Of a stretch of DNA of 64,000 bases, positions 1 through 64,000 are shown one piece after another. Each line of letters begins with the position of its first letter. Position 1 is the first letter of the stretch. The stretch covers positions 1-64,000 of the forward strand of contig JAJYDE010000012.1 of assembly GCA_021777755.1 (NCBI GenBank), read 5' to 3'. Under the pieces are notes generated by a model. The model was given only the letters and a program-made list of their open reading frames with translations. It had not been told where the DNA came from and searched no databases. The DNA is from Deltaproteobacteria bacterium (GTDB lineage: Bacteria > Desulfobacterota > Syntrophobacteria > Syntrophobacterales > Syntrophobacteraceae). The position numbers and the translations under genes are program-made.

Positions 1-12
1 CCCTCCGAGCCA

Positions 13-672
13 TCAGGTGGAAAAAGAGGCCGGTCGAGGTTCTTCCCGCTCCCGGTTCGCCGCCCTTATCGAGAGCCCTCTTTTGTGGAAACCTCGCCAC
101 AGCAGTCCGGTAACGGCCACACCCAGCCAGGCGCCAAACAAGACATCGCTCGGGAAATGAGCCCCCACTACGACCCGGCTGCTCATTACCGCCAGGGCGC
201 TTATCAGAAGCGGGTACTTGAAGCGCCCCAGGACCAGGAAGAGTCCATAACAAAGGGCGGCTATCGTGTTCGAGTGGCCCGAGGGGAAAGAGGCGTAAAA
301 ATACTTGGCCGTGAAGGGTTTAAAACCGTAAAAACCTCTGGAAAGCAAAAGGCCGGGCCTGCTTCTTCCGACCAGCACCTTGATCAGATCGTTGGCCAGT
401 CCGGAGGCGGCAACGGCGACAAACAAAAAAGCGGCCACATTCGCGAGGGTTTTATTGCCGACGAACCGGAAGTAGACAAACCCCGCAAACGTTGCCACCA
501 GATAAGGCGTCGATATCCCCAACCGGGTAAGAAAACCGAATATTTCCTTCGTTCGCGGTCCCAGAGCGGCGCAAAAAAACGCCGCTCGCACGTCGAAAAC
601 TTCATAACTGCTTATGCAGGCGGCGGCAACCGCCAAGAAAAACAAAACTGCCCGCCATTTTCTCAATTGCAA
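13..672 (-). CDS. PAP2-family membrane phosphatase
   Basis: Membrane-embedded acid phosphatase of the PAP2 superfamily, which typically hydrolyses lipid phosphates or pyrophosphates such as phosphatidate or undecaprenyl-PP. The family's three motifs are visible: KVLVGRSRPG, then PSGHSNT, then SSRVVVGAHFPSDV, supplying the Lys/Arg and two His catalytic residues. About five hydrophobic helices surround them. The open frame continues upstream to 840, but that part overlaps the small Cys-rich gene, so a TTG start at 672 (about 219 aa), just after that gene's stop, is preferred. It probably forms a two-gene unit with that upstream gene. The exact substrate cannot be told from sequence, and the start is uncertain. 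Confidence 0.82.
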   Translation of the reverse strand: MQLRKWRAVLFFLAVAAACISSYEVFDVRAAFFCAALGPRTKEIFGFLTRLGISTPYLVATFAGFVYFRFVGNKTLANVAAFLFVAVAASGLANDLIKVLVGRSRPGLLLSRGFYGFKPFTAKYFYASFPSGHSNTIAALCYGLFLVLGRFKYPLLISALAVMSSRVVVGAHFPSDVLFGAWLGVAVTGLLWRGFHKRGLSIRAANREREEPRPASFST

Positions 673-676
673 CCAC

Positions 677-898
677 TCAGTTTTGATTTTCCTCTTCCTT
701 TTGGACGTAAGAAAAACATTCTCTACAGGTAAAGCCGCTCCACATCGATTTGGCGGCCTTGTCGAGGCAATCGTCGTAGTTGGGGCAGGCAAAATTGCGC
801 ACCCCTTTCCCCTCCTTGCACATGGTGGGACAGGGCCCATCCTTGCTTACTCTCTCAAGTTGAACACACTGACATCGAGAACTTTTCTCCTTCGCCAT
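677..898 (-). CDS. small Cys-rich protein, 73 aa
   Basis: Short soluble protein with seven cysteines, including CQC near the N-terminus, CPTMC, a C-P-N-Y-D-D-C stretch and FTCRECF, a spacing that suggests zinc or Fe-S binding. Not recognised as a named family. The ATG at 898 is preceded on the minus strand by CAGGAG about 8 nt upstream, a good ribosome binding site, and this start was preferred over the longer frame reaching 1114, whose extra residues look non-coding. It ends 4 nt before the presumed PAP2 start, so the two are probably co-transcribed. Confidence 0.6.
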   Translation of the reverse strand: MAKEKSSRCQCVQLERVSKDGPCPTMCKEGKGVRNFACPNYDDCLDKAAKSMWSGFTCRECFSYVQKEEENQN

Positions 899-1498
899 GA
901 ACGCAAACTCCTGCAAAGTGCTCGCCAATCCAATTGGGCCAAAGCTTGTTTCAAATTGAAAATTCAATCTGGAATAGCCGACCGAAAAACCTGCGGGACC
1001 AATCGGCAACACCGAAATCCGGGTAATGGTTTCCGGTTCATTATAATCTTTTAAATTTGCAATTTGACCAGCCCCTGAATAAAAAAAGGCTCTTCTCCCG
1101 GGGGCCCGATCCATGCTGATTCCAACTGGGACCCACCAGCTCTTTTGCTGGCAAAGCGGTCACCTATACTGTTGAAAATTCGCTACTGTCAAGCAAAAAG
1201 ACCAAAAATAGCGCGGAAAATGAAATTTTTTGATGTCGATTTTTTCTCAAGCAATTCCGTCGCAATTCGCGGCCGCGCCCCCGGGCGCCACTCAAGTTTT
1301 CACCCTGTTTTGCCGATAGACAATAAGGGAGTCTGTTGCGGTTGCGTCGGGTGTGATCAATCCGGCCGGCAACTCGTTGAAGTTCACTCACCCGGGGGGG
1401 GAGTCGAGATCGGAGTCGGTCTCAAAGAGAAGTGCGACCGCACTCGAAGGGAAAGAGTGAGCCCGACGCACTCAATTATCTATTGAAGGACGCCAAGG
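899..1498. other. intergenic region, about 600 bp
   Basis: No convincing gene. It separates the minus-strand Cys-rich/PAP2 pair from the plus-strand receiver genes, so it must hold divergent promoters. A plus-strand frame at 1145-1486 is open, but its composition (many Arg, Cys, Ser, no motif) does not look coding. A small hairpin (CCAGC/GCTGG) lies near 1136. Confidence 0.4.
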
Positions 1499-1894
1499 AT
1501 GCGGATCTTGATCATGGAAGACGATTTTACCAGCCAGCTTTTGCTCCACAAACTCCTTGAGCCTTACGGCAAGTGCGACATCGTCGCCAACGGATGGGAC
1601 GCCGTGGAGGCCTTCAGGCTCGCACGGAGCATGGGAGAGCCTTACAGCCTCCTCTGCCTGGATATCATGGTTCCGGGACTCGACGGCCAGGAGGTCTTGC
1701 GCAAGATTAGAGAACTCGAAGCCGAACGGGAGATTTTACCCGGCAAGGGGGTCAAGATCTTGATGACCACCGCTTTAATGGACGGAGACAATGTGTTGAC
1801 CGCATTTCGCGAATTGTGCGACGGCTACCTGGTCAAACCGATCGACAGGGCCAAATTGCTTCGGAATCTGCGGGAATTGGCCCTTACAGAATGA
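1499..1894 (+). CDS. stand-alone response regulator receiver, 131 aa
   Basis: CheY-like single-domain receiver with no output domain. The acidic pocket is E7-D8-D9, the phospho-acceptor is D55 in CLDIMVPG, the Thr switch is in the LMTT stretch and the conserved Lys is in LVKPID. The ATG at 1499 follows TTGAAGGACGCCAAGG, which supplies the ribosome binding site. It sits just upstream of a second receiver and a hybrid histidine kinase, so it is likely a phosphorelay or diffusible signalling partner of that kinase (inference). It is close to the typical length for CheY-type proteins. Confidence 0.88.
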   Translation: MRILIMEDDFTSQLLLHKLLEPYGKCDIVANGWDAVEAFRLARSMGEPYSLLCLDIMVPGLDGQEVLRKIRELEAEREILPGKGVKILMTTALMDGDNVLTAFRELCDGYLVKPIDRAKLLRNLRELALTE

Positions 1895-1986
1895 TGTCCG
1901 CAAACACCATCGGCGGTTGCAATGAATTAAGGGGGCAAATGCCGGGATCGGCTTTGCATCCGTTTTGACGGAAATGGAGCTTAGAC

Positions 1987-2358
1987 ATGCCGTGTGTCCT
2001 TGTCATAGACGATGATGAGCAGTTTCTAAATGTGATGAAGGCAATGCTGAGTCGTAGTAGATTTGAAGTTATAGCCGCTCCCGATGGTAGACAAGGGATA
2101 AAAATGTGTGGGGACGCCCCCGTGGATCTTGTGATAACCGATCTGATAATGCCCGAAGTGGAGGGGCTGGAAGTTATCATGGAGTTGAAACAGAGATTTC
2201 CCGATTTGAAAATCCTTGCTGTTTCCGGTGGCGGACGCAATGATCCATCCAGTTACTTGAGTCTTGCCAGGGCCCTCGGGGCAAATTGCGCTCTGGCCAA
2301 ACCTTTTACCATGGAAATGCTTTTGAAAACTGTCAATGAGCTGATATCGAGGGACTAA
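1987..2358 (+). CDS. stand-alone response regulator receiver, 123 aa
   Basis: Second single-domain receiver, with acidic residues D8-D9-D10, phospho-acceptor D52 in ITDLIMPE and the conserved Lys in ALAKPFTM. The Thr/Ser switch is a Ser in LAVSGGG. It resembles the receiver fused to the C-terminus of the downstream kinase (both have ITD-x-IMPE), so domain duplication or a shared phospho-donor is plausible. No DNA-binding or enzymatic output domain is present. It lies 134 bp before the kinase frame and on the same strand. Confidence 0.88.
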   Translation: MPCVLVIDDDEQFLNVMKAMLSRSRFEVIAAPDGRQGIKMCGDAPVDLVITDLIMPEVEGLEVIMELKQRFPDLKILAVSGGGRNDPSSYLSLARALGANCALAKPFTMEMLLKTVNELISRD

Positions 2359-2521
2359 AGCGAGTTTGGCCCGAGATGATCCGGGCAATGACTTCCTGGA
2401 ATTGTTCTTGCCTCCGATCATCCTCCGCAGTATTCAAATAGTTATGAATTATTCCGGATAAAGAATTACATCCGTTGATCCGATATTATTTGTGGAAGTT
2501 GCCTGCGGGACAAGAAGCAAA

Positions 2522-4993
2522 ATGGATAAGCAGATTAAAATCTATCCCGGCCTGATCACAACAGTTCTGATCGGGGCCACTATTTCCAGCGCGGCCTTTG
2601 CTCTTTGCCTCCATGCCGTCAAAACCCTCCAGGCCGGAAGAGTCTTGGCCTTGTGGGAAGGTTTTGCCATCGTGGTGCTCCTCATGGGCGCCCCGGGGAT
2701 TTATTGCCTTTTTCAGAGGCGGAGGGCCGCAGACTTGAAAAACCAGCTCGGCTTTCTGCAAACACTGTTCGACACAATTCCAAACCCGATTTTTTATGAA
2801 GATGCCAACGGGATTTATCTTGGATGCAACAGCGCATTTGAAACCTGCGCGGGGCTGCCAAAAAGCGAAATCAAAGGCAAGACGGTTTATGATATCTTCC
2901 GCCCGGAATTTTCCGGCGCCCGCTGGAAAGCCGAGCTTGCTCTTAGCTACACTTCCGGAAATCCACAGTTCGAGGGAGTCGTCCGCTATGGCGACGGGAG
3001 CCTCCACGATGTCTTGTTCACCAAGACCAAACTTTGCGCGGGAAATTTTACAGGCGCTGTCGGAGTGATACAGGACATTACCGAGCGAAAAAAGGCGGAA
3101 AAGATTTTAGAAAGCAGTGAAGCACGATTGCGGCAAATAATCGATCTTGTCCCGCACTGGATATTCGTAAGGGACTGGGACGGCGACTATATTCTGGCAA
3201 ACAGGGCTGTCGCCGAAAGCTGCGATACGACCGTGAACGGTCTTATCGGAAAATGTCTGGCCGACTTTCACGTGAACGAAGAAGAATCCAGGCGGGCCCT
3301 CGAAGATGACCGGGAAGTCATGGCTTCCGGAGAAAGCAGGTGCATCCCGGAGGAAACCTATACCGATTCGCAAGGAAATTTGCATTTCCTCCAAACCACC
3401 AAGGTCCCTTTTCAAACCAGCGACGAAAATGTGCGGGCAGTGCTCGGGGTGGCCATCGATATCACCGAGCGCAAAAAAGGCGAGGCTCAAGCAAGGCTTC
3501 TCGCCAGCGCGGTCGAACAGGCCGACGAGAATATTCTGGTTACCGATAATCGACGAACCATCATCTATATCAATCCCGCCTTCGAAGGCTCCAGCGGCTA
3601 TCTCGACAAGGAACTCAAGGGTAAAAAGCTCAGCTTTCTTCGAAGCCAACGCCATGACGATCTTTTCTACAGGAACATGAAGCAGACCCTGGATGGCGGC
3701 CGCGTCTGGGTGGGCATCATCTTCAACAAGGCCAGGGATGGAACGGATTTCGAGATCGAGGGAACAATTTCGCCCATCCGGGATGGCTCGGGCGCAATCA
3801 CCCATTATCTTGCCGTCGGACGCAACATGCGCCGCTTTCGAAAGCTGGAAAAACAGCTCAACCAGGCCCAGAAGATGGAGTCCGTCGGGCGCCTGGCCGG
3901 TGGAGTCGCTCACGATTTCAACAACATGCTCTCGGTAATCGCCGGGCAAACCGAACTGGCATTGCTGGAAGTCAACTCCGACCAGCCGGCTTACAACCGT
4001 CTACAGGAAGTTCTTAAAGCCTCCCAGCGCTCGGCCGATTTGGTCCGTCAACTTCTGGCCTTTGCCCGAAAGCAGACGATCAGCCCGAGAGTGCTCGATA
4101 TCAATGAGACCGTCGAGAGCATGCTCATGATGGTGCGACGCCTCATTGGCGAAGATATAGAGCTGCAGTGGGACCCGGGCCTCAATCTATGGCCGGTCAA
4201 GATGGATCCCTCGCAGATCGATCAGATACTGGCCAATCTCTGTGTCAACTCCCGGGACGCCATCACCGGTGTGGGAAGGATCACCATATCAACACGCAAT
4301 TTCGAATGCGATGAATCCTATTGCCGCGACCATGAGGGGTTTTTCCCCGGGCAGTTCGTCATGCTGGCCGTAAGCGATACGGGAACGGGCATGGACAGCC
4401 CGACCCGCGAGCGCATCTTCGAGCCCTTTTTTACCACCAAGAAAGTTGGATCGGGCACCGGCCTGGGGCTGTCCACCGTCTACGGCATCATCGAGCAAAA
4501 TAACGGCCTTGTCGATGTTCAAAGCTCACCCGGCCTGGGGACAACATTTGGCATCTACCTGCCCCGCACGGCGCGTGAACCCTTGCCGAAGTGCGACTCG
4601 GAGCCCCGAAAGCGGATCAAAGGTAGCGAGACGGTGCTGCTGGTAGAAGACGAAGAAGTCTTACTCGACCTTGGAACGACCGTTTTGCAGTTGAACGGCT
4701 ACACGGTTCTGTCCGCCAATCGCCCGACTCAGGCCTTGGAGATGGCCAAAAATTATCCCGATCCAATCCACTTGCTCATCACCGACGTCATTATGCCTGA
4801 AATGAACGGCAAAGAGGTCCGAGACAAGCTCGCGGAAATCAAACCCGGCATAAAATCAATCTATATGTCCGGCTACACCGCCGAGGTTATCGCCAGTCAC
4901 GGAGTTCTCGATGAGACAATAAATTTCCTGCAAAAACCTTTTACCGTGCAAGGTCTGCTCGAAAAAATCAGGCAAGTGCTGGACCAGCAATAA
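2522..4993 (+). CDS. hybrid sensor histidine kinase with three PAS domains and C-terminal receiver
   Basis: Membrane-anchored two-component sensor of about 823 aa. Two N-terminal hydrophobic helices (about residues 8-30 and 43-62) precede three PAS domains (about 78-190, 195-320, 325-440), two of them ending in the DITERKK linker. The phospho-acceptor is H464 in GGVAHDFNN. The ATPase has the N box (NLCVNSRDAI), the G1 box (DTGTGMD) and the G2 box (GTGLGLSTVYGI). A receiver follows with phospho-acceptor D755 (ITDVIMPEM). The ATG at 2522 is preferred to the GTG at 2492 because it gives a normal membrane N-terminus. The two upstream receivers are likely partners. The signal sensed is unknown. 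Confidence 0.9.
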   Translation: MDKQIKIYPGLITTVLIGATISSAAFALCLHAVKTLQAGRVLALWEGFAIVVLLMGAPGIYCLFQRRRAADLKNQLGFLQTLFDTIPNPIFYEDANGIYLGCNSAFETCAGLPKSEIKGKTVYDIFRPEFSGARWKAELALSYTSGNPQFEGVVRYGDGSLHDVLFTKTKLCAGNFTGAVGVIQDITERKKAEKILESSEARLRQIIDLVPHWIFVRDWDGDYILANRAVAESCDTTVNGLIGKCLADFHVNEEESRRALEDDREVMASGESRCIPEETYTDSQGNLHFLQTTKVPFQTSDENVRAVLGVAIDITERKKGEAQARLLASAVEQADENILVTDNRRTIIYINPAFEGSSGYLDKELKGKKLSFLRSQRHDDLFYRNMKQTLDGGRVWVGIIFNKARDGTDFEIEGTISPIRDGSGAITHYLAVGRNMRRFRKLEKQLNQAQKMESVGRLAGGVAHDFNNMLSVIAGQTELALLEVNSDQPAYNRLQEVLKASQRSADLVRQLLAFARKQTISPRVLDINETVESMLMMVRRLIGEDIELQWDPGLNLWPVKMDPSQIDQILANLCVNSRDAITGVGRITISTRNFECDESYCRDHEGFFPGQFVMLAVSDTGTGMDSPTRERIFEPFFTTKKVGSGTGLGLSTVYGIIEQNNGLVDVQSSPGLGTTFGIYLPRTAREPLPKCDSEPRKRIKGSETVLLVEDEEVLLDLGTTVLQLNGYTVLSANRPTQALEMAKNYPDPIHLLITDVIMPEMNGKEVRDKLAEIKPGIKSIYMSGYTAEVIASHGVLDETINFLQKPFTVQGLLEKIRQVLDQQ

Positions 4994-5201
4994 GCCCGGC
5001 TATCCGCTCCCGGTTGGCACACCCGGCATTATTCCGCTTCTGGTCGCCGTTTTTCGTCGCCGTTTCTATTGCCGCTTCCGGTTGCCGTTTTGAACGGCAC
5101 AACCAACTCGAGCTACAATTCCGGAGCGCAATGAAAACGTTTGAAAAAGGCTGCAATCTCTCCAAGCGTCTCCGATTAGTTATCCGGGAGTCACTGAATC
5201 A

Positions 5202-5660
5202 ATGGCAGATCGATCCGAGCGCAAAGGCTCCGCGGGTTGGGGGCGTCCTTTCCAGAAGGGAAAATCCGGCAATCCCAAAGGCAGGCCCAGGCGCAACGGT
5301 AGTCCTGTTCCGCTCGCCCCGCAGACCATCCTGCAAACAAAGACCGAAGAACTGCTCGAAAAGGTGATCGAGATGGCCCTCGGTGGCGACCGGGCCTGTC
5401 TGCGACTCTGCATCGACCGCCTGATTCCCGCGAAAAAGGATTCGCCTCTAAAGCCCGGCCTTCCCCCAATCGCCGCAGCCGCGGATCTGCCAAGGTTCTT
5501 TGCCGCCGTTGCCGCCAGATTGGAGCAGGGCGAGATCGCGGCCTCGGAGGCCAAAGCCCTTAAAGAGCTTGCCGAGTTTTATCGGAAGTTGATCGAAATG
5601 GTCGAACTCGAACCCCGGGTGAGCGAACTCGAAGAAATGCTCAACTCCCCCAAACAATGA
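5202..5660 (+). CDS. DUF5681-domain protein, 152 aa
   Basis: Small basic protein carrying the DUF5681 signature FQKGKSGNPKGRP at residues 18-30, a motif common in phage- and mobile-element-associated proteins. The remainder is helical, with EQGEIAASEAKALKELAEFY resembling terminase-small-subunit-like helices. Function is unknown. No other phage gene is nearby, so this is probably an isolated mobile-element leftover that is still intact. GGGAG lies about 12 nt before the ATG. Confidence 0.65.
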   Translation: MADRSERKGSAGWGRPFQKGKSGNPKGRPRRNGSPVPLAPQTILQTKTEELLEKVIEMALGGDRACLRLCIDRLIPAKKDSPLKPGLPPIAAAADLPRFFAAVAARLEQGEIAASEAKALKELAEFYRKLIEMVELEPRVSELEEMLNSPKQ

Positions 5661-5711
5661 TTCCAACCCGATCCCGCCTCAAACCCGCGGTCTTAAAAGG
5701 CGCATTTTTTC

Positions 5712-5741
5712 TTGACCCGAGCTACAGTGTAACTATATAAT
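5712..5741 (+). promoter_or_regulatory. sigma-70-type promoter of the hdr operon
   Basis: TTGACC at 5712-5717 and a perfect TATAAT at 5736-5741 are separated by 18 nt, ending 50 nt before the GTG start of the first hdr gene. Direct repeats of the form AGCTACARTGTRAY at 5720-5733 and 5742-5755 (22 bp apart, about two helical turns) cover the promoter and suggest a bound regulator. Confidence 0.75.
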
Positions 5742-5747
5742 AGCTAC

Positions 5748-5766
5748 AATGTGATTAATCCACATT
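5748..5766. promoter_or_regulatory. operator-like inverted repeat in hdr leader
   Basis: AATGTG and CACATT form a perfect 6-bp inverted repeat with a 7-nt spacer immediately downstream of the -10 box, the position expected for a repressor site. The half-site resembles CRP/FNR-type TGTGA, but the spacing does not fit that family well. The regulator is unknown. Confidence 0.5.
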
Positions 5767-5791
5767 TACGCCAGGAGGATCAGGAAAAGAC

Positions 5792-6940
5792 GTGGAGACC
5801 CTAGCCCCGGAAAAAGAGATCATCGATCTGATTAAGGCGAACGGTGGAGACGCCTTCAAGAACTGCTACCAGTGCGGGCTGTGCGATGCGGTCTGCCCGT
5901 GGAACAGGGTGCGGACCTTCAGTATGCGCAAGATAGTCCGCCAGGCGAGCTTCGGCCTTACCGACATTGAAACCGAAGACATATGGCGCTGCACAACGTG
6001 CGGAAGATGCCCGAAGCGTTGTCCGCGCGGGGTCGGGCAGATAGAATCCGGAGTGGCGCTTCGAAGGATTGCGACCGAATACGGGGTTTTTCCGAGCGGG
6101 GTCAAGTCGGTTCGCTCGATTAGCGCAAGCCTTGTGGCCGAGGGAAACCCTCTGAACGAGGCACGGAGCAAAAGGGCTAACTGGGCCGAGGGCATGGATG
6201 CGCCAAGTTTTGCCGAGGGCATGGAGATACTCTATTTCCCGGGCTGCTATCTCAGCTACGATCCCAGGCTGAAAAGGGTTGCAAGGGCCACGGCATACAT
6301 CCTCAAGAAGGCCGGAGTGGATTTCGGGATTTTGGGGGAAAGGGAGAGTTGCTGCGGGGAAAGCATCCGAAAGACAGGAGACGAGGAACTGTTCAAGCGC
6401 CTTGCAAAGGAGAATATCAAAACCTTTGTGGACGCGGGGGTGAAAAAAATCCTGGTCTCATCACCCCACTGCTACCACACCTTCAAAAACGAGTACCCCG
6501 AGTTCATGGTGAACTTCGAGGTGGTCCATATCAGCCAATTTCTGCTGGAGCTGCTCGCGGGAGGGCGGCTTGCCATCGCCGGCCGATATGCTAAGAAAGT
6601 CACCTATCACGATCCCTGCTACCTGGGAAGACACAACGGGATATTCGAAGAGCCGCGGGAGATTTTGAAAAGGGCGGGGGTCGAGCTTTTGGAAATGGCC
6701 GATTGTCGGCTCGACAGCCTTTGTTGCGGCGGAGGAGGCGGCAGGATTTGGATGGAGACGCCCAAGGAGGAGAGGTTTTCGGATTTGAGGCTCGATCAGG
6801 CGGTTTCGGTGGGTGCCGAGACGCTTGCCACTTCATGTCCTTACTGCATCACGAATTTCGAGGACAGCAGGCTGAACCGTGAGGGCGGCGAACAGATCGA
6901 GATCAGGGATATTACCGAAATTATCGCCGAAGTCGTGTAG
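5792..6940 (+). CDS. hdrD: heterodisulfide reductase HdrD-like (HdrC-HdrB fusion) iron-sulfur protein
   Basis: Cytoplasmic electron-transfer subunit of 382 aa. The N-terminus has two 4Fe-4S motifs, C25-x2-C28-x2-C31-x3-C35 and C67-x2-C70-x2-C73-x3-C77 (HdrC part). Two CCG domains follow (HdrB part), with SCCGES and later LCCGGGGG plus SCPYC, the type that holds the non-cubane cluster reducing disulfides in methanogens. The GTG start at 5792 has AGGAGG 13 nt upstream. There is no membrane segment, so it should be soluble. It ends 12 nt before hdrA, and with hdrA and mvhD forms a complete operon. The physiological disulfide or thiol partner in bacteria is not known. Confidence 0.88.
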   Translation: METLAPEKEIIDLIKANGGDAFKNCYQCGLCDAVCPWNRVRTFSMRKIVRQASFGLTDIETEDIWRCTTCGRCPKRCPRGVGQIESGVALRRIATEYGVFPSGVKSVRSISASLVAEGNPLNEARSKRANWAEGMDAPSFAEGMEILYFPGCYLSYDPRLKRVARATAYILKKAGVDFGILGERESCCGESIRKTGDEELFKRLAKENIKTFVDAGVKKILVSSPHCYHTFKNEYPEFMVNFEVVHISQFLLELLAGGRLAIAGRYAKKVTYHDPCYLGRHNGIFEEPREILKRAGVELLEMADCRLDSLCCGGGGGRIWMETPKEERFSDLRLDQAVSVGAETLATSCPYCITNFEDSRLNREGGEQIEIRDITEIIAEVV

Positions 6941-6952
6941 AAGAGGAAAACC

Positions 6953-9900
6953 GTGCGAAAAGAGCTGGAAAGTATCGGAGAGGGGTTTCTCAAAAGTCTT
7001 TGCGACGGTGAATTCGGAGACGTCATGGTGGTTGGCGGCGGCATAAGCGGCATTCAAGCTTCGCTCGACCTGGCCACTGCCGGCTTCAAAGTCTACCTGG
7101 TGGAAAAGCGGCCGAGCGTGGGGGGCCACATGGCGCAGCTCGACAAGACTTTCCCGACCAATGAATGCTCGATGTGAATACTTTCACCCAAACTGGTCGA
7201 GGCCGGCCGGCATCCGAACATAGAAGTCCTGACCAATACCGATGTTGACTCCGTGGAAGGCGAACCCGGAGCCTTCAAGGTCAGGTTGACCAAAAAGCCC
7301 AAGTACATTCTCGAGGACAAGTGCACAGGGTGCACCACCTGCGTTGAAAACTGTCCGGTGACATACCCCGACGTTTTCAATCAGCGGATCTCGCGCAACA
7401 AAGCGATCCACATATATTTCCCGCAGGCGATCCCGCTTGTGGCCTATATCGATGAGAGCTGCCTCTATCTCAAGGAGAAAAAATGCCGTATCTGTGCGGC
7501 TGTTTGCAAAAACGGAGCGATCGATTTCAACCAGAGGCCCCGAAAGAAGGAAATAAACGTCGGGGCGATAATTCTTGCCCCGGGCATGGAGACCTTCGAC
7601 CCGCAACCAGGCTCGGAATATCACTACAAAGAGTTTGCAAACGTTATAACCAGCCTTGATTTCGAGCGGCTGCTAAGCTCCACGGGTCCCTTTCAAGGCG
7701 AAACGCTGCGGCCTTCCGACGGAAAGCACCCCGAAAAAATCGCCTGGATTCAATGCGTTGGCTCGCGCCGGATATTGCCGGGCGCAAACACTTACTGTTC
7801 GGCCGTCTGCTGCACCTATACGCAAAAGCAGGTCATCCTGACCAAAGACCACAGCCCGGAGGCCGAGTGCACAGTCTTCCACAACGACATCCGCGCCTAC
7901 GGCAAGGACTTCGAGCGCTACTTCGAAAAAGCCGAGGGGCTGCCCGGTGTGAGATTTATCCGCAGCTTCGTCTCCGTTGAAAAGGAAAACCCCGAAAACG
8001 GAAACATCACCTTGCGCTACGCCACGGCTGATGAGGGAGTAAAAGAGGAAGAGTTCGAGATGGTGGTTTTGTCCGTGGGGCTGAATGCGCCTTCGGATTC
8101 CAGAACCATTGCGGCAAAGTTTGGCATCGAACTCGAGTCTCACGGCTTCTGCATGAGCGATCCGCTGAACCCGGTGAAGACCAGCAGGCCAGGGATATTT
8201 ATCAGCGGGGCTTTCCAGGGTCCGGTGGATATCCCCGAATCGGTTTTCGGAGCAAGCGGGGCGGGCTCGCTTGCCGGTGAACTGCTAAATTCCAGGCGCG
8301 GCGGACTATCGAAAACAAGGGCTTATCCCCCCGAAAGGGATGTCTGCGGCGAGGCGCCAAGAATCGGGGTTTTCGTCTGCCATTGCGGGGCGAATATCGG
8401 GAGGATAGTCAATGTCCCCTCGGTGGTCGATTATGCGCTGAGCCTGCCAAACGTCGTCTACGCCCGCGAACAGCTCTTTTCGTGCGCCACCAACTCGGCC
8501 CGGGAGATTTCCGACCTGGTGAAGGAAAAGGGGCTTAACCGGGTGGTGGTGGCGGCATGCAGCCCGAGGACCCTCGAGCCTTTGTTTCGCGACACTCTGC
8601 GGGAGGCGGGAATCAATCAATATTTTTTTGAGATGGCCAACATCAGGGAACACTGCTCCTGGGTCCATTCGAAGGAAAAGGAGAAGGCAACCCGGAAGGC
8701 CAAGGACATCGTGCGCATGTCGGTTGCCAGGGCGGGGCTGCTCGAACCCCTTCGCGAATACGATCTCCCGGTCGACAAGTCTGCCCTGGTGGTGGGAGGA
8801 GGCATTGCGGGAATGAGCTGTGCTCTTTCCATAGCCAACCAGGGGCACGACGTCTACCTTCTGGAAAAAGATCGCGAACTGGGCGGGATGGCCAGGAAAC
8901 TGCACTACACCCTGGAAGGGCTCGACGTTCAAGCCTGTGTGAGCGATCTGATTCAAAAGGTGCACCGCCATCAGCGAGTCCACGTCTATACCGAGGCGCA
9001 AATTACGGATGCCAAAGGATATGTGGGCAATTTTACGACCACGGCCAAATCGGCAAGGGGACCGGTCCAGATCAGGCACGGAGCAACCGTTATCGCCATA
9101 GGCGCAGACCTCCACAGGCCAACCGAATACCTTTACGGGCAAGACCCGCGGGTGCTCACCCAGCTCGAACTGGAGCAAAAAATAGCTCAAAGCGACCCGG
9201 GCGTTCTCCAATGCCGAGGCCTTGCCATGATCCAGTGCGTGGGTTGCAGGCAGAAGGATAGAAACTACTGCTCGCGCATCTGCTGCGGCAATGCGGTGAA
9301 AAACGCCCTCAAATTCAGGCAGATGAACCCGCAAGCGGACATTTACATTTTCTTCCGGGACATGAGGACCTACGGATTCAAGGAGGACTATTACCGGGAG
9401 GCGGCCGCAAAGGATATAAAGTTCATCCGCTACGAACCCGCTGAAAAGCCCGTGATCGAGGCGGCCACCGAGGAGGGACGCCCGGTTTTGCGGATCAGCG
9501 CGCCCGATCCGGTCCTGGGGGTAAATCTTGCCCTGGACGTCGACCTGGTGGCTCTTTCCGCCGCCGTGATTCCTTCCGCGCAGACCGCCGAAATAGCCGG
9601 CCTTTTCAAGGTCTCGCTCAGCCCGGACGGCTTTTTCAAGGAAGCCCATGTGAAGCTTAGACCCGTGGATTTTGGAACGGACGGGGTCTATCTGTGCGGC
9701 GCGGCCCACTACCCCAAGTTCATTCGGGAAACCGTAAGCCAGGCCTGCGGCGCCGCCGGCCGAGTTCTTGCGCTTCTATCAAACGATACGGTAGTGGCTT
9801 CGGGGTCGGTATGCGAGGTCCAGGAGGACAGGTGCATCGCCTGCGGGGCGTGCATCTCGGTTTGCAGCTACGGAGCAATAGAATTTAAGACTACGCCCAA

Positions 9901-10045
9901 AGGCAGGAAGGCAACGGTAAACCCGGTTCTTTGCAAAGGAGACGGCCTTTGCAATACGAAGTGCGCCACAAATGCCATACAGCTGAAGCACTTTACCGAT
10001 GAAGAGCTTTTGAATGAAATCGATGCGGTTTTAATTTCGGGGTGA
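6953..10045 (+). CDS. hdrA: selenocysteine-containing heterodisulfide reductase subunit A (HdrA), two-module form
   Basis: FAD and iron-sulfur electron-bifurcation/confurcation subunit of 1030 aa, read through an in-frame UGA at 7175-7177 (residue 75). The family has CSMC-I-L-S-P-K here; this gene reads [14 protein letters not shown], so Sec replaces the cluster Cys, and homology continues without a gap on both sides. Module 1: FAD motif [10 protein letters not shown] near residue 25, a ferredoxin motif C124-x2-C127-x2-C130-x3-C134, then a CRIC-x3-C motif. Module 2 begins near residue 470 ([10 protein letters not shown]), with a second FAD motif [10 protein letters not shown] near 612. The C-terminus has [11 protein letters not shown] at 961 and a further Cys set. 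GTG start with GAGGAAAA upstream. Annotation pipelines would split it at the UGA. Confidence 0.9.
7175..7177 (+). other. UGA recoded as selenocysteine, HdrA residue 75
   Basis: The TGA lies at the conserved Cys of the HdrA CSMC motif, and the downstream frame continues with family sequence to 10045. A weak stem (7193-7197 with 7202-7206) lies about 16 nt downstream, but its loop lacks the G/U pair typical of a bacterial SECIS, so the SECIS is not firmly identified here. Confidence 0.85.
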
Positions 10046-10052
10046 GGTGAAA

Positions 10053-10907
10053 ATGAGTTCCGGATTCAAATTCGAGCCCAAAGTTATCGGTTTTGTCTGT
10101 CACTGGTGAGCGTACGGCGCCGCCGACCTCGCTGGAGTTTCCAGACTACAATATACGTCCGAAATGAGACTCGTTCGGGTGATGTGCTCGGGCAGAATCG
10201 ATGCCTCTTTTGTGCTTCGGGCCTTTTCAAAGGGCGCCGACGGAGTCTTTATCGGCGCATGTCACCTGGGCGAGTGCAACTATATGACCCACGGCAACTT
10301 CCAGACCTTGAGCATGGTGAGCCTGTTCAAGAAAATCATGGAGTTTGTCGGTATCAATCCGGAAAGATTGAAGATGGCTTTCATGTCCGGAAGCGAAGCC
10401 GGTGTTTATACCGAAAGCGTCAATGACTTCACGGGCAAAGTGAAAACTCTGGGGGCTCTTGGCTCCAGCGAAGGGTTGGGCGAAGATGAACTCAAATCCA
10501 GGCTGGAAGCCGTGGAAAGGTTTATCCCCTACATCAAGCTGGTGAAAAAAGACAAGCTCGCCCTGCGCCTGGATGAGGAAGAACAATACGATCGGCTCTT
10601 CACCAAAGAGGAGGTGGAGGCTTTATTCAAAGAGGCGGTCACCTATCGCATCGATCCCGAAAAGTGCCGAGCCTGCATGATTTGCCTGAGAAAATGTCCT
10701 GTCGGGGCCATCGCGGGAGGCAAAAACCTCACCCACACAATCGACCAGGATGCATGCATAAAATGCGGGACCTGTTTTGAGGCCTGCCCCCCCCGTTTTG
10801 GCGCCATAGAAAAGATTTCCGGCGAAACCCTTCCGCCACCATTTCCGGAAAACCCCGGAAATAAGCGGGAGGTTCGCAACGGCCAAGACGCATCAGGGCA
10901 GCTTTGA
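10053..10907 (+). CDS. mvhD: selenocysteine-containing MvhD-ferredoxin fusion protein
   Basis: Electron-transfer subunit of 284 aa linking HdrA to an electron donor or acceptor. It starts at the ATG at 10053 (GAGGTG 5 nt upstream, 7 nt after hdrA) and reads VIGFVCHW-UGA-AYGAADLAGVSR, matching the MvhD N-terminal CxWC motif with UGA (10107-10109, residue 19) in place of the second Cys. Sec at this site is known in some methanogen VhuD proteins. Residues to about 140 are the MvhD [2Fe-2S] domain with VMCSG and GACHLGECNYM. The C-terminus adds two ferredoxin motifs, C205-x2-C208-x2-C211-x3-C215 and C235-x2-C-x2-C-x3-C. A start placed after the UGA would wrongly remove the motif. Its end overlaps the convergent cysQ by 15 bp. 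Confidence 0.88.
10132..10144 (+). promoter_or_regulatory. candidate bacterial SECIS hairpin in mvhD
   Basis: CTGGA-GTT-TCCAG forms a perfect 5-bp stem with a loop containing G-U, starting 22 nt after the UGA at 10107-10109. Bacterial SECIS elements are short hairpins inside the coding region just downstream of the UGA, with G and U in the apical loop, so distance and loop both fit. The folding energy was not computed. Confidence 0.5.
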
Positions 10908-11693
10908 AGCCGCCTCGAGGATCCCGGTTTCCTTTAGCCACTCCATGCTCGAAGCAACCAGAAACGGACCGTTTAGCAGGTTTTCCTTGTTGTAGACGAA
11001 AGGATTGCCGGATAAATCGACCATGACACCGCCCGCCGCGGTAACGATCGCATGGCCCGCGGCGGTGTCCCATTCCCACGTGGGGCCGAATCTGGGATAA
11101 AAATCCGCTTCGCCCGAGGCTACCGAACAGAATTTGAGGGCGCTCCCGCGGTTTACGATTTGGTGGGAGGCAATCAGTGCCAGGAATTGTTCCAGGCCGG
11201 GTGTTGGATGAGAGCGGCTCCTTACGACCCGCACCGGAGCGGTGGTGGAAACCCGGGCAACGGCCAGCTTTCTTTTACCGCCCGAAGATATTTCCCAGCA
11301 GCCTTCGTTTACGTCGGCAACAAAAGCGAGGTCGGCGACCGGAATGTAGATGATCCCAAAGACCGGTGCCCGATTCTTTATGAGGGCGATATTCACGGTA
11401 AACTCACCGTTTCTTTTCACAAACTCCTTGGTCCCGTCCAGCGGATCGACCAGCCAGAAGCTGTCCCACGTCCGTCTTTCCTCGAAGGGAATCTCCCGGC
11501 CCTCTTCGGAAAGAATGGGAATTTCGGGGTAGCCGTCCCGGAGCCAACCGGAGATTATCTCATGGGAGCGCATGTCTGCGAGTGTAAGCGGGGAGCGGTC
11601 CTCTTTTCGGCTGACCTCGAAATCCGTTTCGTAGACATCCAGGATGGCACGGCCGGCTTCCTTGGCAACCCGGACCAGAAAATCGAAATCCAT
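10893..11693 (-). CDS. cysQ: 3'(2'),5'-bisphosphate nucleotidase CysQ
   Basis: Mg-dependent phosphatase of the inositol monophosphatase family, removing the 3'-phosphate from PAP, a by-product of sulfur assimilation and sulfotransfer. At 266 aa it has the expected motifs: the first-site ILSEEG, the core LVDPLDGTKEF and the C-terminal WEWDTAAGHAI. Full length compared with the family. AAGGAT precedes the ATG. It converges on mvhD with a 15-bp overlap and is followed on the same strand by the methyltransferase gene, whose start lies upstream. Confidence 0.9.
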   Translation of the reverse strand: MDFDFLVRVAKEAGRAILDVYETDFEVSRKEDRSPLTLADMRSHEIISGWLRDGYPEIPILSEEGREIPFEERRTWDSFWLVDPLDGTKEFVKRNGEFTVNIALIKNRAPVFGIIYIPVADLAFVADVNEGCWEISSGGKRKLAVARVSTTAPVRVVRSRSHPTPGLEQFLALIASHQIVNRGSALKFCSVASGEADFYPRFGPTWEWDTAAGHAIVTAAGGVMVDLSGNPFVYNKENLLNGPFLVASSMEWLKETGILEAASKLP

Positions 11694-11720
11694 ATCCTTT
11701 TTTCCCTTTCGCCAGTCGTA

Positions 11721-12659
11721 CTATCTTTGCGCCTTTATGAAAAGGCTGCGGATAAGCTCGAAGTGGTTTCTGTGATTGCGGATCTTCCACCACACCGCAC
11801 CCCTGCGGGAAATTGTCCAGGCGGGGGCGGCTTGGGCAAGCAGGCGCGCCACGTTGTCGATTCCCGCACCCGCAAACCTATCCACCAAGGTTCCTCCAAG
11901 CCAGTTTTCAGGCGGGCAAATCCGCCCTGACCATGAAAACGGGTCGGAGAGGAGCAGCTGGCCCTTTTCCGGCCGTGCGACCCGGCAGACCTCGTTCATA
12001 TGTTCGAGAGGATGCGGGGTCTTGTCTATAACATTCAGGGAAGCAACACATCCGAACGAACCGGATCGAAAGGGGAGCGCTTCGGCATCGGCCACGACGA
12101 AGTCCACTTTCGCCGAATTCCACCCGGGCGGCAGGGTGAATTGTCTTTCCGACTCGATCAGCCCCTCTTCCTTGACGCTGAATGCCAGATGTCGTTTCTC
12201 CATGATACGTCTGGCGGTTGCCACGAAGCTGAGGGAAGAATCGACCCCGATGACCAGATCGCATTTTGCCGACATCTCGAAACTGAACCTTCCGGTGGCG
12301 CATCCCACATCGAGCGCCGTACCCGAAAAGGGCGAGATTTGTTCGGCCCATTCGCAGTAGGCCTTTGTTACCTCCGGGTCCCCGAAAAGATCGGCGTAGT
12401 GGGTCCAAAGATAAGTCGATAGAGCCTGTGGCGATTCGTAGGGCGAGGCGGCAAGGTTTTCATTGCCGTCCTTGCCCAGACAGGCGATTCCGTCGCATAC
12501 GGGATAGGTTTTTCCGCAGCGTCGGCACGCAAGACACCCCTCGATGATCTCCTCACCGCCGAAACACAAATTCCCGGGACACAGGCAACTTTGCTCGGGC
12601 AGGCAGGAGGGGCAAATCAAATATTCCAGAGTTTTTCGTTTCACGCCATTTTGCCACAT
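11721..12659 (-). CDS. class I SAM-dependent methyltransferase with N-terminal zinc-ribbon (Trm112-like) region
   Basis: About 312 aa. The N-terminal 60 residues carry paired cysteines (LICPSC, CLACRRCG) resembling the Trm112-like zinc ribbon often fused to bacterial methyltransferases. The SAM-binding motif is ALDVGCATGRFSFE, followed by the acidic LVIGVDSS and VDFVVADAEALPF. The substrate cannot be told. The ATG at 12659 was chosen; an in-frame TTG two codons earlier and a GTG a few codons later are alternatives. It is upstream of cysQ on the same strand with a 27-nt gap, so the two may be co-transcribed. Confidence 0.75.
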   Translation of the reverse strand: MWQNGVKRKTLEYLICPSCLPEQSCLCPGNLCFGGEEIIEGCLACRRCGKTYPVCDGIACLGKDGNENLAASPYESPQALSTYLWTHYADLFGDPEVTKAYCEWAEQISPFSGTALDVGCATGRFSFEMSAKCDLVIGVDSSLSFVATARRIMEKRHLAFSVKEEGLIESERQFTLPPGWNSAKVDFVVADAEALPFRSGSFGCVASLNVIDKTPHPLEHMNEVCRVARPEKGQLLLSDPFSWSGRICPPENWLGGTLVDRFAGAGIDNVARLLAQAAPAWTISRRGAVWWKIRNHRNHFELIRSLFIKAQR

Positions 12660-12827
12660 TAACAACGGTTAAGGTCCGAAACGCGCCTCCTTACATTCCC
12701 GTTGCATGATACATAATATAGGGGCTGCGTCATCGCAAAAATGACAGGTGCGCCGGAAAATGATAGTTTAAAGATTGGTCCTGTCAAGAAAACAAAGAAA
12801 CCTGAATTGATAACGAGGAGAAAGCAC

Positions 12828-13415
12828 ATGGCGGAAGCGGAACTGCCCAACCCGAGGGAACTCGAAGAAATCAGGGAAAAAAAATTTCACAGCGTGATAG
12901 CCTTGATCACCGCGGTTTACGCGGTGGTGCTGGCGATAGCCTCTCTTGGGGGCAATCACGCCATGAAAGAGATGCTTCTTGCCCAGCAGCAATCCTCGGA
13001 TCAGTGGGCGCACTATCAGGCGAAGTCGATACGGGAACACCTCTACATGAGCCAGAAAATGATGCTTGAAAACGAACTTGCCCTGCTTTCCGGCACGGTG
13101 GGAGGCGACCGGGCGGCCAAGGCGGACGCGGCCATAAAAAAGCTTGGAAGCGAGGCCGACCGGTTTGCCGGGGAAAAGCGGCAGATAATGAAAGAGGCGA
13201 AGGCCCTCGAAAAAAAACGGGATAAAAACGAGTCGAAACACCCCTATTTCGAATACGCCGAAGTGCTGCTCCAGATAGCCATCATCATGGCCTCGGTATC
13301 CATAATAGCGGACAGTACGGCGGTATTCGCCCTCTCGCTCCTGTTTTCCCTGCTGGGCGCTTTCATGTGCGCCAACGGCTATCTGCAGTTTGTCGTCATG
13401 CCCTTTATTCATTGA
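12828..13415 (+). CDS. DUF4337-family membrane protein
   Basis: Protein of 195 aa with one helix near residues 22-40, a charged coiled region containing the family-typical SSDQWAHYQAKSIREHLY, and two hydrophobic helices at the C-terminus. This layout fits DUF4337, a family of unknown function common in proteobacteria. The ATG at 12828 follows CGAGGAGAAAGCAC, a clear ribosome binding site, so the longer open frame back to 12741 was rejected. Confidence 0.75.
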   Translation: MAEAELPNPRELEEIREKKFHSVIALITAVYAVVLAIASLGGNHAMKEMLLAQQQSSDQWAHYQAKSIREHLYMSQKMMLENELALLSGTVGGDRAAKADAAIKKLGSEADRFAGEKRQIMKEAKALEKKRDKNESKHPYFEYAEVLLQIAIIMASVSIIADSTAVFALSLLFSLLGAFMCANGYLQFVVMPFIH

Positions 13416-13494
13416 GCGGCCAGACTCTTTTCCACCGAACCTTCCCCGGTTTGCCGCTCCGGGGGCGGCCGATCCCGTCGAGGATACCAAATCA

Positions 13495-13528
13495 GAGGAC
13501 ACCTGAAATAAAAAGAGGACAGTTGTCC
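13495..13528. repeat. GAGGACA repeat/hairpin, possible mobile-element end
   Basis: GAGGACA occurs twice (13495-13501 and 13515-13521), and the second copy forms a hairpin with TGTCC at 13524-13528. Such GGACA/TGTCC palindromes flank some REP-associated or insertion-sequence-derived elements. It sits exactly where the decayed MFS and oxidoreductase fragments begin, which supports a past insertion or deletion here. No transposase remains. Confidence 0.35.
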
Positions 13529-13588
13529 CCTCCGGTTTGACCGGATAGTGAAACCGGCAGGGAAAGGCGGGCGAGACGATCCGGCTTG

Positions 13589-14185
13589 TCAATCCGACCG
13601 ACAAGGGCTTCCGGCCAAAATATCGGTTCCTGGTTGCTCCGGAAAATCTTCGTCTTTAAACCCTATGACCGCGGCTTCGGGAATTCGCCTCACTTTCCCG
13701 TCCGAACACAGGAATAGGGCTATCCCCGGGACCTTCGTCCAACTCAGGAATTGAGCTTTGTAAAGGGCTGAAATCAGTGTCATCGCGATATAGACGGCGG
13801 GAAGCGACCAGGCGTGTTTGATCCATCCCACCATGCGCACGACAAGCGACCCCACTCCGAAGGTGAGAATGAACTTGACGCCGAAGCCGCTGTGCCTGAG
13901 CTTGGCGGGTGTCAACCAGGCCAGTGGAGTGTTTTCGGCCGGCTGCATTCCCATCAGGAACAGCGAGTATGCCATGGTCGCCAACACCAGCGGGAGGTTC
14001 ACCGCCAGGGCCATGGGCAGGGCCAGGACCCGGCTCGGTCCCATGTCGTACATTCGGCTGAGCGGCAAAATCAGGGCGGGAAAAACGAGCGTGTTGAAGT
14101 GGCTCATGAAATGGCCGAAACAGGTGACGGTCAGGATTTTCTTCTCATTACGGTTCAAGGGTTTACTCCGTATGTCGAGGGCCAT
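13589..14185 (-). pseudogene. MFS transporter remnant with internal deletion
   Basis: The N-terminal 45 residues (NEKKILTVTCFGHFMSHFNT and a following helix) match the first helix of major-facilitator transporters. The sequence then jumps to VLALPMALAVNLPLVLATMA and GFGVKFILTFGVGSLVVRMV, which look like later transmembrane helices. A real MFS protein has about 400 aa and 12 helices; fewer than 200 aa and about five helices remain. The last 50 residues do not look like transporter sequence. The likely cause is internal deletion followed by readthrough. Confidence 0.6.
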
Positions 14186-14258
14186 CTCGAAACAGACGGC
14201 CCGCAAGTAAAATCTCCGTCATCAAGGTCCCCGGGACGTTCCCTATCAGAGATCATCA

Positions 14259-14530
14259 GGAACTTCGATATGTTCTTCATTCCGGATTCCGGCCGAATAA
14301 CGGTCGAGCTGCTTGCGGAAAAAGGCAGCGGAAGACTCCTCGGCGGGCAGATCGTGGGTGCTGAAGGCTTGGGCGTAGAGCGGATGATCAACCTGGCCTT
14401 GAGCTATGCGCCCCCTTTTTCCATCCCCCGGGACCCGGTTGTCATCGCGGCGCGAAATTTGGCCAAACTCTTGTCGCCGAAAGCTTCAGAACGAGCTTTC
14501 GACGGCCAACCCGAGCCGGGCGGGCTATGA
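14259..14530 (+). pseudogene. fragment of FAD/NAD(P) pyridine-nucleotide-disulfide oxidoreductase, dimerisation domain
   Basis: The plus frame reads GRLLGGQIVGAEG, LALSYAPPFSIPRDPVVIA and ARNLAKLL, matching the C-terminal dimerisation domain of NADH oxidase/CoA-disulfide-reductase-type flavoproteins (family: LLGAQIVG, then DLAYAPPFSPVWDPVLVAA). Around 20-25 residues normally between these motifs are missing, and the FAD and NAD domains are absent. It abuts the MFS remnant and overlaps the end of the convergent osmC by 6 bp. Confidence 0.65.
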
Positions 14531-14956
14531 GACCAGCACGGCGTCCAGGGTAATGTTGGCTTTTAACAACTTCGAGACGGGACATCCCGATTTTGCCGTC
14601 TCAGCAACCTTTTCAAACGCAGCCTGATCGATCCCCGGGATCTTGGCCTTGAGAGTCAAGTGTACCGCGGTAATAGCATAGCCTCCCTCGACCTGCTCCA
14701 ATGTGACCTCGGCCGAAGTTTCCATTTGTTCGGCGCTCAGCCTGGCTTCACTCAAGACCAGCGAAAGGGCCATGGTGAAGCACCCGGCATGGGCGGCTGC
14801 GATCAACTCCTCCGGATTCGTGCCCGTTACGCCTTCGAACCTGCTTTTAAAACCGTAGGGGAAGGCCTTCAATGCGCCGCTTTCGGTGGAAATCGCCCCC
14901 TGACCTTCCTTGAATCCTCCCCTCCACACCGCTGAACCATGTCTTTTAATCTTCAT
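14525..14956 (-). CDS. OsmC-family peroxiredoxin
   Basis: Thiol-dependent hydroperoxide reductase, 143 aa, matching the short OsmC form. The two redox cysteines are C59 in AAAHAGCFTMAL and C125 in AKSGCPVSKLL. The N-terminal KRHGSAVW and the GTNPEELIAAAH stretch are typical. CAAGGAG precedes the ATG. Expected role: detoxifying organic hydroperoxides in the cytoplasm under oxidative or osmotic stress. Confidence 0.9.
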   Translation of the reverse strand: MKIKRHGSAVWRGGFKEGQGAISTESGALKAFPYGFKSRFEGVTGTNPEELIAAAHAGCFTMALSLVLSEARLSAEQMETSAEVTLEQVEGGYAITAVHLTLKAKIPGIDQAAFEKVAETAKSGCPVSKLLKANITLDAVLVS

Positions 14957-14997
14957 CTGAATTCTCCTTGAGGTCCGAAATTTATTTCAACTCTGGT

Positions 14998-15135
14998 CTA
15001 CCATGGAAGTAGGCCGATTCGCCTCAGCCAGTTGCTTGAAGGATCGTAGAAATCATCCACGATGGGCTGCCGGGTGATATCGATATTCGCAAGGTCCGGG
15101 AACCGCTCGAACATGCTCGGCTCTGAGACAGTCAT
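14998..15135 (-). CDS. small ORF or gene remnant, 45 aa
   Basis: A 45-codon frame starting with ATG, rich in motifs that look protein-like (MFERFPDLANIDI, DDFYDPSSNWLRRIG). An in-frame TAA lies two codons before the ATG. No strong ribosome binding site is visible. It could be a true small protein or the C-terminal stub of a lost gene. Family not recognised. Confidence 0.3.
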   Translation of the reverse strand: MTVSEPSMFERFPDLANIDITRQPIVDDFYDPSSNWLRRIGLLPW

Positions 15136-15248
15136 TGATTACCGAACATCGGAGATGGGCGGCCCCTGGCGGAAGGTCCGATAGTAGAGCTTTGCTTCCG
15201 GCGCCCGACTTCCATCAAATCGGCTTTTTTCCCCCGCGACCGGTCCTT

Positions 15249-15599
15249 TCAGCCGGCGCGCGCATCCATATACTCTTTGAGCGCCACCGCATTGTTGTGT
15301 TCGGTATCATGCGCGCTATGGAGCAGGGTCACCTTTCCCCGCCTGGCCGCCTCGATGATCGGCTCCAAGACCTCGGAGCGGGCATCGAGTTCAGCAAAGT
15401 AACGCCGCTCGAACTCCGTCCATTTGTCGGGATCGTGTGCGAACCACCGGCGCAGGTCATCGCTTGGCGCCACGTCTTTGAGCCATGCTTTCATGTGAAG
15501 GGATTCCTTCTTCATTCCACGCGGCCAAAGTCGTTCGACCAAAAATCGGGTCCCGTCGCCCGACTCTGAGAGTTCATACACACGCTTTGTTACAATCAC
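15249..15599 (-). CDS. DUF488-family protein (YeaO-like)
   Basis: Protein of 116 aa with the family hallmarks: RFLVERLWPRGMKKE near residues 19-33, the WLKDVAPSDDLRRWF core and the C-terminal VTLLHSAHDTEHNNAVALKE. Function is not established for the family. It is downstream of the DNA glycosylase gene on the same strand, 24 nt away, so the two may share a transcript. Confidence 0.85.
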   Translation of the reverse strand: MIVTKRVYELSESGDGTRFLVERLWPRGMKKESLHMKAWLKDVAPSDDLRRWFAHDPDKWTEFERRYFAELDARSEVLEPIIEAARRGKVTLLHSAHDTEHNNAVALKEYMDARAG

Positions 15600-15623
15600 G
15601 ATTTTGCCTTTCCATCCTGAAAT

Positions 15624-16523
15624 TTACAAACATCCCGCCTCGCCAAGCCCTTTTAGCAGCAGATGAAAGTAGATGAGACCACCATAGGCATTCCATGGGG
15701 CAATGGAACGCCTCACAGCCTCATAATTTAAAGCGCCGGGAAGCTCGAGCCGGCCCCTGAGTCCATTGCGAGCCCCGACGTCGTCCGCGGGAAAGACATC
15801 CAGGCGTCCGAGGCCCCGCGGTAAAACATACTCGGCGCTCCAGCGGCCGATTCCCCGCAATTTGCCCAACCGGGCTACAACGGCCTCATTATCCAGAGTC
15901 TCCAGTTCGCCCTGGCCAACCTGTTTTCCTGCAACAGCGCCGGCCTTCCGGAGGCTGAAGCCAAGGGGGCGGAGCGCCCCCGGTTCCAGCGCCGACAACT
16001 CTTCAGGAAGCGGAAATGCGTGAGGATGTTCTTCCTGATTGGAAAATGGCACGCCAAAGGCTGACGCCAGGCGATTCAAAAGAAGGATGCCCACCACGAG
16101 GCTCAGCTGCTGGCATGAGACGGCATTGACCAGAGCTTCGAACAAGGTCGGAAACTGCGGGGGTTTAACGCCCCTGAACCGTGTTGCAAGTGCGTTCAAT
16201 TTCGGGTGGCGCTCGACAAACCCGTAGAAGCCGGCAAGATCGCGATTTGTTCCCGGCATTCGCGTCAGGGTGGAGACCAGGAACGACTCCGCGCCGGGGG
16301 GAATCTTTATTCCAGTAACTGTTGCGTGCAGACGAGGCGTATCCGGAGGCCCGGTCTGCACGACTTCAACTTCCAGCGGGATCTTTTGCACAACGAGGAG
16401 CCGCCGGTATGCGAGTCCATCCCATCGATCGATCGAATTTTCGGGCCGACGCCGCAAAGCCCACACGGTTAAATCCAGCCTGAACGGGGCAACCGGTTCC
16501 AAAGAAAAGCCAAAAGACTCCAA
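15624..16523 (-). CDS. alkA: DNA-3-methyladenine glycosylase II (AlkA-type)
   Basis: Base-excision repair glycosylase of the HhH-GPD superfamily, 299 aa. The helix-hairpin-helix is LGKLRGIGRWSAEYVLPRGL and the catalytic Asp lies in DVFPADDVG. The PTLFEALVNAVSCQQLS helix is typical of AlkA. It would excise alkylated purines. The N-terminal third is the less conserved AlkA-N-like region. It appears intact; the gene symbol is by family, not by orthology proof. Confidence 0.82.
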   Translation of the reverse strand: MESFGFSLEPVAPFRLDLTVWALRRRPENSIDRWDGLAYRRLLVVQKIPLEVEVVQTGPPDTPRLHATVTGIKIPPGAESFLVSTLTRMPGTNRDLAGFYGFVERHPKLNALATRFRGVKPPQFPTLFEALVNAVSCQQLSLVVGILLLNRLASAFGVPFSNQEEHPHAFPLPEELSALEPGALRPLGFSLRKAGAVAGKQVGQGELETLDNEAVVARLGKLRGIGRWSAEYVLPRGLGRLDVFPADDVGARNGLRGRLELPGALNYEAVRRSIAPWNAYGGLIYFHLLLKGLGEAGCL

Positions 16524-16810
16524 AGCAAACCTTTCTCAAACGATAATCAACCGTGTCAAAAATCCTCTTCCACGATTCAAAAACTGTGTTCACCCATAAA
16601 CTCTAAACATTCGAGATGCTTTTGACACACTCGCCCGGCGGTCGCCCCCCTGAGAAACCTCAAAGCAAACGGGGTGATAACCCGATTGACATGAACGGAA
16701 AGCACGCTTAGCGTGGGCGATATATTCTCACCAGGTTCCAGGCCGGAAATCCTGGCACTCTTCCGGGGGCTGGAAATTGCAGTTGACGCACATCACTGAA
16801 GGAGGTTGGC

Positions 16811-17227
16811 ATGCAAAAAAAACTTACATTGCTCCCGACCCTCGCCCTGTGCCTGATCGCGCCTGTCGCTTTTGCTTATACCGGACAGCAGGCGACCCGG
16901 GGCGAGAAGGTGTTTTCCCTGAAGTGCTCCGGTTGCCATGGAGACAACGGCCAGGGAGGGGTGGTGAAAAAAATGTTCAACGGGTACGCGGGTATGAAGG
17001 CCCCCCCGGTGGCAGGTCCGGGAGCGCTTCCAAACATGGAGACAGCCGAAAACATTTACACATTCATAAAACATCATATGCCCATTCAGAAGCCGGGCAG
17101 CTTGAGCAATAGCGACTGTATGGACATCGTGGCCTTCGACCTCAAGGCCAACAAGATCCAGGAACCCGGCAAGAAGCCCCTCACGCTCCAAGAACTTCCG
17201 TCCATAAAGGTCCATCCCGGGGCCTGA
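16811..17227 (+). CDS. periplasmic class I cytochrome c, 138 aa
   Basis: A signal peptide (residues 1-22, basic QKK then hydrophobic, cleavage likely after AFA) precedes a single-haem motif CSGCH with the His as proximal ligand, followed by GDNGQGG. The distal Met is probably in HHMPIQKPGSLS. The ribosome binding site GAAGGAGG is 5 nt before the ATG. It converges with a membrane protein that carries its own C-terminal haem domain, and both may serve a periplasmic electron path. Confidence 0.88.
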   Translation: MQKKLTLLPTLALCLIAPVAFAYTGQQATRGEKVFSLKCSGCHGDNGQGGVVKKMFNGYAGMKAPPVAGPGALPNMETAENIYTFIKHHMPIQKPGSLSNSDCMDIVAFDLKANKIQEPGKKPLTLQELPSIKVHPGA

Positions 17228-17251
17228 GAGTGTTTTGGAACCAGGCTGTTC

Positions 17252-17279
17252 GGCCCGGGCGAGCAAACCCCGCCGGGCC
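17252..17279. terminator. strong GC hairpin between convergent genes
   Basis: GGCCCGGGCG (17252-17261) pairs with CGCCGGGCC (17271-17279) with one bulged G and a 9-nt loop. It lies between the convergent cytochrome genes, where a bidirectional terminator is expected. No clear T-tract follows. Confidence 0.5.
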
Positions 17280-17428
17280 GGGCAAAAGAAGCTCGCTGAA
17301 CTCGGGGCGAACAGCGTCCCCGCATTTTCGCAAATCCACAGGCGCTGCTCGATGATTTCCGAAATGACGTGGACAACAGGGGCCTGCGAAAGCAACCCCC
17401 ACGATAGGGATGAAGAGTATCGCCGGTT

Positions 17429-18193
17429 TCATTTGCCGCTTCCTTCCCCGCGCCCGCCACCAGGCGGCATCGCTGTTCGCGAGGTTTTATCCGCGTTTGG
17501 ATCCTCGGGTTTCCATATGAAATCGAAAAGATATTTATAGAGGACCTTGGCCCGCGGCTCGGACAGGCGCGAGGGTCCAAATGAGGGCATGGGGGGCTTG
17601 GGGTCGCGCACCCATCGGATAAAGACGAAGAGGTTTTTCAATTTCTCGGACCAGCGCAACTGAAGGTCGGGGGCGATGAGGTTTCCGCCGTCCGGATGAC
17701 AACTGTAGCAATCGTTTATGAAAAGAATCACCCCTGGCTGAAATTGTTTCGGAAGAGCATCGATCCTTGCGCTGAAAGTCAGTTTGTCGCCAAACCATCC
17801 CAGGCCTGTAACGGTAAAAAAGCAAAGCGCATAGACGACCAGGAGGGCGGAATCGGGCGGTTTCATCCCCTGCGCGAGGATTGCAGCCAGGATGAGCAGG
17901 CCGAGAAGGACGCCCGCCAATATGAGCTTCATTTTGACGGGATGGAGCCAACCGCCGGAGTAGTAGTGCCTCCAATCCATGAAGCCAAAAAGCATGGTGA
18001 TCAACGCGAAAATCAGCGCCAGAATAATGCATGCGCGGGCGGCGAAGGCCAGTTTTTCAAAATGATAAAACCGGGCGATCAATCCGAAGATGAGGGCGCC
18101 GGTTACGAGTCCCATGGGCATATGCGTAAGGGGTGGATGTATCGGGCTGGGGTAGCCGAGGGAGGTAAGGAATTGATATAGAGCGCTGAGCAT
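17429..18193 (-). CDS. membrane protein (DUF2231-like) with C-terminal cytochrome c domain
   Basis: Protein of 254 aa. Four to five hydrophobic helices occupy residues 20-150; the IHPPLTHMPMGLV stretch with its His residues resembles DUF2231-type membrane domains. After these a soluble part carries one haem motif, NDCYSCH, with MPSFGPSRLSEP supplying the likely Met ligand. Topology suggests a periplasmic haem domain. It may pass electrons between the quinone pool and the neighbouring periplasmic cytochrome (inference). Confidence 0.75.
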   Translation of the reverse strand: MLSALYQFLTSLGYPSPIHPPLTHMPMGLVTGALIFGLIARFYHFEKLAFAARACIILALIFALITMLFGFMDWRHYYSGGWLHPVKMKLILAGVLLGLLILAAILAQGMKPPDSALLVVYALCFFTVTGLGWFGDKLTFSARIDALPKQFQPGVILFINDCYSCHPDGGNLIAPDLQLRWSEKLKNLFVFIRWVRDPKPPMPSFGPSRLSEPRAKVLYKYLFDFIWKPEDPNADKTSRTAMPPGGGRGEGSGK

Positions 18194-18612
18194 GCCCGAT
18201 TCCCCTGTGGAGCCGTTTGCGGGTTTCCCGTCAAAGACGGCCTTGAACGGGTTTTTCGAAAAAGATAAGGGGGCCTGCGAAGCCGGTCAATCACGTCCGG
18301 GAGAAGATCGAGACCTTGAACTTTACCGCGACGCCTTGACCAGGGCGGGGCCGCCCGCCGGGCGGCAAGACAGGCGGGAGGACGGCCTGCGAAGGCCGGC
18401 GGTATTTGGGCCTGGACATGGGGCGGCAGCCATGCGAAGCTGTTTTCGTTGATCAAAAATTCCCGCTCATTTTTCATCTCCAAGATAATTATTCATAAAA
18501 ATGGCCAACCCGCTTGTCAAATAATCCAACCTGTGTTAGCAAAAACGTCCTCAATGGCGAACATGCGGGGGTGATACAACGCACATGCCCGCGGAAAGGA
18601 CATTTGAAACAG
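18194..18612. other. intergenic region with hairpins, about 420 bp
   Basis: No supported gene. GCCGCCC-GCC-GGGCGGC at 18350-18366 is a perfect 7-bp stem. GGCCTGCGAAG-type stretches recur near 18271 and 18384. The region must contain the divergent promoters of the flanking genes. Confidence 0.4.
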
Positions 18613-19956
18613 ATGGCTCAAATCGCCCCTTTTAGAGGCCTTGGCTACAACCCGCGGAAGGTTCCCGATCTCGCGCAGGTAACGATCCCGCCCTACGACG
18701 TGATATCCGCCGAAGAGCAGAGGGCCTTTCACGACAGTAACCCCTACAACTTCATTCGGCTCGAGCTGGGATTGTCCACGCCGCAAGACTCACCTGAAAA
18801 TAATCCCCACACCCGTGCGGCGGCATGGATCGAACAGTGGACAAGGGAAGCAATTCTTCTGCGCAGCGCCAGGCCGTCCATTTACAGATACGAACTGGAT
18901 TACAAAACGCACCCAGATGCGGTAAAGACTCGCAGAGGCTTTATCTGCGCCCTGAGGCTCGAAGATTTTTCCTCCGGCAGGGTTCGCCCCCATGAGAAAA
19001 CCTTCCAGGCGGCAAAAGACGAACGTCTGGGCCTCATGACGGCTTGCGGGGCAAATCTTAGTCCGGTCTTCGCACTCTATCCGGATTCGAACGAACAGAT
19101 CTACTCGGCTCTTTCCGGCGGGCGCCAAGAGCCCCCCCCGGTTTCCTTCACCGACCGGGCGGGCATGGCCCACAGACTCTGGCCCGTTTCAGACCGGCTC
19201 ATAGTCGACCGGGTGCGCGAACTGATGCTCGACAAACCCCTTTTCATCGCCGACGGCCACCATCGCTATGAAACAGCACTGAACTACAGAAACCATCTTC
19301 GAAAACAATGCGGCACGGGCAACCCCAACGCGGCATACGAGTTCATAATGGTCTACCTCACGGATATGAACGATCCGGGTCTCACCATTTTGCCCACGCA
19401 CCGACTTTTGAAGAATCTGGGCGACCGGGATTGCGTAAAGCTCGTGAAAAGCGCCGGGAGGCTCTTTGATGTGGAGCGCTTTGAAGCGCGGGGCGAAGGC
19501 CTGCTGAAATGGAAGGAAGCCATCGGGGCGGGCGGCGCCAGGAAGGACACCACCATCGGCGTCTATTCCGGGAAGGCCGAGTTCGCCTATGCGCTTACGG
19601 CAAAAAGAGAGGAGGCCTCGGCCCTCCTGGCCGCCAAATCCATTCCCCCCGCTTTGAGAGCACTCGATGTGGTCGTACTCGATCAGTTGGTGCTGCGCGA
19701 CCTTTTCGGGCTCTCGGAGCTGTTCCTGGCCGACGAGCGCAACATCAGCTTCATGCACGATTTTACCTCGGCGGTCGAAGCGGTTGAATCCCGCAGGTTC
19801 GATACGGGCTTTTTCATAAATCACACCCGTATCGAGCAGGTCCGTGAAGTGGCGAGCGCGGGTCTCACAATGCCCCACAAGTCCACCTATTTTTATCCCA
19901 AGGTGACCTCGGGGCTGGTGATAAACCCGATTTTCCGCAATGAGGAAATCCTCTGA
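18613..19956 (+). CDS. DUF1015-family protein
   Basis: Soluble protein of 447 aa. It opens with AQIAPFRGLGYN, then VTIPPYDVISAEEQ, RPHEKTF, FIADGHHRYETAL and ILPTHRLLKN, all hallmarks of DUF1015, an uncharacterised family widespread in anaerobes and often near serine/phosphoglycerate metabolism genes. The ATG at 18613 fits the family N-terminus; 33 codons of open frame before it were rejected. Translation of the next gene appears coupled to its stop codon. Confidence 0.85.
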   Translation: MAQIAPFRGLGYNPRKVPDLAQVTIPPYDVISAEEQRAFHDSNPYNFIRLELGLSTPQDSPENNPHTRAAAWIEQWTREAILLRSARPSIYRYELDYKTHPDAVKTRRGFICALRLEDFSSGRVRPHEKTFQAAKDERLGLMTACGANLSPVFALYPDSNEQIYSALSGGRQEPPPVSFTDRAGMAHRLWPVSDRLIVDRVRELMLDKPLFIADGHHRYETALNYRNHLRKQCGTGNPNAAYEFIMVYLTDMNDPGLTILPTHRLLKNLGDRDCVKLVKSAGRLFDVERFEARGEGLLKWKEAIGAGGARKDTTIGVYSGKAEFAYALTAKREEASALLAAKSIPPALRALDVVVLDQLVLRDLFGLSELFLADERNISFMHDFTSAVEAVESRRFDTGFFINHTRIEQVREVASAGLTMPHKSTYFYPKVTSGLVINPIFRNEEIL

Positions 19957-20684
19957 GAGAAGAAAGGCCGCTAACCAGCGACGCTATTTTTGACGGCAAG
20001 CTGATCGTCAGCCAGCAGCGGAAAGGATATCGCTTCTCGCTCGACGCCGTACTGCTTGCCGGCCTTACGCGCGTGCGCGCCGAAGACCGGGTTGTGGAAC
20101 TGGGAACGGGCTGTGGCATCATACCGCTCATCCTGGCTCACAGGGGCAAAATCAAAAACAAAATTGTCGCGGTCGAGCTTCAACCCGAACTGGCCGAACT
20201 GGCCCGAAAAAACGTCATCGACAATCATTTGGCCGATCGCATCGAGGTCCACAGGCTCGATTTTCGAAAGACCGCCACGGTATTTGAAGCCGGGAGCTTC
20301 GATCTGGCGCTCTGCAACCCGCCTTACCGAAAGCCCGGCGCCGGGCGGATGAACCCCGACACACAGAAGGCGCTCGCCCGCCACGAACTGACAGCGACCC
20401 TTGCCGACGTATTTGAAGCCGCGGGGCGCCTGCTGCCCACCGCAGGCCGTGTGGCCCTCATCTATCCGGCCACCCGGCTGGCAAACCTGTTTTGCTCCGC
20501 GCTCGACCGGGGCTTTGCCCCCAAGCGGCTTACGCTCATCCATTCCTGTCCGGGCAAGCCGGGCAAGCTCGTTCACCTCGAGTGCCAAAAAGGCGCCGGT
20601 GAAGAACTGCGGGTCGAGCCGCCCTTTTTCATCTACGAGGAACCCCATCGTTATTCCCGCGCCATGCGGAGTCTCTACGAATAA
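19953..20684 (+). CDS. TrmN6/YfiC-like SAM methyltransferase with apparent CTG start
   Basis: Methyltransferase of 243 aa related to tRNA m6A37 methyltransferase TrmN6. Motif I is VVELGTGCGIIPL, motif IV is CNPPYRKPG (the NPPY adenine-N6 signature). The family N-terminus (GKLIVSQQRKGYRFSLDAVL) is present only if translation starts upstream of any ATG. The only plausible initiator after the in-frame stop at 19941 is CTG at 19953, 7 nt after GAGGA and overlapping the previous stop by 4 bp. Starting at an internal ATG would delete part of the SAM fold. A rare start codon or a sequencing error are the alternatives. Confidence 0.78.
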   Translation: MREERPLTSDAIFDGKLIVSQQRKGYRFSLDAVLLAGLTRVRAEDRVVELGTGCGIIPLILAHRGKIKNKIVAVELQPELAELARKNVIDNHLADRIEVHRLDFRKTATVFEAGSFDLALCNPPYRKPGAGRMNPDTQKALARHELTATLADVFEAAGRLLPTAGRVALIYPATRLANLFCSALDRGFAPKRLTLIHSCPGKPGKLVHLECQKGAGEELRVEPPFFIYEEPHRYSRAMRSLYE

Positions 20685-21043
20685 ATATTGGTTTGGCCGG
20701 GATTTAGCTATACGGGGGCGCGATTTCAGACCGCGCATATCGATTGACCATATATCGGGAAAACCGGAAGAAGTAGAGAAAATGAATTTTTGGATTGACG
20801 GCGTCGTTTTATAGTGCTAAGGCACGAGTGTTTTAGGTGAAAGAAATGCATCGCGGCAAGCGATAAGGATGCGGGGCGCCAGAAGGCGTACCGGCTGTCG
20901 CGGAGGCGTTTTTCGCTATTGTTGAACGATATCGAGGGCCATGAAGGTCTTTTGTCTTCCCTGAAGGTGAGGCAGAGGATTTTTATGGCTTTTTTTTTAT
21001 TGTTTCGTGATTTTTGGTTGGCAACCATCATGGAGGGTTTGCA
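20685..21043. other. leader region before the nickel transporter operon
   Basis: About 360 bp without a recognisable gene. A plus frame ending near 20990 (RQKAYRLSRRRFSLLLND) looks protein-like but has no start, so it may be a remnant. GTGC-TAAG-GCAC at about 20814-20825 is a small palindrome. No known cobalamin or NiCo riboswitch was recognised. Confidence 0.35.
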
Positions 21044-22090
21044 ATGCATATACCCGACGGTTATTTGAGCCCTTCGACATGCGCGGTGGGCTATGTGGGC
21101 ATGTTGCCGATCTGGGCGGTGGCGGTCAAAAGGGTGCAAAAGGCCCTGAATACCCGATTGGTGCCGTTGATGGTGATGGGAGCGACATTTTCGTTCGTCA
21201 TCATGATGTTCAATGTACCCATACCCGGGGGCACGACGGCCCATGCCGTGGGCGGCGGCATCCTGGCCGTCATCCTGGGCCCCTGGGCGGCAACCATCTG
21301 TATCTCCATGGCCCTGGCCATCCAGGCGCTGCTATTCGGTGACGGAGGGGTCTTCACCTATGGCTTCAACTGCTTCAATATGGCTGTTGTGATCCCTTTT
21401 GTGACTTGGTTTGTCTACCAACAGATGGCCGGCAAAACGGAGGTCGGCTCATCCAAACGCTGGCTCTGGAGCGCCATCGGCAGCTACATCGGAATCAACA
21501 TTGCCGCCTGCTGCAACGGAACCGAACTGGGACTCCAACCCCTGCTGTTTCACACCGCGCAGGCAGTGTCTCTATATTGCCCTTATCCCATATGGGTTGC
21601 GGTGCCGGCAATGCTGCTGGCCCATCTCTTGATCGCAGGCCCTGTTGAAGCGATCGTCACGGGTCTTGTCACCCGCTATTTCCAGGCGACCAACCCGTCG
21701 GTAATCGCAGACCAGATAGCCGCCGGGGCAGGGTCGATCAAGGCGGCATTCAACAAAATGTGGTGGGGGATCATTGGCCTCATTGTGCTGGTTCCGCTCG
21801 GACTTTTGGCGCCCGGAGGCGCTTTCGGCGAGGGATCGGCCGAAGATATAAAGAAGGTGTTCGGTTTTGTGCCGAAAGGCTTGGAAGCCTTGGGCGGCCA
21901 CTTCCACGCCCTCTTGCAGGATTACGGCGTCCCCGACTCGCGTTTTTCGGCCAACGCCCCCGACCTCTTTCACCAAAGCATAGGCTATTACGTGGCGGCG
22001 GTGGTGGGGGTAGCCATCATTGCGGCCATCACCTGCCTGGTCGGCAGGCTGATTGCCGCCAGGGAAGGCGGGGGCCGGGAAAATTCATAA
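21044..22090 (+). CDS. nikMN: energy-coupling-factor nickel/cobalt transporter substrate subunit, NikM-NikN fusion
   Basis: Membrane protein of 348 aa. It starts with MHIPDGYLSP, the metal-binding N-terminus shared by CbiM and NikM (the second-residue His and free N-terminus coordinate the metal). GGAGGG lies 5 nt before this ATG, so the longer frame from 21014 was rejected. The CbiM core (residues 1-230) is followed by a NikN/PDGLE-like part with two helices and FGFVPKGLEALG. It supplies metal specificity to the ECF module encoded by the next two genes; NikMN fusions and the His-rich ATPase tail favour nickel over cobalt. Confidence 0.88.
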   Translation: MHIPDGYLSPSTCAVGYVGMLPIWAVAVKRVQKALNTRLVPLMVMGATFSFVIMMFNVPIPGGTTAHAVGGGILAVILGPWAATICISMALAIQALLFGDGGVFTYGFNCFNMAVVIPFVTWFVYQQMAGKTEVGSSKRWLWSAIGSYIGINIAACCNGTELGLQPLLFHTAQAVSLYCPYPIWVAVPAMLLAHLLIAGPVEAIVTGLVTRYFQATNPSVIADQIAAGAGSIKAAFNKMWWGIIGLIVLVPLGLLAPGGAFGEGSAEDIKKVFGFVPKGLEALGGHFHALLQDYGVPDSRFSANAPDLFHQSIGYYVAAVVGVAIIAAITCLVGRLIAAREGGGRENS

Positions 22091-22115
22091 CAAGCGAACC
22101 GGACGTGGTAGGGAG

Positions 22116-23054
22116 ATGAAGGAACCTGATTTTGCCATGGTAGACTTTCAGATACCGGAGTGGCTCCTGCAGTCGCAGGGGCCACCCCCCCCGCCAAAAG
22201 GCGGCAAAAAAGCACGACGCGGCTTTGCGCAGAAGAGCTTACACCTCTTCTCGGGCTTCCTGATGGACGACTTCTATGCTGAACGCATTGCCGGCCGCAA
22301 GGGTCTGATGCAGGGCCTGCATCCCGGCGTCAAGGTGGTCACCAGCCTGATCCTGATTTTTGTGGCCTCCTGCGTGCACAGTTGGGCTTCGCTGCTGCTG
22401 CTCAACTTGTACGTGCTGCTTTTGGCCTATATGTCGGCCGTGCCGCCGGGCATCTTTTTAAAGCGGGTCTGGGTGTTCATACCGATCTTTACCGCCGTCA
22501 TCGTCTTCCCGACACTTTTCAACGTCGTCCGCCCCGGGGATCCGTTAGTGGTGCTGCTGCATTACGGAAGCCATCACCAATTGACGATTACCCGCCAGGG
22601 GGCGCAAGGGGCGGTGCTGTTCGTCCTGCGGGTGGCCGCGTGTGTCTCCGTCGCCGTATTGTTGACGTTGAGCACACGCTGGGCCTACCTCATGAGGGGG
22701 TTCGCCATGATCGGGGTACCGACGATATTTATCAAGATCCTGGAGATGACCTACCGCTACATCTACGTCCTGCTAAATGGGGCCCAAGAGATGTTCGAGG
22801 CGCGGCAGAGCCGCACGGTCGGCCGCACGAGCACCAGGGAGCAGCAGCGGTTTGTGGGCAACACCATGGGCTCTTTGTGGATGATAGCGCTGACCCTTGG
22901 CGACGACGTCCATGCGGCGATGCTGTCCAGGGGGTATACCGGCACGCCGCGCACCCTGACCAGCTCAAAGCTCCGGGGCCTGGACTGGGTATGGACAATC
23001 TTTATCTTGTTGATCTCGGTAATTCTGATTGGAGGTGATCGGTTTGTTTGGTGA
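22116..23054 (+). CDS. nikQ: ECF transporter transmembrane subunit (NikQ/CbiQ)
   Basis: About 312 aa. After a proline-rich cytoplasmic start, five to six helices form the CbiQ scaffold, with the conserved coupling motifs EARQSRTVG and AMLSRGYTG that contact the ATPase. It lies 25 nt after nikMN and its end overlaps nikO by 11 bp. Start uncertain: ATG 22116 (GGGAG immediately before it) or ATG 22137. Confidence 0.85.
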   Translation: MKEPDFAMVDFQIPEWLLQSQGPPPPPKGGKKARRGFAQKSLHLFSGFLMDDFYAERIAGRKGLMQGLHPGVKVVTSLILIFVASCVHSWASLLLLNLYVLLLAYMSAVPPGIFLKRVWVFIPIFTAVIVFPTLFNVVRPGDPLVVLLHYGSHHQLTITRQGAQGAVLFVLRVAACVSVAVLLTLSTRWAYLMRGFAMIGVPTIFIKILEMTYRYIYVLLNGAQEMFEARQSRTVGRTSTREQQRFVGNTMGSLWMIALTLGDDVHAAMLSRGYTGTPRTLTSSKLRGLDWVWTIFILLISVILIGGDRFVW

Positions 23055-23850
23055 CGAGGTCGTCTTTGAATTGAAAGATGTGGGCTTCAGCTACCCGAGC
23101 GGAGAAAACGCACTCGAAGGTGTCAATCTGAGCATCGGCAGGGGCGAGAGGGTGGCCCTGCTGGGGGCCAACGGGAGCGGGAAGTCCACCCTGCTCAGGC
23201 TGCTTAACGGCCTGTTGTTTACAAAGGAGGGGACGATCGAGGCGCTGGGACATGTGCTCAGCGAAGCGATAATGGGCAACGAGGAATTTTCCTTCGCCTT
23301 CCGCCGCCGGGTAGGATTCGTGTTTCAGAAAGCCGACGCCCAGTTGTTCAACTCCACCGTCAGGGAAGAGATCGCCTTCGGGCCGGTGCAACTGGGTTGG
23401 CCCGAGGCCGAGGTCAACCGGGTGGTCGATGACGTGATCTCGATGTTAAACCTGGAGCGCTTCAGTCAGCGGCCGCCTTTCAGGCTCTCGGGGGGCGAAA
23501 AGAGGCTTGTGGCGCTCGCCTCGGTGCTCTCCCTGAACCCGGACGTGCTGCTTCTCGATGAACCTACCGGCGGTCTCGACCCGCGCACGCAGCGCATGCT
23601 GATCCGCCTGATCCAGCAACTGAGCGGGGCGGGCAAGACAATCATAGTCACCACCCACGACCTGCAGATCGTCGAGGAGATCGCCGACCGCGCCATGGTC
23701 TTCAGCGAAGACCATCGCATAGTGGCCGATGGCCCTCCGTCGAAACTGCTCTCGGACAGGGACCTGCTTATGCGCGTCAATCTGATCGACCCCCAGTTCC
23801 ACAAACATGTACACGATGGCAACCACCGGCACTACCACAGTCATGATTGA
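23044..23850 (+). CDS. nikO: ECF transporter ATP-binding subunit (NikO/CbiO)
   Basis: ABC ATPase of 268 aa: Walker A GANGSGKST, Q-loop VFQKADAQL, signature LSGGEKRL, Walker B VLLLDEPT, switch His in TTHD. The last 16 residues contain six His (HKHVHDGNHRHYHSHD), common in nickel uptake ATPases and probably a metal reservoir. The TTG start at 23044 is chosen because GGAGGTGAT ends 4 nt before it; it overlaps the end of nikQ. Nickel would feed hydrogenases or CO dehydrogenase, neither of which is in this window. Confidence 0.88.
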   Translation: MFGDEVVFELKDVGFSYPSGENALEGVNLSIGRGERVALLGANGSGKSTLLRLLNGLLFTKEGTIEALGHVLSEAIMGNEEFSFAFRRRVGFVFQKADAQLFNSTVREEIAFGPVQLGWPEAEVNRVVDDVISMLNLERFSQRPPFRLSGGEKRLVALASVLSLNPDVLLLDEPTGGLDPRTQRMLIRLIQQLSGAGKTIIVTTHDLQIVEEIADRAMVFSEDHRIVADGPPSKLLSDRDLLMRVNLIDPQFHKHVHDGNHRHYHSHD

Positions 23851-24180
23851 AATCGCCCATTTCCCTTCGATCCCGATAAACTTCTTAAAGAGCACAAAAA
23901 ACCGGGACTTCCGCCCGGAGGTTTCCGTGGAAGCCGGCCCTCTCCGGACGGCCCCCCCGGTTCAAGTCCTGGACCCGCCGCATCCTTGATCGCGTCGTGA
24001 GCGTTCTTATATTGCGCACTATGACGGGAATGCCCCTCAATTCGTGCCATCCCCGGCTTGTCCCGCGCCGCCCCGTCGATTGGTTGAAAAATCGTTTGGC
24101 ACCCCTCCCTTCGGGCAGTCTCATAGCCGACTCGGAAGGGCTCGACAATTTGATGCATCTCGCATTCGGGAGGAAATCCC
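23851..24180. other. intergenic region with hairpin after nikO
   Basis: No gene supported in about 330 bp. CCGGG (23902-23906) pairs with CCCGG (23914-23918) after an A-tract, a possible terminator for the nickel operon. A tRNA T-arm-like stretch near 23960 does not extend to a cloverleaf. Confidence 0.4.
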
Positions 24181-26931
24181 ATGAATCGGAAGAAAGCACC
24201 ACTAGTTGTCGGGGCTCTTGTGATCGCCGCTTTGGCGGTGCCGAGCCTGTTCGTGCATTACTACGGCGATTGGCTCTGGTTCCAAAAAATGGGCTTCGCC
24301 CAAGTCTTTACAACGATTTTGTGGGCAAAGGCGGCGACCTTTGCGGTGTTTTTCCTCATCTTCTTCATTTTTGCAAGAGTCAACATTTCCATCGCCAGAA
24401 GACGGGGGACCCGGTCCAGAGCTCTAAAGGCGGTCACGCCTCAATCACCGGCCACATTCGTCGACATTATTTTCCATGAGGGATACGCACCTCATTCTTG
24501 GACCGTCATCGTCCTGTTGTTGTCGAGCATCATGGGGCTGAGTGCGTCCGGTTCATGGATGACCTTTTTGCAGTTCCTGCACCATTCCCGATTCGGTGTT
24601 GCGGATCCCATTTTTTCAAAAGATGTCGGGTTCTACCTCTTCATGCTGCCTCTCTACAATTTTTTGCAGCAATGGTGCTTCTTTGCACTATTTCTCGTCA
24701 TCGCCGCGGTGGGCCTCTCCTACTATTTGGATCACGCCATCAGAACCCAAGGCAATGAGGTCCTTGTCGATTCGAAGGTGAAGGTTCATCTGGCGATGCT
24801 GGCTGGATTGCTCGCTCTGGGGATTGCCGTGTCCCAGAGGCTGAAGCTTTACGATCTGCTGTATTCCAACAGCGGCGCCGCCTACGGGGCGGCTTACTCG
24901 GACGTTCATGCACGGATTCCCGCCTATTGGGTTCTTCTGATCGTGAGCGTCGCCTCGGCTGTCCTGTTGTTCGCCATGCCCGTTCTCAAGAAATGGAAGT
25001 GGCTCGCTTATGCCATCGGGTTCTACCTTGTCGTTCTCGTTGGATTTTCCTGGATTTACCCGGCCATCGTCGAACAATATGTGGTGAAGCCCAACGAACT
25101 GGCCAAGGAAATGCCATACATAAAGAACAACATCGAGTTCACCCGTCTCGCCTTTGGCCTCGATAAGGCCCGGGATCAGCCGTTTCCGGTAAAGGCGGAC
25201 ATGAGGTACGACGACATCATAAAAAATGAAGCCACCATACATAATGTCCGCCTGTGGGATCGTCGGCCGTTGATTCAAACCTACAAACAGTTACAGGAGA
25301 TAAGGCTATACTACGATTTTAAAAGCGTGGACGTGGACCGTTACCATTTTCAAAACAAATACACGGAAGTGGCCATTGCCGGGAGAGAACTGTCCGCGGC
25401 GCGAATCCCCGAACGTGCAAGGACCTGGGTCAATACCCACCTCGTCTACACCCATGGCTACGGGGTGGTCATGAGTCCTGTAAACGAAGTCACCTCGGAC
25501 GGCATGCCCCGATTCATTATCCAGAACATCCCGCCCCAATCCGGCGCCTCCCTGGCAATCACCCGCCCCGAAATCTACTACGGCGAAGAAACCGATGGCT
25601 TTACCATCGTCCACACCAAGACCCGGGAGTTCGATTATCCCAAAGGCGATGAGAATGTATATGCCTCATACCAAGGGAAAGGCGGCGTGCAGCTTTCCAG
25701 CTTTTTCCGAAGAGTGGTCTATAGCGCGCACTTCTCGGATATTAACATTCTTTTATCCAACTACATCACGGACCAGAGCCGCATTATGTTACACCGCGTC
25801 ATTACGGAGCGAGACAGGACAATAGCACCTTTTCTGGCGTATGATTCGGATCCCTATATGGTGGTGGGAGATAACGGTCATCTGTATTGGATCCATGATG
25901 CATATACCACAAGCAATATGTTTCCCTACTCGGAACCCGCAGGTCGGAACGCGAATGACAGTGGACTCAATTACATCCGAAACTCGATCAAGGTCGTTAT
26001 TGACGCTTACGATGGAGACGTTTCCTTCTACATAATCGACCCTTCAGATCCCATCGTTAAAACCTACAGTAAAATATTTCCAACCTTGTTCAAGCCTGGC
26101 AAAGACATGCCGGCATTTCTGCGGGCGCATATACGTTATCCAACGGACTTATTTATAATTCAAGCTCAAATATACGCTACATATCATATGACCGATCCAA
26201 AGGTTTTCTACAATCGAGAAGATTTGTGGAGCATGCCAGGGGAAATGTCTAATAACACGCGGCAATCCACACTTCCCTATTACATTATTATGAGGCTGCC
26301 TGATACCAAAACGGAAGAATTCATCTTGATGCTCCCGTTAACTCCGTCGAAAAAAGACAATATGGTCGCATGGATGTGCGCTCGCTGCGACGGGGACAAC
26401 TATGGACAACTCCTGACTTATATACTCTCTAAAGATAAGTTGATTTACGGTCCCATGCAGATAGAGGCTCGCATCAACCAACAGCCGAACATATCCGCGG
26501 AGCTGACCCTGTGGGGCCAACAAGGCTCCAGCGTGATTCGAGGAAATCTGCTCATCATCCCCATAGCGCATTCCTTCTTATATGTTGAGCCCGTTTATCT
26601 ACAGTCGGAAAAGGGGCAGATGCCGCAGTTGAAGCGGGTGATTGCTGTTCAAAATGGACGGCTGGAAATGCAAAAGGACCTCGACAAGGCTCTAAGAGCG
26701 GTCTTTTCCGTGGAGGGCGTACCGGAAGAACAACAGCGAAGAGTGCTCACCGGTCTGCCCGGCGGTCCCCTTTCAACCATGGCCCGAGAGGCTCTCAACC
26801 ACTATAACCTGGCCCTGGAGTATCTCAAACAGGCCAACTGGAGCAAGTACGGCCAGGAATTGGACCAGATCCGGCAGATACTGCGGACCATGGCGGCAAA
26901 TAAAAAGAAAGACCCGGCCGAGGTGAAGTGA
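24181..26931 (+). CDS. UPF0182 (COG1615) family large membrane protein
   Basis: Protein of 916 aa, the usual size for this family. Seven or so hydrophobic helices lie in residues 8-310 (for example [17 protein letters not shown]), followed by a large extracytoplasmic region with the family stretches [24 protein letters not shown]-like and [19 protein letters not shown]. The function of UPF0182 is unknown. GGGAGGAAA is 4 nt before the ATG. The central part, about 25,700-26,500, is less GC-rich than its surroundings. No operon partner downstream: a pseudogene strip follows. Confidence 0.88.
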
Positions 26932-27029
26932 AGGCTCCCACGCTGCAAGAAGCTTGATGTCATGCCGGCCGAAGAGAACATCCATGCCAGTGACGCATTT
27001 TTGCGCGTTCCCCCCCACGCGGGGGCTCT

Positions 27030-27140
27030 GCCCCTCACTTCGACCATCGCCGCCGACAACCGCGGGGGGTTGGCCACTGCCGAGGCGCGAGCACGGCTGA
27101 TGGAATTTGGCCCGAGCGCGGTCATTGAAGGCAAAACCTC
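27030..27140 (+). pseudogene. P-type ATPase N-terminal fragment
   Basis: The plus frame reads [20 protein letters not shown], matching the cation-transporting ATPase N-terminal domain (GLSxxEAxxRLxxxGPN). Nothing of the phosphorylation domain (DKTGT) follows, because the sequence runs directly into a YjbQ fragment on the other strand. A short relic of a metal or cation pump. Confidence 0.55.
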
Positions 27141-27146
27141 CATCCA

Positions 27147-27300
27147 TCACCACGGCTTCCCTGCCCATGACCGAACGTTTCAGATGAGCGTCGGCATTGT
27201 CTTCACCCGCGTCATGCCGATATTGCCCAACAGGTTCTCGGGGGGCAAGATTTTCCAGCCAGATATCGCTGGTCGTGGTGGAGGCCGGGTTCATCGGAAA
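27147..27300 (-). pseudogene. truncated second copy of the YjbQ gene
   Basis: About 140 bp are near-identical to part of the intact yjbQ-like gene at 44992-45408: the segments encoding DIWLENLAP, [23 protein letters not shown] are shared. The reading frame is cut at both ends. See the matching fragment of the acyl-CoA carboxylase gene immediately next to it. Confidence 0.8.
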
Positions 27301-27331
27301 ACCGAGGCCGCGCGGAAAAATCTCCATCACC

Positions 27332-27420
27332 CAAGCCGCATCAGGACGTCACCGGTCTCCACGGCCAATCCCGCAACCGCTCGAGCCTCGTCGAGGCTCC
27401 CATCCTTTGGCGAGGCCACC
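27332..27420 (-). pseudogene. fragment of biotin-carboxyl-carrier end of acyl-CoA carboxylase
   Basis: About 85 bp match the 3' end of the acyl-CoA carboxylase alpha gene (46498-46590): both read [23 protein letters not shown] on the minus strand. The biotinyl Lys motif is not included. Together with the YjbQ fragment it preserves the relative order and strand of the intact genes near 45-46.5 kb. Confidence 0.75.
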
Positions 27421-27513
27421 CGCAAGGTATCCCCGAAATGCATCGTCAATCGCGACCCTCGATTCCGGTCTCGGGCAAACACCCTCAGATCGGCGGTCTG
27501 TCACTTTTTCCGA

Positions 27514-27625
27514 AAGGTTCAAACGGGTACACGAATTGTGCCAAAGCAGGAATCCCCTCGACGCCGGATCGTTTGCGGGCCGTGTTTTGGCGATATGCTT
27601 GGCACGGTTATTGCCCGCTTCTGTT
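27514..27625 (+). promoter_or_regulatory. sigma-54 promoter with upstream activator-site module
   Basis: TGGCAC at 27600-27605 and TTGC at 27611-27614, 5 nt apart, is a perfect -24/-12 sigma-54 promoter. It points at the acyl-CoA ligase start 79 nt downstream of the -12. The 85 bp before it (AAAGGTTCAA, ACACGAATTGTGCCAA, GACGCCGGATCG, then a GGGCC-GTGTT block) recur upstream of the second sigma-54 promoter at 40.2 kb and probably hold activator-binding sites. Confidence 0.8.
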
Positions 27626-27692
27626 CATTTGTTTGCCCGAACGGCCATGGGCCCGATTTGAATCAACAATTCATTCCAGACAAGGAGCAAGG

Positions 27693-29330
27693 ATGAGCAC
27701 AATACCAGAAAACTACCTACCTCGGACCGATGCTTGGCCTCATTACCTGACTCCGGAGGAATTTGCCGAGACCCCTGAAAAATTGAATATCGCCGACTTT
27801 CTGCTCGATCGGCATGTGAGGGAGGGGCGGGGGGGCAATGTCGCCATAAGGTTCATGGACAAGGAAATCACCTACGCCCAGTTGCAAAAACTGGTCAATC
27901 AGTTCGGCAACTCGCTGAAAGAGGCCGGAGTCCAGCCCCAGGACAGGGTCGGAATTCGCCTGGTCAACGCCCCCGCATCTGTTGTGACCATATTTGCGAT
28001 CGAGAAGATCGGGGCCGTTCCGGTCCCGACATCGCCCTTGTGGTCCCGTGAAGAGATAGCCTTTGTGGTCAACAATGCCGAAATGAAGTACTTTGTGGTA
28101 AACGCGCCGTTGATGGAGCCGGTCCAAGCTGCAAAGCCGAACTTTTGTTTCGACACCAAAGTGGTGGTAATCGGTGGAGATCCCGGTGAAGTCAAGGCGG
28201 CCGGCAATATGGCCTACGAAGAAATGATCGCCAAGGGTTCCGCGGACTTGGAAGCAACGCTGCTAAACAGCTTCGATATCGGTGTAATCCTCTATACCTC
28301 CGGCACCACCGGAATGCCCAAAGGCTGCGTTCATTTCGTTCGTCCAACGATTATCGAGACGCGGATTGTCAATAAATACGTCTACCAGCTAAAGCCCGGA
28401 GACATCCTGGGGGGATCGGCGCCGGTGTCCTTTGCCGCCGGTTTCGGCACCTTCGCTCTCATTCCCTTCGAAGGAGGGGCGGGCATTTCTCTTATCCCGA
28501 AGTTTTCCCCGGCCGATATGATGGAGCTCGTGGCCAAACACAAGATAACGGTCATGACGGGGCTCCCCACGGCTTACCGCGCCCTCATGAAATTCCCCGA
28601 TTTCAACAAGTATGATCTCAGCTCGGTGCGCCTCTTCACCTCGGGAGGCGACGCTCTTGGCTCGGAAACTCTTCGGGGGTGGCTCGAGCGTACCGGAAAG
28701 CCCATCTGGGAGGGGCTCGGGGGAACGGAAATGCTTCATCTGGTAACCTCCAACACATTAAACCATGCACCGGTGCCCGATTCCATCGGAAGACCCCTGC
28801 CGGGTATGTCAGTTAAAGTCGTGGACGCATCGGGCAAGGACTGCAAGTGCGGCGATGTGGGCAGCATGATCGTAAAAGGCCCCTCCGGAACCCTTTACTG
28901 GAAACCTTACGAGAATGACGAAAAACTGCTCAAATCGCAAAAATCGGGTGTCGTTGACGGCTGGAACAAGATGGGCGATGCCGTGTTCATGAATGAAGAC
29001 GGCAACATCTTTTTCGTCGCTCGCGAAGATGACATGATAAAGAGTTCGGGCTACCGAATAGCGCCTTCCGAAATCGAGGAAGCGCTCCTGGGGAATCCGT
29101 CGGTAGCCGACGCGGCCATTGTCGGCGTCCCGGACCCCGAAAAGGGGCAGCTGGTCAAGGCGGTCATCGAGCTGAAACCGGGCCTTACGGGCTCCGAGCA
29201 GATGAGTGAGGCAATACTCGCCTCCCTTAGAGACCAAATAGCCGTCTACAAGTTGCCTCGCATAATCCAATACATGGATAAGCTGCCAAGGACCCCGACC
29301 GGAAAACTCCTGCGACGCCTGCTAAGGTGA
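27693..29330 (+). CDS. AMP-dependent acyl-CoA ligase (benzoate/2-aminobenzoate-CoA-ligase-like)
   Basis: Cytoplasmic ligase of 545 aa that would activate a carboxylic acid to its CoA thioester with ATP to AMP. The adenylation motif is YTSGTTGMPKG, followed by EGLGGTEML (A5) and the hinge/catalytic region DDMIKSSGYRIAPSEIEE with the C-terminal Lys in RTPTGKLLRR. Overall layout resembles benzoate-CoA and 2-aminobenzoate-CoA ligases, but the acid cannot be fixed from sequence. The ATG at 27693 follows CAAGGAG. It is expressed from the sigma-54 promoter just upstream and may feed the CoA-transferase pathway encoded nearby. Confidence 0.85.
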   Translation: MSTIPENYLPRTDAWPHYLTPEEFAETPEKLNIADFLLDRHVREGRGGNVAIRFMDKEITYAQLQKLVNQFGNSLKEAGVQPQDRVGIRLVNAPASVVTIFAIEKIGAVPVPTSPLWSREEIAFVVNNAEMKYFVVNAPLMEPVQAAKPNFCFDTKVVVIGGDPGEVKAAGNMAYEEMIAKGSADLEATLLNSFDIGVILYTSGTTGMPKGCVHFVRPTIIETRIVNKYVYQLKPGDILGGSAPVSFAAGFGTFALIPFEGGAGISLIPKFSPADMMELVAKHKITVMTGLPTAYRALMKFPDFNKYDLSSVRLFTSGGDALGSETLRGWLERTGKPIWEGLGGTEMLHLVTSNTLNHAPVPDSIGRPLPGMSVKVVDASGKDCKCGDVGSMIVKGPSGTLYWKPYENDEKLLKSQKSGVVDGWNKMGDAVFMNEDGNIFFVAREDDMIKSSGYRIAPSEIEEALLGNPSVADAAIVGVPDPEKGQLVKAVIELKPGLTGSEQMSEAILASLRDQIAVYKLPRIIQYMDKLPRTPTGKLLRRLLR

Positions 29331-29374
29331 GCTTGAAAAAGCGGTTTTAAACCTCCGGATCGCCACTCGAAGGT

Positions 29375-29395
29375 GGGCGGGGATAAGCCCCGCCC
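29375..29395 (+). terminator. hairpin after acyl-CoA ligase gene
   Basis: GGGCGGGG (29375-29382) pairs perfectly with CCCCGCCC (29388-29395) around a 5-nt loop, 45 nt after the stop codon. No T-tract follows. Between convergent genes it may serve both. Confidence 0.5.
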
Positions 29396-29447
29396 GCCGC
29401 GGAGTCGCCCTCGCGGGCGGAGGGTGGAGGCGCCGCGCTTCTTGCAA

Positions 29448-29885
29448 TCATTTCTCGCGGGATTTTTTCGCCTCCCGTCCGCCCTCTTTTATCTTCGCCT
29501 TTTTTTGCATTCCCGGGCCGCTCGCGATGAGCCTGACCATGGTCTCGAATTCCCACTCCTTGTAGGGCTCGATTATGCAGCCATAGGCGCCCAGCTCCAT
29601 GACGGACTCGATCAGACCGCGATTAGTCCGGCGGCTCAAAAGGATCAGTTTGCTGTCGGGGCGCGACATCTTGATCCTGGATACGACCATTTCCCCGAAT
29701 GCAATCACGCCTTCGCAGTCGATCAAAATGATGGAGTTGGGCTCTCGGCTCCGGGAGGATAAAAGTGAATCGAGGCTGACGATCTCGAAGCTGAAATGTT
29801 CATTCTTTCCAAGCATCTTCAAGATGATGGCGCGAACTTCGTCATTTAGCACCAGAACGGAAAATCGAATCTCTTGAGTGATCAT
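29448..29885 (-). CDS. receiver-like single-domain protein, 145 aa
   Basis: The fold pattern is that of a response-regulator receiver: SVLVLNDEVRAIILKM, then IILIDCEGV in the phospho-acceptor position, LILLSRRTN and ELGAYGCIIEPYKEWEFETM. The N-terminal acidic pair is only partly kept (N-D-E), while an Asp sits at the acceptor strand, so phosphorylation is uncertain. A basic tail (KKAKIKEGGREAKKSREK) ends it. The ATG at 29885 was chosen over a longer upstream frame. It lies at the end of the minus-strand CoA-transferase gene block. Confidence 0.62.
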   Translation of the reverse strand: MITQEIRFSVLVLNDEVRAIILKMLGKNEHFSFEIVSLDSLLSSRSREPNSIILIDCEGVIAFGEMVVSRIKMSRPDSKLILLSRRTNRGLIESVMELGAYGCIIEPYKEWEFETMVRLIASGPGMQKKAKIKEGGREAKKSREK

Positions 29886-30218
29886 CCATGGACCCCGCTT
29901 TTCATCGTCTGGAGGCCAATTCCGCTGATCCCATGGAGATTCAAGATTTATGCCCACTCACCAACAGGCAATCACACGACTCGGAGCCCCAAGCGCGGAC
30001 TTTTTCAACATTTCGGCGCGAAGTGATTTGTCCGTGCCCGTTTCGATGGGCGGAAAACTTCGGGCGTGTGCGGAATGCGTCCCGCCCGGAAGGGAAGTCG
30101 CATGCGAAGTCTTCGCCGATAAAGATTTCGGAGAGTGTCTGCAACTCGACCCCGGTGCGCTTTTCCAAACATTGCCCGCCCGCCCTCTTCTCGGAAAAGA
30201 GGGGCGGCTTGACTCCTT
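29886..30218. other. intergenic region, about 330 bp
   Basis: No gene or clear regulatory motif recognised between the receiver-like gene and the small 83-aa gene, both on the minus strand. Confidence 0.35.
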
Positions 30219-30470
30219 TCATCTCTTTGGTTCGTCCTTGCGCACCGGCTTGTGCATCGGCAATCCGTATACGCTGTCAATGTAATATGCGCAATTCCCC
30301 GGACCCAATTCTTCCACTTCTTTTCGAAACCTCCGGCAAATCTCCAGCCCCTTTTCCCGCGCGCCTTCGGGGAAGCCCCCCTCATCGGAGGCATAGCGCG
30401 CCTCGATTTGGTCGAGCTTTTTCATGTACTCTTCATAGCTGATTTCTTCGATCGCCAACCTGGCCTCCAC
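30219..30470 (-). CDS. small uncharacterised protein, up to 83 aa
   Basis: Charged, mostly helical, with two Cys (EICRRF, GNCAYY). Not recognised. The annotated GTG start lacks a good ribosome binding site; a TTG four codons later has GGAGG 5 nt upstream and may be the true start. Last gene of the CoA-transferase operon. Confidence 0.55.
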   Translation of the reverse strand: MEARLAIEEISYEEYMKKLDQIEARYASDEGGFPEGAREKGLEICRRFRKEVEELGPGNCAYYIDSVYGLPMHKPVRKDEPKR

Positions 30471-30489
30471 CGGTTACCCGAAGTCCCCC

Positions 30490-30690
30490 TTACGAAGGAC
30501 TTTTCATCTCGGCCTCAAGGTCGTCCAGGGCCTTTTTGGCCTCCGCTATCAAATCACGAAACTCATCGGACTGATAAGCGTCCAAACCGCCACAGCCCAT
30601 GTCCGCCGACCTGTCGAACACATACTCCCGATCCACATACATTATCAGGGCCCTGGCCGCCCCGTGGAATTTCAAAAATCCGTCCTTCAT
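30490..30690 (-). CDS. small uncharacterised protein, 66 aa
   Basis: Not recognised. Begins KDGFLKFHGAARALIMYVDR and ends in a charged helix (LIAEAKKALDDLEAEM). Its ATG overlaps the stop of the upstream MBL-fold gene by 4 bp, strong evidence for translation as part of that operon. Confidence 0.6.
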   Translation of the reverse strand: MKDGFLKFHGAARALIMYVDREYVFDRSADMGCGGLDAYQSDEFRDLIAEAKKALDDLEAEMKSPS

Positions 30691-31889
30691 TTTCCCGGCT
30701 TTCCAAATCTGGCTTCAAGCTCCGATTTGAAGGCCTCAATATGCATGGCCTCCTCGCGGCGCCCCGAAAAATAGAGCGCCATCCCCTTGAACACCTGCGC
30801 TTCGCGCATATCGGGTTCCATCTCAAGGGCCTTGTCCAAACAGGGCAGGCTCTCGGCATACCTGCCAAGGCCCAGCAATGCCCGCCCTTTTCCGGTAAGA
30901 CCGTAGATATCGTGATTTTGTTGCTCAAGAGCCAACTCGAAGGCCTCGAGTGCCTCTTCACAACGGCCCATATCGTTTAGCGTAAAGCCCTTCAACTGCA
31001 ACGCCTGAAAATTTTCGGGTCTCACAGCCAGCTCCACGCCGCAGCAATAGAGGCTCTCTGCGAGAAACCCCTTTCCCGCCAGCCTCCTCGCCCCCTCCAT
31101 CCATGTCATCTTGTCCTCGGGACCTATGCCCAGGACCTTCATCATAACGCTTTCATAGGTTTGCTCCACGGTGCGCCTGCCCGTAAAAGCCACCGGCACG
31201 CCGTGGCCCGGCAACAGATGCACGATATTTTTTTGCAGCACCTGCCTCAGTGCGAACAAATAGTGTTCCAGCGAGCCCCCGGCAGTCTTGTCGACCTCGG
31301 CCACCGCGTCGGGCAGTATCGCATCCCCCGATATCACGGTCCCCGTCTCTTCGTGGTACAGGCCAATGCCGTCCATCGTGTGACCCGGCGTATGAATTAC
31401 TTCCCACGGGAAACCGCTCAGCTCCAGGGTTTCTCCTCCCCTCAGCTCCGTTGGTGTAAAGCCCGATTGGACCGCAAGCCTTTTGAATTCCTCAGGCCCC
31501 GCCGCATGCATAATGATTTCCAACCGTTTGCTTTCCCTCGGGCCGGCATATCTTAATAGCTCGAATACCCCCATGCAGTGGTCGCGGTGTCCGTGGGTCA
31601 AAACGACCTTCCCTATATCCGAGACCGCATACCCCAGTTTCTCGATGTCTGAGAAAACCGTGTAATCATTGCCCGGGTCCACCAGGGTCAAGTAATCGCC
31701 GCCGAGCAGATAGACGTTGCTCGAATGATGATACCCGATCAAAAACCTGCTGTTTGCAAAGACGGCGTGAGGTTCTTTTAAAATCTCGCCGATTGAAAGC
31801 CAACCGGGATGCGGCGGTTCTTCCTCGCCGGCTAAAAAACCGTTTTCACCACTCGATTTTCTCGGGTCGATTTCCTGCGCATTCATCAT
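30687..31889 (-). CDS. MBL-fold metallohydrolase with C-terminal TPR repeats
   Basis: Protein of 400 aa. The metallo-beta-lactamase fold shows LVDPGND, the metal motif LTHGHRDH, then IHTPGHTMDG, ISGDAIL and LLPGHG, so both metal sites are complete. Residues 285-395 carry three TPR-like helical pairs (for example KGFTLNDMGRCEEALEAFEL). The family includes thioesterases and lactonases; in a CoA-thioester operon a thioesterase-like or scaffold role is possible but not proven. The ATG at 31889 follows GGGACGGGAA. Confidence 0.78.
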   Translation of the reverse strand: MMNAQEIDPRKSSGENGFLAGEEEPPHPGWLSIGEILKEPHAVFANSRFLIGYHHSSNVYLLGGDYLTLVDPGNDYTVFSDIEKLGYAVSDIGKVVLTHGHRDHCMGVFELLRYAGPRESKRLEIIMHAAGPEEFKRLAVQSGFTPTELRGGETLELSGFPWEVIHTPGHTMDGIGLYHEETGTVISGDAILPDAVAEVDKTAGGSLEHYLFALRQVLQKNIVHLLPGHGVPVAFTGRRTVEQTYESVMMKVLGIGPEDKMTWMEGARRLAGKGFLAESLYCCGVELAVRPENFQALQLKGFTLNDMGRCEEALEAFELALEQQNHDIYGLTGKGRALLGLGRYAESLPCLDKALEMEPDMREAQVFKGMALYFSGRREEAMHIEAFKSELEARFGKPGK

Positions 31890-32021
31890 TTCCCGTCCCC
31901 AAAGAAGCACGGTCGCCAAGGCAAGAGCGCCGCTCTAAAAAAACATCCGCGCAAATAGACACCCGGATGGATTCACTCCTTCTTTGCGGGAAAATGAATC
32001 CATCCCGAAAGCCGGTGCATG

Positions 32022-32516
32022 CTAACCGATGTAGTCAAGCGCGTAATGGAGCTTCAGTTTGTCATCGGGCCACCATTTCTTGCTAATTCTCACTTCACCG
32101 GGATACACCTCCTTGCCGTCGATTTTGTCGATCATCAACTCGATGAAATGGAACTCGGTAAGCTTGTGCCGTTTGACGACCTCCGAGGGGATCAGCACCG
32201 CCAGGCCGCTTTCCTTCGCACACTCCCATTCGAACGGTTCGCTGCGACTTCCCTGCTCCGCAGCCGCTTCGGACTCGCGAAACACCACGTCGGACTGAAA
32301 TTCGAACGGTTCGCCCGGAGGCACCTGTTCTTCCCCGGTCTTGCCGGAGAAAACCTTGAGAAGGCGCCCTTGAATCTTCGATTTTGGCCCCATTTTGAAT
32401 TCTTCATACAGCTCGTCGGACACATGCCACCAACATGCCCTGGCATTGGCGGCCACATATGCTTTTACGAGCATGGGGTCGAAGCCGCACACCACTACAC
32501 GGCATTTTTCAGGCAT
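32022..32516 (-). CDS. uncharacterised protein of CoA-transferase operon, 164 aa
   Basis: Not recognised. Soluble, with Cys at C5, C10, C28 and one more in the centre; the C-terminus contains EVRISKKWWPDDKLKLHYAL. AAGGAGG precedes the ATG, and only 2 nt separate it from the preceding small gene, so it is a firm operon member. Confidence 0.65.
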   Translation of the reverse strand: MPEKCRVVVCGFDPMLVKAYVAANARACWWHVSDELYEEFKMGPKSKIQGRLLKVFSGKTGEEQVPPGEPFEFQSDVVFRESEAAAEQGSRSEPFEWECAKESGLAVLIPSEVVKRHKLTEFHFIELMIDKIDGKEVYPGEVRISKKWWPDDKLKLHYALDYIG

Positions 32517-32518
32517 AA

Positions 32519-32809
32519 TTAGGCCTCCTTTTCGCCCTCATCGGTTTGCGGATCGCTCAGCCGGATACGGAGATCCTCGACCTGTTCCAGGCAATAATTC
32601 ATAAACTCCTCGGCCTCTTCGGCGCTCAGGTACTTGGTTTCAAACAATCTTTTCACATAGGGATAGACGTGGGTCTGGATCTCCTCGCTAAATTCCATGA
32701 GCACATCTTCGTTATCTCCATCGGGGGAGCCCCAACTGAGAAAACCGGTTTTCCAGTTGTTCAACATCCCCCTTAGAACATCGAGTTCTTCGCTGACGTT
32801 TTCTTCCAT
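32519..32809 (-). CDS. uncharacterised acidic protein of CoA-transferase operon, 96 aa
   Basis: Not recognised. Highly acidic helical protein (EENVSEELDVLRGMLNNW, ETKYLSAEEAEEFMNY). Its ATG follows the previous stop by 1 nt. A small acidic helical partner of a complex is plausible; no domain was recognised. Confidence 0.62.
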   Translation of the reverse strand: MEENVSEELDVLRGMLNNWKTGFLSWGSPDGDNEDVLMEFSEEIQTHVYPYVKRLFETKYLSAEEAEEFMNYCLEQVEDLRIRLSDPQTDEGEKEA

Positions 32810-32810
32810 G

Positions 32811-33047
32811 CTAGGCGTTCTTCTTTCCGTCGTAGGCATAGCACTTTCTTACGACGTTGAAGTCCGCCACGCACCAGTAATGAGGCCAGTGGATCTTCTT
32901 GCACCACCCTATGATGTCGGCAGGCGGAAACTTGGAACCTTTGAGAACAGGCTTCAAGTGTTTACACTGCCAGCATATGTGGTCGCTTTGTTTTTCAGGG
33001 ACAAGCACCGTATCCAGGAATTCTTGAGGCGTCAACTCTTGTGACAT
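32811..33047 (-). CDS. small Cys-rich protein resembling fumarate-adding-enzyme small subunits, 78 aa
   Basis: Five cysteines: HICWQCKHLKP, then GWCKK, HYWCVADF and RKCYAYD. The pattern of C-x2-C followed by Trp-flanked single Cys residues recalls the small HiPIP-like iron-sulfur subunits of benzylsuccinate synthase (BssB/BssC), but this is pattern resemblance only and no glycyl-radical subunit is in the window. CAAAGGAG lies 6 nt before the ATG. Tight operon spacing on both sides. Confidence 0.65.
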   Translation of the reverse strand: MSQELTPQEFLDTVLVPEKQSDHICWQCKHLKPVLKGSKFPPADIIGWCKKIHWPHYWCVADFNVVRKCYAYDGKKNA

Positions 33048-33066
33048 GCAACACTCCTTTGTCGGT

Positions 33067-33552
33067 CTACCAGTCCTTGACCTCGTCCGCGGCAAGTTTT
33101 TTCTGATATTCCTCCCAGAGCTCGGGGGACAATTTCTGAATATCCCAGTTGAACCCGTGGCTGCCCGCCAGACCTGCCGAGGGCGGCTGAGGGCGCCACC
33201 CGCGAACCGGACGGCCCCGGATGCTGAATTTGACCTTGTCGGCCACCCCCAACAGGTGTTTTCTGGGCGTACACTGAAAGGGCCTGGTGCGGCCTTCCAC
33301 TCCCGGCCGGTAGTTGGAATAGCCATCATAAGGCTTGTCGGCATAAAGGGGCGAGGTGTCCGACTTTTCTCCGGGTCTTTCTTCGGGGCCCCGATACATG
33401 AAGCCCTGGATCATGTGAATGTAGTAGACCGTTCCGCACTCGGCGCAGTTGATCTTTCCTTCCCAATTCCAAAAACAGTAGGGATCGAGGTAGTTGATGG
33501 TGTCACACTTCTTTCCGTCCACTTCCTTCTTGCACCAGATGATATCGCACAC
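33067..33552 (-). CDS. Cys-rich zinc-ribbon-like protein of CoA-transferase operon, 161 aa
   Basis: The N-terminal half has Cys at 2, 7, 16 and 26 and a CAEC pair near 36-39 (NYLDPYCFWNWEGKINCAEC), suggesting a zinc ribbon; a further Cys is in FQCTPRKH. The C-terminus is Pro/Trp-rich. Not assigned to a family. The GTG start at 33552 has GAGAGGAGG 5 nt upstream and lies 12 nt after the CoA-transferase stop. It might be a structural partner like the small zinc protein BbsA of benzylsuccinate oxidation, but no direct similarity can be claimed. Confidence 0.65.
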   Translation of the reverse strand: MCDIIWCKKEVDGKKCDTINYLDPYCFWNWEGKINCAECGTVYYIHMIQGFMYRGPEERPGEKSDTSPLYADKPYDGYSNYRPGVEGRTRPFQCTPRKHLLGVADKVKFSIRGRPVRGWRPQPPSAGLAGSHGFNWDIQKLSPELWEEYQKKLAADEVKDW

Positions 33553-33564
33553 GGCAGCCTCCTC

Positions 33565-34980
33565 TCATATGTAGGCCTTCTTGTACCACTCTTCGATCTT
33601 GGTTAGCGGCACGCCGAGCAAATCCCGGTAGATCTTCTTGTTGTCCGCTCCAAGGGGACGCCAGTGCCAGTTGATCCTTCTCGGGCTCTTTTCCATCAAA
33701 CCGGTACTGTAGCCTCCGTGAACCACCAGATCCCCGAACAGGGGGTCTTCCATCCACCGCACGGTGCCTCTTTCCCGGTAGTGAGGGCTTTCGTAGACCT
33801 CCCGGTCGTTTCGGACGGGCTCAGCCAAAAGGCCCGCATCGCCAAGGGTCTTGGCCACCTCGGAGCGGCTCTTGTCCGCAGCCCATCTTTCCAGAGCCGC
33901 GTAAATCTCCACCTGCGCCTCGCCTTCGACCCGGTCCTTGTGTGCCTTGTATTTTTCGTAGAGTTCATTTAGACCGGTAATTGCGCACAGTTCCTTGAAA
34001 TCCCGGTCCTGAAAGGCGCTCACCATAACGTATCTGGCATCGAACCTGTCCTGGGGGTTCTCCGCGTCGGGGAAATCGGACTTGCCGCACAAGATGATGC
34101 CGTGCACCGCAAGTTGAGTGTCCCAGTTGCCCCAGCGCTGGCGAACGATGCCGAACTTGCCGTACATCGTCGTGGTGTGCCCAAGCATTCTGGTGGGGAC
34201 CTGCACCTGGGAGAACTCTATCATAGTTCCAAGCCCGGTCTTTCTCCGGTGGTGGATGGCCGCCATTATGGCGCAGGAGATCAAGTTGCCCGATTGCCAG
34301 TCGATGACCCAGTTGGTGCACTTGGAGCAGTGGCCGCCCATGTACTCGTGCATCCCGGTTATGGAGGCAAGCCCCGCGTGGGCCTGGCCCAGGATGTCGT
34401 AGGAACCTCCGAATACCTTGGGCCCGTAGCCGAAGCCTCCCCCCCAGACGTAGATGAACCTCGGGTTGATCTCGCTAAGAAATCGATAGCTCATCTTCCA
34501 CTTGTCCAGGGTGCCCGGCCGGTAGAGTTCGGTGAGTCCGTCGGACTTTTTCACAAGACTGTAGAACACCTCCCGCATCTCGGGCACGTGATAGTCCATC
34601 GTGACGAAATACTTGTTGGGGTTGGCGTTGGTGTAGCCCAGGCCCGTGCCGGTCATCGGGCGCATGTCGCTGAACGGATAGAGATAGACTTCGTTGAAAG
34701 GGGAGGTGTGGCGCATCGGCTCGCCCATTCTGGGAATTTCGAGCTTGATCACCTCGGCTCCCAGTTCGGCCAGATTGGCCACCGAATGCGGTGTGAAGAT
34801 ATACATCGTGCAACTGAGCCAGCGTATCCCGTTTAGCGGCTTTGGCTTGGTGTGTTCATTTCCGGCATCGAAGAGTTTTTTGCAATACTGCTCGTAGGGC
34901 ATCTTGAACTCGTCCATCTCACCTTTGCTCTTTGGGCCGGGCAGGTCTTCCACATTGGTCACTCTGGGATCTTGCGCCAT
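33565..34980 (-). CDS. class III (CaiB/BaiF) CoA-transferase subunit, BbsE/BbsF-like
   Basis: Subunit of 471 aa. CaiB-type features: [15 protein letters not shown] near the N-terminus, [16 protein letters not shown], and the catalytic-Asp region [19 protein letters not shown] followed by [15 protein letters not shown]. With the overlapping upstream gene it would make a heteromeric enzyme moving CoA between acids, as BbsEF does with succinyl-CoA and benzylsuccinate. The ATG at 34980 overlaps the upstream TGA by one base and has GGGGGTGA 5-6 nt before it. Lacks a normal CaiB N-terminal start (usually a VLD-x-T stretch). Confidence 0.82.
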
Positions 34981-36464
34981 CACATCACCCCCTTTTCTTT
35001 CATGGCGTTAACTTGTGTCTGGCCCATTCCGATCCATTTCAAATAGATCTCGTAGTTGTCATAGCCTATGTCCCTGCCCATCCATTTGCACCGGAAAGGA
35101 GCCCTCAGCTGATAGGAGGCGGGGCTGGAGGCGATCAGGAGCGGTCCGTAATCGGTCTCATGGACGTAGACCCACGGTCGGTACTTGAAGTGAGGAAACT
35201 CGCAGACCTCGTCGATGTAGAGCACCGGACCCGCCGCCACCTGGTATTCGAGCAGCTTGGTTTCGGCCTCCACGCGGTTTGTGTCTCGCAGCCAGCGCGA
35301 GGTCAGGGTGTAGGTCTTTATCAGGGCGTGCAAAGCGTTTCTGGCCGCCATTTCCTTAAGGAGGGGATCTTCGTGGATCAGCCGACCGAACTGGGCGTCA
35401 TCGCACTCGAGGCAAAAGCCTATGTTGTACCAGAGCTTGTCGGTCTGGCCGCCGATCATCATGTAGCCGTCCTTGCACGGGTTCCAGGCATACTGGTTGA
35501 GGCAGGCATCCCAGCCCCCGGTGCGCGCTTTGATACTGGCATTGAATCCATACCAGGTGATGTCGAAGTCCAGAATGTCCATAAGCGCTTCGGCGCCCGT
35601 TTCCTCAATCATTTGCCCCGTTCCCCCCAACTCGTCTCTCCAGTAGAGGGCGGCAATGGAGTTGAGAAACGCCTGGGCCCCGGCCACATAGTCGGCAAGC
35701 CAGATCCCTGGGCGCGTGGGGTCGCCTCCTTTGCCTCGCGGCAACAGATCCTGGGCCAAACCGGTATTGTGGATCCAGGAATTTGCCGCGCTCGCAAAAG
35801 GTTCGAGCATCCATTGAGAGAACTTGGACTGTTTGTCCTTCCAGGGGCCCCACTGCCCGAGCATCCCGATCCAGACATAGACCATTCTGGGATTGAGTTC
35901 TTTAAGCTGCCGGTACCCTATCCCCAGATCGTCCATATAGCCGGGAGGCATTCCGTCGATCAGGACGTCCACGTTCATCGCCATTTTTTTAAAGATTTCC
36001 CGCCCCTGCTCACTCTCCACATCGAGGGTCACGCAGTGAGTATTTACCGTTTCATTGACGAATTCCATCCCGCACTTTTCCCCGCTTTCCTTGTTCTGAA
36101 GCAGGTACTCTTCACGGCCGAAGGGAGTGAGTTTTCTTAACGGGTCGCCTTGGGGGGGCTCGATGGAGACCACCTCCGCCCCGGCCTCCCCGTAAAGAGA
36201 GGCGCAAAACTTGTGGCCCAGCCTCCACAAACCGATGTCGAGCACCCTGTATCCCGTCAGGGCTTCATCCTTTTCATATCTTTTCTCGAATCTCAGGTTT
36301 TCCTCGGACCAATTGCAAAACTCCAGCGCCTTTCTTCTCTCGTATACCGGTTTGACTTGCTCGTAGGAAGGCGCAGGGGTGACCGGATAGGGCCGCACGT
36401 CAAGATCCATCAGCCCGATGGTATCGGCCCTGCTGTTTATTTCCACATCTCGGATTTCCGGCAT
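34980..36464 (-). CDS. class III (CaiB/BaiF) CoA-transferase subunit, BbsE/BbsF-like
   Basis: Subunit of 494 aa, first gene of the operon. Motifs: [33 protein letters not shown], split here as VLDIGLW and [16 protein letters not shown], then [17 protein letters not shown] and the catalytic-Asp motif [14 protein letters not shown]. The ATG at 36464 has GGGAG 8 nt upstream; about 100 codons of open frame before it were rejected. An N-terminal extension of about 65 residues before the CaiB core is unusual. The substrate is not deducible; acids activated elsewhere in the window are candidates. Confidence 0.85.
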
Positions 36465-37132
36465 CTTTGAGCTCCCTTGTCTTTTGATGGCCTCTACTCC
36501 CGATTCCACAGCTTTGGTCTCCTTCAGCGCCATTGCCCGCTTGTGCCAACCGGTCCTGGCTCGTGAAACGATCACGGTGAAGAAAAACCTTTGCCCGACA
36601 ATCGTCTTCCCGTTGAAAAGCCGGGACTCCTCCCGGGAAATCGCGGTCCTCTCATCACCTCCTGTCATTAGTCTTGAGAAACACCAAGCCCAAGCCGCAA
36701 TCGAGTCTGGAATCAAGTGGCGCCCCGCAGAATGCACTGCGCGGGGCTGTTGCAGCTTCCCGCTGTTTTTCAAAATTTATGCCCGCACAAAATCGGCACC
36801 CCGGATCGTTTGGAGTTTGCAACGCTAAAGATTCGTCCTCGGATGTCCCGGCTCAAAACAGGGACCCGGGGACACCCCCCGACCTTCGCCACCCCCCCGC
36901 AACATCGCCCGGCAACTCGGCGTTACGATCAATCTCGTCGAGGCGCCCGAGGCTCGGGCAATGCCCGGCCCCGCGGCCGCCGGAAAAATTTTCTTCGGTT
37001 CGATTTTTTTTCTCACCTCGGGGAAGGGGGGGCGCGGGAGGCAAAATGTTCAAAATCCGACCCCGCGGAGGGCAAATCAGCCGCGAAAGCCCCGAGACGA
37101 CGCCTTCGGGGGCGTGTATAAAAACCGCCCCC
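36465..37132. other. long leader of the CoA-transferase operon, about 670 bp
   Basis: No supported gene. It must contain the operon promoter. TGGCACAAGCGGGCA on the minus strand near 36533-36548 resembles a sigma-54 site, but its -24/-12 spacing is one base short. The part near 36830-37050 is highly GC-rich with poly-C and poly-T runs and no obvious signal. Confidence 0.4.
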
Positions 37133-39166
37133 CTAGCTCCGGGCCGGACTCCCGGCGGCGGACTCCTCCATGAGCCCGTAGCGCCTGATTTTACTGTAGA
37201 GGGTGCTGCGGCTGATCTTGAGGCGAAGTGCCGCGTCGTGCTTGTTCCAATTGGATTTTTGCAAGGTCTTCAGGATGAGGCCGCGTTCGTTTTCGGATAG
37301 CGAGGTGAGATTCCGGTTTTGGCAAAGCTCGCGAAGAAATCTCGGCAGGTGCTCTCTGCGGATCAACTCGCCCCGGGATAACACCACGGCGTGACTGACG
37401 GCGTTTTCGAGTTGCCTCACGTTTCCCGGCCAGTCGTAGTCGAGAAGCGCCCGCATCGCCTCCGATGAAAAATCGCGGATGTTCTTGTGTTCCTTGAGGT
37501 TGTGCTTGGCAAGGAAATGGTGGGCCAGCAAAGGGATGTCCTCGCAACGCTCCCGCAACCGGGGAAGATTGATCGATATCACGTTCAACCGGTAGAACAG
37601 ATCATCTCTGAACCTGCCCGAGCGCACTTCCTGGAGAAGGTCCCGGTTGGTGGCCGCAAGCACCCGGACATCGGCGGCAATGACCCTCTCGCCCCCGACC
37701 CTTTCAAAGCAATGATCCTGGAGAAAGCGCAGCAGCAAGATCTGGACCGCGGGAGCTATCTCTCCGATTTCGTCGAGGAAAAGCGTACCGCCGTTGGCCC
37801 GTTCGATCCGGCCTTTTTTTTGATGCGTCGCACCGGTAAATGCTCCCTTTTCATGTCCGAAGATCTCGCTTTCGAGCAGGGTCGGGGAATAAGCCGAGCA
37901 GTTGGCCACCACGAAAGGCCCCTTGTGGCGAGGACTCCTCTTGTGAATGGCGCAGGCCACGAGTTCCTTGCCCGTCCCGTTTTCCCCGCCGATCAGCACC
38001 GTGGCATCCGAACAGGCCACAAGGTCGATCAGTTCATAGATTTCCTGCATGCCCTTGCCGCGGCCGATAATGTCTCCATAGCCGGGGCGGTCCGCCACCT
38101 GCGATTTCAAAATCCCGACCTCGGCCTCGTATTTCACCAGATTTCTCAAGTGCCCCGAAGCCTGCTCGCACAGGGCGTTTACCAGCTTGAAGTCTTCGGA
38201 GGGAAACCGGTTGGCCGCCTTGGAGCCCAAAAAGAGCAGGCCGATACATTTTCTGTGAACGAAAAGAGGCAGCGCCGACCACAGGGGGGAAGTGCCCGCG
38301 AGGCTCTTCAGGGCGGAAAATTCCTCGCACCTCTGCGTCGGGCCAATCACATCCCCTGCCTTGCAACGGTTGATCTGGCCGACCAGTCGCGCTCCAAGTC
38401 CGCCGGAATCGAGCGTGCGTAGAATTCCCCCCGGCCCTTCCACCCCTTCGGACTCGAAATCTTCAAACCGCAGGAAATGTTCGCACGAGGCATCCAGAAG
38501 CAGAAAGGCAGGCTTCGAACCGGGGAGAATCTTGACAATATGGTCCAAAAGAAACCGCGCCAACTCGCACATCGTCGATTTTGTCCCGATCTCCCGGGAA
38601 AGCTCCAATAACTCCTTGAGCTGGCACCGGGAGCGGCAAAGCTCCTCCGAGCGCTTTGCCAGGGCATGCTCCAGCTTTTTTGTCTCCGTCACATCCCGTT
38701 CGATCCGGAGTACAAGATCGACCCCGCCTCTTTGGTCACTGATCGGATAAGTCTCTATCTGCTTGACTTTTCCGTTCTCCATGAGCACCGGATGCACGGT
38801 CTTGCACAGGTGAGGTTTCCCGGTTTCGCAGCTCCTGCGCACCGGGCAAAAGACCCCGGCTTCATGGCACGGAATCCCCCTTCCGAAAAGAACCTCGTGG
38901 CAGGTCTTGCCCGAGATCTCCCGGGCGTTTTTAAAGGCGCTCCCGGCCACGAACAAATCGTTTACCCGCACCACCCGATAGGTCGCCGGGTCCACCACCA
39001 TCAATTTGTCCCTGAAGCTGTTCATGATCTTCTCGGAGAAGTTCTTTGCCGAAATCAACTCGTTTTGGAGCTGCTCGACGGGGACGACATCGCCAAGATC
39101 CGCAATATCGCGCACCAAGCCAACTTCATACAGGGACTGGGACTCGAATGGCTTTTTCATGCACAT
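37133..39166 (-). CDS. sigma-54-dependent transcriptional activator (PAS-GAF-AAA-HTH)
   Basis: Enhancer-binding protein of 677 aa: a Cys-rich PAS domain (about 35-165), GAF-like domain (about 195-345), AAA+ ATPase with Walker A GENGTGKE, the sigma-54 loop GAFTGA, Walker B GGTLFLDEIGE, and a Fis-type helix-turn-helix at the C-terminus (DAALRLKISRSTLYSKIRR). The PAS domain contains seven Cys (CHEVLFGRGIPCHEAGVFC, CETGKPHLC), a pattern that could bind a metal, haem or Fe-S cluster and sense redox state. It lies just upstream of the CoA-transferase operon; two sigma-54 promoters in the window are likely targets. Confidence 0.9.
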   Translation of the reverse strand: MCMKKPFESQSLYEVGLVRDIADLGDVVPVEQLQNELISAKNFSEKIMNSFRDKLMVVDPATYRVVRVNDLFVAGSAFKNAREISGKTCHEVLFGRGIPCHEAGVFCPVRRSCETGKPHLCKTVHPVLMENGKVKQIETYPISDQRGGVDLVLRIERDVTETKKLEHALAKRSEELCRSRCQLKELLELSREIGTKSTMCELARFLLDHIVKILPGSKPAFLLLDASCEHFLRFEDFESEGVEGPGGILRTLDSGGLGARLVGQINRCKAGDVIGPTQRCEEFSALKSLAGTSPLWSALPLFVHRKCIGLLFLGSKAANRFPSEDFKLVNALCEQASGHLRNLVKYEAEVGILKSQVADRPGYGDIIGRGKGMQEIYELIDLVACSDATVLIGGENGTGKELVACAIHKRSPRHKGPFVVANCSAYSPTLLESEIFGHEKGAFTGATHQKKGRIERANGGTLFLDEIGEIAPAVQILLLRFLQDHCFERVGGERVIAADVRVLAATNRDLLQEVRSGRFRDDLFYRLNVISINLPRLRERCEDIPLLAHHFLAKHNLKEHKNIRDFSSEAMRALLDYDWPGNVRQLENAVSHAVVLSRGELIRREHLPRFLRELCQNRNLTSLSENERGLILKTLQKSNWNKHDAALRLKISRSTLYSKIRRYGLMEESAAGSPARS

Positions 39167-39555
39167 GCGACTTTCCCCATCGGTTGATGATAAAGTCTGC
39201 GGAACCCGGTCCCGAGGCAGAAAAATCGCCCCGGCATGTCAAGGAGCATCGGGGGAAGCAAACGAGTCGTCGAGGGAAGGCGAAAACGGGGCCGGAACAG
39301 CTGAAACCATGCAGGATAAAAGTAAAGCGTGCCTCTGGATGGAAAGTCTGCCAGACGACAAAGATCAAAAATCGGGGGCATCGGCTGTCATCGGCAGTGA
39401 GCGCCTGCAAGAGAAGTCTGACTCATCCAGCTGTCCGAGTCGCATCCCTTCCCGCAAAAAGCCGGCTTCGCAATAGCCTCTCCGGAAACTGATTCTTCCT
39501 GCTCCTTTTGATAAGCAGATACGAAAGAAAAAGTCAAGGGGAAAATGGGCGCGCG
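39167..39555. other. intergenic region, about 390 bp
   Basis: No gene recognised between the sigma-54 activator and the GNAT gene, both on the minus strand. A plus frame ending at 39476 (ESLPDDKDQKSGASAV) is open but has no ribosome binding site or motif. Confidence 0.35.
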
Positions 39556-40143
39556 CTATAACCTCAAGGTCATGATCACCGCTTCGGGGTCCCCGGAGTC
39601 CGAGAAACTGAAACCGAGAGCCTTGGCCAGGCTCAGCATCGCAGTGTTGTCAAACAGGGAATGAGCGTACATTTCCCTCATCCCCTGTTTGCGCGCGTGG
39701 CCGATTACATGCTCCAGCAAGGCCCGCCCGATCCCCATTCGGGTCAGATCGGCTCGAACCAATATGGCGAACTCCCCCCGCACTCGGTCCGGATCGGGTA
39801 TGATTTGCACATATCCGAGGATTTCCAGATCATTTCCGGCCTCCCTGCCTACGAGCACAAAACTCATTGCCCACTGGTCGTCCAGAAGGGAAAACTCTCT
39901 TACCTGCGTCTCGGGCACCTTGGACATCGCATGCAAAAACCGCATGCGAATTTCATTGCCGGAAAGCTCGGCAAATAGCTTGCGGAGCGCATCGATGTCC
40001 GAGGATCGTGTCGGGCGGAGCCGAAAAATCCGGCCGTCGGCGAGCGTCATTGCGCTCTCCAATTCCCCGGGATGAGAGGAAACCACCGAAACTCCGTGCC
40101 CGGCCAACCTCGTCCTGGATAATCTGGTGTCTGCTGCGGCCAT
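39556..40143 (-). CDS. GNAT-family N-acetyltransferase
   Basis: Protein of 195 aa. The GNAT core is clear: motif A FAILVRADLTRMGIGRALL (acetyl-CoA binding R/Q-x-x-G-x-G/A) and motif B ending in AMLSLAKALGFSFS. It is a close paralogue of the C-terminal domain of the adjacent Pat-like protein (both have IRxRFLHxMxxxPxxQ and FILVRxDxxxxGxGR patterns), so it probably acetylates protein lysines. AAGGA is 4 nt before the ATG. Its promoter is a sigma-54 module shared with the acyl-CoA ligase gene. Confidence 0.85.
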   Translation of the reverse strand: MAAADTRLSRTRLAGHGVSVVSSHPGELESAMTLADGRIFRLRPTRSSDIDALRKLFAELSGNEIRMRFLHAMSKVPETQVREFSLLDDQWAMSFVLVGREAGNDLEILGYVQIIPDPDRVRGEFAILVRADLTRMGIGRALLEHVIGHARKQGMREMYAHSLFDNTAMLSLAKALGFSFSDSGDPEAVIMTLRL

Positions 40144-40198
40144 GCCATTAGGTCCTTTTCATGGTTATCGGTTGCATCCGCCCTTTTCAAGGCATGGG

Positions 40199-40293
40199 AG
40201 CGGGCAATAACCGTGCCAAGGTTCTCGCCGAACATGGCCCTGCGATCCGGCGCCGATCTTGGCACAATTCGTGTTACCTTGAACCTTTGGAAA
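40199..40293 (-). promoter_or_regulatory. second copy of sigma-54 promoter and activator module
   Basis: On the minus strand, TGGCAC (40218-40213), 5 nt, then TTGC (40207-40204) is a perfect -24/-12 element, 61 nt before the GNAT start. The upstream 70 bp repeat the blocks found at 27.5 kb (AAAGGTTCAA, ACACGAATTGTGCCAA, CGCCGGATCG, GGCGA), with a few small insertions/deletions. Confidence 0.8.
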
Positions 40294-40352
40294 TTTGTCA
40301 AGAGAGCCTCCGATGCAACGGTCCGTTTCGAGTAAAGACTAAAAGGCAAACC

Positions 40353-42866
40353 ATGAGCCTCAGGAACCTCGACTTCATGCTCAACCCCTCCTCGGTGGCC
40401 TTGATTGGCGCCAGCTCAAGGCCCCACTCGGTGGGCGAGGTCATTTTGCAAAACATTCTCAATGCAGGGTTCAAAGGCGACCTGTTTCTGGTCAATCCGA
40501 GGTATCAGTTGATGGGAGGCCTGCCGGCATATCCGAGCGTGGCCAGCCTGCCCAGGTCTCCGGACCTGGCCGTGATAGCAGTCCCGCCCGAATCCGTGCC
40601 CGAAGTGACGGCTCAATTGGGGGCCTGCGGAGCGAAGGGGGCCGTGGTCATTACGGCGTGTTTGGGAGAAGGAGGCTCCAAACGCGGCCGAGAGCTTCGC
40701 CAGGCCATGCTCGAAGCCGGGCGGCGCTACTCCTTGAGGATAATCGGTCCAAATTCTTTGGGCATCATTGTGCCCAAGTCCAGCCTGAACGCCAGTATGG
40801 CCCATATTGCACCTTCCGCGGGCGGCATAGCCTTCGTTTCGCATTCGGGGGCGCTGCAGACCGCGGTCCTTGACTGGGCGGCCTCGCAGAATATCGGATT
40901 TTCCCACGTTGTTTCCCTGGGCGGTCTGGCCGAGGTGGATTTTGGCGATATGCTCGATTACCTGTCCGCGGATCTTTCCTGCCGAGCCATCCTGCTCTAC
41001 CTGGAAGGCATTACCAATGCCCGCAAGTTCATGTCCGCGGCAAGGGCCGCCGCTCGGATGAAACCGGTCATTGTTCTAAAGGGGGGGCGCTGCGCCGAGG
41101 CTGCGCGGGCGGCCGAAAAGCACACCGGGACGGCTCCGGGAATCGATCCGGTCTATGATGCGGCGTTTCGCCGGGCGGGAATGCTGCGGGTGCGAGACAT
41201 TCAGGCCTTGTTCAGCGCCGTTGAGACCCTGGCAAGGATGCCAAGATCGCTAAAAGGGGAAAAAGTCGCCATCCTCACCAATAGCGGCGGAATCGGCGTG
41301 TTGGCAACCGATGTGCTTATCGACGAAGGCGGTCGTCTCGCCCCGCTGCGCCCCGAGACGATGAGCAGACTAAATGCCGAGCTGCCCCCCATGTGGTCTC
41401 ACTCGAACCCGGTGGACATAGGCAGCGACGCGCCTCCCGGCCGCTATGCGAGCGCGCTGCAAAGCCTTCTTGGCGATGATTCCCTGGACGGCATTCTCAT
41501 ATTGAATGCCCCCTATGCGGTAGCCTGCGGCAAAGAGGTGGCCCGGGCGGTCGTAAATACGATAAAACCCCGCCAAGACCACCACCCGGTAGTCCTGACC
41601 TGTTGGCTGGGCGGGGCCGGCGCGCGCGAATCGCGCAGGCTGTTCGTGCAAAACAATGTGCCCACCTACGAAACTCCCGCCGAAGCCATACGAGCTTTTA
41701 TGCAGATGATTCGATACCAGAGAAACCAGGCCATGTTGATGGAAACGCCCCCGAGCATCCCCGAGTCTTTCCTGCCCGATGCGCCAAAAGCGAGGGAAAT
41801 CGTGGAGCTTGCCCTGACCCGGGGGCAAGGATGGCTGACGAGCGCGGAAACCCGCGCGCTTCTAGACGCCTACACGGTCGGCTCGCTTCCCCAGCCCGTG
41901 CCGGCCCCGGATTTGCGCCCCGGTGAGCGCTCCGACTCAAAGACCCCGCTCCCGCGTTCCGCCCCCGGCCAATTCTTTGTCGAAGCTCTTGACGATGAAT
42001 ATTTCGGACCCGTCCTCCGGCTGGATTTTTCAATCATGCGGGAGGACCCTCTGCACAAGGGGGAGTTTGCGCTCCTGCCACTGAACCTTCGCCTGGCAAA
42101 GGAACTCATCTCCCGCGCCCGCGGCGCTATAAACCATGAAGGCGGACCAAAGGAAAACTGTTTGGACATGGAAGGCGCCGCGCTCACTTTGGTCAAAGTG
42201 GCGCAAATCCTTTGCGACATGGACGACATTTCGGGGCTGGGCGTTCATTTTTTCCCTGGAAACGACGGCCCTGTGGCGGTGAGCGCTCAGATCCGGGTGG
42301 GCAGGAGCAGGGCCTGCGCCGGTCAGCGTACGGCCATTCGCCCCTACCCGAAAGAGCTGGAGGAGCGCCTGTCGCTGCGCGATGGAACGATGGTGCGAAT
42401 ACGCCCCATAAGGCCCGAAGACGAGCCCAGCCTTCTTGCTCTTTTTTCGAGCCTTTCTCCGAAAGAAATCCGCCTGCGGTTTCTCCATCCCATGCGAGAG
42501 CTTTCGCCCGGCCAGGCGGCCAGATTGACGCAAATCGACTATGACAGGGAGATGGCCCTTGTGGTTACCGGGAACGCCGGAGCGGCAAAGCGCGAGTTCC
42601 ACGGCCATGTGCAGCTCCTCTCGGACCCCGACAATGAAAGGGCCGAATTTTCGATCCTGGTGCGTCAGGACTCAAGCGGAAAGGGGCTGGGGCGCATTCT
42701 CATGGAACGTATCATAGAATATGCGCGCAGCCGCGGCATGAAGGAAATCTTTGGAGACGTCTTCTTTGAAAACAAACCGATGCTCGGGCTTGCCAAATCC
42801 CTTGGTTTCGTATCGAGCATCGACTTCGACAACCCGGGCTCTCTCATCGTATCCCTTAAACTATGA
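40353..42866 (+). CDS. Pat-type protein acetyltransferase: ADP-forming acyl-CoA-synthetase-like with GNAT domain
   Basis: Protein of 837 aa. Order: CoA-binding domain ([17 protein letters not shown]; about 1-130), succinyl-CoA-ligase-like part (about 140-470; [23 protein letters not shown]), a shortened ATP-grasp region (about 496-665), and a GNAT domain (about 676-837; [25 protein letters not shown]). Enterobacterial Pat/YfiQ proteins have this order. Compared with them, roughly 60-70 residues holding the ATP-grasp Lys are absent, so ATP use is doubtful. Likely role: lysine acetylation controlling acyl-CoA synthetases. The ATG at 40353 is chosen because the upstream 64 codons lie inside the regulatory module. 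Confidence 0.85.
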
Positions 42867-42895
42867 GGCCCCCGGATTGGAAAGGCTGGGCAGAC

Positions 42896-43918
42896 ATGAA
42901 TGAATTGCTTGCTCCGGGCGGAAATCCGGCCATGGTGGAAGCCGTCTTCCAAAATGGCGCCGACGCTGTCTATGTGGGATCGAAAGGCTTTAGCCGAAGA
43001 AAGTGCATCTGGGAGTTGGAAGATTCTCAGATACGGGAGGCCATCGAGACGGCGAATCGATTCGGCGGCAAAGTGCGCGTGGCGCTAAATGTCGATGTTC
43101 CGGCCGAAAAGGCCGGCATCGTTTCGGCAAAGATCGCCAAGTATGCTTCATGGGGCGCCGAGGGTTTGATCCTTAAAACCCCCTTCGTAATGGCCATGGC
43201 GGCAAAAAACTTTCCCGGCATGGTGATCCATGCCAGCGTCGGGTGCAATATCCACTCGGCTGCCCAAATAGCCGAATACCGCGCCTATGGAGCATCCCGG
43301 GTGGTCGCAAGTACTGAGATCAACACCCTCGAAAAGCTCAAAGCCTTCAAAATCGCCGTCGATTCGCTGGGCGTGCTCGCCGAGGTCTTGATCCACGGCA
43401 CGCGCTGCGTGGGGGGCGTGGGAAACTGCTTTTTACACGAGTTGATAAGCGATTGCTACATGGTTAAGACCTACAGGGATGAAGACGGCAACGAGATAGT
43501 GGAATACGAGGGATGGCCCGACAGGTCCGGGAGCTGCTTTCGGATTTGTCTTCTAACCGACGCGCAGCGCTTCGAGATCCTCGGAAAAAGAGGCAAGCGG
43601 CCCGATGAGATCTCGGCCATAAACGAGCGCATTAACCGCAACCCCAATGTCGCTTTCCTCATAAACGGCAAAGAACTGTGGGATTATATGGACCTCGGGC
43701 TTCAAACGCTAAAGGTCCAGGGGCGCGAATACCCCGTCGATCTGGTGGGGCGCATGATCTTTATCTATCGCCACTTGATCGATGCGCACCGCGACGGAAA
43801 AAAATGGGACGATCCCGACCTGCTCCCCATGCGGCGCGAACTGGAGGAAATGGCAAAGGAACGCGACGCGATCAGAATGGAAAAGACGCGCGAACTCCAT
43901 CGCGCCATAAAGTGGTGA
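42896..43918 (+). CDS. peptidase U32-family protein
   Basis: About 340 aa. It starts with [27 protein letters not shown], given here as NELLAPGG and GADAVYVG, the standard U32 opening. Conserved cysteines occur in THGTRC-like [13 protein letters not shown] and GSCFRICL, a set that in UbiU/UbiV/TrhP relatives binds a 4Fe-4S cluster. Members act in tRNA hydroxylation or ubiquinone hydroxylation, or remain uncharacterised; this one is not assignable. It follows the Pat gene closely (an ATG at 42863 would overlap its stop), so the two may be co-transcribed. Confidence 0.82.
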
Positions 43919-44025
43919 CCTCCGGAGCCGGCGCTGCCGGCCCCCCGACCGGGGGCTTCGAGCCAGTGCGCTCCGGCTTGCGACGAATCTTGCCGGATAT
44001 GCCCGCGCCGGGATTTCCTTATCCC

Positions 44026-44054
44026 TTGACTCCCGAAAAACGTGCTTATTATTG
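44026..44054 (+). promoter_or_regulatory. probable promoter of the SDR gene
   Basis: TTGACT at 44026-44031 followed after 15-17 nt by overlapping -10 candidates (TATTAT at 44047, TTATTG at 44049), about 65 nt before the ATG. Confidence 0.45.
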
Positions 44055-44117
44055 AGAGTAATAATATTTGGAAAAGGTCGAGCAGGACATGACCCGGGAC
44101 GATGAGGAGAAAATCCG

Positions 44118-44951
44118 ATGGTTGATCTGCGCGGAAAAACAATAATCATTACCGGCTCCAGCCGGGGTATAGGTCGCGCCATGGCGCTGAAGTTCGCCAG
44201 CCACGGGGCCAATCTGGTCATCGCGGCAAAATCCGCCCAACCGCACCCCAAACTCGGCGGCTCCATCCATACGGTGGCAGGGGAGGTCCGGGCCGCGGGC
44301 GGCGACGCCCTCGCTTTTCAAGTCGACGTGAGGGACGAAGAGCAGGTGCGGGCCATGGCTGAGGCCGCGGCGCAAAAGTTTGGCGGTATCGACGCCTTGG
44401 TCAACAACGCCGGAGCGATCAGCCTGACATCGGTCGAAAATACCCCCGTCAAGCGCTACGATCTCATGCAGGCCATAAACTCCCGGGCGGTCTTCCTGTG
44501 TTCGCGGGCCGTGCTGCCCTACCTCAAACAGGCGCCCGCTCCGCACATTCTGAGCATGTCCCCGCCGCTCAATTTCAAAAGCGCGGGACTTGCGCAACAC
44601 GCCCCCTACACATTGTCCAAGTACGGCATGACCCTGCTAAGCCTGGGCATGGCCGAGGAATTCAGACGTTTCGGCATCGCGGTGAATTGCCTGTGGCCAA
44701 AGACCATCATCGCCACCGCCGCCATCGAGTTCGCAGTCGGCGACCGGGACACCCTGAAAGTCTCCCGCAAACCCGAAATCGTTGCCGACGCCGCATACCT
44801 GATCCTCACCTCCCCGAGCCACACCCTTACAGGACAGACCTTGATCGACGAGGATTTGCTGAGGCAAAACGGTGTCACCGACTTCGCCCGTTACGCCTAC
44901 GACCCGGATTTTGCCGGCAAGCTCCACCCCGATCTGTTTCTGGATCGGTGA
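44118..44951 (+). CDS. short-chain dehydrogenase/reductase (HSDL2-like)
   Basis: Protein of 277 aa. NAD(P) motif TGSSRGIGRAMA, NNAG structural motif, catalytic Ser in LSMSPP, and Tyr/Lys in YTLSKYGM. The KSAQPHPKLGGSIHTVAGEV insertion after the cofactor motif is typical of the HSDL2-like SDR subfamily, often tied to lipid or acyl metabolism. The substrate is unknown. GAGGAGAAA precedes the ATG. Apparently monocistronic. Confidence 0.86.
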   Translation: MVDLRGKTIIITGSSRGIGRAMALKFASHGANLVIAAKSAQPHPKLGGSIHTVAGEVRAAGGDALAFQVDVRDEEQVRAMAEAAAQKFGGIDALVNNAGAISLTSVENTPVKRYDLMQAINSRAVFLCSRAVLPYLKQAPAPHILSMSPPLNFKSAGLAQHAPYTLSKYGMTLLSLGMAEEFRRFGIAVNCLWPKTIIATAAIEFAVGDRDTLKVSRKPEIVADAAYLILTSPSHTLTGQTLIDEDLLRQNGVTDFARYAYDPDFAGKLHPDLFLDR

Positions 44952-44991
44952 ACATGCCCCGGGGCATGGGCGGCCGCCCTCAAAAAGGGCA

Positions 44992-45408
44992 CTATTCCCC
45001 GATGATTTTCACCAGCACCCTTTTTCTTCGGCTCCCGTCGAATTCACCGTAAAATATCTGCTCCCAGGGTCCAAAATCGAGCTTCCCGCCGGTAACCGCC
45101 ACCACGACTTCCCTGCCCATGACCGACCGTTTCAGATGAGCGTCGGCATTGTCTTCACCCACGTTATGCCGATATTGCGCAACAGGTTCATGGGGCGCCA
45201 GATTTTCCAGCCAGATATCAAAGTCGTGGTGGAGGCCCGGCTCATCGTCGTTTACGAACACCGAAGCCGTGATGTGCATGGCGTTACAGAGCAGGAGTCC
45301 TTCCGATATCCCGCTTTCCTTCAAACATTCCTCCACCTGCCCGGTGATATTGATGTAGGCTCGCCTCCCCGGGAGGCTGAACCATAACTCCTTTCGGTGG
45401 CTTCTCAC
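44992..45408 (-). CDS. YjbQ/UPF0047-family protein
   Basis: Protein of 138 aa with the family signatures [19 protein letters not shown] and [11 protein letters not shown], where conserved His/Asp/Asn residues form a putative thiamin-phosphate-synthase-like or metal site. GTG start at 45408 with GGAG 7 nt upstream. A truncated second copy lies near 27.2 kb. Full length. Confidence 0.87.
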
Positions 45409-45582
45409 ATTTTTCTCCAGTTGTTTGGCGAATTTGTCATACGGCGGACCGGAAAATTTTTGAAACTTTCAACGAAATACTCTATCATGACGGCTTGGGA
45501 AGCGTCATCAATTCTTCAACCCTGCCGTGATGATCCATACTGCAACCAGCAGGATGTCATCTCTGAACCGGAGGATGCATCA

Positions 45583-46428
45583 ATGTCATTAACCACCGAA
45601 AAAAATGCCATTTGCAGGGAAATTGATAACTACACCAAAGGGAGGCATGATATCGGCAAAATTAATATGGCCAAATTGTGCAGAAAGTATGTTGAGTATT
45701 CATTGAGCTATACGGAACTTCTGGCAGTCCTTAATGCATTCCAAGATGAGTTGAATCTGTTTGTAAGCAACAAAAATGCGAGTCGATTCTTCAAGCATTC
45801 CGCAGGCAAGTTCGATACAATCCTGAAACAAGCCATTACTCGATGCACTACGCCAGCCGAAAAGGAAAAGATATTCTCCAAGTTTTTTGCCAATACGCCC
45901 AAAAATCCCGATCAAACTCTTTTGGATTGGCGTAGGCACGCCGGTGGAATGACGTACCTGGTAAATACCAACTCCTTTGATATCGACAATCCTACTATTA
46001 AACAGATTGATACGTTTTTAATCACGAGCGGCATTCAGAGCGCGCGCATACGCGATTATTTATGTAATTATGCACATCAAAATGGACTGTTTGGATTTGG
46101 AACCTTATTCACAATCAAAGTAAATATTGAAACAGAGGCCTTATTGATGTTTGGAGGATGCAAGCATATAATAACCACGGATCCTAAGAACAAATCCATT
46201 GTGCATTGCTTGGATACGACTCAGTTTTCAGCAATAATGACAACTACCGGCCCCTGTGTTTTGAATCCGCCTCTTGTCTTCATATTAAGGTTCAATCTAG
46301 CCGATGACGGGACGGAGATTTTAAAGTCCGATATCAGGTATGACATCTCCGAGCTGAATTCAGTTCCGCTAAGTTTGCGCGCCGGAGTAACAAAGGCCGT
46401 GGAAAAGATGGAAGACTTGGAAACGTAA
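45583..46428 (+). CDS. AT-rich orphan protein, about 281 aa
   Basis: Not recognised. Visibly richer in A/T (AAA, AAT, ATA codons) than its neighbours, which suggests recent transfer. Soluble, mixed helix/strand, with a Lys-rich N-terminal half (YTKGRHDIGKINMAKLCRKY) and a middle with AITRCTTPAEKEKIFSKFF. It is on the opposite strand to both flanking genes and separates yjbQ from the carboxylase, whose relic copies near 27.3 kb lie directly side by side. The ATG at 45583 has GGAGG 9 nt upstream; earlier ATG codons (45487) are alternatives. Confidence 0.6.
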   Translation: MSLTTEKNAICREIDNYTKGRHDIGKINMAKLCRKYVEYSLSYTELLAVLNAFQDELNLFVSNKNASRFFKHSAGKFDTILKQAITRCTTPAEKEKIFSKFFANTPKNPDQTLLDWRRHAGGMTYLVNTNSFDIDNPTIKQIDTFLITSGIQSARIRDYLCNYAHQNGLFGFGTLFTIKVNIETEALLMFGGCKHIITTDPKNKSIVHCLDTTQFSAIMTTTGPCVLNPPLVFILRFNLADDGTEILKSDIRYDISELNSVPLSLRAGVTKAVEKMEDLET

Positions 46429-46495
46429 GTGCGGCGCCCTAACAGAAGTCGCGAAATCGGAAGCCGGCGCACAAGTCTGCGCCATCCGCCCTCCC

Positions 46496-48502
46496 TCATC
46501 TAAACCGCATGAGGATGTCTCCGGTCTCCACGGCCAGCCCCGCAACCGCTCGAACCTCGTCGATGATCCCATCCTTCGGCGAGGCCACCCCGCTTTGCAT
46601 CTTCATCGATTCGAGCACCACCAGGTTCTGACCCCGAAAGACCCGATCGCCTACCGCCGCCAGCACTTCCACCACCAGCCCTGGCATGGGACAGACCAAC
46701 GCGTCCTCGGAGGGCTTTTCCACCTTGGCCGGCATGTACTTAAGAAGCGCCCACTCCTTGGGCTGGTAGATCTCGAAGACGCTCGTAATACCGCTAAAGG
46801 CAACGAAAACGAAGGACTGTTCGGCTCTTAGCCGGAATCGATGCACCTGGCCGTCAATGGTCAACCTGAGTCTGCGGCGGTAGAATTTAAATTCGGGCAT
46901 TATGACATCGTAGATGTTGCCATCGACGTGAATACTCCACCGATGGATTTCGCCGGTCCTTTCCAGCACCACCTCGAACAGATGCTCCCCCGAGCGGACC
47001 ATGTAAGGGTGGGCGCCCCCGTCTTCTTTCCTGGCCCCGATCAGGGAGACCATCGGACGCAGCGACTCTCGTATGGCCACCGTTTGCATGTGATAGACCA
47101 GCGCGGCCGCAAGGGCGGCCATCCGGAAGTTTGCCGCGTCGGGAGGATTTTTCGGCCTGCTGCCGTCGAAAAATTCTTCGATAAAACCGGTGGTCAGGTT
47201 TCCCGCGGCAAATTCGGGGTGGCACAAAACGCTGTTGACAAAATCGATGTTGGTGTCGACCCCTTCCATGTGATAGCCGTTCAAGGCCTCTATCAATCCG
47301 ATACGGGCCTCCTCCCGGTCCTTGCCGTGGCAGATGATCTTGGCCAGCATGGAATCGTAGTAGACCCCGATCCAACTGCCCGTTTTGACTCCGCTGTCCA
47401 CGCGCAGGCCTACTCCGTGGGGCTCTGCGTAGCGGGTGATCATACCGGTGGACGGCATGAACCCCCTGGAGGGGTTTTCAGCACAAATGCGCGCTTCTAT
47501 GGCCCAGCCTGTGAAATTGACCTCTTCCTGGCTAAGCGCGATCGGCTCGCCCGCGGCAATCTTGATCTGAAGTTCCACCAGATCCAGGCCGGTTACAGCT
47601 TCAGTCACCGGATGCTCGACCTGAAGCCGCGTGTTCATCTCGAGGAAATAGAATCTGCCGCCGCCGTCCAGGACGAACTCCACTGTCCCCGCATTGACGT
47701 AGCCCGCCTTGGCGGCCAACTCGCATGCGGCTTTTCCCATGCTTTTTCGCAGCTCTTCACCAAGGGCCGGGGAGGGCGATTCTTCGATGATTTTTTGATA
47801 GCGCCGCTGGATGGAACACTCTCTTTCACCCAGGTGGATGACCTTGCCGTAAAGATCCGCCAGGACCTGGATCTCCACGTGCCGTGGCCGCTCGATGTAG
47901 CGCTCGATAAAAACACGGTTGTCTCCGAAGGCCTTGAGCGTCTCCTGCCGGCTGGACTCAAGGGCGGCCTCCATTTCATTCGGGGCGCAAACGATCCGCA
48001 TGCCCTTGCCGCCCCCACCGGCCGCGGGCTTGAGCAGTACGGGATAGCCGATCTTTTCGGCTGCCGCCAAAGCTTCCCCCAAGTCGTTCAAGGCGCTCAC
48101 ATGGCCGGGGATGACCGGCACTCCCGCCTCGATCGCGAGTTTCTTGGAGGCGATCTTATCGCCCATGGCGCCAATGACTCCGGCGGGGGGGCCGATGAAT
48201 GTCAGCCCGGCCGAGGCGACCAGCTCGGCAAACCGGGAATTTTCCGAAAGAAAACCGTAGCCGGGATGCACCGCGTCGCAATGGGCCGAAAGGGCCGCCG
48301 AAACTATCCGATCCATGTCCAGATAAGATTGCCGCGCGGGCGCTTTGCCGATATGGAGGGCCTCATCGGCCACCAGGCGGTGCAAGCTGCGGCTGTCGGC
48401 CTCGGAATAGACCGCTACGGCGCCGATGCCCATCTTCTTACAGGTGCCGATGATGCGAACCGCTATTTCGCCCCGGTTGGCGATAAGGATTTTATCGAAC
48501 AT
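46496..48502 (-). CDS. acyl-CoA (propionyl/acetyl-CoA-type) carboxylase alpha subunit, biotin carboxylase with biotin carrier
   Basis: Protein of 668 aa combining biotin carboxylase (N-terminal KILIANRGEIAVRI, ATP-grasp GGGGKGM, metal/bicarbonate region EMNTRLQVEHPVTE), a linker domain and a C-terminal biotinyl domain with the biotin Lys in LESMKMQSG. It carboxylates its own biotin with ATP and bicarbonate. 8 nt separate it from the beta subunit gene. Family members act on acetyl-, propionyl- or methylcrotonyl-CoA; which one is not resolved here. Confidence 0.93.
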   Translation of the reverse strand: MFDKILIANRGEIAVRIIGTCKKMGIGAVAVYSEADSRSLHRLVADEALHIGKAPARQSYLDMDRIVSAALSAHCDAVHPGYGFLSENSRFAELVASAGLTFIGPPAGVIGAMGDKIASKKLAIEAGVPVIPGHVSALNDLGEALAAAEKIGYPVLLKPAAGGGGKGMRIVCAPNEMEAALESSRQETLKAFGDNRVFIERYIERPRHVEIQVLADLYGKVIHLGERECSIQRRYQKIIEESPSPALGEELRKSMGKAACELAAKAGYVNAGTVEFVLDGGGRFYFLEMNTRLQVEHPVTEAVTGLDLVELQIKIAAGEPIALSQEEVNFTGWAIEARICAENPSRGFMPSTGMITRYAEPHGVGLRVDSGVKTGSWIGVYYDSMLAKIICHGKDREEARIGLIEALNGYHMEGVDTNIDFVNSVLCHPEFAAGNLTTGFIEEFFDGSRPKNPPDAANFRMAALAAALVYHMQTVAIRESLRPMVSLIGARKEDGGAHPYMVRSGEHLFEVVLERTGEIHRWSIHVDGNIYDVIMPEFKFYRRRLRLTIDGQVHRFRLRAEQSFVFVAFSGITSVFEIYQPKEWALLKYMPAKVEKPSEDALVCPMPGLVVEVLAAVGDRVFRGQNLVVLESMKMQSGVASPKDGIIDEVRAVAGLAVETGDILMRFR

Positions 48503-48510
48503 CTTTTCCC

Positions 48511-50064
48511 TCACAGTGGAATGTTTCCGTGTTTGCGGGAAGGGCCCCGGCTCTTCTTGCCCTCGAGCACCTGCAAGGTGCGGATCAGGCGGTGGCGAGT
48601 GTCGCGAGGAAATATCACATCGTCGACATAGCCGCGTTGGGCGGCCAGAAAGGGGTTGGCAAAGGTGTGCCTGTATTGGGCCATCTTTTCGTTCAACATG
48701 GCCTCGGGGTCTTGCGCCGCCTGGATCTCTTTTCGGTAGATCACCTCCACCGCGCCCTTGGGGCCCATGACCGCGATTTCCGCCGTCGGCCAGGCATAAT
48801 TCACATCGCAGTGGATGTGTTTGGAGTTCATCACCAGGTATGCCCCGCCGTAGGCCTTGCGAACAATGACCGAAATACGCGGCACGGTGGCCTCGGTAAA
48901 TGCGTAGAGCAGTTTCGCTCCGTGGCGGATAATTCCCCCGTGCTCCTGGTCGGGGCCCGGCATGAACCCCGGAACATCGACCAGGGCGATCAGCGGGATG
49001 TTGAAAGCATCGCAAAATCTGACGAACCGGCCGGCCTTGAAGGAGGCGTTGCTGTCCAAAACTCCGGCCAGCACCGCCGGTTGATTGGCCACAAGCCCTA
49101 TGGTCTGCCCCCCCAGGCGGCCGAAGCCGCAGATGATGTTTCGGGCAAATCCGGCCTGAACCTCCATGAATTCGGCCCCGTCCAGGATGGAGTAGATAAG
49201 AACATTCATGTCGTAGGTCTGATTCGGGTTTTCCGGAATCAAAAAGTCCAGCGCCGGATCGATGCGGTCCGGGGGATCGCGAAGATCCAAAATAGGGGCG
49301 CGCTGACGATTGTTTGAAGGCAGATAGCTGATAAGGCGCCGGATCTCCCGCAGGCACAGCACATCGTTTGCCACGGTGAAATGAGCCACCCCGCTCACAT
49401 CCGAGTGAATTTCAGCTCCTCCCAACTCCTCGGAGGTTATCTCCTGGTGGGTTACCGTCTTGACCACACTCGGCCCGGTTACGAACATGTAGGAGGACTG
49501 GCGCACCATGAAAACGAAATCTGTGATCGAGGGGCTGTAGACCGCGCCCCCGGCGCACGGCCCCATGATGCACGAGATCTGGGGAACCACCCCGCTCGCC
49601 CTTACGTTGCGGTGAAAGATTTCACCGTAGGCGGCCAGGGCATCCACGCCTTCCTGTATGCGCGCACCCCCGGAATCGTTCAGCCCTATGATGGGATTTC
49701 CCACCCTTACCGCCATATCCATCACTTTGCATATCTTCTGGGCGTGGGCCTCGCCAAGCGAGCCCCCCGCGACCGTGAAATCCTGGCTGAAGACAAACAC
49801 CTCGCGGCCGTCGATAGTCCCGTGGCCGGTTATCACCCCGTCGCCAAGGTAGCTTTTCGTATCCCCCAGCGCCCCTCCGCGACCCACCTTGAGCACATCG
49901 AACTCCTCGAAGCTGCCGTCGTCCAAAAGCAGCCCGATCCTTTCGCGCGCCGTAAGCTTTCCGTTTCGATGCTGGGCCTCCATCCGTGCCTCGCCTCCGC
50001 CGGCGGAGGATTCAAAGCGAAGTCGCTCCAGGGTTTCAAGGGTCGTGCTGTATTGCGTGTCCAT
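48511..50064 (-). CDS. acyl-CoA carboxylase beta subunit (carboxyltransferase)
   Basis: Protein of 517 aa, PccB-like size. The two crotonase-fold halves are evident: GGSLGEAHAQKICKVMDMA with NDSGGARIQEGVD (N-terminal) and VDVPGFMPGPDQEHGGIIRHGAK with RKAYGGAYLVMNSKH (C-terminal), the acyl-CoA and carboxybiotin oxyanion-hole sites. It moves CO2 from biotin to the acyl-CoA. Most likely propionyl-CoA, judging by family and size. The ATG at 50064 has GAGGTGAG 4-5 nt upstream. Confidence 0.92.
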   Translation of the reverse strand: MDTQYSTTLETLERLRFESSAGGGEARMEAQHRNGKLTARERIGLLLDDGSFEEFDVLKVGRGGALGDTKSYLGDGVITGHGTIDGREVFVFSQDFTVAGGSLGEAHAQKICKVMDMAVRVGNPIIGLNDSGGARIQEGVDALAAYGEIFHRNVRASGVVPQISCIMGPCAGGAVYSPSITDFVFMVRQSSYMFVTGPSVVKTVTHQEITSEELGGAEIHSDVSGVAHFTVANDVLCLREIRRLISYLPSNNRQRAPILDLRDPPDRIDPALDFLIPENPNQTYDMNVLIYSILDGAEFMEVQAGFARNIICGFGRLGGQTIGLVANQPAVLAGVLDSNASFKAGRFVRFCDAFNIPLIALVDVPGFMPGPDQEHGGIIRHGAKLLYAFTEATVPRISVIVRKAYGGAYLVMNSKHIHCDVNYAWPTAEIAVMGPKGAVEVIYRKEIQAAQDPEAMLNEKMAQYRHTFANPFLAAQRGYVDDVIFPRDTRHRLIRTLQVLEGKKSRGPSRKHGNIPL

Positions 50065-50303
50065 CTCGCTCACCTCGGTTCCACAAACGTTGCGCCAACT
50101 TGACTTTAAGGCCCGTCCACGGCGTTTTACGCACGGGTTGTTTTGCGCCGGGAAAAATCGCCCCACCCCAAGGGGCTAAAAAACATACATTTTCCGCCTC
50201 GAATGCACAAGTTAAAACTCGGCGCGGGCAGAGTGCGCAAAGGGGGGGTGCGCAAAGCGCCAAAAGGTCTCAAGTGATGTGCCGATAGGAGATAATCGGG
50301 ATT

Positions 50304-50828
50304 CTATCTCGAAGCCGAAATCATCACGGCCGCGGCGGGTGCCACGAGATGCTCCCATTCGAGGCCCTCCGCCATACGCCGTCTAACCTCCCCGGCGCTT
50401 ATGCCCTTCTTGTCCGAAGGCCTTGTCCAGAGCACTTCCACCTTGAGCCCCAAAGCCTTGAACATCTCTTGTTTCCTCTTTCCCCAGTCGTCGTAGATGG
50501 TGAGATAAAAGACGGCGTCAAGAGGCAGGTAATAGCCGTAAAGCTCCGGCATGTTTACGGGGAAGGGAACTATGGAAAATTCCGGAGGCCAAACACCCTC
50601 TTCGATCACCGCCGCTCGGATGATCGTGTATCGTTCGAAATAACTCAGCGGATTGGACCCTGGCAGACTGCGGTTGGGGTCCGCCGGATCGGTTCTTGTG
50701 AGCGTGGGGTCGGGGTTTGTAATTCCGATGACCAGGTGGCCGCATCTGGTCTTGGCTGCCCGTATGTATTTGAGATGATCGAGATGAAAAACCTGGAAAC
50801 GGCCGTGAACGACTCCGGTCTCTACCAT
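50304..50828 (-). CDS. cytidylyltransferase/NMNAT-like nucleotidyltransferase
   Basis: About 174 aa. The nucleotide-binding HxGH-type motif is HGRFQVFHLDHLKY, and the second motif is KKGISAGEVRRRM (ISxTxxR-like). Such proteins join a nucleotide to a phosphorylated small molecule. Last gene of a five-gene operon; placed after a CDP-alcohol phosphatidyltransferase it may activate a phospho-polyol as CDP derivative (inference). Start: ATG 50828; an in-frame GTG at 50858 overlaps the upstream stop. Confidence 0.75.
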   Translation of the reverse strand: MVETGVVHGRFQVFHLDHLKYIRAAKTRCGHLVIGITNPDPTLTRTDPADPNRSLPGSNPLSYFERYTIIRAAVIEEGVWPPEFSIVPFPVNMPELYGYYLPLDAVFYLTIYDDWGKRKQEMFKALGLKVEVLWTRPSDKKGISAGEVRRRMAEGLEWEHLVAPAAAVMISASR

Positions 50829-50841
50829 AACCCCCCGCCCC

Positions 50842-51474
50842 TCATTTGCCGTGCACAAGCAAAATTCGCCTCACCACCACAATATTGGGATGCACCGCAA
50901 GATAGCTCAAGGCCAGAAGCGGGGCTGCCGGGAAAAATAGGCTCGCCCATGCGCAAAGCACGATGACGCTAGTTCTCGTCCCCTTGCTCGCAAGGGTCGG
51001 TTTGCCCATCGAGAGCCCCAGGCTTTCCGCCCGGGCCGTCGTGTAGCTGATGAGACTGCTCCCGCACAACGCAAAAAAACCCGCCGCCAGCAAAAGCGGC
51101 ACGGAAAAGTGGACGGGAAGTCTTAACAGGTAGATCACCATTCCGGTTATCAGGGACACATCCACGTAGCGGTCAAGAACCGAATCGAGAAAAGCCCCCC
51201 CTTTGGTCTCAAGGCCTGCAAGCCTCGAAAACTGGCCGTCAACGCCGTCTAGCAGCTGGGACATGGCGGCAAGAATTCCGGCCGCCCCTCCACAACCAAG
51301 GGCGAACAAAACGCCCCCCGAAACGCCGACAGCCGTTGAACACACCGTGATCATCCAGGGCCGGAGCCATTTGAGCTCGATGAGCCCGGGCGTAATTCGG
51401 GCGCACAGATTAAGCTTTATCCACTTCAAAACAAACCTGTCGGTCGGCTTCGTCTTCCACTGGTCTGACTTCAT
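50842..51474 (-). CDS. CDP-alcohol phosphatidyltransferase family membrane protein
   Basis: About 210 aa, five to six helices. The family motif D-G-x2-A-R-x8-G-x3-D-x3-D appears as LDGVDGQFSRLAGLETKGG followed by AFLDSVLDRYVD, with Phe-Ser for Ala-Arg flanks but both pairs of Asp intact. It would transfer a phospho-alcohol headgroup onto a lipid or soluble acceptor. It overlaps the TIM-barrel gene by 65 bp if the ATG at 51474 is used (TTG at 51501 is an alternative). Confidence 0.82.
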   Translation of the reverse strand: MKSDQWKTKPTDRFVLKWIKLNLCARITPGLIELKWLRPWMITVCSTAVGVSGGVLFALGCGGAAGILAAMSQLLDGVDGQFSRLAGLETKGGAFLDSVLDRYVDVSLITGMVIYLLRLPVHFSVPLLLAAGFFALCGSSLISYTTARAESLGLSMGKPTLASKGTRTSVIVLCAWASLFFPAAPLLALSYLAVHPNIVVVRRILLVHGK

Positions 51475-52252
51475 CACGGCTTTCCAAATATTTGCGAACA
51501 ACTCTTAGAGTTTTCATAAGCGGAGCTTCCTCGCGAAGCTCCAAAACCCACCAGTTGCACGAAAGTGCCCCCAGAAGGTCCAGGCGGCTACTGAGGTTTT
51601 CCACGCATTCGGGCGCCACGTGGCGATCGTCGATCTCCTCATGGTAGATGTGGGCGTTAAAAACCCGCCCTGGATTGGGCATGACGAAATCTTCCAGGTC
51701 AAACGACCGGCACCGCACCGCCTGGCACACCCTCGCATGACCGATATCAAGAGTAATACCGGCTCCGGATTTACTCACCAGCTTCTCAAACAGGTGGGGC
51801 CTGCTCGACCAGCCGGAGGCGAGGTTTTCCAGGCAAAGCGTAATGCCCAGCCCTTTTGCATAAGCGACCAACTCCGCCAAAGACCTTACCGTGCGCTCCC
51901 AGGAAAGGCCCTCGGGCGACTTTCTCCCCAACCCCAGGTGCACGGTAATATAAGAGCCATCGAGCCTGGAGACCACCCGGCAGACCCTTTCAAACAGCTC
52001 CATCGCCTCCTCGGCCTTGCGGTCATCCTCATCGCCCCCATCCACCCCTTTGAACGCGCAATGATAACGGATCTCCAGGCCGTTCAAAATCGAAATTTTC
52101 TCTAAAAGCCTCGATTCTTCCGCCCGGCTTCGCGGCAGCTCTTCGACCTTGAAGGTCCAATCGACCCCGGAAAATCCGTTTCGAACCGCCACGTCCCTAA
52201 GCTCTGCCGCATCCGGGATGAAATTGCAAATGGCAATGGTGGGCGAAATCAT
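51410..52252 (-). CDS. xylose-isomerase-like TIM-barrel protein
   Basis: Protein of 280 aa. Pattern of the sugar-phosphate isomerase/epimerase superfamily: VDWTFKVEELP, ITVHLGLGRKSP, LCLENLASGWSS with the metal Glu, ITLDIGHARV with Asp/His ligands, and NAHIYHEEIDDRH with His ligands. So the divalent-metal site seems complete. It may epimerise or isomerise a polyol or sugar phosphate. ATG overlaps the activase stop by 4 bp, in the middle of the five-gene operon. Confidence 0.8.
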   Translation of the reverse strand: MISPTIAICNFIPDAAELRDVAVRNGFSGVDWTFKVEELPRSRAEESRLLEKISILNGLEIRYHCAFKGVDGGDEDDRKAEEAMELFERVCRVVSRLDGSYITVHLGLGRKSPEGLSWERTVRSLAELVAYAKGLGITLCLENLASGWSSRPHLFEKLVSKSGAGITLDIGHARVCQAVRCRSFDLEDFVMPNPGRVFNAHIYHEEIDDRHVAPECVENLSSRLDLLGALSCNWWVLELREEAPLMKTLRVVRKYLESRDEVRPVEDEADRQVCFEVDKA

Positions 52253-53025
52253 TGAATACTTCCGTTTCTGCCGTAAAGCGCCGCGCCGATGGCCCCCACC
52301 ATGTCCGGGTTTTCAGGAACACTCACGGGCTGACCCAGTTGCTCTTCGAGAAGCCGTACGGCGCACGGGTTGTGGGCCACTCCGCCGGCAAACACCAGCG
52401 GAGGCGAGGCGCCAACCCGCCTTAGCATGGCGATCGTTCGCGAAATGATCGCCGCGTGCAGCCCCATGGCGATGTTTTCCGCACGCTCGCCCCTGGCCAT
52501 AAGAGAGGTGGCCTCGCTTTCGGCGAAAACCGCGCACATGCTGCTGATCTGCACCCGGCGCTCCGAGCGCAACGCAAACTCGCCAAAGGTCTCGATCGGA
52601 ACCTGGAGCGCCACGGCCATGAATTCCAAAAACTTCCCCGTCCCGGCCGCGCACCGGTCGTTCATCTCGAACTTGACCACCTTGCCGCTCCCCGACAAGG
52701 AGATCACTTTCGTATCCTGACCCCCTATGTCCAGAACCGTTCCGGCTTCCGGATGCAGGAACTTCACCCCGAGCGCGTAGGCCTGGATTTCGGTTATCGC
52801 CGAAACATTCAAACCGGGAAAGGATTCGGCGAACAGTTTGCGCCCATATCCGGTCGCCACCACCCGCACCCCCTCCAGTCCCTCGACGAGTTTTCGGCAC
52901 TGGCCCAGGGGATCGAAAGTGGTGGGCAGCTTTTCCCGGCGCACCACACCCCCCGAGTTCAATACAACCAGCTCTATCGAGCGCGAACCGATATCAATGC
53001 CCGCGACCATGTCCTTGTCGAACAT
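52249..53025 (-). CDS. ATP-dependent activase of 2-hydroxyacyl-CoA dehydratase/BadF-BcrA type
   Basis: Protein of 258 aa in the ASKHA fold: phosphate-1 VAGIDIGSRSIELV, TGYGR, LDIGGQDTKVISL, the Fe-S ligand pair in NDRCAAGTGKFLE and SMCAVFAESE, and VFAGGVAHNP. It forms a homodimer with a [4Fe-4S] cluster between subunits and drives one low-potential electron into its double-cubane partner at the cost of ATP. Its partner is encoded 13 nt upstream; GAGGGAG lies 9 nt before the ATG. Confidence 0.92.
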   Translation of the reverse strand: MFDKDMVAGIDIGSRSIELVVLNSGGVVRREKLPTTFDPLGQCRKLVEGLEGVRVVATGYGRKLFAESFPGLNVSAITEIQAYALGVKFLHPEAGTVLDIGGQDTKVISLSGSGKVVKFEMNDRCAAGTGKFLEFMAVALQVPIETFGEFALRSERRVQISSMCAVFAESEATSLMARGERAENIAMGLHAAIISRTIAMLRRVGASPPLVFAGGVAHNPCAVRLLEEQLGQPVSVPENPDMVGAIGAALYGRNGSIQ

Positions 53026-53038
53026 GACTAGAACTCCC

Positions 53039-54313
53039 TCAGCTCGTCATCTCGACGAAAGCTTCCACCCGGGTCTTCAGCTGTTCCACATCTTCCATGC
53101 TGTAATCGGTTTCGATGGAAAGCATGGAAATGCCGGCCTTTCCGAGCGCCTTTTCCACCTTGAAAGCCTCTATGGCGTAAGGTTGACAAAAAGAGAGGCC
53201 GTAGTGGATCACTCCGTCCACCTTGAGTTCGCGGGCCATATCGACCACGTTTTCCAGCCTTTCCGTATTGGGCGTAAAGCAGGCGCAGTCGATTCGCATA
53301 TAGCGGTCCACCAGAGCCTCGACCATCTCCTCCACGGTGGTCCCGGTTTCTTTCACCAGGTCCCGGGTATTGCGCGTACCTATGCAGGATTCCTCGCCCA
53401 CAATAACCGCGCCGGAAGACTCGATCACGTAGGGAAGCTTCCAGTTGGGAACGGCCATAGGACATCCCGATAGCATCAATCTCCTGGTCCCTTTCGGAAC
53501 CACCCCCTCTCCGGCCTTTACCCGCTCCGCCAGCTCATCGCACAACTCACCGATCTTGGCGGTGAAGCGGACCGGATCGTCGTAGAAAGATATCTGGTTG
53601 ATCAAAAGCGCGTCTCTACCCGAAATCGGCACGGGAACCGCCGCCCGAAGCCGGTTGAGTCTCTGCAGCACCAGCCGCCGCCCGTTCACCAGGTGAATCG
53701 CATCCTTCAAACTCTGCGCGGTGATCTTTTTGCCCGTCATCTCTTCGACTTTGTTTTTAAAACCCAGGACCTCGCTTTTCCAAAGAACCCGGTCGGAAGC
53801 CTTCTTCATCTGGGGGATTTCCATTACATGGACCGGAGAATAATCGGAGAAAATCTCGTAGGCCTTCTTCTTGCCGTCGCAGGTGGTCTCCCCGACGATA
53901 AGATCGCACGACTCGATATAGGGACAAAGCCTCGCGAGCTTGAACCCCACAAAGGACTTTATAAGTGCGCAGGTGTTTCTCGGCAGCACCTTCTCGGCCT
54001 GTTCGTTTCCAATCTCGGCCCCCGCGCACAAACCCACCTGGATCCCTCCGGCGGCCAAAACGATTTCCTCGGGGACGAAAACGCAGAAGGTCCCAACCAC
54101 GATTCTACCTGCGGCCTTGGCCTCCTGAAGCTCCTTGATCCTTAGCCCGTGGACCTCGGAGAGCACAAAGTCGAGGTATTCCATCCCCCGAAGACGCCCC
54201 TGCTGGCTCGCATGGATGTCCCCGTAGAATTTCCCGAGCACCTCGAGCAGCCCGCTGTGAGCGTCCAGGTCAAGATTGAGCTTTTCCCACATTGCATCGT
54301 ACGAATTAGCCAT
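53039..54313 (-). CDS. double-cubane-cluster protein, 2-hydroxyacyl-CoA dehydratase-like (YjiM/HgdB family)
   Basis: Protein of 424 aa. Cys residues typical of the DCCP/HgdB-like family are present: GTFCVFVP, GLCAGAEIG, PRNTCALIKSF, ARLCPYIESCD, GETTCDGKKK, SGCPMAVPN, EESCIGTRN, CACFTPN and LSFCQPYA. As a stand-alone single subunit with its own activase it matches the double-cubane [8Fe-9S] reductase type rather than the two-subunit dehydratases. It reduces difficult substrates at very low potential; the natural substrate is unknown. ATG at 54313 with GGGGGGGATTGG upstream, divergent from an ArsR regulator. Confidence 0.85.
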   Translation of the reverse strand: MANSYDAMWEKLNLDLDAHSGLLEVLGKFYGDIHASQQGRLRGMEYLDFVLSEVHGLRIKELQEAKAAGRIVVGTFCVFVPEEIVLAAGGIQVGLCAGAEIGNEQAEKVLPRNTCALIKSFVGFKLARLCPYIESCDLIVGETTCDGKKKAYEIFSDYSPVHVMEIPQMKKASDRVLWKSEVLGFKNKVEEMTGKKITAQSLKDAIHLVNGRRLVLQRLNRLRAAVPVPISGRDALLINQISFYDDPVRFTAKIGELCDELAERVKAGEGVVPKGTRRLMLSGCPMAVPNWKLPYVIESSGAVIVGEESCIGTRNTRDLVKETGTTVEEMVEALVDRYMRIDCACFTPNTERLENVVDMARELKVDGVIHYGLSFCQPYAIEAFKVEKALGKAGISMLSIETDYSMEDVEQLKTRVEAFVEMTS

Positions 54314-54461
54314 AAACCAATCCCCCCCCCATAGTCGGAATTCACCGCGGCATAATTGCGACCAAAACGCAAAGAATGAATATAAATTGAAACCTTCTAT
54401 GCGGCAAATAGGTAATTCCGATATGATCGGCATCGGCGGGTTATCGAATTTTTTTCAACTA

Positions 54462-54495
54462 AACATTTGACAGCAATGTTGAATTGATTTATTAT
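54462..54495 (+). promoter_or_regulatory. promoter and ArsR-type operator
   Basis: TTGACA (54467-54472), 17 nt, TATTAT (54490-54495) gives a near-consensus promoter 33 nt before the arsR GTG. AACATT (54462-54467) and AATGTT (54475-54480) form a perfect inverted repeat over the -35, the usual place and shape of an ArsR-family operator. It lies between arsR and the divergent double-cubane operon and could regulate both. Confidence 0.72.
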
Positions 54496-54528
54496 TTAAG
54501 CAGTTACTAAAATAGCGAAGGAGTCGAG

Positions 54529-54945
54529 GTGGAAATCAATCAGGCCGAGCTTTTTAAAGTTCTCGGGGTCGAGACCCGCATCCGGATTATCGAACTCCTC
54601 AAACAGCGGGGACCGCTCGGGGTGAGCGAACTCTCGGATGTGCTTGGCGTAACTCCCTCCGCTGTGTCGCAGCACCTCAAAATTCTTAAACACGCAGGCT
54701 TGGTGCGCAATGAACGAAAGGGCTACTGGATACCCTATGCGATAAACGAAGAAGCTCTTGAGCACTGCCGGAACCTGCTCTCGAAGGTCTGCACGTGCGG
54801 CTGCAAGGGGACCGGAAGGGTTGGTGAGGCAGAGCTTGGCGCATCCGAAGACAAGATCGAGCTTCTTAAAAAATGGGAAAGCGAGCTTCAAAGGCAGCTC
54901 AACGAGGTACGGTGCCGGATCGAGGATCTGGAGAAGGAGAAGTAA
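54529..54945 (+). CDS. ArsR-family winged-helix repressor
   Basis: Protein of 138 aa. Winged-helix core FKVLGVETRIRIIELL, recognition helix LGVTPSAVSQHLKILKHAGLV, and wing RKGYWIPYAI. The C-terminal part adds CRNLLSKVCTCGCKG, four cysteines that could bind metal or sense thiols, then a coiled coil (KWESELQRQLNEVRCRIEDL). GTG start with GAAGGAG upstream. A perfect inverted repeat sits in its promoter, so it is probably self-regulated. Confidence 0.9.
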   Translation: MEINQAELFKVLGVETRIRIIELLKQRGPLGVSELSDVLGVTPSAVSQHLKILKHAGLVRNERKGYWIPYAINEEALEHCRNLLSKVCTCGCKGTGRVGEAELGASEDKIELLKKWESELQRQLNEVRCRIEDLEKEK

Positions 54946-54960
54946 CTCTTTTTTTTGCGG

Positions 54961-54984
54961 ACTTAATTAGTATATACTTAATTA
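54961..54984. repeat. direct repeat before acyl-CoA dehydrogenase remnant
   Basis: ACTTAATTA occurs at 54961-54969 and 54976-54984, 6 nt apart, around the palindrome GTATATAC. A possible regulator site just before the remnant gene. Confidence 0.4.
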
Positions 54985-55024
54985 CTGAAATATATCGCAT
55001 AGTACTCAAAACAAGGAGAACCCC

Positions 55025-55315
55025 ATGGAATGTCACAGCGATATCGCGGAGCGGCGGGGACGGATTCGCGAGCGCACCTCAAAGATTGCCAAAGAGCGCA
55101 TTTCCCCCGATGCGGCGGAGCGTGACCGTAGCGGGAGCTTTCCCCTGGAGGCAATCCGCCATATCGGGGAAGCCGGACTTGCCGGGCCAATCATCTCGGA
55201 AGCGGACGGCGGCGGCGGCGAGGAAGCAAGGACATGCTTTGCCTCCGTGGTGCAGGAGATCGCCAGGGCTTGCGCCTCCACGGCCCTCATGGAAAAACCT
55301 CACGGGCAATGAAGG
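55025..55315 (+). pseudogene. acyl-CoA dehydrogenase N-terminal fragment
   Basis: ATG after AAGGAG. The 97-residue frame reads FPLEAIRHIGEAGLAGPIIS and EEARTCFASVVQEIARACAS, matching the N-terminal helical domain of acyl-CoA dehydrogenases (about 380 aa in full). After ASTALM the frame breaks off and the rest of the enzyme is missing, although a short family-like stretch follows in another frame to about 55430. A gene truncated by deletion. Confidence 0.65.
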
Positions 55316-55449
55316 CGAAGGGCTGCGGGTCATTGGCAAGTCAGTGGTCGCTAAAGCTGACAATTCTCCGGCCACGGGGGGCTTGAATGGCTTCAAGGCA
55401 AAGCTCCACGCCAGGGATGCATTATCTGGAATGAAAGGAGGTGATAGCG

Positions 55450-55575
55450 ATGGCCGAAAACAAGGAGCTTCCCATGGCCGGGAAGAAGCGGACCGGTTGC
55501 GGGTGCGGCTGTACTGCCTCACCGCGCAAGGATGCCAAGACACTGAAGCTGGCAGCCGAAGAACCTGAGAAGTAA
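55450..55575 (+). CDS. 41-residue Cys-rich small protein
   Basis: ATG at 55450 preceded by AAAGGAGGTGATAGCG, an excellent ribosome binding site. Sequence MAENKELPMAGKKRT then GCGCGCTAS (four Cys separated by single Gly), then KTLKLAAEEPEK. A CGCGC-type knot could bind Zn or a small cluster. Not recognised as a named family. It lies between the acyl-CoA dehydrogenase remnant and the thioesterase. Too short for automatic gene calling in many pipelines. Confidence 0.65.
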   Translation: MAENKELPMAGKKRTGCGCGCTASPRKDAKTLKLAAEEPEK

Positions 55576-55815
55576 AGAACCTTGCCCTAACAAAGACGAC
55601 CTGAGTGGAATTGAAGGCTACTATCCCACTCGGGTCGATCATAACATTGACGGAAAACAGTTGTTTTTTATCAAGGGATCTTTGCCGTCGCTATACCCAC
55701 GCCAACCATCTCATTATCAAGTTTGTTGATCATGAAAAACATTGACGGATTTGCAGCGCCCATGATAATCGCGGAAACTGATATTGACAGTGTTTTCCGT
55801 TCAGGAGTCGAAACG

Positions 55816-56271
55816 ATGCGGAGCTGCGTGCCTCAAGACGAAAATTTCGAGAGGCGAATACGAGAGAGCTTCTCGAAACAAAATCTGATGAAAACCATCG
55901 GAGCCACTCTTTCGAGGGTACTCCCCGGGGAAGTGGAAATCTCACTTGAATTTCGAGATGATTTGACCCAGCAGCACGGCTTCATACATGCCGGGGTCGT
56001 CGCCGCCCTCGCGGACACGGCCTGCGGCTTTGCCGCCTTCAGCCTTATGGCTCCCGATGCCGCGGTGCTCACGGTAGAATACAAAATCAATCTGCTCTCC
56101 CCGGCCATCGGGGAATCATTGGTTGCATGCGGCAGGGTTATCAAGCCGGGGCGCACCCTTACGGTGTGTTCAGGAGATGTATTTGCATTGAAAGATGGAG
56201 AGAAAAAGATTGTGGCGACCATGTCCGCCACAATGATGAGCATTCGTGGGCGGGAAGGGTTGACAGGGTGA
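55816..56271 (+). CDS. hotdog-fold thioesterase, PaaI-like
   Basis: About 151 aa. FSKQNLMKTIGATLSRV followed by QQHGFIHAGVVAALADTACGF is the PaaI hallmark, with His-Gly and the catalytic Asp of ALADTA. It hydrolyses aromatic or short acyl-CoA thioesters, rescuing CoA. ATG at 55816 chosen because AGGAG lies 8 nt upstream and the start matches the family; longer frame starts at 55732. Confidence 0.85.
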   Translation: MRSCVPQDENFERRIRESFSKQNLMKTIGATLSRVLPGEVEISLEFRDDLTQQHGFIHAGVVAALADTACGFAAFSLMAPDAAVLTVEYKINLLSPAIGESLVACGRVIKPGRTLTVCSGDVFALKDGEKKIVATMSATMMSIRGREGLTG

Positions 56272-56394
56272 AAAGATCAGGGAGCGCGAATTGCGCCCTG
56301 ATCCTTACAGGGTGGCCGGAAAAATCCAAAGCCTCATTTGTCCGGGCGTTCCGTGGCAAATGCCCCCCTGGTTGCATGAATGTCGGATTTATGC

Positions 56395-57576
56395 CTAAAA
56401 GGCGTTGCGCAGAAGGCGCAGGGCGTCATTTCGGGTGACATCGAGGGGATTGTATATCAGGCAGCCGTCGTTTAAGGCCACCTCGACTATGTGCGGCAGG
56501 TTCTGTTCGGTTACCCCCGCATCGCGCAGCCTTAGCGGAAGCCCGCAGAGCCGGTGCAGGCGCTCTCCGAGTTCGCGGACCAGCCGGATGGTCCGCCCGG
56601 CCCGCTCCACCGGGTCGTTGCCCCCTGGCTCGGCCCCGAGCGGTCCGGCAAGCTCTGCGATATGGGCTGCCACCCTTGGCAGGTTGAACTCCAGGCACCA
56701 GGGCAGCAAAATCCCGTTGGCCATACCGTGGGGAACGTGGCAGACCGCTCCGCAGGCATGGGCAAGGGAGTGAACGACCCCCACCGTGGAATTGGAAAAG
56801 GCGATTCCGGCAAAAAGGGCCGCATTGGCCATGCCGTAGCGCGCCTCCATATCCGTGGCGCCGTTTTCGGTGGCGCGGACCAGGTATTTTGCTATGAGTT
56901 CGATGGCCGCCTTCGCGAAAGCGTCTTCGATGGGATTTTTCTGCAGGTTGATGGAGGCTTCGATGGCGTGGGTGAGTGCGTCAAGGCCGGTTGCCGCCGT
57001 GATCTTCGGGGGCGCGGTGGCGGTCATGCGGGGGTCGAGCACCGCCACGGTCGGGCAGAGCTGGTCGGCGCTGAAGAGCATCTTGACCTTTTTTTCCTCG
57101 TTGAAGATCACCGCCGCCTTGGTGGCCTCCGAACCCGTGCCGGCGGTGGTGGGGACCGCGATGACGGGCAGAAGATCGGCCTCGATGTTTTCCGCACCCT
57201 GGATCTTAAGCAAGTCGTCGGTTTTTTCCGAGATGACGATGTTTGCGGCCTTGGCCGTATCAATAGAGCTCCCGCCGCCCACGGCCAAAAACAGGTCGCA
57301 GCCGTATTGCTCGAACAGCCTCGCGAGCTTGTTGGAGGCGATGTTGCTCGAATCGGGCGGCGCCTCGTCGAAAACATGGGCAATCGTGCACGAAGTCCCC
57401 TCGAAGGCTTGCTGAACACAGGTTATCAACCCGGCCCCGACCACCCCCTTGTCGGTCACCACCATGGCGGTCCTGCATCCCAACCGCTCCATGATCGAAG
57501 GGATCTTGTCCAAAGCGCCGTAGCCGGCCACGATTCTTCCCGGTGAGTAATGCTGATAATAGTTGGGCATGTGCAT
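56395..57576 (-). CDS. iron-containing (class III) alcohol dehydrogenase
   Basis: Protein of 393 aa. NAD-binding FLAVGGGSSIDTAKA and metal site complete: D and H in TGLDALTHAIEA, H in VVHSLAHACG and H in VPHGMANGILLP. The N-terminal domain keeps the usual Rossmann-like nucleotide fold. Oxidises an alcohol or reduces an aldehyde with NAD(H). Cluster with a metal-site-less paralogue, a 190-aa unknown and an aldehyde dehydrogenase suggests alcohol-to-acid oxidation. First ATG kept (57576); the next is two codons later. Confidence 0.92.
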   Translation of the reverse strand: MHMPNYYQHYSPGRIVAGYGALDKIPSIMERLGCRTAMVVTDKGVVGAGLITCVQQAFEGTSCTIAHVFDEAPPDSSNIASNKLARLFEQYGCDLFLAVGGGSSIDTAKAANIVISEKTDDLLKIQGAENIEADLLPVIAVPTTAGTGSEATKAAVIFNEEKKVKMLFSADQLCPTVAVLDPRMTATAPPKITAATGLDALTHAIEASINLQKNPIEDAFAKAAIELIAKYLVRATENGATDMEARYGMANAALFAGIAFSNSTVGVVHSLAHACGAVCHVPHGMANGILLPWCLEFNLPRVAAHIAELAGPLGAEPGGNDPVERAGRTIRLVRELGERLHRLCGLPLRLRDAGVTEQNLPHIVEVALNDGCLIYNPLDVTRNDALRLLRNAF

Positions 57577-57593
57577 GGCGTTTTTCCTCGATT

Positions 57594-58166
57594 TTAAAAG
57601 AAAGTCCTAACAAGTGCGGGGATGAGCGCGGCGTATATCCTGAGCATGACCAGGTACTGCGAGCGGGTAAACCCGGGGACGGTCCTGAAATTTTTCTTCA
57701 AAATGAACCCCGGAAGCAGGTAGATCATGATAATGTCGAGAATCCGGATCACTTCCATGGCCCTGCCGTTATCCCCCTTGATCAGGGCCCTGTTCTCCAC
57801 GGTGGCCTGGACCACCCCCATGTAAGTGGTGAAAACCATGACGGCCGAATCGAGATTTTTGAAAAGGATCGAGAGGTGGGGGTCTTTGAGCCCCGTACCG
57901 ATCATCCGGATCCTTCGCCCCTTTTTCTCAAGAGTTATGCAGGGCCCTTTGGGCTCCACTCCCAGGGCGAATCTTCTGCCTTCCTCCCAGTCGGCAAGCT
58001 CCCGTTCGCACTCCGCGCTGATGGAGCTCACCGCATCGAAGGCCGCCCCGAACACCCTCAGGGCTATGGCCATGTAGAGCCGCTTGGCCATCGATTCAAT
58101 CCGGCGCCAGGCTTTGAAACCTCTTGCGAAAAGCATGCTTTTCTCAACAAGGGTAAGTTCCAGCAT
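57594..58166 (-). CDS. uncharacterised protein between alcohol dehydrogenases, 190 aa
   Basis: Not recognised with certainty. Central part (GPCITLEKKGRRIRMIGTG, then DPHLSILFKNLDSAVMVFTT) has a pattern that loosely recalls SCP2-like lipid-binding proteins; the C-terminus is hydrophobic (ILDIIMIYLLPGFILKKNF). Spaced 8 nt from the metal-site-less dehydrogenase gene upstream and 17 nt from the alcohol dehydrogenase gene downstream, so co-transcribed. Confidence 0.6.
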   Translation of the reverse strand: MLELTLVEKSMLFARGFKAWRRIESMAKRLYMAIALRVFGAAFDAVSSISAECERELADWEEGRRFALGVEPKGPCITLEKKGRRIRMIGTGLKDPHLSILFKNLDSAVMVFTTYMGVVQATVENRALIKGDNGRAMEVIRILDIIMIYLLPGFILKKNFRTVPGFTRSQYLVMLRIYAALIPALVRTFF

Positions 58167-58174
58167 AAAATCTC

Positions 58175-59266
58175 CTAAAATGCCTCTTCAAGAAGCGTGA
58201 ACACCTCCCGGGCGCGGTCCTCGGGCAAAAACGGCCCGGCTTGGGCGACCTCGGCGATTTTTTCCAGTTGCTCCCTGGCGACTCCAGCCTCCCGCAGCCC
58301 CCGAGGAAGCCCGGGAATGCCCCGGACAAGGCTTAGCGATTCTCTCACGGCGACAAGTTCGGCGGCCGGCGCCCTCATCTCCCGCGCCACAAAATCGAGT
58401 CCCCGGGTAAGCAGGACGGCGGCGGCCATGCCTGCCTCAATTCCCCTCACGGCCTTCAGCCCATGGGCCGCCCCGGTGATAATGCCTCCGGAACATCCGG
58501 AGAAGGCGATACCGGCGTAGAGCGAAGCACTGGCCAAGGCCTGGTCGGCTTCCCTGGACCGTTTTTCATTCAACGCCGGCCCTAGAAAATTTTTCACCAG
58601 TCCGATGGCCGCTTTGGCGTAAATCACAACGATCGGGTTCGCCTCCCGCCCCGAGGCCGCTTCCAGGCCGCGCGCAAGAGCTTCCAGGGCGAAGGCCGCT
58701 TTGGCCGCCCCGCTCGCCTTCAATGTGGCCTTGGGGTCGAGCACCGCCATGCACGGGATGAAATTCTCGGAAAAATAATGGAGCGGCCGGTTTTTTTCCT
58801 CGTCGAAAAGCTCCGCAAGGTTGGTTACCTGGTAGCCCGGAGCATATGTGACCGGCACGGCAATAATTTTTGGCAATTTCATGGAAAAACGCCTGTCCGA
58901 CGGAAACTCCGCTCCCTCCAGAGCCACCGCCATCGCGGCCGCCTTGGCCCCGTCCATGACCGCGCCTCCACCTACGGCGATAAAGCAGTCGCAGCCGCTT
59001 CGCCTGAAAAACTCGGCGGCTTCGCCCGCGCCCGCCGCTGTAGCCCTTTCGCCCGAGAAGAAAACGCCCCCGCTCTTTTGGCCGCAGTCCGCAAAGGCCT
59101 GTTCCAAAAGATGAATGAACCCGGTTCGGCCCATCTCCTCGTCCAGAACAATCAGCGGCTTTTTGGCCCCGAACCTTCCCGCTTCGAAGGGCAGGTTGCT
59201 GACAGCGCGCTGCCCGGCGATAATCTTGGTGGGATGGTGGTGCTCGTAGCTATCCGGTAGTTGCAT
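58175..59266 (-). CDS. class III alcohol dehydrogenase-like protein lacking the metal ligands
   Basis: Protein of 363 aa clearly homologous to Fe-alcohol dehydrogenases: NAD-binding FIAVGGGAVMDGAKA and alignable helices. At the metal site TGLDALTHAIEA of the neighbour becomes AFALEALARGLEA (Asp to Glu, His to Arg); VHSLAH becomes ITGAAH (first His lost) and the PHG His becomes Ala. So three of four ligands are lost and the fourth is changed. It may bind nucleotide without catalysis, or act as a partner subunit. ATG 59266 has GAGGG 9 nt upstream. Confidence 0.8.
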   Translation of the reverse strand: MQLPDSYEHHHPTKIIAGQRAVSNLPFEAGRFGAKKPLIVLDEEMGRTGFIHLLEQAFADCGQKSGGVFFSGERATAAGAGEAAEFFRRSGCDCFIAVGGGAVMDGAKAAAMAVALEGAEFPSDRRFSMKLPKIIAVPVTYAPGYQVTNLAELFDEEKNRPLHYFSENFIPCMAVLDPKATLKASGAAKAAFALEALARGLEAASGREANPIVVIYAKAAIGLVKNFLGPALNEKRSREADQALASASLYAGIAFSGCSGGIITGAAHGLKAVRGIEAGMAAAVLLTRGLDFVAREMRAPAAELVAVRESLSLVRGIPGLPRGLREAGVAREQLEKIAEVAQAGPFLPEDRAREVFTLLEEAF

Positions 59267-59299
59267 GAGACTTGCCCTCAATTTTCCATCAACCCGTTA

Positions 59300-60913
59300 C
59301 TAAAGATCGGACCGAAACATCCTGGGAAGCGCCATCACCAGCATGAACACGCCGTGCAGGCGCTCGAAAAGATTTCTCCCGTACAAGAAGAGCGATATCC
59401 CTTTTGAGCCGTTGTAGATTTTTTTGCTGTGCGGGTGCCAAAACATCTGCTTTTTCGCAAAAGGCAAGATGTCGTCCACAATGCACTGCGGCTCGCTCAT
59501 CTCCGCAAAACCCAACTCTCCATGGGTGCGGCCGATCCCGCTTTGCTTGAAACCGCCCCAGGGTGTTTCCGCAAAACCATGGCTGAGAAGATGGTCGTTG
59601 ATTGTGACCGCCCCGGCCGCTATCTTCCGGGCTATCCTCTTCGCCTTTTTCCTGTCGCGCGACCAGACCGAAGCGGTAAGACCCAGGTGAGAATCATTTG
59701 CCAGCCCGATGGCCTCCTCGATATCCCCGAAAGGCATCACCGCGAGCACCGGGCCGAATGTTTCATCCTTCATGACCAACATGTCATGGTTTACTTCGCT
59801 CAGCACCATCGCGGCCATGAACCGACCCGGCAGCCCCCGGACCTCCACGGAACGCGCAAAAATTCGCGCCCCCTTTTCCAGTGCCTCCTCGATCTGCCCC
59901 CTTATGGTTTCCATCTGCCGCGTTGTCGTAATGGCCCCGATATCCACATTGAAGTCCTCGTCAGGACCCACGCGCAACGACTCGACCATTTTTTTCAAAA
60001 GCGCCATGAACTCCGGATACACCTTCCGATCCACATAGATCCGCTCGACTCCTCCGCAGCTCTGCCCGCCGTTTTGAATTCCGGCCCAAACCGCGCCGAC
60101 CGCGGCCCGCTTCAGATCGGCGTCCTCGCACACAATCATCGGATCGTTTCCCCCCAGTTCGAGCGAAACCGGCGTAAGGCTCTCCGAGGCCTTCTTCATC
60201 AGATATTTTCCAACCGCCACCGAACCGGTGAAAAAGAGCTTATCGACCCCGGCGTCCAAAAAAGCGTCTCCCGCAAGCCTTCCGGGAAGATTGACGTGGG
60301 TGAACACATCCGGGGGCAGCCCCGCGGCCTCGATGCAAGCCTTCAGAAGGTGGCCGACCGCCTGTGTCTCGGAGGCCGTTTTCAAAATAACACTGTTTCC
60401 AGCCAGCAGCGCCATGATCACTTCGGAAAAGGGTATCGCAAACGGATAGTTCCACGGCGAGATGATTCCGATCACACCGAAGGGCGTACGGTGAATCTTG
60501 CTCCTCTTGCCCAGAGCGTAGGTGATGATGTTGCCCTTCGCCAATCTTCGGGCCTTCAAAAATCGGGGCGCCTTGCGGCAGTAATAGCCGAGGGCCGAAC
60601 AGGCCGGAAATACCTCCGTTATCATGGCGTCAACACGGGTCTTGCCCGTGTCTTTGGATATGACCTCCGCAATTTCATCCAGGTGAGCAATGATGTAATC
60701 GCGAATCGCTCCGACAAGTTTTATCCTTTGCGCCAACGAAGTTTCACCCCAGTCCCGCTGGGCCCTCGCGGCCCGCTCCACGGCCTGACGGACCTCTTCA
60801 ACCGTGTTCACCCGGTACTTGCCAAGAATTTGCCCGGTGGCCGGGCTGGTGCTGACGGTAAAGTCCTCTTCCGCCCTGGCGCCATTAAAATCCTGCGAGT
60901 TTTGCGCAACCAT
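59300..60913 (-). CDS. NAD(P)-dependent aldehyde dehydrogenase
   Basis: About 537 aa. Catalytic Glu in SLELGGNDPMIV and catalytic Cys in NGGQSCGGVERI, plus the NAD region GVIGIISPWNYPFAIP. Oxidises an aldehyde to the acid (or CoA-independent). A C-terminal extension (LFLYGRNLFERLHGVFMLVM) is hydrophobic and longer than usual, suggesting membrane association. ATG 60913 has AAAGGAG 6 nt upstream. First gene of the alcohol-oxidation unit; divergent from the 733-aa orphan with a large dyad between. Confidence 0.88.
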   Translation of the reverse strand: MVAQNSQDFNGARAEEDFTVSTSPATGQILGKYRVNTVEEVRQAVERAARAQRDWGETSLAQRIKLVGAIRDYIIAHLDEIAEVISKDTGKTRVDAMITEVFPACSALGYYCRKAPRFLKARRLAKGNIITYALGKRSKIHRTPFGVIGIISPWNYPFAIPFSEVIMALLAGNSVILKTASETQAVGHLLKACIEAAGLPPDVFTHVNLPGRLAGDAFLDAGVDKLFFTGSVAVGKYLMKKASESLTPVSLELGGNDPMIVCEDADLKRAAVGAVWAGIQNGGQSCGGVERIYVDRKVYPEFMALLKKMVESLRVGPDEDFNVDIGAITTTRQMETIRGQIEEALEKGARIFARSVEVRGLPGRFMAAMVLSEVNHDMLVMKDETFGPVLAVMPFGDIEEAIGLANDSHLGLTASVWSRDRKKAKRIARKIAAGAVTINDHLLSHGFAETPWGGFKQSGIGRTHGELGFAEMSEPQCIVDDILPFAKKQMFWHPHSKKIYNGSKGISLFLYGRNLFERLHGVFMLVMALPRMFRSDL

Positions 60914-61014
60914 CATCCTCTCCTTTGTCCTGGACCCGCGGGCCTGTCCTCGGCCCCCGTTCATCCGCATGATTTGTTTTAGTCGGTCGCGGTTTCGAGT
61001 TCAAGTTGTTATGG

Positions 61015-61048
61015 TGTTTTACTAAAAAACATGTTTTATGGTAAAACA
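61015..61048. promoter_or_regulatory. 34-bp dyad operator between divergent genes
   Basis: TGTTTTAC (61015-61022) and GTAAAACA (61041-61048) are perfect inverted 8-mers, and inside them AAAACATGTTTT (61026-61037) is a perfect palindrome sharing the same centre. About 15 of 17 half-site positions match. It lies between the divergent aldehyde dehydrogenase and orphan genes. A TetR- or similar dimeric regulator site is likely; the regulator gene is not adjacent. Confidence 0.7.
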
Positions 61049-61076
61049 TCAAATCTTTCCGCACAGAAAGCCCCAC

Positions 61077-63278
61077 ATGACAAGAGCTGAAAAAGCACAA
61101 TCGGCCCTCGTTTCACTCTTTCCTTCGAAAGAGTCCCTGCGCCTGTTTCTACAAAACAAGGAAAACACGGCCATACTCGACTCAATCCTGCAGTTCGCCC
61201 TTCGAAACGGCCTGATGGAAAGACCCGACACGGAAAGCCTCGAATTGCTTCTCGATACCTCCTCACTGCCGGCAAACGATTTCAACCGGCCCCAAGACCT
61301 CACTTTCGAAGATTTCCTGGAGAAAAAAGCTGAGCTTCTCCAGGTGAACCTCTCGCTTCGCGCCCTTACCGCGCGGATAAACGCCCTGCTCGACGAGCAA
61401 AAGCTTCTTCTGCCAAAGATCACAAACTCCATGCTCACAAGGCTCAAAAAGGAGCCCGCCGATACCGACTATAAAAAAAATGTTCTCCGAAGCCTCGCCT
61501 TCTGGCTGGGCTATGAACGCCGCGGTCCGGCCCGCGGATGGAACTATGAAACCCTGCTTGGACTATGCGCTGAAAACAGTCTGGCTGAAAAAGTCGAAGG
61601 AGGCGCCCGCATCGGCTTTGCCGTCTACAGTCGCGGAGATGTTATAGATCATGAAATTTTGGGCTGGCTCAAAAAAACGGTGAAAAGCTACATCGACCGG
61701 TCGATAAGCCATTTTTCCCGCGGACGCTGGGGAAAGGTGCGCTCACATGACATCACCACCATCTATATCGATTTTCCCGGGGAACAGGACTGCGAAAATC
61801 CCGGCGCCTACCGCAGCTGTTTGCACGGAGCGGTTTCTCTTGCCCACCAGATTGCGATCAAATGGTCCCTGTCGCGCTACTGCACCAAAAACAGGTTTCT
61901 TTCAATAGGGATTGTTGCAGGAGAATTTGTCGTGCTGGATAACTACCTGCTGCCCATTCTCAACGCCAAACTGCCAAACGACCCGGTCATCCGGGTTTCC
62001 GAATACGCTCGTCAGTGCCTGCTGATAAACGACATCCGTGTTCTTCTGTGCCCCGCCCCCGCCGAGGCAAACCTTTTTAACGGCGAAGTCCTCTACGTCT
62101 GGTGGATCGACTCCTTCTGGACAACCCTCTACCTGGATTTCGTCTCCGAGTTGCTCGAAGACCCCCTCATGCAAAACAGTCCCGCATCGATGCGACAGCT
62201 CGACCGCCTGCTCTGGAAATTGCCCGAAGCAGATGGAAAAAGAGAAAAAACCGCCGTCAACGCGGTTTCCATCTTCTTGAAATCACCGAGTAATTCCATG
62301 CTGGGCGTGGAACTTGCCAAAACCCTCTACTACCGGCGCCGTTTCGAGGAGGCCCTGCAGATTCTGCAGATCACTCTTTCTCTCAGCCCGCGAAACCTCG
62401 TCGCCCGAACCCTCCGGATGACCCTTCTGGCCAATGCGGCCCTCGAGGCCCCCGACGCCCGAGCCGCGGAATGTTTCTTCCGCCAGGCCGAAAAGGAAGC
62501 CTGCTTCATCCAGGCCAACTGCGCATGCGAGGCCGAGGATTTCTACTGCGAATACGCCATGGTGAATATCGCCCGGGCCATGAGCGGGGTTCGAAACTGC
62601 CAGGCGCGGCCAAACCCGCTTGCGGGCGAAACATCGCGCGCCCTCAGGGACAAAGTCTTCTCCTTGCTCGATCAAGCCGAGGATTTATTCGAAAAGGCCC
62701 TGACCGTTTCGCCTTCCGGCATCCGCTCGGCCTATCTCCTATTGAGTGTCAGGCTCCTTCAAGCCATGTTGCGCCGAGATGAAGAGATTTTTTCCACCTC
62801 GCACCAGCCTTTTACCATCGACGCCCCGACCAGACGCGGGATTTTCCTCGACACAATGGGGCAGATCGGTTTGAGGCGAGCCAACCTGACGGAAAAGGAG
62901 CAAAGGGAGCACATTGAAAGTTTGCTCATGGCCAAGATCAAATGCCATGATGACGCGATCACCCTCGAAAGCTATCGCCCGACGATCTATTTTTGCTACG
63001 CCGTGGCCCTGGTCGAAGTCATGGCCCCGCGCTCCGACAGCCTTGTCGCCCTGGCCATCGATGCTCTGCGCAAGGCGGTTGAAATCGCCGGGGTCGCAAA
63101 ATCGATGAACATGTGCATCTATTCGGTAACCAATGTTTACAGCGAAATGATTCCCGCCGGTAAGTTTATCGACCATCTCGAAAATTGCCTCGATTTTTTG
63201 CAAAACCTCTCGAAAGCCGCCGATTCGGACACTCGCCTCGAAACCATGATGATGCTCAATTTCTACCGCCTTACGTGA
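61077..63278 (+). CDS. uncharacterised 733-aa protein with possible degenerate nucleotide-cyclase-like and TPR-like regions
   Basis: Not recognised. The middle (LSIGIVAGEFVVLDNYLL, then VIRVSEYARQCLL) has a strand-helix pattern loosely like class III adenylate cyclases, but the catalytic Asp/Lys/Asp set is not evident. The second half is helical with TPR-like pairs (RRFEEALQILQITLSLSPRN). ATG 61077 preferred because the earlier ATG at 61038 lies inside the dyad operator; no strong ribosome binding site is seen for either. Divergent from the aldehyde dehydrogenase gene. Confidence 0.6.
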   Translation: MTRAEKAQSALVSLFPSKESLRLFLQNKENTAILDSILQFALRNGLMERPDTESLELLLDTSSLPANDFNRPQDLTFEDFLEKKAELLQVNLSLRALTARINALLDEQKLLLPKITNSMLTRLKKEPADTDYKKNVLRSLAFWLGYERRGPARGWNYETLLGLCAENSLAEKVEGGARIGFAVYSRGDVIDHEILGWLKKTVKSYIDRSISHFSRGRWGKVRSHDITTIYIDFPGEQDCENPGAYRSCLHGAVSLAHQIAIKWSLSRYCTKNRFLSIGIVAGEFVVLDNYLLPILNAKLPNDPVIRVSEYARQCLLINDIRVLLCPAPAEANLFNGEVLYVWWIDSFWTTLYLDFVSELLEDPLMQNSPASMRQLDRLLWKLPEADGKREKTAVNAVSIFLKSPSNSMLGVELAKTLYYRRRFEEALQILQITLSLSPRNLVARTLRMTLLANAALEAPDARAAECFFRQAEKEACFIQANCACEAEDFYCEYAMVNIARAMSGVRNCQARPNPLAGETSRALRDKVFSLLDQAEDLFEKALTVSPSGIRSAYLLLSVRLLQAMLRRDEEIFSTSHQPFTIDAPTRRGIFLDTMGQIGLRRANLTEKEQREHIESLLMAKIKCHDDAITLESYRPTIYFCYAVALVEVMAPRSDSLVALAIDALRKAVEIAGVAKSMNMCIYSVTNVYSEMIPAGKFIDHLENCLDFLQNLSKAADSDTRLETMMMLNFYRLT

Positions 63279-63379
63279 TCGATTATCGCTCTGGATATTG
63301 TTCAATAAAAGCAGGAGAATCTCGCCGGATCGGCCATAATTGTAAAAGCGGGGATACATCTTTTGGAGCAATTTCGGGC

Positions 63380-63401
63380 GGGTGCCCTCCAAGGGGCACC
63401 C
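63380..63401. terminator. hairpin downstream of glnS
   Basis: GGGTGCC (63380-63386) pairs with GGCACCC (63395-63401) around an 8-nt loop between the convergent orphan gene and glnS. No T-tract on either side, so a weak terminator call. Confidence 0.4.
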
Positions 63402-63412
63402 GGATCGCTCGA

Positions 63413-64000
63413 TCAGGATTTCTTTACTATTCCTTCGGCTTTGGCCACCTTGGCCCAGGTGTCGCGAAGACCAACCGTTCGGTTGAAGACCATCTTTTCG
63501 GCCGTCGAATCCGGGTCTACGCAAAAATAGCCCAGCCGCTCGAACTGGTAGGTCGCCCCGGCGGGGGCACCGGCAAGGGCGGGCTCAAGTCTTGCCTCGC
63601 TGATCACTTCCAGTGAACCGGGATTGATGAAGTCCTTGAATGTCTGCCCGTTTTCTTCGCTGGAGGCGTCGGGCCGGTTCAGAAGGGTGTCGTAGAGGCG
63701 CACTTCGGCCCGGACCGCGTTGGCGGCGCAAACCCAGTGAAGCGTTGCCTTGACTTTTCTGCCGTCCGGCGAATCTCCCCCCCTGGTGGCCGGATCATAG
63801 ACGCAGCGAAGCTCGCTCACCTCACCCTTTTCATCTTTTACGACATCGACGCATTTTATGAAATAGGCGTAGCGCAGCCTCACCTCCCGTCCCGGAGCAA
63901 GCCTGTAGAACTGCTTGGGCGGATTTTCCATGAAATCGTCGCGCTCGATATGGATCACCTTTGAAAACGGGACGCTTCGAACCCCGGCCGAAGGGTCTTC
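63413..64000 (-). CDS. glnS: glutaminyl-tRNA synthetase, C-terminal part (runs off window)
   Basis: Partial gene, the last 195 codons. The C-terminal anticodon-binding beta-barrels are recognisable: [44 protein letters not shown], then [13 protein letters not shown] and [13 protein letters not shown]. The frame is open to the window edge (64000). Attaches glutamine to tRNA-Gln, a standard GlnRS of bacterial type. Confidence 0.93.

Follow-up and report, generated by a model that had tools for sequence, protein, structure and literature searches.

Can a single sigma-54 activator switch on a CoA ligase and, together with it, an acetyltransferase able to restrain that ligase? The question is raised by a window of 64 kb (the whole stretch of DNA that was analysed), which is the first part of a 103-kb contig in a draft genome assembly of 4.2 Mb (103 contigs, 95.8% complete). 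Two modules of ~100 bp face inward in this window and bracket one gene cluster. Module A (27507..27619, + strand) lies 5' of an AMP-forming CoA-ligase gene, and module B (40199..40293, - strand) lies 5' of the gene of a one-domain GNAT acetyltransferase.

A and B are two copies of one promoter module. The first-pass annotation had noticed that they share blocks, including a 22-nt identical stretch with the -24/-12 boxes, and had proposed a precise alignment. The local alignment bears the likeness out from end to end, with a score of 102, and places the module ends at 27507-27619 (+) and 40293-40199 (-), not at 27514-27625 for A. Chance similarity is ruled out by this score, given a maximum of 34 in 1000 dinucleotide-preserving shuffles; the highest score among 2516 other pieces of the window was 31. 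Four exact blocks follow each other in the same order in both copies: 10 nt (27513-27522 in A, 40288-40279 in B), 16 nt (ACACGAATTGTGCCAA; 27529-27544, 40274-40259), 10 nt (27562-27571, 40252-40243) and 22 nt (CTTGGCACGGTTATTGCCCGCT, which contains TTGGCACGGTTATTGC; 27598-27619, 40220-40199). The distance from the 16-nt block to the -24 box is 14-15 bp shorter in B than in A. The likeness begins where the candidate upstream activator site (UAS) region starts and ends 5 nt past the -12 box, and the flanks have nothing in common beyond these limits. The copied unit is thus the promoter and nothing else. The search for further copies, also proposed earlier, found the module in two places only (the second at E 2.6e-12), and a 20-nt core with up to three mismatches matched A and B alone (reversed control, 0). 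Neither search revealed a third copy in the genome, which rules out a repeat family. When 39 relatives were searched for the module at the DNA level, no match appeared; orthologous promoters in relatives were reached only by way of the ligase protein.

Both copies carry the hallmarks of enhancer-dependent promoters. The -24/-12 element TTGGCACGGTTATTGC (27599..27614, +, in A; 40204..40219, -, in B) has no mismatch to TGGCACGNNNNTTGC, and A and B both conform to TGGCAY-G-N4-TTGC with its fixed spacing, 5' of a gene. The -24 box lies 93 bp before the ligase start codon (27693) in A and 75 bp before the GNAT start codon (40143) in B. The genome encodes RpoN (PF04552, 217.8 bits, over the cut-off), and TGGCAYGNNNNTTGC occurs 18 times in it versus twice for the reversed control, which indicates that -24/-12 sites are in use. 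Nothing turned up in a sigma-70 scan of the surroundings of module B, and the GNAT gene, as judged by eye, has AAGGA, similar to a ribosome-binding site, at the usual distance before its start. Judging from these elements, the ligase and GNAT genes are both very probably under RpoN control.

The binding site of the activator is harder to place. The 16-nt block ACACGAATTGTGCCAA, identical at 27529..27544 (+) and 40259..40274 (-), is a weak candidate for it. From the start of its TGCCA to the TGG of the -24 box, the distance is 61 bp in A and 46 bp in B. The exact block has just these two copies in the genome, and with two or three mismatches allowed there were 18 further matches (20 in all) versus 22 in the reversed control. 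Across genomes, TGCCA stands 54-56 bp before TTGGCA in four ligase promoters, those of this genome (G000) and of three relatives (G001, G004 and G005); this spacing is 54 bp in module A versus 54-56 bp in the relatives, and 40 bp in B. The pattern TGCCA-N38-62-TTGGCAYGNNNNTTGC has five matches in 26 genomes, namely the four ligase promoters and module B, and none in reversed controls. The pattern was built from these promoters and matches them by construction, so its informative part is the absence of any other match in the 26 genomes. Of the 18 sites in this genome, one that is unrelated also has TGCCA, 65 bp upstream. Among the four ligase promoters, conservation of the 16-nt block does not extend beyond TGCCA, and inspection by eye found no palindromic pattern common to the four genomes. 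The spacing difference of 14-15 bp between A and B amounts to no whole number of helical turns. UAS sites in Clostridiales are described as lying mostly 100-250 bp upstream (PMC6615313); at ~46-61 bp from the -24 box, the candidate lies much closer, which makes its assignment weak.

An activator gene of the expected type is located between the modules, as the first-pass annotation had indicated. The protein encoded at 37133..39166 (-) has PAS and GAF domains, an AAA+ domain (Sigma54_activat, PF00158, 223 bits) with the GAFTGA motif and a C-terminal Fis-type HTH (PF02954, 43 bits). A search with the ligase at E 1e-120 found 26 related genes in 23 of 26 family genomes, and up to 500 bp upstream of each was scanned (two stretches were limited to 292 and 326 bp). 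Four of the 26 genes, one each in this genome, G001, G004 and G005, have a site with no more than one mismatch, in every case at a distance of 87-93 bp from the start codon; the remaining 22 have none. In all four genomes with the site, an activator orthologue lies in the same contig and cluster as the ligase, that of G001 being a fragment at the contig end. Neither site nor linked activator was found for 21 of the remaining 22 ligase genes. The ligase of G016 has no site and stands outside the cluster, 13 kb away from the activator; in G009 the activator lies at a contig end in an assembly with no ligase match. The association of site and linkage has a Fisher p of 3e-4 with G016 counted as linked and of 0.002 within the genus, both values made optimistic by kinship. 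In the ligase tree, the four site-bearing genes do not form one group (three changes, as low in 67 of 500 shuffles), which argues that the promoter goes with the neighbourhood and not with the ligase lineage. The HTH of the activator is 76-89% identical in G001, G004 and G005. Inheritance, as read from these genomes, thus links the activator to module A. Co-regulation of ligase and GNAT is well supported at the sequence level, and the 37133-39166 protein is the presumed cognate activator of A and B. In the gap between the GNAT and activator genes (39167-39555, -), TTGACT-18-TATCAA can be discerned by eye; the activator may have a sigma-70 promoter of its own.

Of the two copies, module A is probably the older, since it has the spacing found in relatives and B has another. 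The likeness of A to B exceeds its likeness to the ligase promoters in G001, G004 and G005, none of which is found by a DNA search with module A as the query; either the copying is younger than the split from these genomes, or similarity between the copies has been maintained. B has the appearance of a promoter captured from A, and we infer that copying ran from the ligase to the GNAT gene. The gene order beyond the activator differs: in G004, G005 and G009 a GYD-domain gene is found there along with one for a peptidase U32, and this genome has the GNAT gene and a Pat gene between activator and U32. Sites with two mismatches to the strict consensus lie 127 bp before the GYD gene in G004 and G009 (L083:7375 and L084:16367, both -); no comparable site was found before the GYD gene divergent from the activator in G005.

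The product of the gene behind module B (39556..40143, -) is a 195-residue protein with a single Pfam domain, Acetyltransf_1, homologous to the acetyltransferase domain of Pat. Its best PDB relatives are the Pat chains 9isq and 9it0 (E 2e-19). The conserved glutamate and the acetyl-CoA loop are retained, E124 being aligned to E123 of 4nxy, which we take to be the catalytic residue of SlPatA. Pfam found no NDP-forming acyl-CoA synthetase domain at its N-terminus; with the GNAT domain alone in 195 residues, the protein is not a two-domain Pat. Back to back with it, and missed by the first-pass annotation, lies the divergent gene of a full Pat homologue (40353..42866, +), with NDP-forming acyl-CoA synthetase domains and a C-terminal GNAT (PDB 9it0, 'Protein acetyltransferase', E 2.5e-153), whose GNAT part is 39% identical to the one-domain protein. 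The earlier description of one module before a CoA ligase and the other before a Pat-like GNAT acetyltransferase is therefore upheld by the Pfam domains and by the homology to Pat. The one-domain GNAT has a very long branch (1.93) in the tree. Apart from the GNAT itself, all its relatives in the 26 family genomes (E 1e-20, 20 rows) and in 395 genomes of the phylum (E 1e-32, 7 rows) belong to long Pat frames (one, in G001, is cut short by a contig end). No other one-domain relative appeared in either set, and no genome examined has a counterpart of module B with its GNAT. An arm seen in one examined genome only has no conservation behind it, and nothing shows selection on it. Sigma-54 control is not a general feature of Pat genes and was ruled out as such: none of 17 in relatives has a site with 0-1 mismatches within 400 bp upstream, and two have a site with two mismatches.

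The presumptive target is encoded behind module A. The ligase (27693..29330, +; Pfam AMP-binding) resembles benzoate- and anthranilate-CoA ligases: its best PDB relative is the anthranilate-CoA ligase 4wv3, with benzoate-CoA ligases also near, and it scores below all NCBIfam cut-offs shown (283 bits versus a cut-off of 375 for the benzoate-CoA ligase family TIGR02262). Its C-terminus, LPRTPTGKLLRRLLR, includes LPRTPTGK, a PX4GK-type motif that is presumably the acetylation acceptor motif, and the acceptor-type lysine, K538 in this ligase, is kept in 25 of 25 rows. If the rest of the reading holds, the GNAT quite probably acetylates this ligase, as its family membership and the C-terminal motif of the ligase suggest. 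A second CoA ligase of this genome (G000:C53, L091:550-2184, -) is 77% identical and has no close sigma-54 site; it groups with the ligases of G007 and G008, and a recent duplication of ligase plus promoter was thereby ruled out.

On balance, we favour a scheme in which one sigma-54 activator turns on the CoA ligase together with, in this genome alone, an acetyltransferase able to restrain it. The PAS/GAF part of the activator would read a signal, and we infer that the protein then binds upstream and opens RpoN-RNA polymerase at both A and B. Module A would drive the ligase, an arm common to the three related genomes; module B would have been captured in this lineage by placing a copy of A before a one-domain, Pat-type GNAT. 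Ligase and GNAT would be induced together, and the latter, by its family, would be able to inactivate AMP-forming CoA ligases by acetylation. Induction of acid activation would then bring its own brake, which would limit activation when acetyl-CoA is plentiful. A bolder version, which we regard as rather doubtful, is that promoter capture wired a freed Pat domain into the sigma-54 regulon of the ligase that it restrains, with read-through from B possibly feeding the activator gene, which lies on the same strand as the GNAT gene and 389 bp from it; the loop would be both self-amplifying and self-limiting.

The main rival to this scheme, itself unlikely, accepts A and B as working sigma-54 promoters under the neighbouring activator and assigns the GNAT a different target: the small-molecule signal of the activator, or another protein. 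There is precedent in BadL, a GNAT of the Rhodopseudomonas palustris benzoate cluster that acetylates aminobenzoates acting on a regulator (PMC6191541), and the GNAT is itself strongly diverged from Pat domains; its nearest relatives are nevertheless protein acetyltransferases, and a full Pat adjoins it. It is less probable that both promoters are served by another activator. A first look at the genome found 56 sigma-54 activator candidates, and the binding site is no more than a candidate, but the ligase promoter and the 37133-39166 activator share a cluster in four genomes, and 21 of the 22 other ligase genes lack the one and the other alike.

Slightly less probable again is a silent or decaying module B, kept by recency only, with A as the sole working promoter. 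The shortened stretch from UAS to -24 box in B and the absence of a counterpart elsewhere would fit such decay; the 16-nt and 22-nt blocks, however, are intact while the flanks share nothing, and AAGGA precedes the GNAT gene. Almost no weight can be given to a chance resemblance or a repeat element devoid of promoter role: in addition to a score far above the shuffles and a copy number of two, perfect -24/-12 elements stand at the right distance from two genes, and three genomes have orthologous sites.

Under the favoured scheme, the locus can be compared with several known systems. The Clostridiales survey reports that 93 of 263 sigma-54 activators have regulons of two to six operons (PMC6615313). 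As here, each of the local regulons that it describes comprises an activator gene and, next to it, catabolic genes with a single -24/-12 promoter or a few of them; in contrast to them, the present locus has one promoter copied from the other, a candidate UAS at an unusually short distance and an acetyltransferase among the targets. Many CoA ligases of R. palustris, including BadA, are inhibited through acetylation by Pat and by the one-domain GNAT KatA (PMC6640162, PMC4053389). Both systems combine a one-domain GNAT with a full Pat in the same genome, and they share AMP-forming CoA ligases and a conserved C-terminal lysine. CoA ligases, BadA among them, are the targets in R. palustris, whereas the ligase here is a candidate target, proposed from sequence. 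The relevant passages of the two reports describe no sigma-54 promoter shared by GNAT and ligase. The acsA/acuABC genes of Bacillus subtilis likewise place an acetyltransferase gene beside that of its CoA-ligase target (PMC11255334). There the genes are adjacent and run in opposite directions, and acu is glucose-repressed; here they are 10 kb apart and tied by a copied sigma-54 promoter. BadL resembles our GNAT in being encoded in an acid-activation cluster and bearing on its regulation; it differs in that, according to the account given of it, aminobenzoates and the repressor BadM are involved and no sigma-54 activator is (PMC6191541).

A review of aryl-CoA ligases states that the influences on acetyltransferase and deacetylase expression are unclear, since the genes are often not near those of their targets (PMC8388817). 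The promoter that ties acetyltransferase to CoA ligase makes this question testable here. The same regulator may switch on both an acid-activation pathway and its brake, and if so, the locus would clearly exemplify how a regulon can grow when a complete enhancer-dependent promoter is copied. Among open-licence PMC full texts, we found none that joins sigma-54 with both a CoA ligase and an acetyltransferase. The parts are ordinary and the wiring is unusual.

The cluster between the modules runs in the order ligase, receiver-like protein, metallo-beta-lactamase, three small proteins, CaiB2, CaiB1, activator and GNAT, with the ligase on the + strand and the others on the - strand. Directly behind the activator are CaiB1 and CaiB2, two conserved family III CoA-transferase genes assigned by Pfam (33565..36473, -). 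CaiB1 follows the activator on the same strand in 21 of 24 named activator loci (of the other three, two are cut short by contig ends and one is rearranged), so the two CoA-transferase genes are the most widespread association of this activator. No clear -24/-12 site was found in 23 stretches upstream of CaiB1, the best having two mismatches at -455 (G004) and -594 (L094). Neither CaiB1/2 nor the other cluster genes of this genome have a site with up to two mismatches, and sigma-54 control of the CaiB genes was therefore ruled out. More distant relatives keep activator and CaiB cluster together, with no comparable promoter nearby. Upstream of the activator in 23 loci, a looser consensus with at most one mismatch gave six sites, one of which (L098) adjoins the activator and precedes a NifX-like gene (named by eye). 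The first-pass reading is thus partly supported, its self-contained regulon being narrower than claimed: activator and ligase promoter are linked in four genomes, but the other cluster genes have no site with up to two mismatches in this genome, and the GNAT arm is found in only one of the genomes examined.

The rest of the conserved cluster (29448..33552, -) encodes the three small proteins (33067-33552, 32519-32839 and 32022-32516, without a Pfam family over the cut-off), a metallo-beta-lactamase/TPR protein and the receiver-like protein. The first of the small proteins (33067-33552, -; 161 aa, no Pfam match) has several invariant cysteines and is 70-91% identical in 17 sequences; its AlphaFold model is poor (mean pLDDT 60). 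The 164-residue protein (32022-32516, -), also without a Pfam match, has a fair model (mean pLDDT 73), for which no fold match reached E 0.001. The arrangement of activator, CaiB1, CaiB2, small proteins, metallo-beta-lactamase/TPR and receiver genes (29448-36473; L093-L116 in the comparison) recurs in many drafts of Deltaproteobacteria and Desulfobacterales, including Desulfobacca and Eth-SRB2. Elsewhere in the window, at 51410-54433 (-), genes for a 2-hydroxyacyl-CoA dehydratase-like D component and a BadF/BcrA-type ATPase adjoin a TIM-barrel gene.

Follow-up and report, generated by a model that had tools for sequence, protein, structure and literature searches.

In our preferred reading, to which we give a probability of roughly one half, the five closely packed genes at positions 50304-54313 of the window (the whole 64,000-nucleotide stretch of DNA analysed here) join two independent modules that met in one genus, and the second of these would be a two-step phosphodiester pathway. 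The first module consists of A and B, a double-cubane-cluster protein (DCCP) and an ASKHA activase; the second consists of C, D and E, a xylose-isomerase-like TIM barrel, a CDP-alcohol phosphotransferase and a nucleotidyltransferase of NMNAT fold, with an unrelated protein, here called og2, standing in the place of D in other lineages (C-og2-E).

All five open reading frames described in the first-pass annotation lie on the minus strand, and their family calls are above cut-offs. A (424 aa) occupies 53039..54313, B (258 aa) 52249..53025, C (280 aa) 51410..52252, D 50842..51474 and E (174 aa) 50304..50828. A and B are separated by a 13 nt gap, and B and C share 4 nt (ATGA). C and D overlap by 65 nt if D begins at ATG 51474, a likelier start than the TTG at 51501 that opens the frame, and a further 13 nt gap separates D from E if E begins at ATG 50828. 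These spacings agree with the proposed one-operon layout in this genome and, because orthologs of all five are conserved, A to E can be taken as genes and not chance open reading frames. Biotin-carboxylase and carboxyltransferase genes (MmdA-like; 46496-50166) follow on the same strand as E, approximately 140-230 bp past it.

C, D and E belong together as a conserved module. A set of 118 related genomes was surveyed, most of which are metagenome-assembled, so that an absence may mean a missing piece of assembly; true E was found in 37 of them, D in 37 and C in 28. Every one of the 37 E-positive genomes carries either D (34) or og2 (3), with none carrying both or neither, and 27 of the 28 C-positive genomes carry E (Fisher p ~1e-17, not corrected for phylogeny). 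In several genomes, such as G013, G020 and G026, C lies on a different contig from D-E. These counts bear out the earlier grouping of the last three genes in one nucleotide-activated pathway. Gene calls outside the window were made with a home-made codon model, as shadow ORFs in the GC-rich DNA led longest-ORF calling astray. A broader scan of one genome per species returned 389 relatives of E, and the best 80 of these 389, which we examined, come mostly from Desulfobacterota-type bacteria, with others from Geobacter, Nitrospinia, a Planctomycetota-labelled MAG and Lokiarchaeota. Our literature searches found no description of C-D-E or of the og2-E pair. Desulforhabdus sp. TSK (G017) has two copies of D-E, on contigs C16 and C65 (L039, L067), the second with an internal stop in D, and in four loci of a diverged clade (L062, L063, L064, L066) the order is reversed, with E preceding D and overlapping it by a few bases.

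The partner of E is not always the same protein. og2 is a protein of approximately 437 residues in the alkaline-phosphatase superfamily, phosphoglycerate-mutase/PhpG-like and unrelated to D. Among the best 80 of the 389 loci, D lies near E in 35, og2 in 29, both in none and neither in 16; at two loci without a neighbouring partner, the partner is encoded elsewhere in the genome (D for L090, og2 for L088). Across whole genomes, an og2 ortholog (at least 570 bits) is present and a D ortholog absent in 18, where the D profile scores 89 bits at best, D (at least 330 bits) is present without an og2 ortholog in 5, and one bacterial genome (G144) has E with neither D nor og2 detected; some of these genomes appear identical to members of the 118-relative set, and the two sets are therefore not independent. 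The thresholds between og2 orthologs and paralogs were set by a clear score gap. The well-supported branches of the E tree require the D label to change at least twice and the og2 label at least four times, and both proteins are present in a deeply diverged clade. The distribution of D and og2 has the pattern of a non-homologous replacement of one step, and the mutual exclusion follows phylogeny in large part. Because C also precedes og2-E (in L103, L107, L109 and L119), it goes with both forms.

og2 keeps conserved metal and serine positions of its family, and hydropathy analysis shows a small number of weak segments in it. Against the model for apgM, the archaeal-type phosphoglycerate mutase, it scores approximately 320 bits, which meets or nearly meets the cut-off, and og2 orthologs occur without E in three genomes (G039, G102, G107); og2 might in fact be a true phosphoglycerate mutase that adjoins E for another reason.

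Several features of the neighbourhood of E were also noted. In Geobacter (L119:5572-10561 and L107), a bifunctional trehalose-6-phosphate synthase/phosphatase sits within C-og2-E, between og2 and E. At 14 loci, a small PHP-domain phosphoesterase (CehA/McbA-like) lies divergently beside og2-E (for example, L105:7946-8593 and L113:7889-8500), and none was seen beside D-E. In the Lokiarchaeota (L122, L123, L127, L132, L141), E has no C, D or og2 adjoining it and is found instead next to PHP-domain and, mostly, Mre11-like phosphoesterases; in three of the four lokiarchaeal genomes tested, a CDP-alcohol phosphotransferase is encoded elsewhere, at 112-120 bits against the D profile. Taken as clues to the product, the Geobacter trehalose synthase, the PHP/Mre11-like phosphoesterases, an isochorismatase and Hdr-like proteins indicate no single compound.

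The individual proteins give some indication of what the second module may do. C matches PF01261 at 67 bits (cut-off 31), with an AF2 model (pLDDT 87.5) whose best PDB folds are D-tagatose 3-epimerase-like and UlaE, and residues E142, D169, H201/H204 and E238 are invariant. A role as the cobamide phosphodiesterase CbiR was considered and rejected (33.5 bits against a cut-off of 105). D matches PF01066 at 38 bits (cut-off 22) and carries the complete signature DxxDGxx[AS]Rx8GxxxDxxxD, with serine at the [AS] position in the window copy; simple hydropathy gives five segments, against the six transmembrane helices of the class I family. Two invariant arginines, R176 and R212, align with R155 and R195 of MtPIPS, which bind the acceptor phosphate (PMC4634129). 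E matches PF01467 at 26 bits (cut-off 21), and its AF2 model (pLDDT 90.2) has an archaeal NMN adenylyltransferase (NMNAT) as its best PDB fold. In a 27-row alignment of the main clade, H8, G9, R10, F11, H15, D17, H18 and R149 are invariant. The earlier assignment of E as a nucleotidyltransferase therefore stands, with the correction that its motif reads HxDH (H-L-D-H) and not HxGH; diverged members have HxGH or HxEH at this position.

We propose that E would activate X-P, a small phosphorylated molecule, by condensing it with a nucleoside triphosphate (probably CTP), which would yield CDP-X. D would then pass the X-P unit of CDP-X on to an acceptor that is soluble and probably phosphorylated, with release of CMP, and og2 would take this step in other lineages, while C, with the fold of a metal-dependent sugar or sugar-phosphate epimerase, would probably prepare X-P or the acceptor. 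In the reaction of CDP-alcohol phosphotransferases, an alcohol receives a substituted phosphate from a donor linked to CDP (PMC4634129), and PhpF of the phosphinothricin pathway is a cytidylyltransferase of the same Pfam family as E, PF01467 (PMC6697681). For PhpG, our literature search gave only unrelated papers, and we take its reaction from the name of the NCBIfam model, CMP-5'-phosphonoformate--3-phosphoglycerate phosphonoformyl transferase. The D and og2 routes would thus share a need for a cytidylyl-activated donor, of which E could be the maker. A phosphorylated acceptor is suggested because D keeps the equivalents of both acceptor-phosphate arginines, and the acceptor of PhpG is also phosphorylated. 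We infer CTP as the donor of E from the family of D and by analogy with PhpF, and the fact that the nearest fold to the E model is an adenylyltransferase counts against it; we likewise infer the order of the steps, the phosphorylated acceptor and the role of C.

A soluble product appears likelier than a lipid, because the family of og2 is soluble and because AF2299 and AfDIPP synthase, which are among the nearest solved relatives of D, process no lipids (PMC4634129). It is tempting to speculate, at somewhat less than even odds, that E together with D or og2 makes an unrecognised soluble phosphodiester metabolite, perhaps a cofactor, an osmolyte or a signalling compound, in Desulfobacterota-type bacteria and possibly in Lokiarchaeota. 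D can be aligned both to AF2299 and to chain 4mnd of DIPP synthase, and D-E shares with these soluble-substrate systems (IPCT-DIPP synthase, AF2299) the pairing of a nucleotidyltransferase with a CDP-alcohol phosphotransferase. D-E differs from these systems in that E, which is not of the IPCT type, is an NMNAT-like member of PF01467, in that D and E are separate genes, and in that D is replaceable by og2.

Membrane lipid synthesis, NAD housekeeping and phosphonate metabolism are all less likely roles for C-D-E. The first of these would have D use CDP-diacylglycerol to make a phospholipid headgroup, for example of the inositol type, with E in a side role. The best NCBIfam matches of D are consistent with such a role, being archaetidylinositol-phosphate synthase (96 of 180 bits) and phosphatidylinositol-phosphate (PIP) synthase (79 of 170), both below cut-off, and myo-inositol-1-phosphate synthase is encoded in the window genome (G000) and most of the order. 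D also has in common with phosphatidylinositol-phosphate synthase the catalytic motif and both acceptor-phosphate arginines, and differs from it in scoring under the family cut-offs, in having a partner nucleotidyltransferase and in its likely soluble donor. CDP-diacylglycerol, however, needs no activating nucleotidyltransferase, and a universal inositol pathway found no support: genomes with E and genomes lacking it commonly encode inositol-1-phosphate synthase (PF01658), and the E-positive genomes G013, G091 and G095 do not. Together with the replacement of a membrane enzyme by a member of a soluble family, and with the two equally close relatives of D that process no lipids, these points make a lipid headgroup an unlikely product. 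Where the first-pass annotation had proposed an unusual polar lipid or a CDP-linked metabolite, it is the CDP-linked metabolite that survives as the better half, and the polar lipid is weakened.

The same annotation had placed all five genes in one pathway, with the DCCP supplying a reductive step toward one or the other of these products. The identity of A and B is not at issue. A scores 490 bits against NF040772 (double_cubane; cut-off 350) and aligns end to end with the Carboxydothermus structures 6eno/7yyl at 467 bits (phmmer), with the cysteines that align to the known DCCP (7yyl) kept; B scores 219 bits against TIGR00241 (cut-off 125) and has both motif cysteines, C125 (NDRCAAGTG) and C164 (SSMCAVF). 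Judged by these sequence features, A is a true double-cubane-cluster protein and B is the activase of A. The pair shares the cluster and activase cysteines of the Carboxydothermus system and differs from it in nothing essential, only in gene neighbourhood, and it would thus be an ordinary DCCP with its ATP-driven activase, with no tie seen to C-D-E.

A shared pathway does draw on the packed, partly overlapping operon of the window, and on the occurrence of A-B upstream of C-D-E in four more genomes of the genus (G002, G003, G007, G008; with short gaps in L037) and probably a fifth, G001, in which the contig breaks inside a second double-cubane gene. Outside this genus, however, A-B is unlinked to C-D-E, and in two genomes within it (G006, G010) both modules are present but apart. 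Most of the order carries a full-length A ortholog, be E there or not; five of its genomes have A without E (G004, G005, G021, G025, G037), and G009 and G020 have C-D-E without A. Within the order, the association of E with A gives p=0.07 compared to 1.5e-6 for E with C, both values ignoring shared ancestry. Two loci, L118 of Desulfatibacillum and L060, do have a DCCP-activase pair on the strand of E, approximately 3 kb downstream of it, but the DCCP there comes after an Hdr/FlpD-like set, which in L118 is separated from E by approximately 310 bp. We therefore consider it distinctly improbable that the five genes form one pathway. Of the five families expected to co-occur, C, D and E do so and A-B does not join them; the two modules are unlinked in most relatives and each occurs without the other, so neither linkage nor co-occurrence ties a reductive step to C-D-E.

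The history of the junction between the modules can be partly traced. Most of the genus has, next to A-B, a second double-cubane paralog (A2) that is approximately 36% identical to A and above the family cut-off (L031:2913-4127 and L037:11395-12609; also L033, L034, L036 and L148-L150). A2 lies between B and C in the linked relatives, and it is found beside A-B without adjoining C-D-E in G004, G005 and G006. The window genome has a single double-cubane match, and the direct B-C junction in the window was therefore probably derived by loss of A2.

Could E simply be the NMN adenylyltransferase of NAD salvage, with its neighbours incidental? Archaeal NMNATs (1f9a, 1ej2) are its closest solved structures, and E has in common with them the fold, GRFQ..H..H and the distal arginine motif. 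E differs, however, in its HxDH, in its genome partners and in its score of 41 bits with the archaeal NMNAT model, far from the cut-off of 181. Because the genome encodes a NadD elsewhere, E is unlikely to serve as its NAD enzyme, and the strict co-occurrence of E with D or og2 would be difficult to reconcile with incidental neighbours; we regard a salvage role as very doubtful. A phosphonate-handling role for C-D-E or C-og2-E, by analogy with the PhpF-PhpG step in the making of phosphinothricin, is largely refuted and highly improbable: og2-E does resemble that pairing of a PF01467 nucleotidyltransferase with a phosphoglycerate-mutase-like transferase, but no PEP mutase match was found in the window genome (E<=1e-30), only 1 of the 118 relatives has one over the family cut-off, og2 reaches just 180-217 bits of the 545 required by the PhpG model, and the window has D and not og2.

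Once the operon is split into two modules, it no longer offers a false clue to what the double-cubane reductase acts on, and a conserved C-D-E pathway comes into view to which no function has been assigned. What is new is that one place beside one nucleotidyltransferase is filled either by a membrane phosphotransferase or by a phosphoglycerate-mutase-like enzyme unrelated to it. This exchange limits the chemistry that is possible, and cultured hosts, among them Desulfacinum and Desulfoferrobacter, would allow the product to be tested for.
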